From: Diplocarpon mali
Taxonomy: Eukaryota > Ascomycota > Leotiomycetes > Helotiales > Drepanopezizaceae
DNA length: 64,000 bases
Assembly (NCBI GenBank): GCA_024741835.1
Contig: JAENRP010000178.1
Span: forward strand, 2,594 to 66,593
Direction of reading: 5' to 3'
Position 1 is the stretch's first letter, and every line of letters starts with the position of its first letter. Below are positions 1 to 64,000 of the stretch, piece after piece. Made by a program: the position numbers and the translations under genes. The notes beneath the pieces were generated by a model, which saw nothing but the letters and a program-made list of their open reading frames with translations, did no database searches and was not told where the DNA came from.

Positions 1-72
1 GGGGAAGGGGGGGAGGTGCGGTAGTAAACGAATAAAAATAATAGAAACTCCTTTTCCTCTTTTAATAATACA

Positions 73-95
73 ACTCCTAGTCTAAGACCGCAAGT
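73..95. repeat. 23-bp palindromic element (copy in Gyp-A copy 1)
   Basis: Arms of the ACTCCT...GCAAGT type flank a GC-rich core. It is homologous in position to the copy at 27652-27674. The family is described under the array at 16379-16848. Confidence 0.8.
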
Positions 96-503
96 TAAAA
101 GCTTAAAGTTATTAGAGCTATTAAATCGCAGTTTTAAAGAAAATTCGAAGACAATTTTAAGTAATCCTAAGCATATATGCCCTAACTAACTTAAGAGGCG
201 TCCTTGCTAAAGAAAATCTAAGCTTTATATAAAATTCGACTAATAATTTAGGAATTTCTTTAATATAGCTGTATTTGATTATTAAGCTTCTTTAGGGTAG
301 CAACTCGCTTATTTAACCTAAGGGAAGCTGGATTTAGGTATTTAGAGTTTGCGTACTAGTTTTTACCTTTTAGAGCCTATCGATTTCCAAACTAAGGGGC
401 GCGATGAGTTTCTTAAAGAAGGCCCTCGATTAAGGTTTTTAAACGTTAAATATAAAGTTTAGAAAACTAGGCTTTAATTTCCTTGATTTTTAAGGCAGAT
501 TTT

Positions 504-526
504 ACTCTTAAGCTAGGACTATAAGT
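504..526. repeat. 23-bp palindromic element in gag
   Basis: It sits at the same gag position as 27221-27243 in copy 2 and 43659-43681 in Gyp-A-long, so it is ancestral to all three copies. It reads in frame with gag. Confidence 0.82.
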
Positions 527-1494
527 AAAGGGAATTACTACTGGATTTCTCTTTACTTCTTTTATAACTTCCAGAGCTTTTAAGTGTTCTTAAACCAAGC
601 TCTTAAGGTCTTTAGTATAAGAGGGGGTAGGGGATTTTTCCTATTCTATAGCATTAATAGTTCTTTTATTAAGATCTGATTTTAAAGCAAAGGCCGAGAA
701 CTCCTTAAATAAGGCGAAGGTTATAAGGTCTTATTTATTGATCCTAAAATTCTTAATAATCTTATTATAAAGGCTAGTAGGTAATCCGAGTAAGAAAAGG
801 CGGCCTCTTTCAACTTCGCTAAGTATTTTCTAGTCGATTAAGGTATTCGATACTTGAGTAAAGGTCTAATAGTAGTTTTTAAGTTCCTTAAGAGTGCGAG
901 TAATAAGAACAAACTCCTTTAGAAAGGCTAGAGTATTGCGAATCTGCTATCTATCAAATTCCTGAAATTCAGCTTTAAGAGCTTTAATAAGTAGTTCCTA
1001 GGACTTGCGAAGCTTCTACTTAAGTAGAGATTTGATAATATCTTTACTAGTTTGGTCGCAGTAGTAAGGAAGTCGATTGATTATCTTATTATATCTAATG
1101 CCGAAATTATAATAAGTCTCCTTATATTATTTAAGGAAATTAGTAATATTAGCTTTAATGAAATAAGGAGTGCTAAGGGAACTAAGGAGGGGAAAATGAT
1201 TAGTAATAGCTTTAAAGGCGGCTATTATCGCTTTATTCGTTTCGATAGGAGGAGAGTTAGGTCGAATATAGGGCCTAAGGTGTTCTAAGGAGTTTTCAGA
1301 ATCCGAGTCAATCTTAGAGTGACTAAGGCGAGCTTGAAAAGATTTAGGCAAAGGGTTAGAAGGAGGTTTGAAATTAATATTTTTAGTATTTTTAAGTATT
1401 GATATTAAAAAAGCAAGTGCAGTTATTAAAGGGAAAGGTATTAAAGGAGAAGGCGAAGAACTTAAGTTATATAAAATTGCATTTTTATATTCTT

Positions 1495-1517
1495 ACTCGT
1501 AGGCCTGGCTTAAGAGT
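1495..1517. repeat. 23-bp palindromic element near gag N-terminus
   Basis: It is positionally homologous to 26242-26264 and 42650-42672. In these three the phase relative to gag differs from the usual one: the core reads like L-L-x-L-A. Confidence 0.8.
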
Positions 1518-2069
1518 GAAAATCCGGCTTTTGTAGAAAGTTTATTTATACTTTATTAAGACTTCTTTAATAGGTATAAAGTAATAAATAAAGGTACTAT
1601 AATCACTAGTAGTAAGAAAAGGTTTATCGAATCAAAGACTAATTTTTATGATAAAGTTTCTAAAAAAGATTCATTTTAGCTTTTAAGACAATTCCTATTA
1701 GTTCTTAGAATAAAGGGGTCTCTAGAGATGATTTTAGGGCAGTTTTCAAAGTCTTATTAAGTAGAGGCGGCTAAAGTATTTGATTTAGCTTTTTAAGAAA
1801 GCTAAAGAGACTCTTTCGATTGGAGCTTTTATTTAATATTATATAAATACTTAAAACTACTTTTATTTAAAGTAGCTATTATAGCTAATCAAACTTCTTT
1901 ATATTAGAAAGGCTGGAAATCCGATAATCGTACTAATAGGCTGATAATTCAAGCTTATTAGATCAGAGGTAGGTAAGAGAGGCGGAATAGGGGCTGAAAT
2001 AGGAAAATCTAAGGTTATTGATAATAGAGAGTAGCAATCGACAGTTCTAAATAACTAAGTGATTGCAAG

Positions 2070-2376
2070 TGTAACGACACAGAACCGCCAAAGTGCGGGA
2101 TCAAGTATGGGAGCAAGAAGTGGTGCAAAAGGCGTATTCTATAGGTCTAATACAAAGGAAACGAAGAAGTTAGAGAACCCTCCTTAAGGGAGAGCCCTTC
2201 TTCCTTATATATATAGCAGCTAGAAGCTCTATTGCCCGTTTATATAATATTATATAAGAATATCCTTTTGCACTTTTGAAGTCGATTCGAAAAAACCCTA
2301 TATTGAATCGAGATTGCAAAACCTTAAAACGCCGTACTCTTAAGTAATTGCACTAAGTGGAGGTGCAGCTATTATA
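2070..2376 (-). repeat. 3' LTR of Gyp-B copy 1
   Basis: A 307-bp direct repeat of 9326-9632. It starts TGTAACGACAC and ends in TATTATA, the decayed form of CGTTACA. On the minus strand it is preceded by a G-rich polypurine tract. Confidence 0.93.
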
Positions 2377-2391
2377 CTACCTCCCCCCTTT
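2377..2391 (-). other. Polypurine tract of Gyp-B copy 1
   Basis: On the minus strand this reads AAAGGGGGGAGGTAG immediately 5' of the 3' LTR, the normal place for plus-strand priming. The equivalent tract in copy 2 ends at 31966. Confidence 0.75.
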
Positions 2392-2649
2392 GAGAACGCT
2401 TGCCTATAAGCGTTAGGAGGTTATGACAATTTTCGTATAATAACGTATATAGCGCGTTATTATACAAACGGTACTGTTCTATATTTAGTTTAGCGCAAGT
2501 CGCATTATACACTTAAATTTGTTTTTCCCTTTATAGGATCTTCCTTCTTTAGTATAATAACTATATACTATTGTATAGGTCTCTTACTCCTACTATTATA
2601 GCGTAGGGCTAATGCGTAGTAGTAGAAACAATTACTACTACTACTACCA

Positions 2650-3516
2650 ACTATTATAAGTAAGTTTGCCCTAGTCTAGGGTCGAATCGCATCTAATACG
2701 CGTAGTGCCAATTCCCCTACTGTCGGGCGCCCTTGCGATAGCCTACTGCGTATACTACTATTAGTACGTGCGGCGCCTTATATGCGATATTATGCATAAA
2801 TGCGAGTTCGAATCAGAGCGTAGTAAGAAGTACTACTAGTGCTAAGAGCAGAAGGCGGAGTGCATCCCTATAAGTACCTTAAATCAAGTCCAAAGTTCTA
2901 GTCGCGCTAATACTTATTTATAGCTTCCCTCTTATATTAGTAAGGAGTTCGCGGCGCTGTCCGCGGCCCTTAAGGAGTAGTAGGAGGAGGCTGCCTAGCA
3001 GTAAGAGGAGGATAATAGCGGCAATAATAACGACAACGACGCTTAGGCGGTTTCGGCAGGGAACCGCAAGATGCTCTATTAAGAGGCGGTCTAGCGCGCC
3101 CGGATTCTTATTAACCTCCTGCTAGTAGCTAGCGCGGAGGCTTTGACTAGCCGCTCCTAATTAGAGCGTACTAGCCTTACGAAGCTCCACTTTATAGCTA
3201 AGGCTATAGTAAGCTAGCTAAAGGGGATCTAAGCGACGGTTACTATAAGTTAAACCCGAATTAGTATCGAATCGATCGCTGACTTTCTAATAGGAGCGCA
3301 GCGACCTTATTAAGTCCTGGCTAATAAGGTTAAAGCAATCCAGCTAAACTATACTAGGCCTCCTAGGGTCTATTACCGCGTTAGTAGAGCGGACCGCTAT
3401 AGCAGTAAAGTCTTTTATAAAGGGAGAGGGGCTTATAGTAGCGAGGGTAGCGTCAGGCGCGGCGGCTAATAAGGCGGCGCTAGCGGTAGTAAAAGGAGGG
3501 GGTCGGGGTTGCTCTA
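2650..3516 (+). pseudogene. Antisense accessory ORF in the 3' region of Gyp-B copy 1 (Cys-rich, Q/N-rich)
   Basis: The plus strand, opposite to gag-pol, carries a frame of about 280 codons broken only by TAA and TAG. The ATG at 2792 lies in this frame, but the frame is also open upstream. Near the N-terminus are a C-x-Y-Y-Y pair, H-K-C-E-F, then K-K-Y-Y-x-C-x5-C. Copy 2 has K-K-C-Y-x-Y at the same place, so the ancestral form was probably C-x2-C, H-K-C-x9-C-x2-C-x5-C. A Leu/Ala-rich helical part, a Gln/Glu/Asn/Asp-rich tract and a basic, Gly/Arg-rich C-terminus follow. The same frame, with many of the same stop positions, is found antisense in copy 2 at 30839-31705. Function unknown; zinc or nucleic-acid binding is inferred from the Cys pattern only. 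Confidence 0.6.
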
Positions 3517-3819
3517 GGCAAGGGCATATTCAAAAGGCGAGCTCTAGCTCTAGAACGGAGTTAGAGCTTATCTCCTTAAGCGCAAAGGAGGAGGGGTTAG
3601 AGGAGTTGTAAAGGGAGGAGGCAGTTGGCCTAGCATTATTATTTTTATATTTTTATTATTTTTCTCCTTTTAATTTTTTTTTTTTTATTTATATTTTTAA
3701 ATTTGTTTACTAACTCGTTTTATATCTGGCCTATTATCTTCCAAGTGATTATAATCATCTATACCACTTTCCTAAGCCTTTAGCCAAGCTTATAAGTTCT
3801 AAGGTAGTCCTAGCTTTAT

Positions 3820-6800
3820 AAGATTAGCCTAATAAAAGTCGCGAATCTTATATAAGGATCTTATAAAATTTAAGGCGCAATACTAACTTAAATTAGGGTT
3901 ATAACTAGTCTATTTAACTTAATACTCTAGCTTTCCTTAAGATAGGCGTATACCTAATATCTTAAATACTTTATACTCTTCTTACTTAGCGATCTTTTCT
4001 ATAATAGGCCAGGGTTATTCCTAACTTAGTAAAGGGTTTTGCAGATCTTTAAATAATAGCTCTAATATAAAGATATTATATATAGTAGAACCTATAGGCA
4101 GCTTAATCTAATATAAATTGCCTACCTTCTTAAGAACCTTAAAAGGACTATCCTATTAATTGGCCAGTTTCCTACTAAGGCGGTAGTTCTTAAGATTTTT
4201 TATCAAAAGGTAGACCATATCTTTAGGTTTTTAATCAATCTCCCTTTAGTATTAATTTATAGACTTACGCATTTTCTCTTAAGCGCGTTCTATATTGCCT
4301 TTCGCTACTTCCTAAGCTACGTGCATCCTTTCTACTACTAGCTTAGCTTTTGCCTAGTTCAATTTCTCCTATAGGCTAGACGTTTTTAAAGAGATCTAGT
4401 TCCAACTTATCTAAAGTGCAACTCTATACTTAAGCTAATATAAGGTCATACCGATCGAAGCGTAAGGTAGAGTCGATTGCGCATAATCTATTAATAGAAT
4501 CAGTTCACTCTAATTATTTTAATAGTAATTAATAAAAGGCCTTAGCCTTAAATCAATATACTTATTTATAATCTTCGTTTAGCTGTTAGTTTCCTTATAG
4601 TACGCTATAGAGAGTTTAATCTTAATACTAATAATACAGCAGAATTCTCTTTAAAATAAGGAGACGAACTGGGGGCCTCGGTCTAAGGTAATTGTCTCTG
4701 GAGTATGGCCGAATTAATATATCTATTAAACGAATAATCGGGCAGTTCCTTAAGCGTCGATATCTTTTTAATAAGGAATCGTAATAGCGCTTTTACTAAG
4801 TCGGTCTATAAAAACCAGGATTCGATCAAAACCGTACTTATTAGAAGGGAAATCCTTAAAATCTATATACAAGTGCTGCATAAGATAATTAAAAATAGGA
4901 AGAGGCTGCAGGAGGCCTTATTGCTTAGTTGTCTTCGAATGCGAAAATTGATAAGGTCTACAATTTGCAATGAATCTTTTACAATCCGAACCTATCCCAA
5001 CCTAATAGTACTTAAGAGTAAAAAGCTAATAGGTCTTCAAGCTACTAAGGTGCGCGCTTAAAGGTTGGTTATAAGCTTCCTAAATTAGATAAGTGTATAA
5101 AAGAGTATTATAGCGTACGCAAAGACGCTCCTTAAAGTAAAGCAATCCGTCTTTTAAAGAGTAGTTCTTAAGGAGGTCGGCGCGAATCTCTTAAAAGGAT
5201 TTGCAGTTATCTTAATAAAGCTTCTCAATTAAATTAAAGGAATCCTTAGGTCAATTCGAGGTCGAATCGGGATCATCGGTTGATATTAGGGCAAGGGTGC
5301 CTTCGACAGATTCGGCGAGAAATTTATCAGCTAATTCGGTATTAATTCAAGGGTCCAATTGGGCTAGGAAAATCAAAACCCAGGATCGGCTATCTAGCTT
5401 CGCTTGCTTATAAACTAGTATATCCTACTCTTAGTAGCTAAGAATATCGGCCTTCCGATTGTCTTTGCTAAGAGTATATATAATTCGAAAATTGAAGTTA
5501 GATAGGAATTCCATCTATTAGCACTATTTTACAGTTAGAACCTTAGTAATTATAAAGTACTTAAAGGAGCGGTGATCTAAGTAAATATCAACTTGTTCCT
5601 TAAGTAATATAAGCTTAGGTCTCCATTTGTAGCAGGATTCAATAATAGCAAAGAGTTCCTTATTATATATTTCCCAATTAGGTTCATAGCCAAAGAGTAT
5701 ATGCGAATAGAAGCCAATTAGGTACTATTGCTTATTAGAGTATTACTAAGAAAGTACTCCGGCGATAACGCTATTAAAAGCATCAGTTTCCAGCTTTATA
5801 AGCAAGTTAGGGTCAAAATGGTAAATCTACTAAATCGAGAGCAACTGCTTATAAAGCTCTTTAAAAGCAATTCGGCACTCTTCTGTCTAATTCCAAGGTA
5901 CTATCGGTCGGGTCAGAATTAAAAGGGGTTTGGCGATTAGCCTAAAGTTGCAAATAAATTATCGGTAGAACCTGCAAAATCCTAAGTAGGACTTCACTCT
6001 AGTAATAGTTTTCAAGTACTTCTAATTGCGCAGCAGTTCGACCTTTTTAAGGTCTGGTTCGATCCTAGTTATTATTAAAACGTATTTAAGATATTAAGTT
6101 CAAGTAATATAGAACTTATACTTCTTAATATTTGCTTAAAGGCTAGCGTCCAAGAGTCGTTTTAATACCTTTTTAATATAACCCTAGTGCTCCTTAATAT
6201 TCTTTAAGTAAATCAAAATATCGTCTAAATACGCTATGTAAAAATCATTTAAGTAATTTAAAAGAACGTTATTCATATACCGCTAGTAAGTACTAGGTCT
6301 ATTATAAAGGCCGAATGGAAGAACTTTGCATTTATAGGATCTGTACCTTATTCAAAAGGTAGTATATTCCTTAGATTTAAGGTCTATTTGTATTCGATTA
6401 AAAGCGGCTTAAATATCCAGTTTCGTAAAAATCTTAGCTTTAGATACTCGCCTTAAAAGCTTATCTATCCTTAGGATCAGGTAAGCGTCCTTCTAAGTTA
6501 ATGCGTTTAGCTTCCGATAGTCTATATAAAATCGGAGGCTACTGTCGGCCTTCTTTATAAATAGCACTAGCAAAGCAAAGGGGCTAGTACTTATCTTAAT
6601 AAAGCCTTTGTCTAAATTCTTAAGTAAGTACTCCTTTATAACCTTAAGCTCCTTAGTAGATTGACGGTAGAGGGGCGAATAGGCGTTAGGCAAGGGCCCT
6701 TCTAGCTATATCTTATAATTATAGTACTAATAGGAAGGGAGGGTATTTGCATCCCTTTTTAAAAAGGCTTATCTTAGAGATCGATACTATTTTAAAAGTC

Positions 6801-7670
6801 GATCGTTGATTAGCTTTTTAATATTAGGATTCTTAAGCTTATATCTTTCCTTTAGAATCCTATCTATTTTATAAATACTGGTTTAAAAGAACTCAGTCTC
6901 CTTATACTTTATATTATAATAAAAGGCGTTAGTACTGATTTCGCAAATAGGAACCGCAGCTTTAGGGCATTTGCGAATAGGGTCAGATTATAGTCGATTT
7001 ATATTAGACTAGTTTCCTAGATCTGGCTTAGTCATAGGCTAGGGCGCTGGCCTAGTAATAGCAATAAGGATCTTGCGCCTAGCTAGGACTACTAAATTAA
7101 TATAAGACTATCTTCTATTAATCTATTAAGCTTTATCTATAGTTATCTCCTATTCTTTATAATTAACGTCGGCTTAATAATTGGATCTTATTCAAAGTCC
7201 TTTAGAAAGGAGAAGACAAATAACGATTTCCTTTGCGAATTAGGGAGATAGGGGGTAATATAAAGGCCATATAAATCGGTTTTCCTTCGGATCAAGTTTA
7301 AGTCGGAATCAGCGTATCCATTTGACTCTAATAATAGTATTGCGCTAGCCTAGGTCGAGAATAACCTAAGGGCAGTTGTAAATACGCCTTCTATTAATTA
7401 TTAAGTGAAAGCGCATATAGTGCGTAGCTTATGTGCAAATAGTATTTTAAAATCCACAGATAGGAATAGGGGCTAAAAGAGGAAGAATTTAAGAGCTAGT
7501 CGCTCTCGAAAGACGTATAAAAAGGGAACGATTTAAAAACAGGTAACTAAGGGCTCTAGTATCTGCTAAAGCTAATAATAATACTCTAAGTCCATTTATA
7601 CTAATAGTATAAGAGGTTAGGAATTGCTTCCCTCCTATTAAAGAGTTAAAATCTAGCTTTAATAAGTCGC
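3820..7670 (-). pseudogene. Decayed pol of Gyp-B copy 1: protease, RT, RNase H, integrase, chromodomain
   Basis: Domains on the minus strand, in order: aspartic protease about 7660-7270; reverse transcriptase about 6785-6100, with open stretch 6493-6693 carrying P-L-Y-R-x-S-x-x-E-L and the Y-I-D-Y-R-K-L-N-A-L-T block, and an intact Y-L-D-D catalytic box near 6215; RNase H about 6095-5395; integrase about 5155-4155; chromodomain about 3976-3820. The chromodomain shows K-V-x-K-I-L, G-K-L-x-Y and V-K-W-x-x-Y-N-P-x-x, so this is a chromovirus, a group whose integrases can bind heterochromatic histone marks. Protease and RT lie one frame back from gag in copy 2, as expected for -1 frameshifting. 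Many TAA/TAG stops make it non-functional. Confidence 0.88.
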
Positions 7671-7689
7671 ACTTTCGCAGGCCTAAGTA

Positions 7690-9017
7690 GGAGTCTTTTC
7701 CTAGGCCTCTTTATTTTCCTAATCTTCCTCCATTTCAACCCTATTCTTAATTAAGTCTAGAGTCGGATCAGCTTCCTTTGTATCTTCTAAGGTATTAATC
7801 TTGCCTATAAAAGGGCACTCGGTCTTATAGTGACCAGTTTTGCTATAGGTCTAATAGGTAGCTTGCTTAAAGGGCAAAGCAGGAGAATTAGCCTTAGCTG
7901 GCGTATCTTAGTAAAAAGGGGTAGTCGGCTTCAGGGCTGGTATCCTAGAGACTCAGGTAGTACTTCTGGCGCTTAGACCGTAAGCGGTCTTATTAAAGAG
8001 CGAACCGGATATCTTTCGGTATAATACTAAGGTCGCCTTGCTTCTAGTCGAAGGGTTAAGAAGTTGATTGCTTCAGCGTTTAGCATTAAAGGCGTTCAAT
8101 TAGTTGACTATAATAGTATAGTCCTTCCCCTAAGAGGCCTTAGCTAAGGCGCAAATAGCTCTAAGCTAAGGGGTAATCTTATTTTATATAAAGAAGAACT
8201 ACTTAGATCTTAAGACCTCTCCTTAAATCGCAGCTAATTAGAATCAGGCCTAAAACTAAGGGAAAGTTTCCCTAGAATAGCCGGCTTCCCTTATATAGAG
8301 GTAGTAGAAAGTGGATTAGAATAGGTCTACCTCTTGGCCAGTTAAAAAGTAACTACTTAATAGTTCTACTATTTCTTAACAGTTCCAGAAGGGGTTAGTC
8401 TCTAAGAGGTACTAGGATTTGAGGTACGTTTAAGCTTATCCTATAGTAGATCCTCAAATAAGGGCTTAGCGAGCTCGCTCATTCAGATATAGGTCAGCAT
8501 TGACTTGCAGTCGGTCTTAGACTAAAGCTAACTACTGCTTATACATTAAAGAGGTCCTATTATTAAAAGGGGTGATCTTTTCGATTAGCTGAATTTTTAG
8601 CCGTTTCGTATCTATATCGACTTCTAGAGGAGGCTAGGTATCTTAAGGGTAGGTGGATTCTCGCTTAGTAGTCTAATATACGCGCTAAGCCGTCTCTTAG
8701 CTTTGACGAGCTAGGGTCTTTAGACTAAAGATAGCCTAAGCAATCCTGCTAATCTTACTTTATAGTTATCGATTAGATTGATCTTAATATTATATAGATT
8801 CCTCTAAACCTAAGACTATTCTTTATAAGACGTTCGGGTTCGAAAAGTCTCGTTTATCTTAGTTGGCTCAGCTATAGCATTATAGTCTCTTGCCCTTAGA
8901 GGCAAAGGAAGGTCCGGCCCTAGGAGCTGGGGTAGGGGTACTCCCTATAGAAGCTAGTCCTTTAAACGAACTGGGTACATTCCGTATTTGCTAACTTCCG
9001 GCTAGTAGGGAATTTAT
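7690..9017 (-). pseudogene. Decayed gag with CCHC knuckle, Gyp-B copy 1
   Basis: This is the capsid/nucleocapsid precursor. The start codon aligned with the ATG at 22365 of copy 2 reads ATA here (9015-9017), a G-to-A change of RIP type. The zinc knuckle is at about 7809-7862, reading Y-x-T-Y-S-K-T-G-H-Y-K-T-E-C. His and the last Cys survive while the first Cys residues have become Tyr. Stops are all TAA or TAG. Downstream, the frame passes into pol with a shift. Confidence 0.8.
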
Positions 9018-9325
9018 TTTACCGATTTTAATTTCGGTAGGAATTCGGTTAAAAAGGGGTTCTATAGAAAAAGGGTTCTAATAGCGTAGTACTCTCCTAA
9101 CTTCTGCCTATAGCACTTCTACAAAAGGAGTAGTTAAGAAAATCCGGCTAATAAAAGCGTTCCTCAATTATACTAATTAATAAGCTATACTTAAGCTCCT
9201 AGTTTATCTAAGAGATCTCTAAGATCCTAACTCTATTAAAAGTCGAAATAACTATAAATCGATTTTCAAAAGGGGTAGGATATTATTAAAAGCCGTCCCT
9301 AGCAGAGAAGAACTTCTTTATTTAA

Positions 9326-9632
9326 TATAATAATATAAAACCGCCAAAGTGCAGGATCAAGTATAAGAGCAAGAAGTAGTACAAAAGGCGTATTCTATAG
9401 GTCTAATACAAAAGAAACAAAGAAGTTAGAGAACCCTCCTTAGGAAAGAGCCCTTCTTCCTTATATACATAGCAGCTAGAAGCTCTATTGCCCATTTATA
9501 TAATATTATATAAGAATATCCTTTTGCACCTTCGGGGTCGATTCGAAAAAACCCTATATCGAATCGAGATTGCGAAACCTTAAAACGCTATACTCCCAGG
9601 TAATTGCACTAAGTGGAGGTGCAGCCGTTACA
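9326..9632 (-). repeat. 5' LTR of Gyp-B copy 1
   Basis: 307 bp, collinear with 2070-2376. Its right end retains CCGTTACA and is followed by the GCAAG duplication. Its left end has decayed from TGTAACG to TATAATA. Promoter elements were not resolved. Confidence 0.93.
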
Positions 9633-10050
9633 GCAAGGTCGATAATAGAGGAATGACAACTAACAGTTATAAATAACTGAATAATTATTATCTTAAGAGG
9701 GGTTTTCGAAGGGTTGATCTCTTATCTGCGAACTAAGAGAATCAAGAGGAGAAGTCGTATAAAGACGAAATCTTAAAGGAATCGTCCTTGCGTAGGTCAC
9801 TAATATAAGCCTAAAGGGAGATAATATAAGAATAGGCCTAAGGGAAGACTTAAAAACAAGAGGGAGGAAGCACTATAAGCGGGCTCTCTAAAGACGAGAA
9901 CTAGGACAATTCACTAGTTAAGGGTAGAATAGGTAGTTTGTATTGCGCGCTATCTTTAAGTACAATAGTAGTCCTATATATACCCCTTTCTTAGTCCTTA
10001 TTTGACCATATGACCTATGTCACAAGATCCTCCACTTCCAGGTCTCTATA
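9633..10050 (-). mobile_element. Gyp-A copy 1, 5' leader and 5' LTR segment
   Basis: 9804-10050 is the 247-bp 5' LTR read on the minus strand, starting TATAGAGACCTGG. It matches the LTRs at 25280-25527 and 41730-41976. 9633-9803 is untranslated leader, including the primer-site region reading TTAGTGACCTACGC next to the LTR. The other end of this element is outside the window. It is inserted in the 3' accessory region of Cop-C copy 1. Confidence 0.9.
9804..10050 (-). repeat. 5' LTR of Gyp-A copy 1
   Basis: 247 bp, boundaries set by comparison with the paired LTRs of Gyp-A copy 2 and Gyp-A-long. The LTR body carries GACCTATGTCACAAGATCC near its right end, shared by all copies. Confidence 0.9.
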
Positions 10051-10475
10051 GCACTACTACTTAATATAGTAAAGGGTATGCTCTAAAGCTTCTGTAATAC
10101 GTTTATTAAGTCTTATTAAGTTTTAAGCTGATTTTAAAAGATAAGAGCGATCGGACCCTAGTACTAGGAGGGCCTGCTATTCCTATAAGTAGTAGTATCG
10201 CTGCCTCCCTTGCTCTTAGTATACTATTCTCGTTTGCTCCTAAGCCCTTTAGCTTAGACCTATTCGCCTTTGCTATTACTACCGCCGCTCTTATCCTATC
10301 CGCTGCTGCTATCGCAGCCGCTGCTATAGTATCTCCCTTTATCTCTCCTATCCTTGCCCCTACTATCGCCGCTCCTGCTATCGCCGCCGCCCCTACCGTC
10401 CTCGCCCCCGTCGCCCCTGCCGCACCCCCCGCCTTCGCCCCCGCCGTCGCTGGTATATTCGCCTTCTAAATAATC
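10051..10475 (+). pseudogene. Antisense accessory frame of Cop-C copy 1 (GC-rich, low-complexity C-terminus)
   Basis: The plus strand here is antisense to the element's pol. One frame is broken only by TAA/TAG and ends in a Leu/Pro/Ser-rich tail. A second frame has no stop from about 10143 to TAA at 10468-10470 and is Ala/Pro/Ile-rich. Both exist in copy 2 on the minus strand at 39012-39460. I cannot decide which is the ancestral frame. The stretch 10240-10470 is much more GC-rich than its surroundings and nearly free of CpA, so RIP had few targets there. Confidence 0.42.
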
Positions 10476-12784
10476 GGTCCTTCAAATAGGAAGAAGACGT
10501 ATCCTTAGGAGGATCTGCAGGTCTCTCAGTCATCTTTAAAAGAAGCATCTAAAGACGCAACCAATTAGTATTCCCTAGCCTTAAAGCTATAGGCAATTCC
10601 TAAGAAGCATATACTATATAAGTATTAAAGCGTCTAGTCCGCGGCTAAAAGGTGCTTAAAGCTTAGATTAGTTAGGAAGAAAGACAGTTAAAAGGCTGCG
10701 AATGCAACGTTTAGGCATATTATAATCGCTATATAAAGAATAGAGCCTATTTTCTCTTAATACTCCTTTACTTTTTCTAAGGAAGCTTGCCTTAAGTTCT
10801 TAATAAACTCCTTCTTTAGTAGTAGAGTACTAGGCACTCTTCTTATATTAGCTCCGAACTTTTAAGCGATCTTCTTAATATAGGTATTATAAACTAAGGA
10901 GATCCTCTTTACCTTCTTATCTTAAATAATCCTTACTTTAAGGAACTAGGAGATATCTCTTATAATAGTAAGCTTATACGCCCTCTTTAGGTCTTTAATT
11001 AAACGAGTCGCCTAATCTAAGTTAAACGCCTTATATAACACTTAAATATTATTAATATAAAACGCTATAAAGACTATACGATCCTTTATTATAAAAATAC
11101 AAGGCTCCTCGCTTAGTAGCTTAAGTTAAAGGCCCTTAAGCGTTCTTACAAAGTTCCTATACTATAGCATTAAAGAGTCTTTCAGCTTATAGAGCGCGCG
11201 GTCCAATTCTACTACTATACTAAGGCGCTTAAAGCCATTTAGTAAGAAGTATATGACTAAAGCACTCCTTAGGTCTTTAAGAGTATTAACAAATGCATTA
11301 ATAATATCAAACTACTTTACTTTTATATTAAAGTATATAGTAAGCGCTATTAGTACTTTAAAAGACCTTGCTATAAGCGTGGCTGCGTAGGTTAAGAAAA
11401 TTAAAGCTTTATCTTAGAGATCCCTTTGCATAACTAGCTATAATCGGCACTTTAGAAGCTTACTAAAGCTATTAACCTTATAGGTAAAAACCCATTTTAA
11501 TAGTATTAGCAAAGGCTTTAAGTAGTCCCTTTATATAATTCTCTAGCAACTCCGAGATTTTAAATTCCTAATCTCCTAGTGCCTTCCTTCTTTAAATTGT
11601 TTACTAAAAGGGTACTTCTTTAAGTCTTACCATCCTTTCAAAGGCTTTAGTAAAGAGCCTTAGTACTATAGGCGGTTAGGAGACTGCACTCTATCCTTTG
11701 CCTAACTATTAATTGCAGCTTTAAAGACTATATAAACTGTTAAATAGTCCTTCCTATCCTCTCTTATTTATTTATTCGCTTAAAAGGTTAATATAAACTC
11801 CTGCGTATATAAGAAGCAAGGTAAATCAATATTACTTTAAGAGAGTATATACTTTAGAGCAGTAGTATATACTTTTAAAGTCTCCTATTGCTTAACGCTT
11901 AAGCGTCTTATCCTCTTTTACTTAAGAAGAGGGAGTTCCTTCTTGCGCTTTTTTCTATAGGTCTCCTCTTCTATTTTTATTATTACTAGAGGTTCCTTTA
12001 AGAGTTTAAGTAGCTCTATCTCTTAAGCCTATAGTCTTTAAGCTAGTATTACAACTTAAGGTATTATATTATTAAGGCCTGCTCCTTTTATTAAGTCGCT
12101 TCTTATAAGACTATTAGAGCTCCTTTTAGATCTTGGCAGTAATGCCTCTAGCCTTTTACTAAAGTTTATTAAGGCCTGCCTTTATAATTGAAGACTCTAT
12201 CTTAAAGCCCTTAAGCTATCCCTATTCTTATATAGAATAGTAGCTAAAGATCTGCCGATCGCCTTATAGAACTCGTCTTTAAAGACTTCCTTAAAGTCGT
12301 CTATAGTTCCTTCTTTAGTAGGGCCTTTATAAGGAATTATTACCCTTAAGCTCTAATCGCCATTTGCCTTCTTAAAGACTGGCAAAGTGGCTTTTAATTC
12401 ACTTGCTTTTACTCCTAAGTTTTTAAGCAGGTCTCTTAGAGAATTTGGATTTAAGTTAAAGCCTTTTATATTATTAGTTAAAGGCTATAAAGTAGCGTCG
12501 GTTTATAATATAGGCTCTTCTTATATAATAGCTTCTTTTGCAATAATTGCATTCGGCCTTGCAATAAGCTCCGATTCTTCGAAAATGCCTTTGAACTTAG
12601 CGTCTTAAGCTCCCTCTCTTTCTCCGATCAATTAGAGGGTTATCTTAAGTTCCTAGCGTAATATAGGGTTTGCGCGCTTAGCTTTTGGACTATAGAAGAG
12701 AGACTTATCGAATTCGATATTATAAGTTATTATTACTCGCTAAAGTATAGGAACCCAGATTCTATAAACATTAAAGGTAATATA
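10476..12784 (-). pseudogene. Decayed Copia RT and RNase H of Cop-C copy 1
   Basis: Minus-strand remains of the Ty1/Copia polymerase. RT maps to about 10750-12300 and the linker from integrase to about 12784. RNase H is cut off at the GCGAA deletion junction near 10475, so its C-terminal half is missing. Identification is by collinearity with copy 2, where the whole polyprotein can be followed in one frame. The plus-strand open frame 12387-12608 is an antisense shadow of the integrase-RT linker, seen again at 36235-36486. Confidence 0.82.
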
Positions 12785-12979
12785 TATTGAGCTTAAGTGA
12801 GTCGGCGCAGTAGGTATAGGAAACTTCTAAAGGTCGATAGTTGATATATTGGTAAGAGTTAGGGAAGGAAGGTTACCCCTTTCTTCCCTATAGCTATATA
12901 TATATCAATATCCTACTAATTAAGCAGTAGGGTCATATGATAATACATTAGAGTAATAGCTATATTACCTATCTCAATA
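12785..12979 (-). repeat. 3' LTR of Cop-D
   Basis: 195 bp, near-identical to 18775-18969. On the minus strand it is preceded by TAAGTAGGGG (12980-12989), a good polypurine tract. Confidence 0.94.
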
Positions 12980-13183
12980 CCCCTACTTAGACCTTACTCC
13001 GATTAACCTATAATTGGGAAAACAATAATTATCCTTTTGCGCTAATCCAACTCCTAAGTATCTCTTTAAATTAAAAACAATTAATCAATAGCAACCTCTA
13101 TTGAAATCACTATTCCTACTTATAGGGTAGGACTAAGAGTCAAATTTCCTAAAAGATATTCCTTTATAAGACTATATGACTTA

Positions 13184-13267
13184 ACTCGCAGTCCAGGCCT
13201 AGGAGTCGATCTAAAAACTTTCCTCTATAAGACTACGTAACCTAACTCGCAAGGCGGGCCTAGGAGT
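13184..13267. repeat. Two 23-bp palindromic elements 3' of Cop-D pol
   Basis: Copies at 13184-13206 and 13245-13267, 61 bp apart, both retain ACTCGC and GGCCTAGGAGT. The flanking DNA (CCTTTATAAGACTA and CCTCTATAAGACTA) is also repeated, so a unit of about 61 bp was duplicated here. They lie at or just past the end of the pol frame. Confidence 0.78.
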
Positions 13268-16200
13268 CGTCCTTAAGCCTGCTAAGCCCCTACTATCTTC
13301 TATAACCCTAATATATCTTTAAATGCTTTGAACTTTGCAACCGTCTCTAATAGCTTTGTAAATCCATCTGCTACTATTCGATCGGTTAAGATATAGGTGA
13401 TTAATAACTTATTCTTTATAATAAGGTCGCAAATGAAGTAGTAGGCAATATTAATATATTTCGATCGCTTATATAAGTGTGGATTCTTTACAAGTGTAAT
13501 CGCCCTTATATTATCTACTTAAAGATTAATACAATTCTTATCTCATCTAATATACTTAGCGAAACCTATATCTTTTAGAACTTAGGCGATCTATAATCCT
13601 TGCTTGCAATTTAATAATATTAATATATATTCGGCCTTAGTGCTTGCGGTAGCTACTGATTTCTACTTCCTACTTCCTTATAATATAGGTCTGCTATATA
13701 ATACTACTACGCTTTTAGATATACTTTTCCAACCTTTTATATTTGCTTAATCGGAATTAGTATATACCTTAAGCTTTACGCTTATATGTTTCATTAGTCT
13801 ATATCTTACCTTCTATATGATTATCGATTGAAGGTACCTTCTAAGTCGCTTGATTGCATTCTTATATCAAATCGTCGGATCCTTTAGGTTCTGACTAAAT
13901 TACTTAATAATAAAGGCGATATCTAGTCTTATATATACTATAGTATATATAATCGCTTTAATATCCTATTAATACTTCTTCAGATCTCCTCTCTACTTAT
14001 TTTCATTAGCAGGCTCTAACTTATCATACTTTCCTTCAATTAGAGTACGCTTTAGCTTAAAGTTAAGAGTATAAGTAGAGAGTCCTATTCGGTCTAGGAT
14101 CTTCTTAATATACTGCTCTTAATCTAATCAGAGTTCTCGAGTAAAGCGGTTCCTTATGATGCAAATGCTAAGGATCTTATGAATTCCCCTTAGATCCTTA
14201 GTATTAAAGCGTTTCCGAATTGTCATAAAGAACCAATCTAATTAAGTGGTTATTTTCGCAGCTATAGCAATATTATCGATATATAGTAGTAACTTGATTC
14301 TACGCTTAGCATAGGTAAATAGATAAGGGTCAGCTAGGCTTTAAACGAATCCCATTTCTACTAAAGTAGAGCTATATAAGAGGTTCTAATTATAAGCTAA
14401 TTGTTTAAGCCTATAGATACTGCAGAGTATATAAAGAGAGTGGCTAGCGCATATAGGAATACTATTAGGTCGGGAGAGAAAAATCCGTTCCTTTATAATC
14501 GCTTTAGTAAATGCATTTTTAATATCGTACTATCTGCATTTAAGGTCCTTAGCGGCTACTATTGCTATAAATATGCAAAGGATATCTATACGAACTATCG
14601 GTGCGAATGTATCGAAGTAGTCTTCTCTATATTATTAGGAGAAGCTCCTAGCTATAAGCCTTGCCTTATAACGCTCTAGGGTTCTATCTATATATATCTT
14701 AATTGTAAAGACCCACTTTATTAATACTAGGTTCATATCCTTTAGCATTAATTCCTCTATCTATATGCTATTTACAGTAAGAGAGCTTATCTCTTTATAA
14801 ATTGCCTTACTTTATACTGCTCTATTCTCTAGGTTATTAATAGCTTTATTATACATTTTTAAAAGAGAGATTTTCATTATCTTCCTAGCAGCTAGGAACG
14901 CATTATCTTTATTAAAGCTCTATTGAAGTTCGAGCTTGTAGATCCTATGCGCTATTATAGCCTAGATACGCTTAGACTCGCGTTCGTTTAAGGTATCTTC
15001 CGGTTCTAGGTCTCTATTCCTCTTTAAGGACGTAGGTTCGGCTATAGGTTCCGTAGGCTTATCATTTAAGGAACCGCTTTCTAATGGTAGAGGCTTATTA
15101 TTACTTATACCTATTTTAGGAATATCCTTTACTATAGGCGCTTTAACTAAAGGGATAATGATATCAAAGTTATTCTATACTTTAGGTAGTTCGCGGACAA
15201 TAGGAATGGTCTATTCGGCCTTTAGACAACTAGCTAGTTATCAATCAGCGGGTACGCTTAATATGCTTAAGCTAAGAGAAAGGGGTTATTAGTTTAGCTT
15301 AATAGTATTACCATTAAGTGGTATACCTTGCGAATCTCTAAGTATACGGAGCTTTAAGGACAGCTCCCTTCTATTTCGAGATTTATTAAACTTAACTACT
15401 AAGGATATGATTACTCGCCTTAGATCTAGCGCATATACTATCTATTGCTTTATTATTTATTTAATATACTTAACAAATATATACTTTCTACCTCGGTCCA
15501 TTAGCTTCTTGCTCTTTATACCCGCGGGCCAGGACTTCGGGCTAATATAAGAGTAGCAAACGCTTCTAAAGACGCAGATATAGTCCAGGCTTAGTTTCTA
15601 TTCGAAATATGCCTTATATAGCGATATTCGGGTGCTATTAACTATTAGTCTACTACTTATTCTATTTCGCAGGTATGCGTCTGCTTTAACTGCAAGGTCC
15701 TAGAATTCTAGTAGTAGGTCAGCATCTTATAGTAGAGCGCGACAGTCAGTCTCTACTTGCTAAATGTTTCGCTCGGCGATGCTATTCTAATAGGAACCTT
15801 TGTATATTATAGTTAATTTGTAACGAACTCCTTATTTTGCCTATTTATTAAGCTTTGCCTTAATCTCTAATGCGTTATTAGACCTAATAGCTATTAGCTT
15901 TAACTGGGTCTAGCGTTCCTCTATTACTTTCTAAGTTTCCAGCTTTTCTATAAGCTTAGATTTGGTCCTAGCGCAAATGGTCTATATCTGCTAAGTGGAA
16001 TTATCTACTATTTAAGAAAACCAATTATTTCCTTTAATCGAGGTTGTAAATAGTCTGGTAGTATTAATAGATATTAGCGCTAGTATCGAATCTTTCTATA
16101 GACTAAGCTTAGTTTGCGTCTAATTTTAAAGTTTTATTAGCTTATAAATTCGGCATACTAGGCGATCCTTTAATACTTAGATCTTCTGTTTTAAGGTTAA

Positions 16201-16310
16201 GACCTTATATAGGCCCCTTAATTTCTCTAGCCTTAGATGCGCGAATCTTTTATATATTAGCTAATACCTTAATAGGCTTTTGGCTTCTAATAGCTTTAGT
16301 AGCCTATTAT
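13262..16310 (-). pseudogene. Decayed Cop-D pol: integrase, RT, RNase H
   Basis: Integrase about 16310-15250, beginning with a His-rich F-A-H-L-R-L-E-K-L block and including S-I-A-E-R-N-I (the N-G-V-A-E-R region) and A-D-A-Y-L-R-N-R. RT about 14940-13900, including K-A-R-L-I-A-R-S-F-S, F-D-T-F-A-P-I-V-R and Y-D-I-K-N-A-F-T. The catalytic Y-V-D-D box has become Y-I-D-N. RNase H about 13860-13280, with S-V-A-T-A-S-T-K-A-E-Y and a C-terminal V-A-D-G-F-T-K-L-L. These are textbook Ty1/Copia blocks in Copia order (integrase before RT). Stops are TAA/TAG. The plus-strand open frame 14401-14679 is a shadow. Confidence 0.9.
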
Positions 16311-16378
16311 CAGTCGATACTTCGTTATCGGCGGCTGGAAAGGACTAGTAATAGCAGTTTGAGGTTTTGCTATTTTCT

Positions 16379-16848
16379 AATTGCAAGCCTAGCTTAGGAG
16401 TCGTTTTTAGTGAAACCGTAAGATCTACTCGCGGTCTTGGCTTAGGAGTCGATTTCCTAGAAATGGCAAGATCTACTTGCAGTCCTGGCTTAAGAGTTAT
16501 TTCTAACGAATTTGCGAATTTCACTCGCGGTCCCGGCCTAGGAGTTATTTCCGCGAATTTCACTTGCAATCCCAGCTAAAGAGTTATTATTAGCGAATTT
16601 GCAGAATCTACTTGCGGTCCCGGCCTAGGAGTCATTTCTGCCAAATTCACTTATAATCCTAGCTTAGGAGTCATCTTCGAGGACACTTTGCAATCTATCT
16701 ATAGTCCTGGCTTAGAAGTCATTTTTGCGAATTTTACTTGCAATCCCGGCTTAGGAGTCCATCTATTCTCCTTATCCTCGCTCAATTGTATTAGGGCAGA
16801 GAGTGCACTTTCTTTAAAGGAATTTACTTGTAGGTCTGGCCTAAGAGT
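16379..16848. repeat. Array of ten 23-bp palindromic elements between Cop-D protease and integrase
   Basis: Copies start at 16379, 16427, 16475, 16523, 16562, 16610, 16649, 16697, 16736 and 16826, each exactly 23 bp. Arms are ACTCGC or ACTTGC and (A)GGAGT around a core of the form GGTCCCGGCCT. Start-to-start distances are 48, 48, 48, 39, 48, 39, 48, 39 and 90, all multiples of three. Spacers share (G)CGAATTT. On the minus (coding) strand each copy encodes eight residues of the form T-P-R-P-G-P-R-V inside the polyprotein. Open frames on both strands (16345-16569 minus, 16367-16882 plus) come from this array. It acts as a peptide-repeat insert of unknown role. Confidence 0.85.
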
Positions 16849-16959
16849 CAATTTCTATAATATCACCTTTGAGATAATATAAAGTCCATCTTTGATTTTA
16901 GCCTTAAAGATCACTTTATAGTTGTTATTTATAAACTATATAAATTGATTATTAAAAAC

Positions 16960-17270
16960 TCTAATATAATTCAACTTCGTATAGATCTTGCGGCTAGATA
17001 AGAGATTAATATCTAAGCTAAGCATAAGGAGAACATTTTGCAAAAGGAAAGAAACGCTAGCGATATTCATCTCTACTATACCTATCGAGTCCGTATATAA
17101 CCTTCTACCACTAACCTTAATAGAGCGCCTTTTTATTTTAGTAAGCGGGCCTTTAAATAGGTAGGATTTATCAGTTATATATGCTATACAATTAGTATTA
17201 CTATACCAGTTGGATTCAAGGATCTTATAGAGATCGGCTTTTAAGACGTAAGCATCTTTATTATAATTAT
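16960..17270 (-). pseudogene. Decayed Cop-D protease
   Basis: The minus strand reads W-Y-S-N-T-N-C at the place where Copia proteases have W-I-x-D-S-G-A-T, followed by Y-L-F-K-G-P and, further on, L-L-M-L-S-L-D-I-N-L-L-S (the usual N-V-L-Y-V-P-x-L-x-x-N-L-L-S region). The catalytic Asp is lost. It lies between the gag knuckle and the palindrome array. Confidence 0.75.
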
Positions 17271-17339
17271 TATTTAAATTATTAGAAGTGGATTTAGGTT
17301 CAAATAACCTACTATTATTATTAGAGGTATCTGCTAAAG

Positions 17340-18420
17340 TTCTGGCTAAATAGCCTTTTCCTTTGCCTTTCCTTAGTGATTGCGGCCTTCGGCAGGATAA
17401 GGGTAGTTTACTTCTTGACTTCTGCTTCGATTGCTTCTTAACGTTAAAGCTAGCGACTATATTAATCAGTTGCCTTCTAACTTCATAATTAGTAATATTA
17501 TAAGTACTATTATAAAAGTAGCATCCCTAATAAGCTTAAGGGCTCGTCCTGCGCTTATTCCTCTTCTTAGGCTTATTATTACCCTATAACGCGGCATTTG
17601 CCGATTTAGAGTGTCCTTTAAGGTCTTGCTTAACAGTTTAAAGGAAGTCGATCTTCTTATAGATCTTAAGGTTAGGTTAGACGAAAAGAGATTATTTCGC
17701 AATAGCGAACTTAAAAGGGAGGCTATTAAATAGGAAACTAAAAAGCTAAATTTCCTTAAAAGTCATAGCTATCTTAGGATCTGCAGCTCTTACTCTCCTC
17801 TTTACTTTATGCAGTATAGACTAGGCAGAGTCTATATTTATATCTATATCCTTGCTATCTTTATCTTTTCTATACTAAAATGAAGTGATCTGCTATAGCA
17901 GATGCTAAGTGTTAAGGGCAGTTGTTTAAGAGTATTTTGCCTTTAAAGTATCCTATCTTATCTTCGCATTATTATAAACTTAAACAAAATCTCGGTCTTT
18001 ATCGCTTAAACCTCTATTAATCTTAAGCTTGCATTTGACTAAGGCCAGCCTATACTCCTTCTCCTTTTCCACATTTAAAATCTGCCTTTAGGATTCTTAA
18101 TTATTGTCTACTAAAGCTCTTAGGCTAAGCTTATTTAATATGTTTGGCAAATCCTTAGCAGTTGTATTAGCTATTAAAGTGGAAGTAGACGAATCGGTAG
18201 AAGGAGTATAGAGGGCTATTCTCGCATATTTAATAAGTATCTTTTAAATCGCTATTTCAATGCCTTTGCTCTTAAAGTAAAGCTCTAAATCGTCGAACTA
18301 TTATTGCCAGTTCTTCTAAAAGAGTTAGAGGTCTCTAGGCTTAGTATTTCGATCGGAATCAGATGCTATTGCTATTTCAAATAGAATTGCGTTTAAAATC
18401 AAATAAATTAAATAGTTAAG
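17340..18420 (-). pseudogene. Decayed Cop-D gag with CCHC-like knuckle
   Basis: Minus-strand gag. The zinc knuckle is at about 17483-17540 as C-Y-F-Y-N-S-T-Y-N-I-T-N-Y, a decayed C-x2-C-x4-H-x4-C. It is followed by a Lys/Gln/Ser-rich basic linker and K-G-K-G-K-G-Y. The open stretch 17466-17702 is on the same strand but in another frame and is probably chance. The start codon could not be fixed. The ancestral product would form the capsid. Confidence 0.72.
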
Positions 18421-18524
18421 GGCACTCCTCTTGTCGAAAAGTTGAAATGATTAAATAGCAGGTATTATAGAAGTATTAAATAGGGAGGAAGTCCTCTTAT
18501 CGAAAAGGGTTTTTAGGCTGTAAC

Positions 18525-18656
18525 GCAAGGAATCATACCTCTTACGAAACATAGTAAAGCAAGGAATCACACCTCTTGCAGTACTAAAGGGTTATAAAGC
18601 AAGGAATCATACCTCTTATAATACGGGTTGGCTAAATAGGGAATCATACCTCTTAT
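18525..18656. repeat. Tandem leader repeat in Cop-D 5' region
   Basis: Four copies of a 21-bp unit, GCAAGGAATCATACCTCTT plus two bases, at 18525, 18559, 18599 and 18636, spaced 34, 40 and 37 bp. Shorter relatives (CCTCTTATCGAAAAG) occur at about 18425 and 18493. The unit has short inverted ends, GCAAG...CTTGC, at 18559-18579. It lies in the untranslated leader near the 5' LTR. Packaging or dimerisation roles are possible but unsupported. Confidence 0.7.
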
Positions 18657-18763
18657 TCGCCGATTGCTCGCCTCTTATTATAAGTCTCGTTCAACTTCCT
18701 ACTAACAGTTGCAGCGCAAGTGCTTTCTAAGGGAAGTTAATAATCTATTATCGGTCTATCTAA

Positions 18764-18774
18764 GGCTTATAACC
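18764..18774 (-). other. Primer-binding site of Cop-D (half-tRNA type)
   Basis: The minus strand directly after the 5' LTR reads GGTTATAAGCC. This fits GGTTATGAGCCC, the complement of the initiator tRNA-Met anticodon region, after one G-to-A change. Drosophila copia and relatives prime from such half-tRNAs. Confidence 0.65.
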
Positions 18775-18969
18775 TATTGAGCTTAAGTAAGTCGGCGCAA
18801 TAGGTATAGGAAACTTCTAAAGGTCGATAGTCGATATATTAGTAAGAGTTAAGGAAGGAAGGTTACCCCTTTCTTCCTTATAGCTATATACATATCAACA
18901 TCCTACTGACTAAGCAGTAGGGTCATATAACAATACATCGGAGTGATAGCTGTATCACCTATCTCAACA
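18775..18969 (-). repeat. 5' LTR of Cop-D
   Basis: 195 bp, paired with 12785-12979. It retains the CTCAACA terminus and adjoins the ATATA duplication. Confidence 0.94.
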
Positions 18970-21840
18970 ATATACCTAATTAAGTAACCTAAGTACCCTT
19001 ATAGTTCAATTTTAAAGGTTTAGCGGTCCCTCCTTACCTTCCTCTCCTTAATTAAAGGGTATGCGCAAGTGCTATATATATAAATATAACTCTAATTAGG
19101 CTTTAAGCTTACTATCATCTGCTTAATAAGTAGCGGCTTATAGAATTGAAAATATTACTTAAACCAATTATAAAGAGCCTTGCTTAATAAGATTATCTTC
19201 TTCTTAATAAGTAAGGAGATATTATAAAGGTATATAGCAGCCTTTACAACCTTTGGCCAAAGGCTTGCTAGAAGCCTAGTATAGATCCTTATTTTAATAG
19301 AGTATTTAATCAACTCCCTTCTTACTTGCTTTACGCCTCTATTAGGTTGATATATATAAGCAGGAGTAAGCTCTAAATTAATTCCCTCCTCTTTTACCTA
19401 TCTTTAGTACTCTATAAGAGAGTCTTCCCTTAGGGAGATTATTAAAGTATCATTATCTTGCCTAATCTTGCAAATTGAAAGCCTATATTAGCGTTTCACT
19501 TATACTTTAAAGGCCTAAAGGACCTTTATAACTATATCTCCGCCCTTTGATCTTAATAGGAATATTTAAAGTATACTATTATACTTATCTTTAATTAAAA
19601 GAACTTATAAGTAACTATTATATAAGTTATTTAAAAAGTTAAAGAGATCTTAAGAGATCTTAAAAAAGGGCCTTAGAAATCGGTTCTTAAAAGTAGTATA
19701 AGAAATAACTTGCTTAGCAGACGCTACTATATATATAAAGTACTCTAGCCTTTGTATTCCCTTGATCTTTACTCCTTTAGCACACTTAACTAGCGCTTAA
19801 AAAGCCTCTGCGCCTAAGTAGCTAGCGCAAAGGTACTAAGTATACGTATCGTTATCCTATACTCTAATAGATATATAGCTAGACTAAAACCTATTATAAA
19901 GTGTCGTCTTAGCTATAGAAAACGCTATTAAGGTAGAAAAGTCATATTAAAGTATATTTAGAAGATCCAAATAGTTAATAAGCTTATATTTAAAGAAAAC
20001 GAAATTATAATAATACTTTAATTAAGCTTGCTTTATAGAATCTCTAATACTCTTAAAGCGCAAAGTGAGGTCTACTCTAAAGTACTAAAAACCCTTATCC
20101 GCAAGGAGCCTCTCTAAGATAATATTAGTAGTAAACTCCTTTATAATAGCAATATTGCAAAGCGTTATCCCTATAGGAGAGCCGTTATATTATAAAAGAG
20201 AGTCCGCTATATATCTATTACCTCTCTTAATAATTAGGAGTTTCAAAGTACCTACTTTAATATATTACTATAAGTCGCCAGAAGGCTTAAAGGTGCCTGC
20301 GATAAGTAAATCCTTTGAATTAATAATATAAGTAGCTGCGCAATTATTAAAGAGCGTACTTAAGGAGAGCAGGTAGCATTCTAGCTTAAAGAGGTAATAG
20401 ATATTAAACGATTCTTCAAAAGCATTAAAGGCAAAGGGATCCATTACTATAAAGACTAATGAGTTCTCCCTTTTATCACTTAAACCATCCTCCTTAAAGG
20501 CTAAAGCCTTTCCTTTGAATTTATCAATTGCTATTACCGTAATATCATTCTCCTTAAGCTATGCTTAAAGACCCTTGAACTAGTCTCCTACGTTTAATAC
20601 CTTTCGTATTTATAAGACCTCCTCTTATAAGGGAAGAACCTTTATATTTTCCTTACGCCTATTTATAGTATATAATAGTTTCTAATAGTCCTAGGGCTTT
20701 TAATAGTAATTTTTAGAGCCTTTATAAGGGCACTTAGGCCTAATCTCCCTTCTAAAGCTTATAGAGCGATTTCGGAAGCTGCTCGCTAAAGCTTACAAAG
20801 GGGTTTTAGCATCTAAGAGAGACTCTTAAGTAGTAAAAACTGCTAGCCCTTTATTATCAATCGCTCTATTAGATTCAATGCCTGCTAGGGCGCAGCTTAG
20901 CTATATTAGGTTATACTTATATAAGGTTCCTATCTACTCATTAGTAATAATTTCCTCCTTTAAGCAAGTCGCCTAACTTAGATTAATCTTTACTATAACT
21001 AAGTTTAAAAAGTCAGTAACTCCTAATCTCCTTTTAATCTTAGGAAGACTATATTACTCTATTAGGCAGTATGCCTCCTACTACTCTTAGATCTACTACT
21101 AAGTATTAGTTCTCCTAGTCTTACCTTAGCATAGTATATCGCAGTATTAGAGCCTTATCTAAGACTGAATAGCCTTATTAAAAGGCGCAATATCACGCTT
21201 TAAAATAGATACTAGGCCTTAGAGTAAGAGTTGCTAGTTTACCAAATTAGAATGTAAGTTGTTAGCAGTAGTTCCACTTATAGGAGTATCTCTATTAGGT
21301 ATTAAGAAAGAGAGCTTCTTAGCTTAGATTTATACTTAAGCTATTATAGAAGCTAAGAGCGTTCTATCGACAGTCTTAGAGACCTATTTAAGTAATAGCT
21401 TATAGTATTTACATTAGGTCTTCTAAGTTTCCTTATATATATAGTACTCCTTTATTAGGATTTTATACTTATCCTTAATATCCTTATAAGAAGCCTATAA
21501 AGGAGGAGCCTTTAATAGATCTCCTAAGGGAAAGCGGGCGTAAATCTATTTAAATAGAGTCGCTATATACTCTTTATATAACCTCGCGTATACTACGCAA
21601 AGGTTAGCCGTTTCTAATTCCTTAAGCTCCTATATAAAGGGAGCTTAAGGCTCAGTCTCTATAATTGACTTAAATAAGAGTCTTAGATTGGTAAAAATAG
21701 TAATATTATAAAGCTTAGCAAAGAATATATATTTACTAAACCACTTTACCTAAGAGGCAAAGGTATTAAAGCAAGGCTTAAAGATGCTTAAAGAGTTAGA
21801 TATATTAAATAGAGTCTAGTAAAAAGGTTAAGTATATAAA
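18970..21840 (-). pseudogene. Decayed gag, protease and integrase of Cop-C copy 1
   Basis: By collinearity with copy 2, integrase falls at about 19036-20096, protease at about 20136-20446 and gag at about 20686-21836, all minus strand. The frame is broken by TAA/TAG at many shared positions. Cop-D cuts the polyprotein just past the integrase core. Confidence 0.8.
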
Positions 21841-22007
21841 TGAAGTTTGCAAATAAGGTTCGATCGGAAAATAGAGATTTATTAATTGAAAATGAAAGTC
21901 CTTTAAGTTATTATAAATACTCGAAAAGTCGGTTAAGAGCTCAAAGGGCCCTTTAGCCAGTTGTATGCGAAGAGAAAGCATATTAAAGTACTCATAGGGC
22001 TTATAAC

Positions 22008-22205
22008 TATAGTGCAGTCAGCTAAAGGGCCTTCATTGGGTCGCTTAAAAGGCTCGCTAATATAAATAAAGATGATTAATTGTATTATTATCTAGTATAT
22101 ATCTGGTAAAGAGACTTCGGAAAGAAAAGGGAGAGTCTATAACTCAGCAGGAGTCACGTGGAGGGTCTTCAGAATAAGTGGAGACTCCGCCCATTCTGCA
22201 CGACA
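22008..22205 (-). repeat. 5' LTR of Cop-C copy 1
   Basis: 198 bp, matching 32831-33028 and 40229-40426. On the minus strand it starts TGTCGTGCAGAATGGG and ends CACTATA, followed by GTTATAAGCCC, the half-tRNA primer site. Confidence 0.92.
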
Positions 22206-22364
22206 TTAGTATAATTAAGGAATGCTTTTATTAGCCGGATTTTCTTAACTACTCCTTTTATAGAAGTGCTATAGGCAGAAGTTAGGAGAGTACTATGCTA
22301 CTAGAACCCTTTTTCTATAGAACCCCTTTTTAACCGAATTACTATTAAAATTAAAATCGGTAAA

Positions 22365-23720
22365 ATGAATTCTTTACTAGCCGGAAGTTAGCAGATATAG
22401 AATATACCCAGTTCGTTTAAGGAAGCAGCTTCTATAAGGAGTACTCCTACCCTAGCCCTTAGGGCCAGACCTTCCTCTATTGCTAAGGATAAGAGATAAT
22501 AATACTATAGCCGAGCTAATTAAGATAAATAAGACTTTTCGAACTTAAACGTCTTATAAGGAATAGTCTTAGGTTTAAAGGAATCCTTATAACGCTAAGA
22601 TCAATCTAATTAATAATTATAAAGTAAGATTAGTAGGATTACTTAAGCTATCTTTAGCTTAAAGATCCTAGCTTATTAAAGCTAAGAGACAGCTTAGTAT
22701 ATATATCAGACTATTAAGCGAGAATCTACCTACCTTTAATAAAGCGAGACCTAGCCTCCTTTAGAAGTCGATATAGATATAAAATAGATAAAAATTCAGC
22801 TAATTGAAAAGATCACCTCCTTTAATAATAAGACCTCTTTAATATATAAGTAGTAGTTAGCTTTAGTCTAAGACCAATTATAAGTTAATGCCGACTTATA
22901 TTCAAATAAGTAAGCTCGCCGAGCTCTTATTTAAAGATCTACTATAGGATAAGCCTAAATATACCTCGAATCCTAGTACCTTTTAAAGACTAACTCCTTT
23001 CGAAACTATTAAGAAATAGTAGAACTATTAAGCAATTACTTTTTAATTAGCTAAAAGGTAGACCTATTTCGATCCACTTTCTACTACCTTTATATAAGAG
23101 AAGCCGGTTATTCTAAAGAAACTTTCCTTTAGTTTTAAGCCTAATTCCAATTAGCTACAATCTAAAGAGAGGTCTTAAGATCTGAGTAGTTCTTCTTTAT
23201 ATAGAATAAGATTACCCTTTAGCTTAAAGCAGCTTGCGCCTTAGTTAAGGCCTCTTAAGGGAAGGACTATACTATTATAATTAATTAATTAAACGCCTTT
23301 AATATCAAATACTAAAGCAACTAACTTTTTAACCCTTCGACTAAAAGCAAGGCGATCTTAGTATTATATTAAAAGATATCCGGTTCGCTCCTTAATAAGA
23401 CTGCTTGCGGTCTAAGCGCTAGAAGTACTACTTAAGTTTCTAGGACGCTAGCCCTAAAGCCGACTACCCCTTTTTACTAAAATACGCTAGCTAAGGCTAG
23501 TTCTTTTACTTTACCTCTTAAATAAGCCACCTGCTAGACCTATAGTAAAACTGGTTACTATAAGACTAAGTGCCCTTTTATAAGTAAGATTAATACCTTA
23601 GAAGATATAAAAGAAGCTAATCCGACTCTAGACTTAATTAAGAATAAGGTTAAAATAAAGGAAGATTAGGAAAACAAAGAGGCTTAAGAAAAGACTCTTA
23701 CTTAAGCTTGCGAAAGTGCA
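22365..23720 (+). pseudogene. Decayed gag with CCHC knuckle, Gyp-B copy 2
   Basis: The ATG at 22365 begins M-N-S-L-L-A-G-S and is the best start. The zinc knuckle at 23532-23573 is in frame with it (1161 nt downstream) and reads C-x-T-Y-S-K-T-G-Y-Y-K-T-K-C, with Cys and His to Tyr changes. The protease that follows is in frame -1 relative to gag, which suggests programmed -1 frameshifting in the live ancestor. Dozens of TAA/TAG stops. Confidence 0.8.
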
Positions 23721-25279
23721 ACTTATTAAAGCTAGATCTTAACTCTTTAATAAAAGAGAAGTAATTCCTAACCTCTTATACTATTAATATAAATGGACTT
23801 AAAGTATTATTATTAGCTTTAATAAATACTAAAGCCCTTAGTTACCTATTTTTAAATCGTTCCCTTTTTATATATCTTTTAAAAGCAACCGGCTTTAAAA
23901 TTCTTCCTCTTCCAGCCTTTATTCCTATTTATAGATTTTAAAATACCATTTGCGCATAAGCTATATATTATATGCGCTTTCATTTAACAATTAATATAAG
24001 GCGTATTTACAACTGCCTTTAGGTTATTCTTAAACTTAGCTAGCATAATACTATTATTAGAGTTAAATAGATGCGCTGATTCCAACTCAAACTTAACCTA
24101 AAGGAAAACTGATTTATATAGCCTTTATATTATCCCCTATCCCCCCGATTCGTAAAGGAAATCGTCATTCGTCTTTCCCCTTTTAAAGGACTTTAGATCC
24201 GATCTAATTATTAAGCTAATATTAATTGTAAAGAATAAGAAATAGCTATAGATAAAGCTCGATAGATTAATAGAAGATAGTCTTATATTAATTTAATAGT
24301 CTTAGCTAAGCGCAAGATCCCTATTACTATTACTAGGCTAGCGCTCCTGCCTATAATTAAGCTAGATCTAAGAAAACAGTCTAATATAAATCGACTATAT
24401 TCTGACCCTATTTGCAAATGCCCTAAAGCTGCGGTTCCTATTTGCAAAATCAGCGCTAATGCCTTTTATTATAATATAAAGCGTAAAGAGACTAAGTTCT
24501 TTTAAACTAGTATTTATAAAGTAGATAGGATTTTAAAGGAAAGATATAAACCTAAGAATCCTAATATCGAAAAGCTAATTAACAATCGACTCCTGAAATA
24601 GTACCGATCGCTAAGATAAGCCTTTTTAAAAAGGGATACGGATACCCTCCCTCCCTATCGGTATTACAATTATAAGATATAGCTAGAAGGGCCCTTGCCT
24701 AATGCCTATTCGCCCTTCTACTATTAATCTACTAAAGAGCTTAAGGTTATAAAGGAGTATTTACTTGAGAATTTAAATAAAGGCTTTATTAAGACAAGTA
24801 CTAGCCCCTTTGCTTCGCTAATGCTATTTATAAAGAAGGCCGATAGTAGCCTTTGATTTTGCATAGACTACCGGAAGCTAAACGCACTAACTCGGAAGGA
24901 CGCTTACCCGATCCTAAGGATAGATAAGCTTTTAAGGCGAGTATCCAAAGCCAAGATTTTTATAAAATTAGATATTCGAGCTGCTTTCAATCGAATATAA
25001 ATGGACCCCGAATTAGAGGAATATACTACCTTTTAAATAAGGTACGGATCCTATAAATGCAAGGTCCTCTTATTCAGCCTTTGCAATAGACCTAGTACTT
25101 ACTAGCAGTATATAAATAATATTCTTTTAAATTACTTAAATGATTTTTATATAGCATATTTAGACGATATTTTAATTTACTTAAAGAATATTAAAGAGTA
25201 CTAGGGTCATATCGAAAAGGTACTAAAATAACTCTTAAAGGCTAGCCTTTAAGCAGATATAAAGAAGTGCAAGTTCTAT
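23720..25279 (+). pseudogene. Decayed protease and RT of Gyp-B copy 2 (first part of pol)
   Basis: Protease about 23720-24110, with A-L-I-N-T-K-A-L where D-S/T-G is expected. RT about 24600-25279, with P-S-T-K-E-L-K-V-I-K-E-Y-like and C-I-D-Y-R-K-L-N-A-L-T blocks and an intact A-Y-L-D-D-I-L-I-Y catalytic box near 25150. Pol is broken by TAA/TAG and a few TGA, the latter probably from TGG. Gyp-A copy 2 interrupts RT at 25279. Confidence 0.9.
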
Positions 25280-25527
25280 TGTAGAGACCTGGAAGTGGAG
25301 GATCTCGTGACATAGGTCATATAGTCAGATGAGGACTAAGAAAGGGGTATATATAGGACTACTATTATACTTAGAGATAGCGCGCAATGCTAACCACCTA
25401 TTATACCCTTAACTAGTGAATTGTCCTAGTTCTTATCTTTAAAGAGCCTGCTTATGGTGCTTCCTTCCTTTTGTCTTTAGTCTTTATATAAGCCTATTCT
25501 TAGGTATTATTCCTATACTCTTTTATA
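25280..25527 (+). repeat. 5' LTR of Gyp-A copy 2
   Basis: Starts TGTAGAGACCTGG, the only copy keeping the TG end, and ends TTTTATA. The adjoining TTAATGACCTACGCAAGG region is the primer-site area, conserved at 41977-41994. Confidence 0.92.
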
Positions 25528-25859
25528 TTAATGACCTACGCAAGGACGATTCCTTTGAGATTTCGTCTTTATATAACTTCTCCTCTTGATTCTCTTAGTT
25601 CGCAGATAAAAGATCAACCCTTCGAAAACCCCTCTTAAAGCTATAATCATTTAATTATTTGGAACTGTCGGTTATCGTTCCTCTATTATCGACTTAGCAA
25701 TCACTTAGTTATTTGGAACTGTCGATTGCCACTCTTTACTATTAATAACTTCAGATTTTCCTATTTCGGCCCCTATTCCGCCTCTCCTACCTTTGATTTA
25801 AAAAGCTTAAATTGTCAGCTTATTAGTACAATTATCGGGTTTCCAGCCTCTTTAATACA

Positions 25860-27610
25860 AAGAAGTTTGATTAGCCATTATAGCTACTTTAAATAATAGC
25901 AGTTTCGAGTATTTATATAATACTAAATAAAAGCTCTAATTAGGAGTATCTCCTTAGTTTTTTTAAAAAGCTAAAATAGAGACTTTAGCCGCCCCTACTC
26001 TATAGAACTCTATTCTTTGCTTTGGAAATAACCCTTAGGATATACTGATTTTAAGAACTAATAGGAATTGTCCTATTAGCTAAGATAAATCTTTCTTAGA
26101 AACTTTATCTTAGAAATTAGTCTTTGATTTAATAAACCTTTTCTTACTACTAGTAATTGCAATACCCTTATTTGCTACTTTGCACTTATTAAAGAAGTCT
26201 TAGTAAAGTATAAATAAACTTTCTATAGAAGCCGGATTTTCACTCTTAGGCTAAGCTTGCGAGTAAGAATATAAAAATGCAATTTTATATAACTTAAGTT
26301 CTTTATCTTTCCTTTTAATAACTGCACCTACTTTTTTAATATTAACACTTGAAAATATTAAAAATATCAATTTTAAACCTCCTTCTAACCCTTTACTTAA
26401 ATCTTTTTAAGCCCGTCCTAATCACTTTAAGATTAACTCGGATTCTGAAAATTCTTTAGAATACCTTAAGCCCTATATTCGACCTGGCTCTTCCCCTCCT
26501 ATTGAAACAAATAAAGCGATAATAGCCGCCTTTAAAGCTATTATTAATCATTTTCCCCTTCCTAGTTCCTTTAGCGCTCCTTATTTCACTAGAGCTAATA
26601 TTATTAATTTCTTTAAATAATATAAGGAGACTTATTATAATTTCAGCATTAAATATAATAAGATAATCAATCGACTTCCTTACTATTATAACCAAACTAG
26701 CAAAGATATTATCAAATCTCTACTTAAGTAGAAGCTTCGCAAGTCCTAGGAATTACTTATTAAGGCTCTTAAGTCTAAATTCTAGGAATTTGATAAACAG
26801 CAGATTCGCAATACTCTAGCCTTTCTAAAGGAGTTTATTCTTATTACTTATACTCTTAAGGAACTTAAAAACTACTATTAGACCTTTACTTAAGTATCGA
26901 ATACCTTAATCAATCAGAAGATTCTTAGTAAAGTTGAAAGAGGATACCTTTTCTTACTTGAATTACCTATTAGCCTTTAAAATAAGATTATTAAGCATTT
27001 TAAAATTAATAAGCGTAATCCTATAATATATGCTTAATTCGAAGACTTTTCGACCTTCGCCTTGAAATTAGACCTTAGCGAAAAGACTATTAAGGTAATA
27101 GAAAAGGAGAAAGAACTTACCTCCTCCTTTATTAAAGATTTTAAAAGCCTAGTATAAGAACATTCGAAGGCTCTAGAGGTTATTAAAGAAGTAAAGAGAA
27201 ATCTAATAGTAATTCCCTTTACTTATAGTCCTAGCTTAAGAGTGAAATCTGCCTTAAAAATCAAGGAACTCAAAACCTAGTTTTCTAAACTCTATATCTA
27301 ATATTTAAAAACCTTAATCGAAGGCCTTCTTTAGGAAACTTATCGCGCCCTTTAGTTTAGTAATTAATAGGCTTTAGAAGGCAAAAACCAGTACGCGAAC
27401 TTTAAATACCTAAATCCAGCTTCCCTTAAGTTAAATAAGCGAGTTGCTACCTTAAAGAGGCTTAATAATCGAATATAGCTATACTAAAGAAATTCCTAAA
27501 TTATCAATCGAATTTTATATAAAGCTTGGATTTTCTTTAGTAAGGACGCCTCTTAAGTTGGTTAAGGCATATATACTTAAGATTACTTGAAATTGTCTTT
27601 GAATTTTCTT
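25860..27610 (+). pseudogene. Decayed gag of Gyp-A copy 2
   Basis: Plus-strand capsid precursor. Blocks include A-F-K-A-I-I-N-H-F-P-L-P-S, Y-F-T-R-A-N-I-I-N-F-F-K, A-L-K-S-K-F and K-V-E-R-G-Y-L-F-L-L-E-L-P. They match the gag part of Gyp-A-long residue for residue between stops. After about 27400 the sequence diverges from Gyp-A-long and the CCHC-like knuckle seen there at about 43984 is absent. Palindrome copies lie at 26242-26264 and, in frame, at 27221-27243. The minus-strand open frame 26456-26695 is a shadow. Confidence 0.82.
27221..27243. repeat. 23-bp palindromic element in gag of Gyp-A copy 2
   Basis: Reads F-T-Y-S-P-S-L-R-V in the gag frame. Homologous in place to 43659-43681 and 504-526. 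Confidence 0.85.
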
Positions 27611-27651
27611 TGAAATTGCGAATTAATAGCTTTAACAACTTTAAGCTTTTG

Positions 27652-27803
27652 ACTTATAGTCCTAGCTTAGGAGTCGCATTATTAAAGGAGGAAAAGGAGT
27701 TTTTATCATTTTTACTCATTTACTACCGTACCTCCCTCCTTCCCCTTCCCTCTCTTTCTTTATATATTTCTTTAAAATCCACTTGCGGGCCCGACTTGCG
27801 AGT
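27652..27803. repeat. Two 23-bp palindromic elements before the gap of Gyp-A copy 2
   Basis: Copies at 27652-27674 and 27781-27803. The second retains ACTTGCGGGCCC and TTGCGAGT and ends one base before the unknown bases. Both lie in an open frame starting at 27610 that may be chance. Confidence 0.82.
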
Positions 27804-27804
27804 T

Positions 27805-27857
27805 NNNNNNNNNNNNNNNNNNNNNNNNNNNNNNNNNNNNNNNNNNNNNNNNNNNNN
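27805..27857. other. Assembly gap (53 N)
   Basis: Unknown bases directly after a palindrome copy. True length is unknown. It may hide the pol region of the element. Confidence 0.99.
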
Positions 27858-27998
27858 TCCCTACCTTTACGACTTTAAGTACTAACCTTACTTGCACTTA
27901 TTATTTTTACAAATAGGGATTGGTATTCTCAACTTACAAAAGTCTTATATTCTTTACTAATAGTAGCAAAGGCTATTATTTAAATTAGTTAAGGTATA

Positions 27999-28246
27999 TA
28001 TAAAGACCTAGAAGTAGAGGATCTTATAATATAAGTTATATAGTTAGATAAGGATTAAGAAAGGGGTATATATAGGATTACTATTATATTTAAAGATAGC
28101 ACGTAATACTAACTACCTATTATACCCTTAATTAGTGAATTGTCCTAGTTCTTATCTTTAAAGAGCCCGCTTATAGTACTTCCTTCCTTTTGTCTTTGGT
28201 CTTCACGTAGGCCTATTCTTAGGTGTTATTCCTGCACTCTTTTATA
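27999..28246 (+). repeat. 3' LTR of Gyp-A copy 2
   Basis: 248 bp. Paired with 25280-25527. Followed by the CTAT duplication. Confidence 0.92.
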
Positions 28247-28250
28247 CTAT

Positions 28251-30600
28251 ATTACTTAAACTCAATATCTCAAATATATTCTAATAATAACCAGGATTGA
28301 ACTAGACCTTAAAAAGGTCGAACTACTGCGCAATTAGAAGTATTTAAAAACTATTATTAAAGTAAAGTCCTACTTAGGATTTTGCAAGTTCTATTAACAA
28401 TTTATTTACAACTTTAGGCTAATCGCCAAACCCCTCTCTATTTTAACCCAACCGATAGTACCCTAGGATTAGACAGAAGAGTGCTAAATCGCTTTTAAAA
28501 AGCTTTATAAGCAGTTGCTCTCAATTTAGCGAATTTACCATTTTAACCCCGACTTACCTATAAAACTGGAAACTGATACTTTTAATAGCGTTGTCGCCAG
28601 AGTACTTTCTTAGCAATACTCTAATAAGCAATAGTACCCAATTGGCTTCTATTCGCATATACTCTCTAGCTATAAACCTAATTAGGAAATATATAATAAG
28701 GAACTCTTTACTATTATTAAATCCTATTATAAATAGAGACTTGAGCTTATATCACTTAAAGAGCGAGTTGATATTTACTTAAATTACTACTCCCTTAAGT
28801 ACTTCATAACTACTAAGGTTCTAATTGCAAAATAGTACTAATAGATAGAATTTCTATTTGACTTTAATTTTCAAATCGTATACACTCTTAGCAAAGACAA
28901 CCGGAAGGCTAATATTCTTAGCCGCTAAGAGTAGGATATGCCAGTTTATAAATAAGCGAAGCTAGATAGCCAATCTTAAGTTCTGATTTCCCTTGCTTAA
29001 TTAGACCCTTAAATTAATACTAAACTTGCTAATAAATTTCTTGCTAAATCTGCTAAAGGTACCCTCGCCCTAATATCAACCGATACTCCTAATTCGACCC
29101 CGAATTGACCTAAGAATTCCTTTGATTTAATTAAGAAGTTTTATTAAGATAATTGCAAATCCTTTTAAGAGATTCGCGCTAACCTTCTTAAAAACTACTC
29201 TTTAAAAGATAGATTACTTTACTTTAAAGAGCGTCTTTGCATACGCTATAATACTCCCTTATACACTTATCTAATTCAAGAAGCTTATAACCAACCTTTA
29301 AGCGCGCACCCTAGTAGCTTAAAGACCTATTAGCTACTTGCTCTTAAGTACTATTAGGTTAGGATAGGTTCAAACTGCAAAAGATTTATTATAAACTATA
29401 GACCTTATTAATTCTCGCATTTGAAGATAATTAAATAATAAGGCCTCTTATAGCCCTTCCCTATTCCTAACTATCTTATATAGCACTTATATATAGATTT
29501 TAAGGATTTCCCTTTTAATAAGCACAGTTTTAATCGAATCCTGGTTTTTATAGATTAACTTAGTAAGAGTGCTATTACAATTTCTTATTAAAAAGATATT
29601 AACGCTTAAGGAATTATCCAATTATTTATTTAATAGATTTATCGATTCGGCCATACTTTAAAGACGATTATCTCAGACCGAGGCCTTTAATTCGTCTCCT
29701 TATTTTAAAGAGAGTTCTGCTATATTATTAGTATTAAGATTAAACTCTCTATAGCGTACTATAAGGAGACTAATAGCTAAATAGAGATTATAAATAAGTA
29801 TATTAATTTAAGGCTACGGCCTTTTATTAATTACTATTAAAATAATTAAAGTAAACTGATTCTATTAATAGATTATGCGCAATCGACTCTCCTTTATACT
29901 TTAATTAGTATAACCTTATATTAGCTTAAGTATAGAGTTGCGCCTTAGATAAGTTAGGACTAGATCTCTTTAAAACCGTCTAGCCTATAAGAGAGATTGA
30001 ATTAAGCAAAGGCTAGACTAATAGTAGAAAGGATACACTTAGCCTAAGAAGTAGCAAAAGGCAATATAGAATGCGCTTAAGAGAAAATGCGTAAGTCTAC
30101 AAATTAATACTAAAGGGAGATTGATTAGAAACCTAAAGATATAGTCTACCTTTTAATAAAAAATCTTAAGAACTACTACCTTAATAGGAAACTGGCTAAT
30201 TAATAGGATAGTCCTTTTAAGGTTTTTAAAAAGGTAGGCAATTTATATTAAATTAAGCTGCTTATAGATTTTATAATATATAATATCTTTATACTAAAGC
30301 TACTATTTAAAGATCCGCAGAACCCTTTACCAAGTTAGAAATAACCTTAGCTTATTATAGAAAAGATCGCTAAGTAAGAAGAGTATAAAGTATCTAAGAT
30401 ATTAAGTATACGCCTATTTTAAGGAAAACTAAAGTACTAAGTCAAATGGACTAATTATAACCCTAATTCAAATTAGTATTGCACTTTAAATTTCGCAAGG
30501 TCTTTATATAAGATTTGCGACTTTTATTAGGCCAATCCTATAAAGCTAGGACCACTTTAAAACTTATAAGCTTAGCTAAAGGCTTAAGAAAGTAGTATAG
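28251..30600 (+). pseudogene. Decayed RNase H, integrase and chromodomain of Gyp-B copy 2
   Basis: RNase H about 28260-28960, with a Y-T-L-S-K-D-N-R-K-A-N-I-L-S-R end typical of Ty3/Gypsy. Integrase zinc region about 29309-29414, with H-P-S-S-L-K-T-Y and decayed Cys. The DDE core has first Asp near 29496 (Y-I-D-F-K-D-F), second at about 29666 (I-S-D-R-G-L), and Glu near 29775 (K-E-T-N-S-x-I-E), giving D-x35-E. The chromodomain at 30379-30535 shows E-Y-K-V-S-K-I-L, then G-K-L-K-Y, V-K-W-T-N-Y-N-P-N-S-N and an L-Y-K-I-C-D-F-Y tail. The three catalytic acids survive, but stops destroy the frame. The minus-strand open frame 30538-30720 is a shadow ending in a poly-A tract. Confidence 0.9.
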
Positions 30601-30838
30601 ATAATTATAATTACTTAGAAGATAATAGGCCAGATGTAAAATAGGTTGGTAAATAAATTTAAAAATATAAAAAAAAAAAAAAAAGAAGAAAAATAATAAA
30701 AAATAGAAAAATAATAACACTAGGCCTATTGCCCCCTTCCCTTATAACTCTTCTAACCCCTCTTCCTCTACGCTTAAGGAGATAAGCTCCAACTCTATTC
30801 TAAAGCTAGAGCTCGCCTCTTATTTACGCCCTCGCTTA

Positions 30839-31705
30839 GAACGACCCTAACCTCCTCTTACCGCCGCTAGCACCGCCCTACTAGCCGCTGCGCCTAATGC
30901 TACCCTTGCTACTATAAGCCCCCCTTTCCCTACAAGAGACTCTACTACTATAGCAGTCCGCTCTATTAATATAGCAATAGACCTTAAAAGGCCTAGCATA
31001 GTTCGGCTAGATTACTCTAACCTTACTAACTAAGACTTAATAAGGTTGCTACGCTTTTATTAAAAAGTTAGCAATCGATTTAATACTAATTCGGATTGAA
31101 CTTATAATAACTGTCGCCTAGACCCCCTTTAGCTAGCTTGCTATAGCCTTAGCTATAGAGTAGAGCTCCGCAAGGCTAGTATACTCTAGTTAGAAGCAGC
31201 TAGTCAGAGCCTTTGCGCTAGCTACTAGTAGGAGGTTGATAAGAATCTAGGCGCGCTAGACCGCCTCTTAATAAAGCATCTCGCAGTTCCTTACTAAAAC
31301 CGCCTGCGCATTATTATTATTACTACTATCGTCCTCCTCTTACTACTAGGCAGCCTCCTCCTACTACTCCTTAAGGGCTGCGGATAGCGCTGCAAACTCC
31401 TTCTTAATATAAAAGGGAAACTATAAATAAGTATTAGCGTAAATAGAACTTTAGAATCGATTTAAGGTACTTATAAGGATATACTCCGCCTTCTACTCCT
31501 AGTACTAGTAGCACTTTTTACTACGTTTCGACTTAAACTCGCACTTATGCGCAATATTGCGCATAAGGCATTGCACGTACTAGTAATAATAAACGCAGTA
31601 GGCTACTACAAAGGCGCCTAACGGCAAAGGGATTAGCACTATATATATTAGATGCGATTCGACCCTAGACTAAGGTAAACTTACTTATAGTAGTTAGTAG
31701 TAGTA
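30839..31705 (-). pseudogene. Antisense accessory ORF in the 3' region of Gyp-B copy 2
   Basis: Minus-strand counterpart of 2650-3516, in the same frame with TAA/TAG stops at many matching codons. Key residues: A-H-K-C-E-F, K-K-C-Y-x-Y, then E-F-A-A-L-S-A-A-L-K-E followed by stops at Gln positions, E-E-A-A, and an Asn run (S-S-N-N-N-N-N-A). Preservation of this antisense frame in two diverged copies, with no frame-breaking indels that I can see, supports a once-functional protein. Product unknown. Confidence 0.6.
31544..31567. repeat. Perfect 24-bp palindrome in the antisense ORF
   Basis: CTTATGCGCAAT followed directly by its exact reverse complement. It encodes the M-R-N-I-A-H-K step before the Cys motif on the minus strand. 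Decayed equivalents lie at about 2780-2800 and, in Cop-C, about 39630-39655. Confidence 0.8.
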
Positions 31706-31966
31706 GTAGAATTATTTCTACTACTATATATTAGCCCTGCGCTATAGTACTAGGAGTAGGAAACCTATATAATAGTATATAGTTATTGTACTAAGGAAGG
31801 AAGATCTTATAAAAGGAAAAACAAATTTAAGTATATAATGCAACTTACGCTAAACTAAATATAGAATAGTACCGTTCGCATAACAATATGCTAAGTATAT
31901 TACTATATAAAATTTATTATAACCTACTAATACTTATAGGCAAGCGTTCTCAAAGGGGGGGGGTAA

Positions 31967-32272
31967 TATAACAGCTGCACCCCTAGCTAGTGCAATTACC
32001 TAAGAGTATGGCATTTAAGGTTTTGCAATCTCGATTTAATATAAGATTATTCTAAATCGACCCTAATAGTATAAAAGGATATTCTTATATAATATTATAT
32101 AAACGGGCAAAGAGCTTAGAGCTACTTATATATATAAGGGAGAAGGGCTCTCTTATAAGGAGGGCTCTTTAACTTCTTCGTTTCCTTCGTATTAGACCTA
32201 TAGAATACGCCTTTTGCACTACTTCTTGCTCCTATACTTGATCTCGCATTTCGGTGGTTCTGTGTCGTTACA
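31967..32272 (+). repeat. 3' LTR of Gyp-B copy 2
   Basis: 306 bp, reverse complement of the copy 1 LTRs. Preceded by a polypurine tract (AAAGGGGGGGGGTAA) and ends GTGTCGTTACA. The minus-strand open frame 32122-32313 crosses its end and is not a gene. Confidence 0.93.
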
Positions 32273-32830
32273 GCTATTAGCCTAGCCTCTGCTTGGTTCA
32301 ATCTCTTTTGCAAGCTGAACGGTTTTAAAGAGATCTAGTCCTAACTTATCTAAGGCGCAACTCTATACTTAAGCTAATATAGGGTTATACCAATTGAAGC
32401 GTAAGGGAGAGTCGATTGCGCACGATTTATCAATGGAATTAGTTCACTCTAATTATCTTAATAGTAATTAATAAAAGGCTATAGCCTTAAATTAATATAC
32501 TTATTTATGATCTCTATTTGGCTATCGGTCTCCTTATAGTACGCTATAAAGAGTTTAATCTTAATACTAATAATATAGTAGAACTCTTTCTAAAATAAGG
32601 AGATGAGTTGGAGGCCTTGGTTTAAGATAATTATATCTAAAGTATAGCCGAATCGATATATCTATTAAACGAATAATCGGGCAGTTCCTTAAGCGTTAAT
32701 ATCTTTTTAATAAGGGATTGATATAGTGCTTTTACTAAGCCGGTTTATAAAAACCAGGATTCGATCAAAACCGTGCTTATTAAAAGGGAAATCCTTAAAA
32801 TCTATATATAAGTGCTATATAGGATAGTTA
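32273..32830 (-). mobile_element. Gyp-B copy 3 remnant, integrase part
   Basis: Collinear with 4341-4890 of Gyp-B copy 1 (minus-strand integrase). It is the outermost, oldest host of the left 41 kb: its other half is left of the window, displaced by Gyp-B copy 2 and all nested elements. GCTAT (32273-32277) is the candidate duplication of that insertion. It continues at 40427 beyond Cop-C copy 2. Confidence 0.88.
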
Positions 32831-33028
32831 TGTCGTGCAGAATGGGCGGAGTCTCTACTTATTCTGGAGACCCTCTATATGACTCCTGCTGAGTTATAGA
32901 CTCTCCCTTTTCTTTCCGAAGTCTCCTTACCATATATATACTAAAGAATAATATAATAAATCATCTTTATCTATATTAGCGAGCCTTTTAAGCGACCTAA
33001 TAAAGGCCCTCTAGCTGACCGCACTATA
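32831..33028 (+). repeat. 5' LTR of Cop-C copy 2
   Basis: 198 bp starting TGTCGTGCAGAATGGG, with AT-rich middle (CATATATATAC). Directly followed at 33029 by GTTATAAGCCC, a half-tRNA-type primer site like that of Cop-D. Confidence 0.93.
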
Positions 33029-33189
33029 GTTATAAGCCCTATAAGCACTTTAATATGCTTTCTCTTTGCATGCAACTAGCTAAAGGGCCTTTTAAGCTCC
33101 TGACCGACTTTTCGAGTATTTATAACGACTTAAAGGACCTTTATTTTTAATTAATAAATCTCTATTTTCCAATCGAACCTCATTTGCAA

Positions 33190-36100
33190 ATTTCATTTAT
33201 ATACCTAACCTTTTCACTAGACTCTATTTAATATATCTAACTCTTTAAGCATCTCTAAGCCTCGCCTTAATACCTCTGCCTCTTAGGTAAAGTAGTTTAG
33301 TAAATATATATTCTTTGCTAAGCTCTATAATATTACCATTTTTGCCGATCTGAGACTCCTATTTAAGTTAATTATAAAGACCGAGCCTTAAGCTCCCTCT
33401 ATATAGGAGCTTAAGGAATTAGAAACAGCTAACCTCTGTGTAGTATACGCGAGGTCGTATGAAGAGTATGCAGCAACTCTATCCGAATAGATTTACGCCC
33501 GCTTTCCCCTAGGAGACCTGTTAAAGGCTCCTCTTTTATAGGCTTTATATAAGGATATTAAGGATGAGTATGAAATCCTAATAAAAGAGTACTATATATG
33601 TAAAGAAACTTAAAAGACCTAATGCAAACACTATAAGCTACTACTCAAATAGGTCTCTAAGACTGTCGATAGAACGCTCCTAGCTTCTGCGATAGCTTAA
33701 GTATAAATCTAAGCTAAGAAGTTCTCCTTCTTAATACCTAATAGAGATACTCCTATAAGTGGAACTACTGCTAATAACCTGTATGCTAATTTAATAAACT
33801 AGCAACTCTCACTTTAAGGCCTAGTATCTATTTTAAAGCGTGATATTGCGCCTTCTAATAAGGCTATTCAGTCTTAAATAAGGCTCTAATACCGCAAAGT
33901 ACTATGCTAAGGCAAAACTAAGAGAACTAATACTTAGTAGTAAATCTAGGAGTGGCAGGAGGTATACCGCTTAGCAGAATAATATAATCTCCTTAAGATT
34001 AAAGGGAGATTAAGAGTTATTGATTTTTTAAATTCAATTGTAGTAAAGATTAATCTAAGTTAGGCGACTTGCTTAAAGGAGGAAATTATTACTAATAAGC
34101 AGATAGGAACCCTATGTAAGCATGACCTAATGCAGCTAAGCCGCGCCTTAGTAGGCATTAAATCTAATAGAGCAATTGATAATAAAAGGCTAGCAGTTTT
34201 TACTACTTAAGAGTCTCTCTTAAATGCTAAAACCCTTTCGCAAGCTCTAGCAAGCAGCTCCTGAAATCGCTCTATAAGCTCTAGAAGGGAGATCAGGCCT
34301 AAGTGCCCTTATAAAGGCTTTAAAAATCACTATTAGAAGCCCTAGGACTATTAGAAACTATTATATACTATAGATAGGCGCAAGGAAAATATAAAGGTTC
34401 TCCCCTTATAAGAGGAGGTCTTACGAATACAAAAGGCGTTAAACGCAGGAGATTAGTTTAAGGGTCTTTGAGTATAGCTTAAGGAGAATGATATTATAGT
34501 AATAGCGATCGACAAATTTAAGGGAAAAGCTTCAGCCTTTAGGGAGGATGGTTTAGGCAAAAGGGAGAACTTACCAATCTTTACAATAATAGATCCCTTT
34601 GCCTTTAACGCTTTTGAAGAATCGTTTAATATCTACTACCTCTTTAAGCTAGAACGCCACCCGCTCTCCTTAAGTACGCTCCTTAATAATTGCGCAGCTA
34701 CTCATATTATTAATTCAAAGGATTTACTTATCGCAGGTACCTTTAAGCCTTCTGGCGACTTGCAATAATATATTAAAGCAGGTACCTTAAGGCTCTTAAT
34801 TATTAGGAGAGGTAATAGATATATAGCGGACTCTCTTCTATAGTATGACGGCTCTCTTATAAGGATAACGCTTTGCAATATTGCTATTATAAAGGAGTTT
34901 ATTACTAATATTATCTTAGAAAGGCTCCTTATAGATAAAGGCTTTTAATACTCTAAAGTAGACCTTACTTTGCGCTTTAAGAGCATTAGAGATTCTATAA
35001 AGCAAGCTCAATTAGAGCGTTGCCATAATCTCGTTTTCTTTAAATATAAGCTTATTAACTATTTAGATCTCTTAAATATACTTTAATATGACTTCTTTGC
35101 CTTAATAGCGTTTCCTATAGCTAAGATAACGCTTTATAATAGGTTCTAGTCTAGCTATGTACCTACTAGGGTGTGGGATAATAACGCGTATACTTAGTAC
35201 CTTCGCGCTAGCTACCTAGGCGCAAAGGCTCTTTAAGCGTTAGTCAAGTGCGCTAAGGGAGTGAAGATCAAGGGAATATAAAGGTTAAAGTGCCTTGTAT
35301 ACGCAATAGCGTCTGCTAGGCAAGTTATTTCTTGCGCTACCTTTGAGAACTAATCTCTGAGGCCCTTCTTTAAGATCTTTTAAGATCTTTTTAACTTTTT
35401 AAATAACTTATACAATAGTTGCTTATAGGTTCTTTTAATTAAGGATAAGTATAGTAGTATGCTTTAGACATTCCTATTAAGATCGAAGGGCAGAGACGTA
35501 GTTATAGAGGTCCTTTAGGCCTTTAAAGCATAGGTGAAACGCTAATATAGGCTTTTAATTTGCAAGATTAGGTAAAATAATGATACTTTAATAATCTCCC
35601 TAAGGGAAGACTCTCTTATAGAGTACTAGAGATAGGTAAAAGAGGAGGGAATTGATTTAGAGCTTACTCCTACTTATATATATTAACCTAATAGAGGCAT
35701 AGAGCGAGTAGGAAGGGAGTTGATTAAACGCTCTATTAAAATGAGAATCCACGCTAGGCTTTTAGTAAGCCTTTGGCCAGAGGTTATAAAGGCTGCTATA
35801 TACTTCTATAATATCTCCCTACTTACTAGGAAGAAGATGGTCTTATTAAGCAAGGCTTTTTATAGTTGGTTTAAGCAGTATTTTCGATTCTATAAGCTAC
35901 TACTTATTAAGCAGATAATAGTAAGCTTAAAGCCTAACTAGAGTCGCGTTTATATATATAGCGCTTGCGCATACCCTTTAATTAGAAAGAGGAAGGCAGG
36001 GAGGGACCGCCGAACCTTTAAAATTGAATTATAAAGGTACCTAAGTTACTTAATTAGATATATTACCTTTAATATTTATAGAATCTGGGTTCTTATACTC

Positions 36101-38820
36101 TAGCGAGTAATAATAACTTATAATATTGAATTCGACGAGTCTCTCTTTTATAGTCCAGAAGCTAAGCGCGTAAACCCTATATCGCGCTAGGAACTTAAGA
36201 CAATCCTCTAATTAATTAAAGAGGGAGAAGGAGCTTAAGATGCTAAGTTCGAAGGCATTTTTAAAGAATCAGAGCTTATCGCAAGGCCGAATGCAATTGC
36301 TGTAGAAGAAGCCGCTGTATAAAAAGAGCCTATATTATAGACCGATGCTGCTCTATAGCCTTTAACTAATAATATAAAAGGCCTTAACTTAAATCTAAAT
36401 TCTCTAAGAGACCTACCTAGAAACTTAAGGGTAAAAGCAAGCGAATTAGAAGCTATTTCGCTAGTCTTTAAGAAGGCAAATAGCAACTAGAGCTTAGGGG
36501 TGATAATTCCCTATAAAGGCCCTACTAAAGAAGGAACTGTAGATAACTCTAAGGGAGTCTTTAAAGACGAGTTCTATAGGGCAATCGGCAGATCTCTAGC
36601 CGCCATTTTATATAAGAATAGAGATAGCTTAAGGGCTTTAAGACAGAGTCTTTAATTATAAAGGCAGGCCTTAGTAAACTCTGGTAAAAGGCTAAAGGTA
36701 CTACTACTAAGATCTGGAAGGAGCTTTAATAGTTTTATAAGAAGCGACTTAATAAAAGGAGTAGGCCTTAATAATATAATACCTTAAGTTATAATACTAG
36801 CTTAAAGACTATAGGCTTAGGAGATAAAGCTACCTAGACTCTTAAAGGAACCTTTAGCAATAATAAAAATAGAAGAGGAGACTTATAGAGAAAAGCGCAA
36901 GGAGGAACTCCTTCTTCCTAGGCAAAAGAGGATAAGACGCTTAAGCATTAAGCAATAGGAGACTTTAAAAGTGTATGCTATTGCTTTAAAGTATATGCTC
37001 TTTTAAAGCAATATTGATTTACCCTACTCCTTATATATATAGGAGTTTGTATCGACCTTTTAAGCGAACGAATAAATAAAGGAGGATAAGAAGGACTATT
37101 TGATAGTTTATATAGTTATTAAAGCTGCAGTTAATAGTTAGGCAAAGGATAGAGCGCAGTCTCCTAACTACCTATAGTATTAAGGCTCTCTGCCGAAGCC
37201 TTCGAAAGGATGGCTGGACCTAGAGAAGCACCCTTTTAGCAAACGATTTAAGGAAGGAGGGCGCTAAGAGATTAGGAATTTAGAATCTCGGAGTTGCTAG
37301 AGAATTATGCAAAGGGATTACTCAAAGCCCTTGCTAATACTATTAAAATGGGTTTTTACCTATAAAGTCAATAGCTCTAGCGAGCTTCTAAAGTGCTAAT
37401 TACGGCTAGTTATGCAAAGGGATCTCTAAGATAAAGCTTTAATTTTCTTAACCTACGTAGCCACGCTTATAGCAAGGTCTTTTAAAGTACTAATAGCGCT
37501 TACTGCGTACTTCGATATAGAAGTAAAGCAGTTCGACGTTATTAACGCGTTTATTAATGCTCTTAAAGACCTAAGGAGTGCTCTAGTCATATACTTCCTA
37601 CCAAATGGCTTTAAGTGCCCTAGTATAGTAGTAGAACTGGACCGCGCGCTCTATAGGCTAAAAGACTCTCTAGCGCTATAGTATAGGAACTTCGTAGGAA
37701 CGCTCAAGGGCCTTTAACTTAAGCCACTAAGCGAGGAGCCTTATATTTTCATAATAAAGGATCGCATAGTCTTTATAGCATTTTATATTAATAATATTTA
37801 AGTATTATATAAGGCGTTCAACTTAGATTAAGCGACTCGTCTAATTAAAGACCTAAAGAGGGCATATAAGCTTACTATTATAGGAGATATCTCCTAGTTC
37901 CTTAAAGTAAGGATTATTTAAGATAAAAAGGTAAAGAGGATCTCCTTAGTTTATAATACCTATATTAAGAAGATCGCTCAAAAGTTTAGAGCTAATATAA
38001 GAAGAGTGCCTAGTACTTTATTATTAAAGAAGGAGTTTATTAAGAACTTAAGGCAAGCTTCCTTAAAAAAGGTAAAGGAGTATTAAGAGAAAATAGGCTC
38101 TATTCTCTATATAGCAATTATAATACGCCCGGACGTTGCGTTCGCAGCCTTTTAACTATCTTTCTTCTTAACTAATCCAAGCTCTAAGCACCTCTTAGCC
38201 GCGGACTAGACGCTTTAATACCTATATAGTATGCGCTTCTTAGGAATTGCCTATAGCTTTAAAGCCAGGGAATACCAATTGGTTATATTTTCAAATGCTT
38301 CTTTTAGAGATGACCGAGAGACCCGCAGATCCTCTTAAGGATACGTCTTCTTCCTATTTAAAGGACTGATTATTTGGAAAGCGAATCGCTAAGCAACTAT
38401 TATACTCTCCTCTATTAAAGTAGAACTCTATAGTATAGTTTTTACTACAAAGGAGATAATAGCTATAAAACGCCTCTTTAAGGAGATTCGCATAGACTCT
38501 ATCTTTAAATAGAATATATATTGCAATAACTAATAGACGATTCGGCTAATTGTTATAAAGAATAAGAAGATTAAGATAAGCCTTTGATATATTGAAATTA
38601 GTAATATATAGATCTACTAGGAGTACTAGAGAGGAAGCTTTTAGATAATCTACTTCCCTACTAAGGAGATATACGCAGATAGGCTTACTAAAAACCTAGA
38701 CCGCTAAAAGTTTAAGAGCTTTGTTTGTTTATTAAACCTCTAAAGCTTTTAAACAATCGTTTAGCAATTCGCACTCGCTAGCGAGTAGTCACTTATTACT
38801 AGGAGACTTATACTTACGAG
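33190..38820 (+). pseudogene. Decayed Copia gag-pol polyprotein of Cop-C copy 2
   Basis: One frame runs about 1870 codons without a net shift: codons at 33407, 35720 and 38699 share phase, and nearly all stops are TAA/TAG. Gag runs to about 34350 and ends in a K-C-P-Y-K-G-F-K-N-H-Y knuckle. Protease about 34590-34900 (C-A-A-T-H-I-I-N-S-K-D-L-L). Integrase about 34940-36000, with Y-x-P-N-R-G-I-E-R-V and S-L-W-P-E-V-I-K-A-A-I-Y in the open stretch 35720-35941. RT about 36500-38100 (F-D-V-I-N-A-F-I-N-A, A-L-Y-R-L-K-D-S-L-A-L-W-Y), catalytic Y-V-D-D decayed to Y-I-N-N. RNase H about 38270-38760 (A-D-R-L-T-K-N-L). No start ATG was identified. Confidence 0.9.
38773..38786. repeat. 14-bp palindrome, arms of the 23-bp element without its core
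   Basis: ACTCGCTAGCGAGT, a perfect palindrome whose 6-bp arms equal those of the 23-bp family. It sits at the end of Cop-C pol. This stretch is deleted in copy 1. Confidence 0.6.
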
Positions 38821-40228
38821 CTCCTACTCTCTTATAGTCATATTCATTTGTTTTCTCTTATAAAGCGCATTGCAAAAGCTCTCCTTTTTTAAAAATATAA
38901 GATAGGTAATATTCTTAAGCTGCTATTATAAGGCGTAACCCTTTCTTAGATCCTCTTAGCTAGCACTAGGAGCTGCGAAGCTATAGCTATAAGCTTTATA
39001 TAGATCTCCTCCTAAGAGAGGCCTGGAGGCACTCCCTCGGCTAGAGGCCCGCCGGCGAATATACTAGCGATAGCAGGGGCAAAGGCAGGGGGTATAGCAG
39101 GGGCGATAGGGGCGAGGACAGCAGGGGCGGCGGCGATAGCAAGAGCGGCAATAGCAAGGGCAGGGATAGGAAAGACGAAGGGAGATACTATAGCGGCGGC
39201 TGCGATAGCAGTAGTAGATAGGATAGGAGTGGCGGCAGCAATAGCAAGGGCGAATAGGTCTAAGCTAAAGGGCCTAGGAGCGAATAGGAATAGTATACTA
39301 AGAGTAAGGGAGGCAGCGATACTACTACTTATAGGAGTAGCAGGCCCTCTTAGCATAAGGGTCCGATCGCTCCTATCTTTTAAAATCAGCCTAGAACTTA
39401 ATAAGACTCGACAAACGTACTATAGAAGCTTTAGAGCGCACCCTTTACTATATTAAGCAATAGTACCACCTCCTCTTTAAAGGCGCTATAGGCGCAGGCT
39501 GATACGATAGCCTCTTAAGAGGCGAGGAGAGGTCCGCTGGCCTGCTAGTAGCTATTGCTTAGCACTATATAATAAACGCAACGCGTACCGAAGGTGCTAT
39601 TAAAGTACTAACAATTGAGATTGCTAATGCTCTTATATGCGATATAACGCATATATGCGTCGTCGCGCTCTATTATAGGCTTAAGTATATAGCACGCAGC
39701 GGGGGCAGGGCTCTTAGGTAGCGGTGGCGGCGGCAGCAGCGGCAGGGGCGATGGCGGTAGCAGCTTATTATCTAGCAGGCGCTAGGATAATCGCACTAAG
39801 GTTATAGCTCCCGAAGGAGCGCTAGCGATCTAGCGCAAAGTTAGTATAACGCAGAGTATAAGGACTCTAAGGGTCTTACTTTATAAGGGCGGCCGAGGCT
39901 ATAATAAGCAGGAGTTCCTTCTATATTTAAAAATTATTAGTATAAAGATGATATTTTTAAATAATAAAGGAGGGTTGTTTTTAAAAGAAGGGAAGGAGAA
40001 CCTCTATAATAGAAATACTTTATAAGAAGCCTAATAGAGCACTAGCGTAGAATTGCGAAGATTCTTAAGCGCGCTTATTGCCTATAGTAACCCTTCTTAT
40101 TCTAAAAGGAACGACCTCTAAAGGGGTAGTACGTAAGATAGAGCCTCTTTTTCTTACAATTGCTATTCTTTCTTTTGTTTTATCTATATAGCTAAGCGAT
40201 TCTAAGAGCATCGCCTAACTAAGGGGTA
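38821..40228. other. 3' accessory region of Cop-C with GC-rich islands
   Basis: About 1.4 kb between pol and 3' LTR, far more than an ordinary Copia 3' UTR. GC-rich islands occur at about 39020-39360 and 39690-39830, with CAGGGGCGATAGG- and GCGGCGGCAGCAGCGG-like low complexity, inside AT-rich DNA. The first island is also present beside Cop-C copy 1 at 10240-10470, so it belongs to the element and is not chance flank. Confidence 0.75.
39012..39700 (-). pseudogene. Antisense accessory frame(s) of Cop-C copy 2
   Basis: The minus strand (antisense to pol) has a frame from about 39700 broken only by TAA/TAG. It shows spaced Cys (C-Y-I-L..., N-L-N-C, T-R-C-V-Y-Y), then a Leu/Val helix and a Leu/Pro-rich tail. 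The motif resembles the Cys pattern of the Gyp-B antisense ORF, including M-R-x-I-A-x-K just before it. A second minus frame, 39012-39356 (114 codons from ATG, no stops, Ala/Pro/Ile-rich), overlaps the tail. A plus-strand frame is also open at 39229-39456. Low-complexity GC-rich DNA is open in several frames, so I treat the Cys frame as the better candidate and the rest as uncertain. Confidence 0.42.
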
Positions 40229-40426
40229 TATTGTATAGAATAGGCAAAGTCTCCACTTATTCTAGAGACCCTTTATATAACTCCTACTAAGTCATAGACT
40301 CTCCCTTTTCTTTCCGAAGTCTCCTTACCATATATATACTAGAGAATAATATAATAAATCATCTTTATCTATATTAGCAAGCCTCCTAAGCGACCCAATG
40401 AAGGCCCTCTAGCCGACCGTACCATA
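40229..40426 (+). repeat. 3' LTR of Cop-C copy 2
   Basis: 198 bp, more decayed than the 5' LTR (starts TATTGTATAG). Followed by the AGTTA duplication. Confidence 0.92.
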
Positions 40427-41017
40427 AGTTAGGAATAAGAAAGGGCTATAAGAGGCCTTATTATTTAATTGTCTTTAAATGCAAGAATTGATAAGGTCTA
40501 TAGTTTGTAATAAATCTTTTATAGTCTAAACCTATCCTAACTTAATAGTACTTAAGAGCAAGTAGCTAATAGGTCTTTAAGCTACTAAGGTACGCGCTTA
40601 AAGGTTAGTTATAAGCTTCTTGAATTAGATAAGTATATAAGGGAATATTATAGTATACGCAGAGATACTCCTTAAAGTAAAGCAATCTGTCTTTTAAAGA
40701 GTAGTTTTTAAAGAGGTCGGCGCGAATTTCTTAAAAGGATTCGCAATTATCTTAATAAAGTTTCTTAATTAAATTAAAGGAATCCTTAGGTCGATTTAGG
40801 GTCGAATTAGAAGTATCAGTTAATATTAGGGCTAAGGTGCCTTTAGTAGATTCGGCGAGAAATTTTTCAACTAATTCGGTATTAATTCGGAAGTCTAACT
40901 AGGCTAGGGAAATTAGAACCTAGGATTGGCTATCTAGCTTCGCTTATTTATAAACCGGCATATCCTACTCTTAGCAGCTGAGAATATTAGCCTTCCGGTT
41001 GTCTTTACTAAGAGTAT
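40427..41017 (-). mobile_element. Gyp-B copy 3 remnant, integrase N-terminal to RNase H part
   Basis: Collinear with about 4890-5477 of Gyp-B copy 1. Homology stops abruptly at about 41017 inside RNase H (CTAAGAGTAT). The rest of the element is missing, so it was truncated by deletion or by a rearrangement whose other side is the unassigned 41018-41729. Confidence 0.85.
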
Positions 41018-41729
41018 TATAGGTTCTATACCAGTAATCGATATTCATATGAATATAATTAAGTACTTATTATCAAAAAGAATCTATTATAATATCTGTC
41101 TCTCTTTATATAACTGAGATAGTACCTTTATACCTATAAACGTCCTCCCTCCTATAGTCCCTCCTAACCGTATATAGATATCCTTCCGAAGTCCTCCGGC
41201 TAAATAGCCGTCCGAAATATATATAAAACCCCTTATATCGCATATAGTACAGCTATGTAGGATGACCCTAGGAATAAGGGCAGCTTGCCTCTTATATAAG
41301 AATCTGCGTACTAATACTAGCAGTACTTTCTTTTAAAAAGACCTTTTCAACTCGCATAAGGAAGTATGCAAAACAAATACATAAAGGAGGCAGATTAGTA
41401 GCAAATAATCAAATAGCAATAAAGAATAAAATAGCAAAGACAAATAGCTTAATAGCAAAGGCAAGTGTAATAGGTAATAAGGACAATATATAGGAAGTAG
41501 AATAGCAAAGATAAAGGCAAATAGTAAAGAGGGAAAGGAAAGGTATCCAAATGATAGAAGCAATCTAAGGTCTTTATTCAAGCCTTATAATAGTATAATT
41601 ATAATCCAGTTGCGTTCTAGTAAGTTCGAGACTCTTTATTAAAGAGTCATCTAGAGTTGTAATCCACTATAGCTATAAATTATAATAATTTATAAAAGGG
41701 AAAAGAGGGGCCTTTAAGAAGGCATATAT
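41018..41729. other. Unassigned AT-rich segment, possible solo-LTR fragment
   Basis: No coding frame is supported. It has a TATA-like ATATATATAAAACCCC at about 41218 and a purine-rich stretch (41370-41545) with repeated AATAGCAAAG units. The hydrophobic minus-strand open frame 41333-41581 is the complement of that purine-rich stretch and is not convincing. The TATA box and short size would fit an LTR, but no partner or duplication was found. Confidence 0.4.
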
Positions 41730-41976
41730 TATAGAGACCTGGGACGGATAGGTCTTATGATATATATCACATAATCGGCGCAGGACGGTAGGAGGATAAA
41801 AGGGCCATCTTCTGTACATAGAGACAGGGCGCATCGCTATAGTACTAAATATACCCTATACTTAGGACTTGTCCCTAATATCTTATCTAAGAGAGCCCGC
41901 TTATAGTACTCCCTCCTTTTGTTTTTAGGTCTTCCCTTAGGCCTATTCTTATATTATCTCCTCCCTCTATTTTATA
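41730..41976 (+). repeat. 5' LTR of Gyp-A-long
   Basis: 247 bp starting TATAGAGACCTGGG and ending TTTTATA. Confidence 0.92.
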
Positions 41977-41994
41977 TTAGTGACCTACGCAAGG
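41977..41994 (+). other. Primer-binding region of Gyp-A family
   Basis: TTAGTGACCTACGCAAGG directly after the LTR is conserved in all three Gyp-A copies. A TGG one base in, RIP-altered to TAG, would match a tRNA 3' end of the form ...GGTCACCA. The tRNA was not identified. Confidence 0.5.
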
Positions 41995-42263
41995 ACCGAT
42001 TTCTTAAGATTTCTATCCTTAATACAACCTTATTAATCTCTTAGTTCGCAGATAAGAGACCGGCCTTTAAAATACGTCTTTAAAACACTTATAGCATCTT
42101 AATTAACTTTAAAAACCTTATCCTTAATCGCTTAATTACTTAGAACTATCGATTTTCATTTAGCAACTATTAATAACCTTAGATTTTCCCTTTTCGGCTC
42201 TGCTTTAAAAACCCCTATTTTCTTCCTTAACTCTAAGATTTTCGGAATTTTCGGCTTCCTAGT

Positions 42264-45200
42264 ATGAAAAGTTTAGCAAACCCTATAATAGCAATCTTAA
42301 ACAGTAGTAGTTTCAAGTACTCGAGTAATACTAAGCGCAAACTCCAACTAAAAGTGTCTTTTTAAAATCTTTAGAAATCCGAATCTGATAATTCAGCCGC
42401 CTTAGCTTAATAGAATTCTAAAAACTGCCTTAGAATCGTCTCTAAAGACCCCTTTATTCTAAGGACCAATAGGAATTGGCCTAAAGGCTAAGAAGAATCT
42501 TAGATATAAACCTTATTTTAGAAATTTGTCTTAGATTAAGTAAACCTTATCTTATTACAATTAGTCGCAACACTTCTATTAGCTATTTAGCACCTACTTA
42601 GAATCTCTTAGCAAACTCGGATTAAACTTTTAATAGAATCTAATATTCTACTCCTAAGCCTAGCCTATAAGTAAGAGGATAAAAAGACATCTTTAAACAA
42701 CTTAAGGCCGCTACCTACTTTTTTAATATCGATATTAGAAAACATTAAAAATAATATTAATTTTAAACTTTTCGCTAACCCTTTATTCAAATCTTTTTAA
42801 ACTCGTCTTAATCACTTTAAGATTAACTCGGATTCTAAACGTTTTTTAAGCCCTTTTGAATTTCGAAGTACTCCTCCTAGCAACTAATCATACGATATTA
42901 AGGCTTCCCCTTTGCCCCTTATAGATTCTATTAACTTAAACGGTTAGTATAAAACGATAATAGCTGCATTCAAGGCTATTACTAGCCACTTTCCCCTCCC
43001 TAGTTCCCCTAGTGCTCCTTACTTTATAAGAGCTAATATTACTAATTTCCTTAAGCAATATAAGGAAACTTATTACGATTTTAGTATTCTATAAGCGGAT
43101 ATGATTTCTCAGCTCCCTTGCTACTATAACTATATAAGCAAAGATATTATCAAATCCCTCTTTAAATAGAAGATATATAATTCATAAGAACTCCTTATTA
43201 AGGCTCTTAAGTCTAAATTCTAAGAATTTAATAAATAGTAGATTTGCGATACTCTAGCTTTCTTAAAGGAATTTATTCTAATCACTTGAACTCCTAAGGA
43301 ACTTAAGAACTACTATCGGACTTTTACTTATATATCAAATACCTTAATTAGCTAGAAAATACTTAGCAAAGTTGAACGAGGCTGCCTTTTCTTACTTAGA
43401 TTACCTACTGGCCTTTGAAATAAGATTATCAAGCATTTTAAGATCGATAAGCAAGACCTTATAACCTTTGCCTTATTTAAGGAATTCTCGGCCTTTGCTT
43501 TAAAATCAGATCTTAATAAGAGAACCATTAATACTATAGAATAGGAAAAAGCCCTTACTCCCTCTTATACTAAAGACCTTAAGAGCCTGGTCTAAGAACA
43601 CTTGAAAGCTTTAGAAGTTATAAAGGAGGTAAAGAAGAACTTAGTAGTCATACCTTTCACTTATAGGCCTGACCTAGGAGTAAGATCTAACCTTAGAATT
43701 GAGGAACTTAAGACCTAATTTGCAGAACTCTAAATTTAAAGCTTAGAAACTAGGATTAATAATCTCTTATAAGAAAAATAGCATATTCCCTAGTTTAATA
43801 ATAGATAAAACTCGGCCACTATAAGCCAACCTAATAGTTCCTATTACTAGACTCCTGCTTCTTATCATTTGGAACAACCAGCTAATATAAGAATACAATA
43901 GCTAGCTAAAGAAGGAGGAATTGATCCCAATTAGCACTCTGCTAATATCAATGCTATAGGGTACTAAGGAAACGGCAATAGAAGACAACTAACCTGCAAT
44001 TTTTGCAATAACGAAGAACCTAACTGCGCTTTATATAAGTACTATAACAATTGCCCTCTTTTCCTTCGTTTTATTAACACTAGGGTCATATATATTAACA
44101 AGTATGGGATGCTTTGCATTAAAGATCCTAGGCTAAAAGCTATCCTTATTAAAAAGCACTAGAATCGCTTATAGTTATAGACTGTTTAAATAATAATATA
44201 TAGTATGAAATAGGATAAGAATTTAGTCGAACAATAGCGTATTATAGATATGAATGCTAAAATTCCAACTTATATATACATAGGTCCAACTAGCAACCTA
44301 CTTAAGGGAGTTCTTAAGGACTTAGCTTTTGATTAAACAGCTATAGAAGTTAAAGGCATCTCTATCTTAAGATAGGTTAATAATAATATATCTATTGATA
44401 TTAATACTACTTCTATATCTAGAAACCCTTGGAATACTCAGCGTCCTTTTAGATCTACCACTCCTTTAATATTAATAAAACCAGCCAAAGTCCAAAAATC
44501 AACGCGTATAACTTAAGAATCTTAATATAAAGTCCAAATGCTAAAAGATACCTAACAATCTAGAACTATAGTAGATAAGGATAAAGCTAATATAGTAGAC
44601 GAATTGATTAGAGATATAATAGACGAAGATGGCTTTAAGCTTAAAGATTAAGAAGTTAAAGTTATTACATAGACCCTTAACCTTAAGCGAAAGAGATAGA
44701 TATTAAAACGGGAAAAATTCATTAATAAATATACTAATTCAATTGCAATAAAGAAAGCTATAAAGAATATTATAGCCTAGCAAATTAACCTTATATTTAA
44801 AGACCTATTTAGTTTAACTAGACGCTTTAATAAAGTGCTAGGAAAGCATATCCCAATTGCCTTTAAAGATTTGAATAATAATAAGGAAATGGAAATTGTA
44901 ATACGAAAGAACTCTAAGAAGCACTTAGCCTTAATTAAATATCTTTAGATTGCAGAAAACGAAAGAACCCAAAGGTACTATAACATTATGGCAATAGCTT
45001 TAATATCTTAGAATATCAATCGAAATTATTCAGCAGTTGTAATAAAAAGCCCTATTATTATTTATTTAATAGAAGAATTAGTTAAAGCAAAGGCTCTAAT
45101 CGATTATAGTTTAGAAGTTAATACGATAATTAGAAAAGTAGCAGAAATGACTTAATTAATAATCGTTAGCGATCGACTCCTTATTTATTCAACTGTTTCT

Positions 45201-45560
45201 AGATCGAAATACAATTTTAATAGATAGGTGAAAAACGTAAAGGTTAGAGTCAAAGGAATCGTTAATTATACTAACTTTCTAGTAATAGAGAATTCTTCAA
45301 ATGACATTCTTTTAGAAATGCCTTTTATTTTAGAATCTCAGCTAATATTTAACTATCTTAAAGATAGTCTTATAAAAGCTAGTCTTTAGAATATAGATCG
45401 ATCTTTAAAAGGATAAATGGTTATCGTAGGAGATATAGCCGAATTCTAAAATGAGGTTTTAGGAAACGATTAGCTAGCATAAAGGCTAGGCTTAATACTA
45501 ATAAAGGAAGGCACCTAGTAAGGAGTTATAGTAAAAGAAAGGTAAGTTTGCCGATTTTGA
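42264..45560 (+). pseudogene. Decayed gag-protease of Gyp-A-long
   Basis: One frame from the ATG at 42264 (M-K-S-L-A-N-P). The capsid part spans about 42640-43750, with A-F-K-A-I-T-S-H-F-P-L-P-S and Y-F-I-R-A-N-I-T-N-F-L-K. A CCHC-like knuckle lies at about 43984-44060 (C-N-F-C-N-N-E-E-P-N-C). The aspartic protease at about 45080-45400 has A-L-I-D-Y-S-L-E-V-N for the expected D-S-G motif and D-I-L-L-E-M-P-F for the usual I-L-G-x-P-F. Polymerase follows in frame -1. Palindromes lie at 42650-42672 and, in frame, 43659-43681. Confidence 0.85.
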
Positions 45561-45574
45561 ATAATAGTGATTTG

Positions 45575-45759
45575 ACTTATAATCCTAGATTAAGAGTCAA
45601 ATCTAGAATTTTGAAAAATAGTATAATCGGCGTTTTATCGGCTTAACAATTAAGAAAAAAGAAAAATAAGATAAAGAAGAGAGTTCGTTTTACAAATTTC
45701 GATAATTCACTAATCATTTTGAAAAACTTAAAAACCACTTATAAGCCGGACCCGCAAGT
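45575..45759. repeat. Two 23-bp palindromic elements at the gag-pol junction of Gyp-A-long
   Basis: Copies at 45575-45597 and 45737-45759, 162 bp apart, both in the pol frame. Confidence 0.82.
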
Positions 45760-47703
45760 AAAAAATAATAAAATTACTAATGATATTTCCATTTACGCAC
45801 TTTAAATTAATAACTTAGAAAATCTTTTATTTGTTTTTAAAAAGGAAAATTCAAACCGTTTTATAGGATTTAATAAAAAAGGAAAGAAGTAGAGAAGCAT
45901 AGTACTAGCTAATATTCAAACTATATATAAAAGCAAGGCTGATAAAGTACGACTAGTGGATTAGGGAATCTCTAATAGCTTAAAGCCTAAAGGACTAGAT
46001 GATTAATTTAAATAAGATAAGAAGCTTCGACCTTTAAAGCTGGGTGGCAAATTCAATAAGTTTATTATAGGCAGATTTTCTAATAAACCCATCGGATATC
46101 GGCTAATAAAAGAACGTTTCAATATACTGAAAATTAAAGAAGACTTAATAGAGTAAGAATGCGAACTACTTTATAAAACCTTAACAAATCGAAAGGACGC
46201 CTTAGCTTTTAACTAGATAGAACTTAGCCAGATTCGAAAAGAGGTTACGCCTTATATTAAGATTAAGATAATACCTTACAAAGCTTGGCAAGAGAAAACA
46301 TTCGATATCCCTAAAGCTCTTTAAGAAAAGGTAATCGAAATATTAAAGGATAGGCTAAAGCAAGGTATTCTCGAGTTCTATAATAGCCCTTATAAGAATA
46401 AATGGTTTTTAATTGCTAAGAAAGAAAAGGGAACTTACAGACTAATAATAGCAGTAGTAAAGATAAACCGAGTAACTATTAAGGACACTAACATTCCTTT
46501 AAATATAAATAAGTTCTTAAATGAATTCGCAGGATTAACCTGCAGCTCTCTTATTAACTTCTTCTTTAGATACAACCAATTTATTCTTAATATTAAATTA
46601 AGAGATATAATAGCAATTTAAACCCCTTTTAAGCTACTTCAAATAATAAGATTACCTTAAGAGGCTATAAATTCGATCGCTTAATTTATTTAAGTAATTT
46701 ATAAGATACTAGTAGATTATATACCTAATATTGCGCTCTCTTATATAGATAATATAGGAGTAAAAGGATTAAGATCATTCTATAATTATAAAGAAGTTCT
46801 CCTTAGTATATAACAATTTATAATAGAATACATTTAGAACTTAGATTAAGTGCTTATATAATTCGAAAGGGCAAGAGCAATAGTTAGTCCGAAGTTATAA
46901 TACTATCTTCTATCGATAGAAATTATTAGTTTCATTACTAATTCTAATAGCCGAAGTCCTTAAAGGGCTAAAGTACTTAAAATCGATAAATAGAAGAGGT
47001 GTGATAATATAGCAGAAGCTCGCGCGTTTATTAGCATTATAATATACTATCGCATATAAATCAAGGATTTTGCTAAAAAGGCAGTACCTATTTATTCCTT
47101 ATTCTAAAAAGGGGCTAAGTTTCAATAGGAGGAACTTTAAATAAAGGCTATAAAACAACTGAAGCAGGCGTTGCTTAAAGCGCTATATCTGATTAAAATA
47201 GACTATAGAGCCGACGCTAGGCCAATTATACTAATAGTTGACGCAAGTTTAATCAAATAGGGTACTATCCTTTAATAAGCTAATAGCTAGTAGAGAAAAC
47301 ATCTAGCTTACTTTAAAAGTGGTCTTTAGAATCCAGCGGAGATAAAGTATAATACTATTAAATAGGAATGCAAAAGAGCCTTAAAAGCAATAAAAAAGAT
47401 AAGAAGCGACCTCTATAGCACTTACTTCATCCTTAAAACTAATGCTAAAGTGCTAATAGAATAATTGAATAGAGCTATAAGCGACCTACCTAAAGCCTTG
47501 CTAATAAAATAGATTGCTTAAATAAGACTAATGGACTTTAAAGTCAAACACATTCTAAAAATAAAAAACACTACTACTAACGGCCTTTTAAAAAGAACTC
47601 GTCCTTACCCCTTTAATTTAATTAAAGAAGATAAAATAGATATTAATAAATAGGTAGAAAACAAAATTAGTTATCTATTAATATATCGCCTTAAAGGGAC
47701 TCG

Positions 47704-47726
47704 ACTCGCGGTCCCGGCCTGCGAGT
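47704..47726. repeat. 23-bp palindromic element with best-preserved arms
   Basis: ACTCGCGG, TCCCGGCC, TGCGAGT in order; arms GACTCGC/GCGAGTC are perfect. It is one of the few copies not in the common phase: the pol frame reads L-A-V-P-A-C-E-S. Confidence 0.88.
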
Positions 47727-49020
47727 CAAATAAGAGAATTTTATTACTTAACTACTTAAGTAACTTTAAAGAAATCGCGAAATTTTTAATTACATTTAAA
47801 CGACTAAAGACAATTGCTCTTAAGGATTTTTAGAAATTCAAAGCTAAAGCTCTGATTTATCTAATATAAGGAAGACGATTATTTAAAAGGAGCGATAACT
47901 CATTTCCTATATAGCTCTATTTAGATAATAATAAACTGCAAGCTAAGGCTATTTAAGATATTTATAAGGAGACTGGTTATTAAGGAGCTAAGTCTACCTA
48001 CCACTAACTCTTAAGGAAATTCTTTTAAAAGGGTTCTTTTAAAGACTGCAAAGCCTTTATGAAAAGTTGCATCCCCTATTAGAAACGAAAACCTAATTAT
48101 AAGGAAAATCCCTTATTCCTAACCTGGCCATTAGGCCTTTTCTATAAAGTCAGCCTTAATATTATATAAGTACTAACTATTAAGAATAGGATAATATATT
48201 TTATTTTAGTAAAGGAAGACCTATTAAGATAGCCTAAAGGACAACCTTTAAGATCTGCTAACTCTAAATCTATTGCGAAGTTCCTTTAAGAAGATATAGT
48301 CTATTACTATAGACTTTTTAGCAGACTAACTATTAATAAAGGCCTTGAAAACAAAGGAGTAATTAAAGCTTTCTTATAGAAATATAATATTAAACGGGTT
48401 CAAATCTTAATATATAATTCAAAAGCTAATAGAGTAATAGAACGAGGATACTATAATATTCTTAATAGTCTATCTAAAGTTACTTATAAAGGATTTAAGG
48501 ATTAGATAAAACGCTTTTATAGAATACTCTTTACTTATCGAATGATAATCTATAAACCGACTAGAGTTATACTATTCTTCCTTATCTATAGCAAAAAGGC
48601 ATAGCTCCCTCTTAAATCCTAATAGCCTATTTAAAGATTATTCAACTATAGTCAAATTTGGAACCGTTCTGATTTGCTTACAATAAGATGCCGATAACTT
48701 AAGCTCTAAGATATAGATATAGAGGAAATCATTCTATAAAAGAAACGATATTAGGAAAAAGCTAAAGAAGCGTAGGCTGCTTCTAAAGTACTTAAAACGC
48801 ACCTTATTTAAAAAGATAATCTCGTCTTAGTCTACGATATTGTAAAAAGTATTAATATATTTGCAAATACTAAACTTAACTATCGATAGCTTAGTCTATT
48901 TAAGGTTAAGTCCAAGTAAGAAAAAAAGGGATACTATTCTCTTTAGGAACTTAATAGAGTCGATATTAAAGGAACCTTTGCAGCCAACCGACTGAAGCGC
49001 TTTTATTAATACAACTAGAC

Positions 49021-49555
49021 CTTATTCCTTTTAAAAGATAAATCAGAAATTGATACAACCTCCGAATCTTCTATAGGAATTAACGGCAATATAAGCAATT
49101 TTAAACCCTTAGATAAAGACTAAGATTTTTCCAATTTGACTTATAAGCCGGTCTTATAAGTAAAGAATATTAAAATACCTAACTAATCGCGACCTTAAGT
49201 TATTATTCCTAAAATATCCAAAGAATATAAGTAGGAATATTAAACGATTTCCTAGCCTATTAATTGTCTTACCTTCCTCTAATCCTTGTTTTTACATTTT
49301 TAGCAAGGTCGCCTCCTTTATTATTTAGGATATAGATCTTTTAAGATCACTTTAAATTCTTACTTGCTTTAACTTATTTTGCATTCTTAATATTAGCCTT
49401 TAATTATAACATTCCTATTACTTTCCTTAAATAATAAATAAAAAGTCCAATTTCCTTAATATATATATAGCAAACCTATTGCAGCTTATATGCCCTTTTA
49501 ATTCTTATACCCTATTAAACTCTTTTATTTATACTCCCTATCTTTCATAAGCAAT
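49021..49555. other. Linker between integrase and X1, with possible promoter
   Basis: No supported gene. Contains the palindrome 49139-49161 (still in the pol frame, so pol may extend to about 49250) and a TATA-like TTAATATATATATAG at 49457-49470, about 85 bp before the X1 start. Suggests X1 may have its own transcription start; unproven. Confidence 0.45.
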
Positions 49556-52500
49556 ATGCCTTTAAAGAACTCACAAATGGTTTTATCTACTATAATAAGG
49601 GATAAATAAGCACTAGTTATAAACTTCTCTTAGGACAGTAGAGCTATTATATTATTAGAGAGCTTCAAATCGACCTACGCAGCCTTAGGAGATATAGAGT
49701 AATTAAAACTCCTTTCAGCTTATGCAAATGCCATTAGCAACCTTTCAACCTAAGTGGCCCCTGGAATTCTCTAATTTGACAACTTCTTAACCGAAGAATT
49801 AAGGCTAAAGGGAATCTTTAAAGAGGAATTCTTAGCTAATGCAGATTAATATATAACTTTGGCCAACACTTTTAAAATAGACTAAGATAAAAGGGAAGAA
49901 TCTATTTAACGATTAGATAATTTAGCTACTAATAAAAGAGGACTCCTATTTCGTTTACGTTTCTTAACAAATATTAATTCTAATAATAGAAGGCGAGTAT
50001 TATTAAAAATTCTTAAGGAAAACACTCCTATAGCTAGAGCTATTTAAATTCTTAATTTCTTTATTATTTAAAAAGGAGTAGTAAAATTCCAAGGCAATCG
50101 AATTCGCGGCTGTAAATTTATAGGCCTATCTAATATAATACTTATAGCAGCTGATAGAGCTATAAAAAGATCAAATTAGGCTATAGATATTACCCTACCT
50201 AATAGCACTATTATTAATATACTAGGGCTCTGCGCTTCTACTTATAGTTTGCTTATTTTAAAAGAAAACTAGACTCTTATGCTAAAGTTTAGACGAGATT
50301 TCTTTAATAATAAAGAAGAGAATTAGTTATTTGTAATCAAGCCTGCTTTAAAATTCGCCTCTTAGCCTAAAGATATAATAAGCGCTAAACTATATAATTT
50401 AACTCGCGGTCCTAGACTAGGAGTTAGAAACGAGAATTTTAGAACTGGACCTAACCTGCCTTTTGCCGAAATGATTCTAGAAACCGCTGCCGAACAAACT
50501 GCCTAAACGCTTAGCGTAGCCTCTTTAGAGTTTTCGAAATCTTTAAGAGACTTTCCTTTAGCTAAATAACCCATTTTGGCTCAACCTTTAAAAAGGATAG
50601 ATTATTTAATAGCCACCTTAGCTGATTTGCAATTTAAAACCAAAGGATTATACGCTTGCTTAGACTTCTTCCTTAATAACTTAAAGGAGCTAGTTCTTAA
50701 CTTCTTTGTATTTATATACAACTGTTTTAGAAATGATAAGATAAGAGAAGACCTTATTCCTACTACTCTAAAGATAACTAAGAGAGCTGTTAGATAAATT
50801 CAATAGCTTATCTTAGACGAGTTCGCCCTTATAGATATTATTTAATTCTTTAATAATTACAAAAGTTAAGAACCTAGTCTCTTAGATGCCAAGCGAGACT
50901 ATTTTATCTTATAAGAAAGAGAATATAAAGAGGAATCTATTGATTAGGATATTTGTAATTATAGCAATATGCCTTAATCGGTTATTCTCAACCTTGAGCT
51001 TAGAGAATGATATAATATTTAGGTATCCTTTATAATAAAAACTCGCTTTCGATAGTATCTTCCTAGTATAGGAATCGAAGGAAGAAGACTTTGCAACCTT
51101 TATATTTGCTCTCTTTCGGTTTACTATAGTCTCAATTATAAAGGATTTGATATTAACGAAACTATTAAATACCTCAAACTTCTTTACGCAATAGAAGATA
51201 TTGATCTTTTTCTAATCTACCTTAATAATCAGTTCTTTGTCTCTTTAAAGATATGCAAATCTAACCTATTAATAATAGAGGCATCTCTAGGTATTATAAA
51301 ATTCAAGGCTGATCCTAAAGCCTTAAAGGCGTTAAAGCCGATTGAATGGAACAATTCTTTCTTTTCGATATTATTAAGTAATAAATAGCAAAAGGAAATA
51401 GAGGAAGAAGGGTTAATTATAATGCCTAAACCCTTCGGATGCCGCTTCCTAACCGACAATTTTACTACCGATAATAGTGCTTTTACAAGTATATTCCTTT
51501 CTATTATAAGATAAGAAGTAGAGATATACCTTTATTACTTCCGCCTTATAGATAACGCGACCTCTATACCTTCTTATTTTCTTTATAATATGATATTCAG
51601 CCTTACTTAATAAGTCCTTCGGATGCATTATAGACTCTACCTTTTAGCTATAATAGCGAAAAGTAAAAGAGCCTATCAGCTTATAGCCTACCCTGAACCT
51701 CCCTAATTGATTGGCCTTAGTCTTTATAATTAAGTCATTTTAATAAAGAGAGATATAAGTACTACTAATAAAGAAATTCCGATTTTCACTTATAGTCTTA
51801 GCCCGCAAGTCAATTTTATTAAAAAGTAAGTCTTAGATTATCAGATCCTATTAATCGGATAAGGGCTAGCTTTTAAAAGCCTTAATAGGTAGGTCGGCTT
51901 TTAATTAATTATAAAACTCACTCTATTTGCAAAGAAGATAAGTCAATAGACTTCTTAGGCACTCGGTTCAAAATCTTAATTAGCTCAAATAACCGCAAAG
52001 TTAAAGCGAAAGGAGATCTTGCGACCTATTACTAATAATAGCAATCTAATTATAATAATAATAAAATAGGAATACCTTTTTAAAATGCTTTCGGACAATT
52101 CTTATAAGACTAATAGTTTTATAGCCTTTTGCAATAACTATATAGCTGTCCTTAATAAGAACACCTTGGAAAATGAGATTCGAATCTCTAATTTTATCTT
52201 TTTAATCTCTACTTTAAAGCAACCTCTAGTACCTTAATAGATTAACGCAAGTAGAACCACTGCACCTTTTAAAGCAGCTTTTCATCTTAAGAACTGCAGT
52301 AGCCTCTTTAAAGCCATTATTAGTTAATGCTCTTAAATAGATCTATCAGTTATAATCGAAGTATAGGAGTTGTTTCTTCTTAATAAAGACGAATTAAAAA
52401 TCCACCTTATAAAATATAATCAGAAGCTCTTTAATGCCCTTATTAAGGCCTAAACGAACGTTACAAATACTAAGTCGCTTTTTTATAGACTTAAGTCTTA

Positions 52501-52849
52501 AAGATAATGCGATAAAGTAAATGCTATCCGAGAGCCTAATACACTAATTAATAAAGGCATTATTATAAGAAGATTCGGAAAAGGGACGAACCGAGACGCT
52601 AGTATAGTATCAGACCTTAATTTGGAAACCAATCCCCTGTTTTTACCCTTAAGCTTAGAAATGCTAAGACTGACCCGCAAGCCTAGCCTACGAGTAAGGA
52701 TAGACTCAGCTGGCTTAAGCCTATAAGAAGGTTCGGATGAACCTCGGTCACCAAATCTAGGGGTACTAATAGAAGATCCTTTAAGAGAGGTCCCTAAAGC
52801 TAAGAAATCGCTAAGAAATAAGAACCAATGCAAGAGAAGAAGACTCTAA
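49556..52849 (+). pseudogene. X1, large decayed ORF of unknown function in Gyp-A-long
   Basis: One frame from the ATG at 49556 (M-P-L-K-N-S-Q-M-V) to about 1097 codons. Codons at 50576, 51617 and 52661 keep phase, so only point mutations are seen, no indels. Internal stops are TAA/TAG. The C-terminus is basic (C-K-R-R-R-L) before the TAA at 52847, which could itself be a RIP stop. Paralogous to X2: F-D-N-F-L-x-x-E-L (residue 74), G-N-R-I-R-G-x-K-F (about 179), L-R-M-H-Y-R-L-Y-L (688). Palindromes in frame at 50402, 51788 and 52673. I recognise no known domain. It is mostly soluble-looking, with Leu/Ile-rich helices and no signal peptide. The longest clean piece is 50576-50797. Confidence 0.72.
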
Positions 52850-53429
52850 AGTAATAATAGAATTAACAATTAAATTGACTTAATCTAGAGAATCATAATC
52901 TACCCCCTTTTGAAAACCATTTGGAGAGATTGCGAATTAGATATTGAATTTTTTTTAAGATTATTTACTTTCTATATACCTATACCTCTTTATTCTTAAC
53001 CTATTATTCTATTCTATATATATTCTTTATTTACTTTACTCTTTATATGATTTATTCTTTAATTATTCCCTTTATATACAACTTTCTAACGCTTACCTTT
53101 GAAATATCGTCCTTACCTTTGACAATTATCATTTACTAAAAGTAGGTCCTTATATGCGTTATATCCTACTTTTGTTCCTACTTCTAGGCTCATTATGCCT
53201 ACTTTTTCTTTATGCACTAGTACGATTCCAAACTCTATAAATAAGCCTTTCCTTGCACTACGATTTTACTTTTTTACTTCTTCTATAACCCCACTAGTAC
53301 TAATAATACTACTAGTACTATCTTTCTATTATTAATCTTTTCTAATCCAAGCCTCCTATTTCGACAAAATTCTTTCTAAAGATTTATTCCTTAGCAAGGA
53401 ACCTTATCACTTTTATCAAATAATTCATT
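52850..53429. other. Spacer between X1 and X2
   Basis: AT-rich, no supported gene. It contains short open codons continuing from X1, a TATA-like CTATATATATTC at about 53013, and a run ACTAGTACTAATAATACTACTAGTACTA at about 53292-53320 built from repeated ACTAGTACTA. The minus-strand open frame 52498-52833 is a shadow of X1. Confidence 0.4.
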
Positions 53430-54317
53430 ATGGCCCCCTTTAGCATAGGCAAAAAGGTCACACTTAAGAAGAATATATTACTTATTGCCTTAGGTAGTAA
53501 GTCTTTAGCAATATCTAGCAATGAACTAATATTAGAAGGTGGATTCTTATAAGATAGGAAGACTCTTCGGTCATTAGAAGATATTATAAGTACTTATAGA
53601 ACATTAGGCGAGATAGAACAGCAGGTATTCCTAAATTCATCTATTAAAGTGCTTAACTATAGAATTTCTACTATTAAGGAAGGATTCTTAGGTTTTGATA
53701 ATTTCTTAGATAAGGAACTCTAAGGCAAAGGTATTAATCGAGAGAAGTTTTTACAAGAGTATTAGAGGTATGCTAATTTAATTGATTTATTTCGGAAGAA
53801 CTAAGATAAGAAAAATAAGTGTATAAAAAGGTTAATATAATTCATAAATAGCATTTGTAGCATACTTTTCCAGACCCACTTTATAACCGACATTACCGCT
53901 AATAATACCCTATAGGGGCTTAGTAAAATTTTTAAGATATACCAACTAGTAGCAAAGGCTATATAAGTATTAAATCATTTCACTATTTAAGAAGGTATAA
54001 AGAAACTCTAAGGCAATAAGGTAAGAGGTAGAAAATTTGTTAGTTTCTTAAGCACTATTATACACACTACCATTTAGACTATAAAAGACAATCCCATATA
54101 GTACGATAGTCTAGCCCTTCCCAACTAGACAATTTTAAACACCCTCGGCCTATAATAATTATAATATAGTCTACTTATTGCAAAAGAAAAGATAATCTAT
54201 CTTATTAAGTATATTATAAACTATTTTAATAATAAAATAGAAAGATAGGAATTTGTAGTTCCTATTGCTTAGAAAATGCTGCCACCCTTAGTGGAACTAA
54301 CTAATAAGGAAAATCTA

Positions 54318-54526
54318 ACTTATAGGCCTAGCCTATAAGTAGAATCAGCATATAATAGAGAAGTCCTTAAGCATAAGGTACCTATGATATTAGAAATACA
54401 AACTGCTAACTATTATAATCCTAAATCTTTAAATATAGATATATTTAAATCACTATCCTTAGAAATGCCTAGAATACCTTAAACACTAGTAGCAAAGAAG
54501 TTGACTCGCGGGCCTAGCCTACGGGT
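54318..54526. repeat. Two 23-bp palindromic elements in X2
   Basis: 54318-54340 and 54504-54526, both in phase, reading L-T-Y-R-P-S-L and L-T-R-G-P-S-L-R-V. Further X2 copies: 55734-55756 (L-T-P-R-P-S-S-R-V) and 56556-56578 (I-T-P-R-P-G-L-R-L). X1 copies: 50402-50424, 51788-51810, 52673-52695. Confidence 0.85.
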
Positions 54527-56659
54527 TAATATATATAATAATATAGACTTAAAAGAAGATTCATTAAAGGAAGAGAATAGCGCTATTACTAATATGCTAG
54601 AAATTTTTAATAATACTAAGAAAGACATTTCTAATATCGTTCAATCCTTCCTTAAGGACTTATAAAAATTTGTGCTTAAATTCTATAAGTCGATAATAAA
54701 GCGTTTGAGAAAAGAAGGTTAAGGAGAAGTTTTATTAGCATAAGAAGGAATAGCAAGGGCTGTTAAACAAATTATAAAACTGCATTAAGACGAATTCTCT
54801 ATAGATAATATTATATAGTTCTTTATCAACTATAAGAAATTAAATAGTAACTACTATATTCTTAAAGAAAAGTCAGAAGATAGTATAACTATTATCTTTA
54901 TAGAATGCTATTAAGTTCCCTTTAATATTAAGATAATACTATAGTATGGCGATAGATTCAAGATTATAGTAATATTAGAAATGAAAACAAGACTTTCCAA
55001 ATTTATAGTAGGAATATTCAAGGACTTTAATTTTAATAAATTCTATACCCTTTATAAATGATAATATGCGTAGTACTATAGGCTGGCGATAATAGGCCTT
55101 AATAACGAAGATATATTATCTAATATCTATAAACTTTATACTACTCTTAACTTAAAGTTGTTTTTACTATACCTAGGGAATTATGCAATTGTAGCTACTA
55201 GCAATAGAATAGTAAGCTAGGTTAAGAAAGATATATCATTAGGATTCGCTAAGTTTAAGGTAGCGCTTAAAGCTTTGAAATTATTTTATAATATCGCCTG
55301 GACTCCCGCCTAGTATAATGCTATATTAACTAGTGATAAATTGATATTATTTTAAAGCAAAGGTTTTTTAAATATGCCTAAGCTATTTAGCTATGCCTTT
55401 TTAAGTGCTATACGCATATATAGTTATAGTTCTCGCGCAAAGACTTCATTTTTAATATTAGCATAAGAAGAACTAGAAATATACTGATACTACTTCTAAG
55501 TCTCTGATAAGAAGCTAGCTCCTCTATCCGCGTTCCTCTATAATATAACTCACAGTTTAATACAATAGACTCTAAGAATGCACTATAGATTATATCTAAG
55601 CGCTTTGCTTACTTATTATAATTCTTTATATAAGCTAGTAATATACCCTAAGCCTGCATAGTTTATTAAGGTTAACCACTATTTGAAAATCGTTGCAATT
55701 AGAATTGATACTAATATAAGATTTATAAGATTGACTCCTAGGCCTAGCTCGCGGGTTAGCCCTCTTAATAATAGAACTATTAACTACTATATTATTCTAG
55801 TAGTTAAACAGTCGACCGGCCAATTTGCTATATAAGAGAAGTCTTACGAATTATCAATCCTTATACTAATTAGACCTAAGAATACTTAATGGATTTCGAT
55901 AAACTTAGTATAAAGTACTATTTAATAAAAAGAACTAAATATTAAATAAAGGACGTTCTTAAAAGAATATGTTTCTAATAAGACTGTCCTATTCTTAGTA
56001 TTTATAAGATAAGGAATATTCGTTAACTTAGATTCAGAATAAGAACCTAGCAAAGGCGGCTTCCTTACGATTAGTAACAACTATACTAAAGTTGTTAAGA
56101 ACGAAGCCCTTAAGAATAGAGTAGACCTAAAGGACTTTTTAATCGAAGCTATTAATATAAAGCGACCCTAAACTGCAAGATAGAGTATTATAGGCGAATT
56201 ATTTGCAAAGTTTTATATAACACTTGGAATAACAAAAGGTGGTCTATTATTAAAGGCGCTTATAAGAAGAAGACTATAGAACGATCTATTAGTTATAATA
56301 ATAGTAAAAGACTTATTTGCAAAGGATATTACGCAGTTGATAACTTATTTAAAGAAATATAAGTAAGAACTGTTCGAAGATTTTACAAATACCTGGAAAA
56401 TGATTCAATAGTTAGAGCTATAGCTATATAAAGACAAGTCTTAGGCTAAGACTAAGGGTATAGATAATAGTATTAAGGCCGATAATATAATCGACGAAGT
56501 TATTCTTCTTAAGAAATATAGCACTAAGAAACCTTAAGCAAAGACCCTAGAAATAACTCCTAGGCCTGGCCTACGACTCAATCTAAAGAAGGGTAAGGAT
56601 AAAGAACTTATATCTATCGAATCCCCTGCTGTATCTCCTTTAGCAGTAGGTAACTCTCT

Positions 56660-56700
56660 AGAGGATAATAATAATAATAAAGATAATAATAATAATAATG
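56660..56700 (+). repeat. AAT microsatellite encoding an Asn run in X2
   Basis: GATAATAATAATAATAAAG followed by GATAATAATAATAATAATG; reads D-N-N-N-N-K-D-N-N-N-N-N in frame. Confidence 0.85.
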
Positions 56701-56980
56701 CTATAATATAAGTCTCTCTCCCTATTAGCAGAAGCTATTATATTATACTAGTATCCGCAAGGAGTATAAAAGCTCTTGCTATACTAAGACCTACCTCGTT
56801 AGATACTAATAGCAATACTATAAGAAGAAGTGGTCATTTAGCGAAGAGAGTATTATCTAATAATAATTCTCCCTATCTCCTAAAGAGAACTAAGGAAAAT
56901 TGACATCTGAGTTAGTACTATTTTTAATTGTTTTTACGACTCTATAGCTTGTTTATCTATTTTGCTAGTTTCGTTTTCTA

Positions 56981-57003
56981 ACTCCTAGGCCTAGCCCGTA
57001 GGT
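56981..57003. repeat. 23-bp palindromic element abutting the second gap
   Basis: ACTCCTAGGCCTAGCCC then GTAGGT, ending two bases before the N run; 3' of X2, outside its frame. Confidence 0.82.
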
Positions 57004-57004
57004 G

Positions 57005-57090
57005 NNNNNNNNNNNNNNNNNNNNNNNNNNNNNNNNNNNNNNNNNNNNNNNNNNNNNNNNNNNNNNNNNNNNNNNNNNNNNNNNNNNNNN
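57005..57090. other. Assembly gap (86 N)
   Basis: Unknown bases in the 3' region of Gyp-A-long, next to a palindrome copy and followed by a poly-A/C/T-rich stretch. Confidence 0.99.
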
Positions 57091-57275
57091 AAAAAACCCC
57101 TTCTTTTTTTCTTTTACCTTTAATAATAATATAGCTCTAGTTTAGGCCTTTTAACATATTAGTTTTCTTGCACTTAGGGTTTACTAGTAATTGATATACT
57201 ATTGCCTTAACCTATATTATTTTATATTCTTTGCTAATAGTAATAGAGGCTACTACTTTTATTATTTAAAACATA

Positions 57276-57522
57276 TATAGAGACCTAAGACGGATAGGTC
57301 TTATAATATATATCATATAATCGGCGCAGGACAGTAGGAGGATAAAAGGGCCATCTTCTATATATAGAGATAGGGCGCGTCGCCATAGTACTAAATATAC
57401 CCCATACTTAGGACTTGTCCCTAACATCTTGTCTAAGAGAGCCCGCTTATGGTACTCCCTCCTCTTGTTTTTAGGTCTTCCCTTAGGCCTATTCTTATAT
57501 TGTCTCCCCCCTCTGTTTTATA
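57276..57522 (+). repeat. 3' LTR of Gyp-A-long
   Basis: 247 bp, paired with 41730-41976, followed by ATAT. The hydrophobic open frame 57429-57734 starts inside this LTR and is not a gene. Confidence 0.92.
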
Positions 57523-58869
57523 ATATATTAAGCTTTCCTCTTCCTTTGATCTTTCAACTCCAACTCCTACTTCTTATAAGTAGGTCGATTCCCCCTCTTG
57601 CTTTTAAGTTAATTAACCCTATAATAGATCTTATCTCATATCATCCTATTAATAATATTATCATTATTAGTAAGTGCCCTAATAGTTGGCCAACCCCCTT
57701 TAATATATATATCGCTAACTTAGATAATGCTTAAATGTAATCCTAAGGACCTACCTAAGGCTTTTCAAGTGCTATACGTATATTATACATATATAATATT
57801 AAGAAAGGAGATTAATAAGAACAATACCAGCCATATATACGCATTCAATACTCTCACTTCTAAGAAGTATAACTATTGCATTATATAGCAGGCAAAGTAT
57901 ATCCTAATAAGTGCCCTCTAATATCCTCTTACCTTAATAACCTTTAATAGATATCCGTTCTAGATACCTATCTAAGCTTAAGATAAGTACATTATCCTTT
58001 AAGATACTTAGGTTAGCGGCGATATTAAAGTAATCTAAAAGGCAGCTTAAATCCTATCTAAGGAGACTTAGATATAAATCTCTATAGTCCTAAAAACTTA
58101 AGATGCCCTTTAGCTAGCCTAGCTAAATAAAGCTTATATCCTCTACTATAGTATTAACTTTACAAATACCTAGTAGGCTATAAGTGCCTTTAAATCTATT
58201 TAATATTAATAATTGACTATTCGCAGGATCTATTGCGCGCTATCCAAGGCGGTAATACTGCCCTTAAGCGCCTTAAGACTTAAGGCGCTAAGGTGCTCGG
58301 CTCCCTTTAATATATAAAGGGGCTATCTAGCTTAATTAAAGGCCACTCTTAAGCTCCCTTTAATAATATCCGCTGCTAAAAGGGCAAAGGCAGATAAGTC
58401 CCTTTTAAAGGCTCTTTAAAGGGTAGGGATCTAGATCTCAATGATCTAAATGAACCGAATCCAAAGGAGATCGCGGCTGCTCTTACTTAAGTACAAGCTT
58501 AAAAGGAGCAGGCCAACTTAGTTGCTATTTCGGATAGTAAGGCTTCTAGGCCTTAGGGGTTTAGGGATTTATACCTTAGAAATCCTAGTGCTTAGGATAG
58601 GTGCTTATTAAGGGTAGAATCGTTGGTAGATTGTTATTTTTAATAATATAATAATCGCTGCTTTGCCATAATCCCCTTTCTCAAGTACTACTCAAGTGAT
58701 AAAAATGCAAATACTCACAGGTAAGTAAGGAAAAGATAAAAAGAAGGTAGTAATAGCAAGTATAGGAATATATCTTATAGTAAAATAAAAAAAATTGCCA
58801 ATAGCTTGCAATTAAAAATATCAGATATTATCAATCTAGGACCTTTTCAAGTCTAGCTATACCTTAATA
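57523..58869 (+). pseudogene. Unassigned decayed sequence with one possible coding remnant
   Basis: Beyond the LTR there is no recognised element. From about 58350 to 58640 the plus strand has a coherent frame interrupted only by TAG/TAA, including D-L-D-L-N-D-L-N-E-P-N-P-K-E-I-A-A-A-L and F-R-D-L-Y-L-R-N-P-S-A. The rest (57600-58350) reads as scattered fragments. Could be the tail of a transposase or of another gag. 58640-58869 shows nothing. Confidence 0.3.
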
Positions 58870-59614
58870 GGCCTTTGTACCTATCCTTCCTTCTTAATAG
58901 TTATCGAATTAGTATCTACCAGTTGTTAAAGGGCCTGATTTAGATTGGATTTTATTATAGCGTCAGCGGGATTGCTAGCGCCATCGATCTAATATATCTC
59001 TATAAGCTCCCTATTCTCATACGATTATCAAATAGCTATTATATCGATTATCAATCGCTTCTCCTTTATAGTACTTAATTTAATAATACACTCATATAAG
59101 GAGAGAGAATCTGTATACACAACAGTAGAAAGGCAGGGTAGACTCAGCTTAGCTATCACCATATCGATCGTTATAGCTATAAAAACCAGCATATTAATAC
59201 CCGCCACTATAGCATACAGTTCAAAGGCTAGTATAGCTCTTATCACTCTCTTATACTTCATCAAGCTATAGTATAGAATATTGCCTTTTAAAGTAAACTG
59301 CAATTCTCCTTCCTCTTCAATAGCTAATACAATAATATAGCCGATCTACAAGCTTAAATCCTTATTATTAGCAAAAGATCTATCGATAAATGCAAATAGC
59401 TTAGCATTCTGCAAATTAATAGCAAGGTAGGTCAGGCCTCTTTCAAGATTATTTTAGATCTATTTAAATCGCTTATTTAAATTCTCTATATCTTAAACTA
59501 TCAGATCCTAATATTAGGCTATAGCTAACAAATCGAAGGAAGCTTCTAACTAATAGATTATAGCTAAATAAGCTCCCCTTGCTCTTTGCTCCAGGTATTA
59601 TTACTTATAGCCCT
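58870..59614 (-). pseudogene. Cop-F remnant: orphan Copia RNase H domain
   Basis: The minus strand has an open stretch 59028-59303 with Y-K-R-V-I-R-A-I-L-A-F-E-L-Y-A-I-V-A-G, V-V-Y-T-D-S-L-S-L-Y-E-C and K-E-K-R-L-I-I-D-I-I-A. Upstream on the strand is A-K-L-F-A-F-I-D-R-S-F-A-N-N, downstream I-D-G-A-S-N-P-A-D-A-I-I-K. This is the C-terminal RNase H domain of a fungal Ty1/Copia polyprotein, with the D (I-D), E (F-E-L-Y), D (T-D-S) set still visible and few stops. The rest of pol is missing: Gyp-E was inserted at 59615. It is a different lineage from Cop-C and Cop-D. Confidence 0.87.
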
Positions 59615-59869
59615 TGTTACGGCCGCATTACGTATACGGTTATATCACGTATTGGTCAGGTGCACGAAGTCAGGTGCCCGCTAAGGTAGCAAGGTAGCTG
59701 GATCACGTGCATACTAGTGAAGCACCTGTACTTATTCTGAAGGAGCTCTATTAAAGACTCTCTTTTCTTCTTTATCTTTTCTTCTTAATTATATAGCGTA
59801 CCTCTTAAGGTAATATAGTTAGCGTTATTCGATTCTCGCCTTTTATACGCTTAAGAGCGAGTTGTAATA
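59615..59869 (+). repeat. Probable 5' LTR of Gyp-E
   Basis: Starts TGTTACGG. A TTGTAATA at 59862-59869 is a plausible decayed end, but without the partner LTR the right boundary is a guess. Confidence 0.5.
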
Positions 59870-60710
59870 TAAAAAAAGATCAACTTAACCTCTGCTAAGA
59901 AGCTTGATATCTACTACCTTTAGAATCGTTATTTCGAACTGCCTTAAGCAACTCGATCTCTCGATCTCGACTTCTATTATAAACTACTTTAAGCAACTTA
60001 TATATAGCACTTAGATCTTACTAATCTAGTTTTTAGAAAAAGCTGAAAAACGACCTTCAAATATAAGATTAGCTCGTTTTTTCGACCTTTTACCTCCTCT
60101 ATTTAGCAAACGGAGATTTACCTTTAATTTCAATTCGAAAAAATTTTATTCACTATACCCCCGCTTCGCTAGCATAGGCTGCTGCCTAAAGTAGTATAAT
60201 AGCTTTTCTCTTCTTAACTTTCTCCCTCCCTTATAAACAACTCTGTACTACTCTTTTTTATTAATAATATACTTATTAACAACTCTCCTTATACTCTTCG
60301 AAGCTCCTTACTCCTTCCTTCGAATACTCGGGTACGAAACTGGAGGACCTATACTTATATATATATATAGAGACTTGGTCAGCCTTAGTAGGTTATACTA
60401 TACTATTAGAGACTAGGTCAACTTTAGTAGAATAATAAGCTTTAGATCCTTAGACCCTACTTCCTTAGATTTGCACTATACCCTTAAGCAACCTTATTGC
60501 AACTCCTGATTAGTAAAGAGAAGTGATCTTAAAGTAAAACCTTCTTTCTTAAGATTTATAAACTTATGATACCTTAATATATACTCTACTAGAAGGCTTT
60601 AAGAATATATATAGCTCCGCTTATACTAATCTTCCCCCTTTTAAATAGGTCACTATTTAGCATTAGGTCCCTTTAGACTAAATTAAATAATATAAAAAGA
60701 GTTAATACTT
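59870..60710 (+). other. Gyp-E untranslated leader with a direct repeat
   Basis: No gene. A 23-bp direct repeat of the form AGAGACTTGGTCAGCC-TTAGTAG occurs at 60369 and, slightly changed, at 60408 (39 bp apart), just after a short TA run (60353-60368). Confidence 0.5.
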
Positions 60711-62150
60711 ATGACCTCTAATCTTATACCACTTAAGAGAAGTGAAAGGTTAACTATACCTCTACTACTAGGCCTTACTGCCACTAGTTCTATAGGCCTT
60801 ACTGCTAACCCTGGTCCTAGAGATATTCCTCCTCTTAAGCCTACTTAAGAAGAAACCTCCTTTAGTACCGATTTTACTCCTAGGCCTAGACTGCGAGTGG
60901 ATTCTTAAAATACTCCCCTTTTATCGATTAAAGTTAAGGAAGAACTAATGTCTACTTCTACTATATTAGCCCCTCTTTTCTTAGCTACTTAATAGACTGA
61001 AATCGCAAACCTTATTAGCGCTACTATAGCTATCGCTCTTTAAAATAATACTGCCGCCCCTTCTTCTTTAAATACTAGCCCTTAGAATACTTAGTCCTTT
61101 ACCGCTGACTTACTGCCTCCTTTAGACTATTACCTTCCGATTATTAGACCTTTAGTCTTAGCTATCGACCCCTATCGAATTAAGTACCCTTAAACTTATT
61201 TTAGCAACTACTAGGGCAAAATCACTTATAACACTTAAAAGATAGCTATAAAGGTATTTATTTAAAAGTACTTAAGCAACTTTACTTTAGGAGAGGACTA
61301 GATCACTACCTACTTTAAATATATAATAGGTAAAGCTTAAAACTTAATCTTATAATATATAGATCCTATCTTTACTAATAAGTTTATATGCGCTACTAAC
61401 GTCCTTAGGGTCTTAGATTAAAGGTTCTTTAATTATAATTACATTTAATCCACTAAGCTCAAATATAGCAGGCTAACTATAGGTTTATTATTATATAATA
61501 AGTTCCGATCTAAGTTTATTATCCTTATTATAATTAGAAAGATCGATTAATTTCGCTAATTCGATAATATCTATAAAAAGGTCTCTTTAGCTTTAAAGAA
61601 CGACCTTTAAATAGAGAAGTATAAAATAAATAATAATTATACTACTTTAGATAAGTTCTTAGCTATTGCGGACCGTAAGGCCTATAATATTAAGTAAGAA
61701 AAGGCCTATAATACTCGATAAGTCGCCTCTGCTATTGCGTTCTCTCTCTTAAAGGACTGCGTCCCTGGTATACTAAAAAGGGAGTTATAGAGACCTACTG
61801 CTATAGCTATCTCCTTAGCTCCCTACACTTATTCCCTTTTGCCAGCGACTTATTAAGAAAGGTCTGCTAGCCTAAAGCCGTTATCTAGTCTCTATTATAA
61901 CTATAAAGCCCTTAATCACTATATAATAGACTGCCTAAAGCTAAAGAAGCAAGGTGAGTTTATAATAGCTAAAGTTGAGATAGAAAACGACCTACTATTA
62001 AGAAACTACTAAGCTATAGCAAAGACTCCTACTATAATATAAGTTATAATTTGTAAAAAGATTTAGATTTTGATTCCTACCTATTAATAGGCGGCCGCCA
62101 GTTTTTAATTCCTATAGAACTAGCTTAAAATAGATCATTTATTAAAATAG
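60711..62150 (+). pseudogene. Decayed gag of Gyp-E
   Basis: The ATG at 60711 begins M-T-S-N-L-I-P-L-K-R-S-E-R. The N-terminal region is Ser/Thr/Pro-rich, with an in-frame palindrome at 60876-60898 (F-T-P-R-P-R-L-R-V). The capsid region about 61140-61800 has Y-F-K-Y-I-I-G-K-A and A-D-R-K-A-Y-N-I-K. The zinc knuckle at about 61893-61940 reads Y-Y-N-Y-K-A-L-N-H-Y-I-I-D-C, keeping H and the last C while the first Cys pair became Tyr. All in one frame with 60711; stops TAA/TAG. Confidence 0.82.
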
Positions 62151-62155
62151 TTACT

Positions 62156-64000
62156 TATATTAATAATAGAGCTAATATTTTCAGTATTATTAAGATATCT
62201 TTAGTATACTAGCTCTCTTAAAGACTTAGGGTAAAGTTTATTAAACTACTTAAACCAATTACCCTTATTAGCTATAATAGCCTTAAGAGAGAAACTATTC
62301 GATTTACCGTCTTACTTACCCTTATAATCGATAGGCGATAAATAAACTTCCCTTTCTTAATCATAAGCTTAAGAGCAATTGATATTTTAATTAGTAGGAA
62401 GTTCCTAAAGTACTATAACCTTAAATAGTCCTATAAAAGGAAAAAAAACAGTATCTCTTAGCTTAAGGATATGCCTATTGTTTCTTACTTTAATTAATAT
62501 ATACTAATCGATCTCTTATAGCTAATAAAACCCTTAATAGCCTAATAAGATATCGATTATTAAGCAGCTATAATAGATGCTAAGGATAAAGACCTTAGAA
62601 TAGCTTAAGCCTAGCTCTTAGTACTAGTAAGCATTAACGCCTTGAATTCCACTCTTAATCCTGGCCTACGAGTGAAATCTGCGAACTCGAATTCTACTCC
62701 CAGTCCTGGCTTATAAGTAAAACCTACTAATTCGATTCCTACTCCTATAGCCTTTTATAGACTTAAGGATAGTAGTTTCTTTAAAGACTTAAAAAGAGAT
62801 CTGAACTATATAAAGAAGGCCTTACTAAGAGTATTAGACCCCTTGCTCCCTCTCTTAGTAAAAAGGAACGCTACTTTAAAGCCGGCTTACTAGATTAGCT
62901 TAATTTTAGCCTTAGCAATCGGTGCCCTCTACTACCGCTTTATAACTAAGGTAAGATAAGCTATATAAACTTAAGAACCAGCGCTTAAAGAGTTTATATT
63001 TATAAGCTCTATTTACAATCTAAACTAAGAAATCAATCGCTAAGAATCGGTTAGGCAAGCTGAAATTAGCTCCCTTGGCCTTAGTTCGGCGCTATAAGCT
63101 AAGTATAAGAGCAATAATAAGCTAATAGATTAGAAGCTCTTGCCTTAATACGCTAAGTTTAAAAATGTCTTTAGTTGCTAGGCCTTTAACTAACTGCCGG
63201 AATCTAAGCTAAAGGTAGATTATAAAATCAAGCTGATAAGTAAGAACAACTTAATAATCGAACCCCTTTGCCGCCTTACTAATAAATAGCTCTTAAAGGT
63301 TAAGAGCTATATTCTTAAGAACTTATATAAAGGATTTATTAAAGCTTTAAGTTCCCTTTAGGTAGCCCTAATCCTCTTTATTAGAAAAGCTAATAGCTCC
63401 TTATATCTATGCGTTGACTATTAGAAATTAAACGCCTTAATAAAGAAAGACCCTTACCTAATTCCTTTTATTAATAAGATAATAGCATATATATTGAAAG
63501 CTTATGTTTTTATAAAAATCGATATATAATAAGCCTTTTACTATATTTGCATATTAGCTAATGCTAAGGACCTAACTACCTTTCGCATACGCTATAGGAC
63601 CTATAAGTATAAGGTTTTACTATTTAAGCTAATAAATAGGCCTACTACCTTTTAAAGGTTTATTAATAATATTCTCCTTAAGTACCTTAACGATTTCTAC
63701 TCTACCTACTTAAATAATATTCTAATCTACTTAAAAAACTCCTTTAACTATAAGATTTATATTAAGAAGATCTTAGGAATTCTCTAACGCTATAGCCTTT
63801 AAGTAGATATTAAAAAAAGCGAGTTCGGGATTATTAAGACTAAGTTCCTAGGGTTTATTATTAAAGTTTATAAAATTGAGGTAGACCCTAATAAGGTCTT
63901 AGTTATTTAAGAGTAGAAATACGCCAAGAATGTATATAGTATATAAAGCTTCCTAAGGTTTTATAACTTCTATCGAAGGTTTATTTAAAGCTATAGTTAT
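62156..64000 (+). pseudogene. Decayed protease and RT of Gyp-E (partial)
   Basis: In frame -1 relative to gag. Protease about 62156-62430: N-N-R-A-N-I-F for D-S-G-A-N-x-F, then K-P-I-T-L and L-I-S-R-K-F-L for the I-L-G-x-x-W-L region. A spacer with palindromes at 62651-62673 and 62696-62718 (in frame) follows. RT about 63130-64000: L-P-E-S-K-L-K-V-D-Y-K-I, L-C-V-D-Y-x-K-L-N-A-L, Y-L-N-N-I-L-I-Y (both catalytic Asp changed to Asn) and S-F-L-R-F-Y-N-F-Y-R-R-F-I at the window edge. The family is certain; the copy is dead. Confidence 0.9.

Follow-up and report, generated by a model that had tools for sequence, protein, structure and literature searches.

A short palindromic repeat dispersed within the reading frames of unrelated retrotransposon families in Diplocarpon mali

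Retrotransposons of the window and their repeat cores

The window analysed here, a stretch of 64,000 nucleotides from contig JAENRP010000178.1 of Diplocarpon mali, harbours retrotransposon copies that carry a short palindromic repeat with a core of 23 bp. Together with the related copies retrieved from the genome, the elements concerned were assigned to five families, termed A, E, F, G and H, of which only A and E showed LTRs. RIP-like AT-rich decay and LTR elements are both seen in this genome, as would suit a filamentous ascomycete. The reading phase of a core is given as phase 0 if its positions 3, 6, 18 and 21 are third positions of codons.

The Ty3/Gypsy element A (“Gyp-A-long”; 41730..57525, plus strand) has a length of 15.8 kb and is bounded by LTRs at 41730-41979 and 57276-57525, which are about 245-250 bp long and 92.4% identical according to self-BLAST. 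The same comparison matched A at 83.8% to its less damaged homologue C12 (composed of the loci L025, L005 and L026), the best-preserved copy seen, from which the phases of A were taken. In C12 an aspartic protease and an RT-RNase H were detected above the Pfam cut-off and an integrase (rva_4) below it; the RT pieces tested against Pfam gave no RT match. Past the integrase A continues with an additional open stretch of about 7 kb, apparently in two frames (window about 49.9-56.9 kb), which is homologous to L005 3544-9901 and L026 1-653 and of which the tested pieces gave no Pfam match.

A carries 14 cores. The first one (42650..42672) is located in what is probably the 5' untranslated region and is followed by a core in the gag region (43659..43681, phase 0), by a core after the protease, by position in the protease-RT linker (45575..45597, phase 0), and by another one in the same linker 162 bp further on (45737..45759, phase 0). 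The core in the RNase H-integrase linker (47704..47726) is read in phase 2, and that after the integrase (49139..49161) has an unclear frame with the fewest flank stops in phase 2. The second frame holds two cores in phase 0 (50402..50424 and 52673..52695) and, between them, one of unclear frame with the fewest flank stops in phase 1 (51788..51810), which in C12 is congruent modulo 3 with the neighbouring cores. Four cores in phase 0 are found in the third frame (54318..54340, 54504..54526, 55734..55756 and 56556..56578), and the last core (56981..57003), for which phases 0 and 1 are tied, lies near the 3' end in a probably untranslated part.

Element E (“Gyp-E”; 25277..28250, plus strand; LTRs 25282-25530 and 28001-28249) comprises 3 kb without room for pol and corresponds to the 5' part of A, with an identity of about 67-72%; judged by this structure it is likely a non-autonomous partner. 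Its cores are situated in the 5' region (26242..26264, homologous to A 42650), in the gag region (27221..27243, homologous to A 43659 and in phase 0 in the copy L018) and, without a clear frame, in the 3' part (27652..27674 and 27781..27803). Since two cores occupy homologous places in A and E, these copies predate the split of the two elements. A second, inverted copy of E has cores in its 3' part (73..95), gag region (504..526) and 5' region (1495..1517).

The cores of element G occur in three regions, which we read as gag, the protease-RT linker and a later one. The window contains the gag core (60876..60898) and two linker cores at 62651 and 62696, 45 bp apart (62651..62718), all of which are in phase 0 in L032, a copy with less damage. 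Pieces of G gave no Pfam match, so the Gypsy assignment is our own reading, as are its regions; G is probably a Gypsy-type element.

In the Copia-type element F ten cores form an array on the minus strand (16379..16848) between Pol_BBD and gag_pre-integrase. They start at 16379, 16427, 16475, 16523, 16562, 16610, 16649, 16697, 16736 and 16826 and are thus spaced by 39, 48 or 90 bp. In the window Pol_BBD (16939-17526, minus strand) was recognised with an E-value of 0.0033, below the curated cut-off; in L030, a less damaged copy of F in which Pol_BBD and gag_pre-integrase were seen together, it reached 3e-08, above the cut-off. For the family, Pol_BBD and RVT_2 were found above the cut-off and gag_pre-integrase below. 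In copies of F, seven to ten consecutive cores separate Pol_BBD from gag_pre-integrase, and 98 residues before Pol_BBD are free of cores. Furthermore, F has a triplet of cores at 13118, 13184 and 13245 (66 and 61 bp apart; 13118..13267) in its 3' region, which is probably untranslated, and a diverged core (15520..15542) that by its position belongs to the integrase-RT region and lacks a clear frame.

For the second Copia-type element, H, gag_pre-integrase was detected above and SH3 below the cut-off, and Pfam yielded no identification of the protease. By position, its cores are located upstream of the protease, where the first ones precede gag_pre-integrase by about 130 codons, and between integrase and RT; 42 residues just before gag_pre-integrase contain no core. 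A third site, in the H 3' region, was placed by position and shared sequence, and L034 780-900, L064-L066, L073 and L074 were taken as this region. Tandem repeats of about 28 bp (TTAAGGGGTGATTTTTT) adjoin the core there, and the L034 core is bordered on both sides by TGATTTT, a direct repeat of 7 bp.

Detection and specificity of the motif

The motif was searched with a symmetric weight matrix (threshold 13 bits) seeded with the 26 single positions of a preliminary description of this DNA. These positions therefore match by construction, which is not true of the array copies or the shuffles. All 36 positions named in that description, i.e. the 26 single ones and the ten of the array, indeed hold the motif at the coordinates reported. 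In total 41 matches were obtained in the window; 20 order-2 Markov shuffles gave 0.35 on average and 2 at most. We take two of the five further matches, 13118 and 15520, as an additional and a diverged copy, respectively; 3775, 30562 and 56437 are probably not members of the motif. The matches at 3775 and 30562 represent a weak related match in two homologous copies of another repeat of the window, likewise seen at L027 4355, and are probably due to chance. The stretches 18969-25276 and 28250-41730 are free of matches except for 30562 (15.3 bits), and the latter holds an RVT_2 piece (E-value 0.00074, below the cut-off).

Genome-wide, over 49.4 Mb in 676 contigs, the arms ACTCGC-N11-GCGAGT occur at 198 places compared with 3 for the reversed control pattern, and the unmutated pattern ACTCNYGGKCCNGGMCCRNGAGT at 123 compared with 0. 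Among the approximately 50 exact-arm sites listed, C3:458514 and C36:184216 resemble chance matches by their centres. The exact unmutated core was found neither in IMG/VR nor in the prokaryote genome set.

These counts bear on a rival explanation, namely chance or ordinary conserved coding sequence inherited within one family. Core positions are inherited within a family, as this explanation would have it. However, both the excess over the shuffles (41 versus 0.35) and that over the control (123 versus 0) contradict it, as does the fact that the motif occurs in both orientations and at non-homologous places in elements of Gypsy and Copia type. Ordinary coding sequence, as the preliminary description had pointed out, would be present at all homologous positions of distant elements, but F and H, both of Copia type, differ in core placement. 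We therefore regard this explanation as having next to no probability.

Anatomy of the repeat

The flanks of 252 cores fell into 36 clusters, of which 31 were used for a sequence logo (clusters 13, 18, 31, 33 and 34 were dropped), several of them being units of one array. The consensus of the core is ACTC[C/G]YGGKCCNGGMCCR[C/G]GAGT, 23 bp in length. It is flanked on both sides by a weaker symmetric NRAWTY, and the conservation ends sharply after these 6 bp. The conserved unit is a 35-bp imperfect palindrome around the 23-bp core; the earlier statement that every copy measures exactly 23 bp holds for the core at 36 of 36 positions but not for the conservation as a whole.

The orientation of the core is set by positions 5 and 19, and both orientations occur on the sense strand. 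One of them reads T-P-G-P-G-P-R-V and the opposite one T-R-G-P-G-P-G-V, with the phase unchanged because the centre of the palindrome coincides with the third position of a codon. Family A has a third, symmetric form, T-R-x-P-G-P-R-V.

The conservation of the core acts at the DNA level. With the third positions 3, 6, 18 and 21 restricted the core was found at 108 places in the genome (reversed control: 0), and if these positions were freed as well there were still exactly 108, which are copies of relatively few positions and hence not independent. Since third positions would vary if the peptide alone were kept, and freeing them added no match, the origin of the conservation lies in the DNA. 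In the 23 distinct variants, drawn from the 100 listed of the 108 matches, the third-position letters are mirrored across the centre (T at 3 and A at 21, C or T at 6 and A or G at 18, G or T at 9 and A or C at 15, any letter at 12). Of the 31 clusters, 30 have T at position 3 (C in the other one) and 27 have A at position 21 (G in the other four); apart from these five letters the mirror extends to the clusters as well. The use of threonine and arginine codons in the same elements is mixed, with ACT accounting for 43 of 103 and CGA for 26 of 118.

Hairpin folding was better than in shuffles for seven of eight 35-mers (z -2.1 to -3.9), their stems usually containing a mismatch, and no better for the eighth (z -0.44). 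The pairing of positions 9 and 15 is weakly correlated among the 31 clusters (Fisher p 0.027), and no co-variation was observed among 45 unmutated cores in the fetched DNA. A perfect hairpin is thus not clearly maintained.

A cis-acting signal of the retrotransposons, such as a hairpin for RNA packaging or dimerisation, a transcription-factor site or a recombination signal, accumulated by selection or drive in the manner of DNA uptake sequences, could account for the hairpins formed by most of the 35-mers tested. It would also agree with cores being seen solely in retrotransposons where they were placed, and near the ends of elements as well as in frames. However, a stretch of the window with a Copia RT piece is free of cores, up to ten degenerate tandem copies are crowded into one linker and the complementarity of positions 9 and 15 is not kept among unmutated cores. 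Such a signal seems unlikely to be the explanation.

Reading-frame phase and whole-codon spacing

To assess the phase, we took the sense strand of those copies that had suffered least damage and counted the stops in the 180 bp to either side of the core, leaving out the core itself. Phase 0 had uniquely the fewest flank stops in 24 of 37 rows, coding or not, with 3 ties and 10 losses. It was the best phase in 15 of the 16 positions taken as clearly coding (binomial p 7.7e-7), a set picked after the phase table had been seen, in which tandem units of one array were counted once and E gag was not counted separately from A gag. The 15 positions comprise nine in A (gag, two protease-RT, two second-frame and four third-frame sites), three in G (gag, protease-RT and the third region, where one of three units is tied with phase 2), the site before the protease and the integrase-RT site in H, and the array of F; the sole clear exception is the RNase H-integrase core of A in phase 2.

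Set aside as not clearly coding were the 5' and 3' ends of A, the 5' and 3' sites of E, the 3' triplet and the diverged integrase-RT core of F, the 3' region of H and the A sites 13346 and 10693. The H 3' region nevertheless has the fewest stops in phase 0. If the A sites 13346 and 10693, whose frame is unclear, are counted as misses, phase 0 is preferred in 15 of 18 positions (binomial p 1.9e-5), and with all positions included and arrays and homologous sites collapsed in 16 of 25 (binomial p 0.0016).

The single preferred phase claimed in the preliminary description is borne out by the positions taken as clearly coding, less so by the rows overall, and the copies that could be read are not in random phase. 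Its placement of the repeat inside retrotransposon reading frames applies to most copies, but not to those near both ends of A, in the E 3' part, in the F 3' region and, by position, in the H 3' region, where no frame is clear.

Calls based on the longest open frame agree with the preference for phase 0; the long frames of cluster 35, in whose translation N was read as A, have no meaning here. As stops inside the cores are fewest in phase 0, these calls lean to that phase, and the count relied on therefore uses flank stops alone. The idea that stops created by RIP disfavour phase 0 was rejected, the stops inside present-day cores being rarest in phase 0 (101 of 658 strand-cores, compared with 365 in phase 1 and 486 in phase 2).

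Whole-codon spacing is a sign independent of the stop-based counts. Of all 124 distances below 250 bp, 104 separate neighbouring cores of families A, F, G and H in coding arrays and linkers, and every one of these is a multiple of 3 (39, 45, 48, 54, 72, 90, 162 and 186 bp), though many of them derive from copies of one array and hence are not independent. Of 14 distances in the F 3' region, which amount to 61, 62, 64, 65 or 66 bp, nine are not multiples of 3, and the E 3' pair is 123, 124 or 129 bp apart. Three further distances, of 119 bp each, include the weak match type of 56437.

The phase preference would be expected of a peptide module needed by the protein, i.e. a linker, a protease site or a 2A-like skip site, with the palindrome as a by-product of its codons. 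Phase 0 in 15 of the 16 positions taken as clearly coding speaks for such a module, and no copy lies inside the Pfam domains found. The fixed or mirror-restricted third positions, the copies in probably untranslated parts and the different peptides of the two orientations all argue against it. The 2A motif has the form D-x-E-x-N-P-G-P, and it is absent from the core peptides read. Altogether a peptide module appears highly improbable.

Dispersal, copy number and the question of insertion

About 24 non-homologous core positions were recognised in the five families: 14 in A, two more in E, three each in G and H and two in F. The data support a palindromic repeat that is dispersed within retroelement frames of unrelated families, identical at the DNA level and expanded in tandem. 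Of the 108 unmutated cores in one orientation 100 were listed. Sequence assigned 26 of these to E, F, G or H (including 12 of 12 fetched cores matching one of these families and 6 of 6 more), and a further 64 were placed by nearness, lying no more than 2.5 kb from a match of H or G. None of these 90 placed cores among the 100 listed is located in a host gene. One search for protein relatives yielded 729 candidates, none of them at an E-value of 0.001 or better.

The number of cores varies between copies, most of which were picked for length variety from match lists with full scoring of no more than 150 candidates: 2, 12, 9 and 1 of 24 H copies have one, two, three and four cores, respectively, and 3, 6 and 1 of ten G copies one, two and three. 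The unit spacings in these copies correspond to whole codons. In the G copies L058 and L060 about 39 bp are missing immediately behind the second core, at a place where other G copies have an apparent truncated third core. Furthermore, a stretch of 52 bp including the core is common to the H linker and to L034, taken as the H 3' region (83-87%), and this similarity is a sign of copying between places.

For an in-frame insertion of the palindrome, as envisaged in the preliminary description, neither an empty site nor an exact boundary nor a target duplication was found. The alignment of related elements with and without the insert, by which boundaries were to be located, did not succeed, as 136 alignments for the 14 sites of A (2 to 18 per site, from the fetched loci and the window, some loci overlapping) showed no indel in any core and no empty site, and each of the 24 H and ten G copies holds at least one core. 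Presence and absence were seen at the linker level only, between the Copia-type elements F and H. The identity of potential direct repeats was near the cross-site expectation at every extension tested, the largest excess (0.48 versus 0.35) concerning a single base at extension 3.

These results are relevant to a miniature element that a transposase or nuclease mobilises in trans, similar to MITEs or Rickettsia palindromic elements (RPEs), and which persists in retrotransposons by happenstance. The palindromic form in both orientations, the sharp ends 6 bp past the core and the many non-homologous positions would suit such an element. On the other hand, target-site duplications are absent at all extensions tested, and the 90 placed cores, 64 of them placed by nearness, are all in retrotransposons. 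We consider this explanation about as unlikely as a cis-acting signal.

Proposed explanation

We propose instead a short repeat dispersed through several unrelated retrotransposons, which would have spread by copying of DNA or cDNA and been selected for frame; we see this explanation as having an even chance of being correct. The 35-bp repeat would spread at the DNA or cDNA level, most likely by RT strand transfer or by recombination at the hairpin and the repeats, with exchange within and between co-expressed retrotransposon templates. Because neither an empty site nor a target duplication was observed, this mode of movement is one that we infer, and we favour strand transfer or recombination because of the missing target duplication, the restriction to retrotransposons of the cores placed, the gain and loss of tandem units and the hairpin form. 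Selection on the polyprotein would then retain mainly those copies that add whole codons, as a linker peptide rich in proline and glycine, and copies near the ends of the elements would escape the frame rule. Against this explanation stand, besides the missing empty sites and target duplications, the unique preference for phase 0 in just 24 of the 37 rows, the phase-2 core in the RNase H-integrase linker of A, the weakly correlated or absent pairing of positions 9 and 15, and the one 35-mer that folds no better than shuffles.

A bolder version, which we put forward tentatively and as rather less probable, regards the 35-bp hairpin as a mini-element parasitic on retrotransposons. It would jump between Copia and Gypsy elements in shared particles during reverse transcription by means of strand transfers of the polymerase, and survive as a harmless linker in phase. 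The spread of the motif across unrelated retrotransposons suggests a mini-parasite within larger genetic parasites.

Comparison with known systems

No published description of this element was recognised in the part of the open-access literature that was searched. The MITEs mentioned above are short, non-autonomous multi-copy elements with inverted repeats. The fungal repeat resembles them in being short, multi-copy and inverted-repeat, but it is much shorter, confined to retrotransposons where placed, shows no target duplication in the extensions tested and has no link to a transposase. With DNA uptake sequences it shares the accumulation of a short motif in coding DNA; it differs by its 35-bp palindrome, its tandem arrays and its restriction to retrotransposons where placed. 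We know of no uptake process for this fungal repeat.

RPEs are bacterial palindromic elements of about 150 bp which are found in frame within unrelated host protein genes and add a peptide to them (PMC10969869). The fungal repeat is similar to RPEs in that a palindrome lies within reading frames in one phase (15 of 16 positions; 24 of 37 rows). Unlike them it measures 35 bp instead of about 150 bp with a conserved internal frame, the conservation ending 6 bp outside the core, has so far been seen in retrotransposons only instead of host metabolic genes, and is eukaryotic and arranged in tandem arrays.

The GC clusters of yeast mitochondria are described as short palindromes rich in GC which multiply against an AT-rich background and whose units merge and shuffle (PMC4478555), and mitochondrial repeats are also described in Fusarium (PMC7218506). 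The fungal repeat is likewise a short GC-rich palindrome that multiplies, as are GC clusters and double-hairpin elements of mitochondria. Whereas GC clusters are mitochondrial and mostly intergenic, its cores are situated in retrotransposon frames, obey a frame rule and are found within LTR elements on many contigs, e.g. C1 (560,066 bases) and C7 (351,841 bases). Mitochondrial translational jumping elements would presumably not need whole-codon spacing.

Palindromes multiplying inside coding frames are known already from Rickettsia; those of mitochondria multiply for the most part outside frames. If a nuclear repeat has crossed the divide between Copia and Gypsy, this would demonstrate that retrotransposons can themselves be parasitised by tiny sequences, and the repeat would be a tractable marker of a process that is otherwise hard to observe, the exchange between unrelated retroelements.
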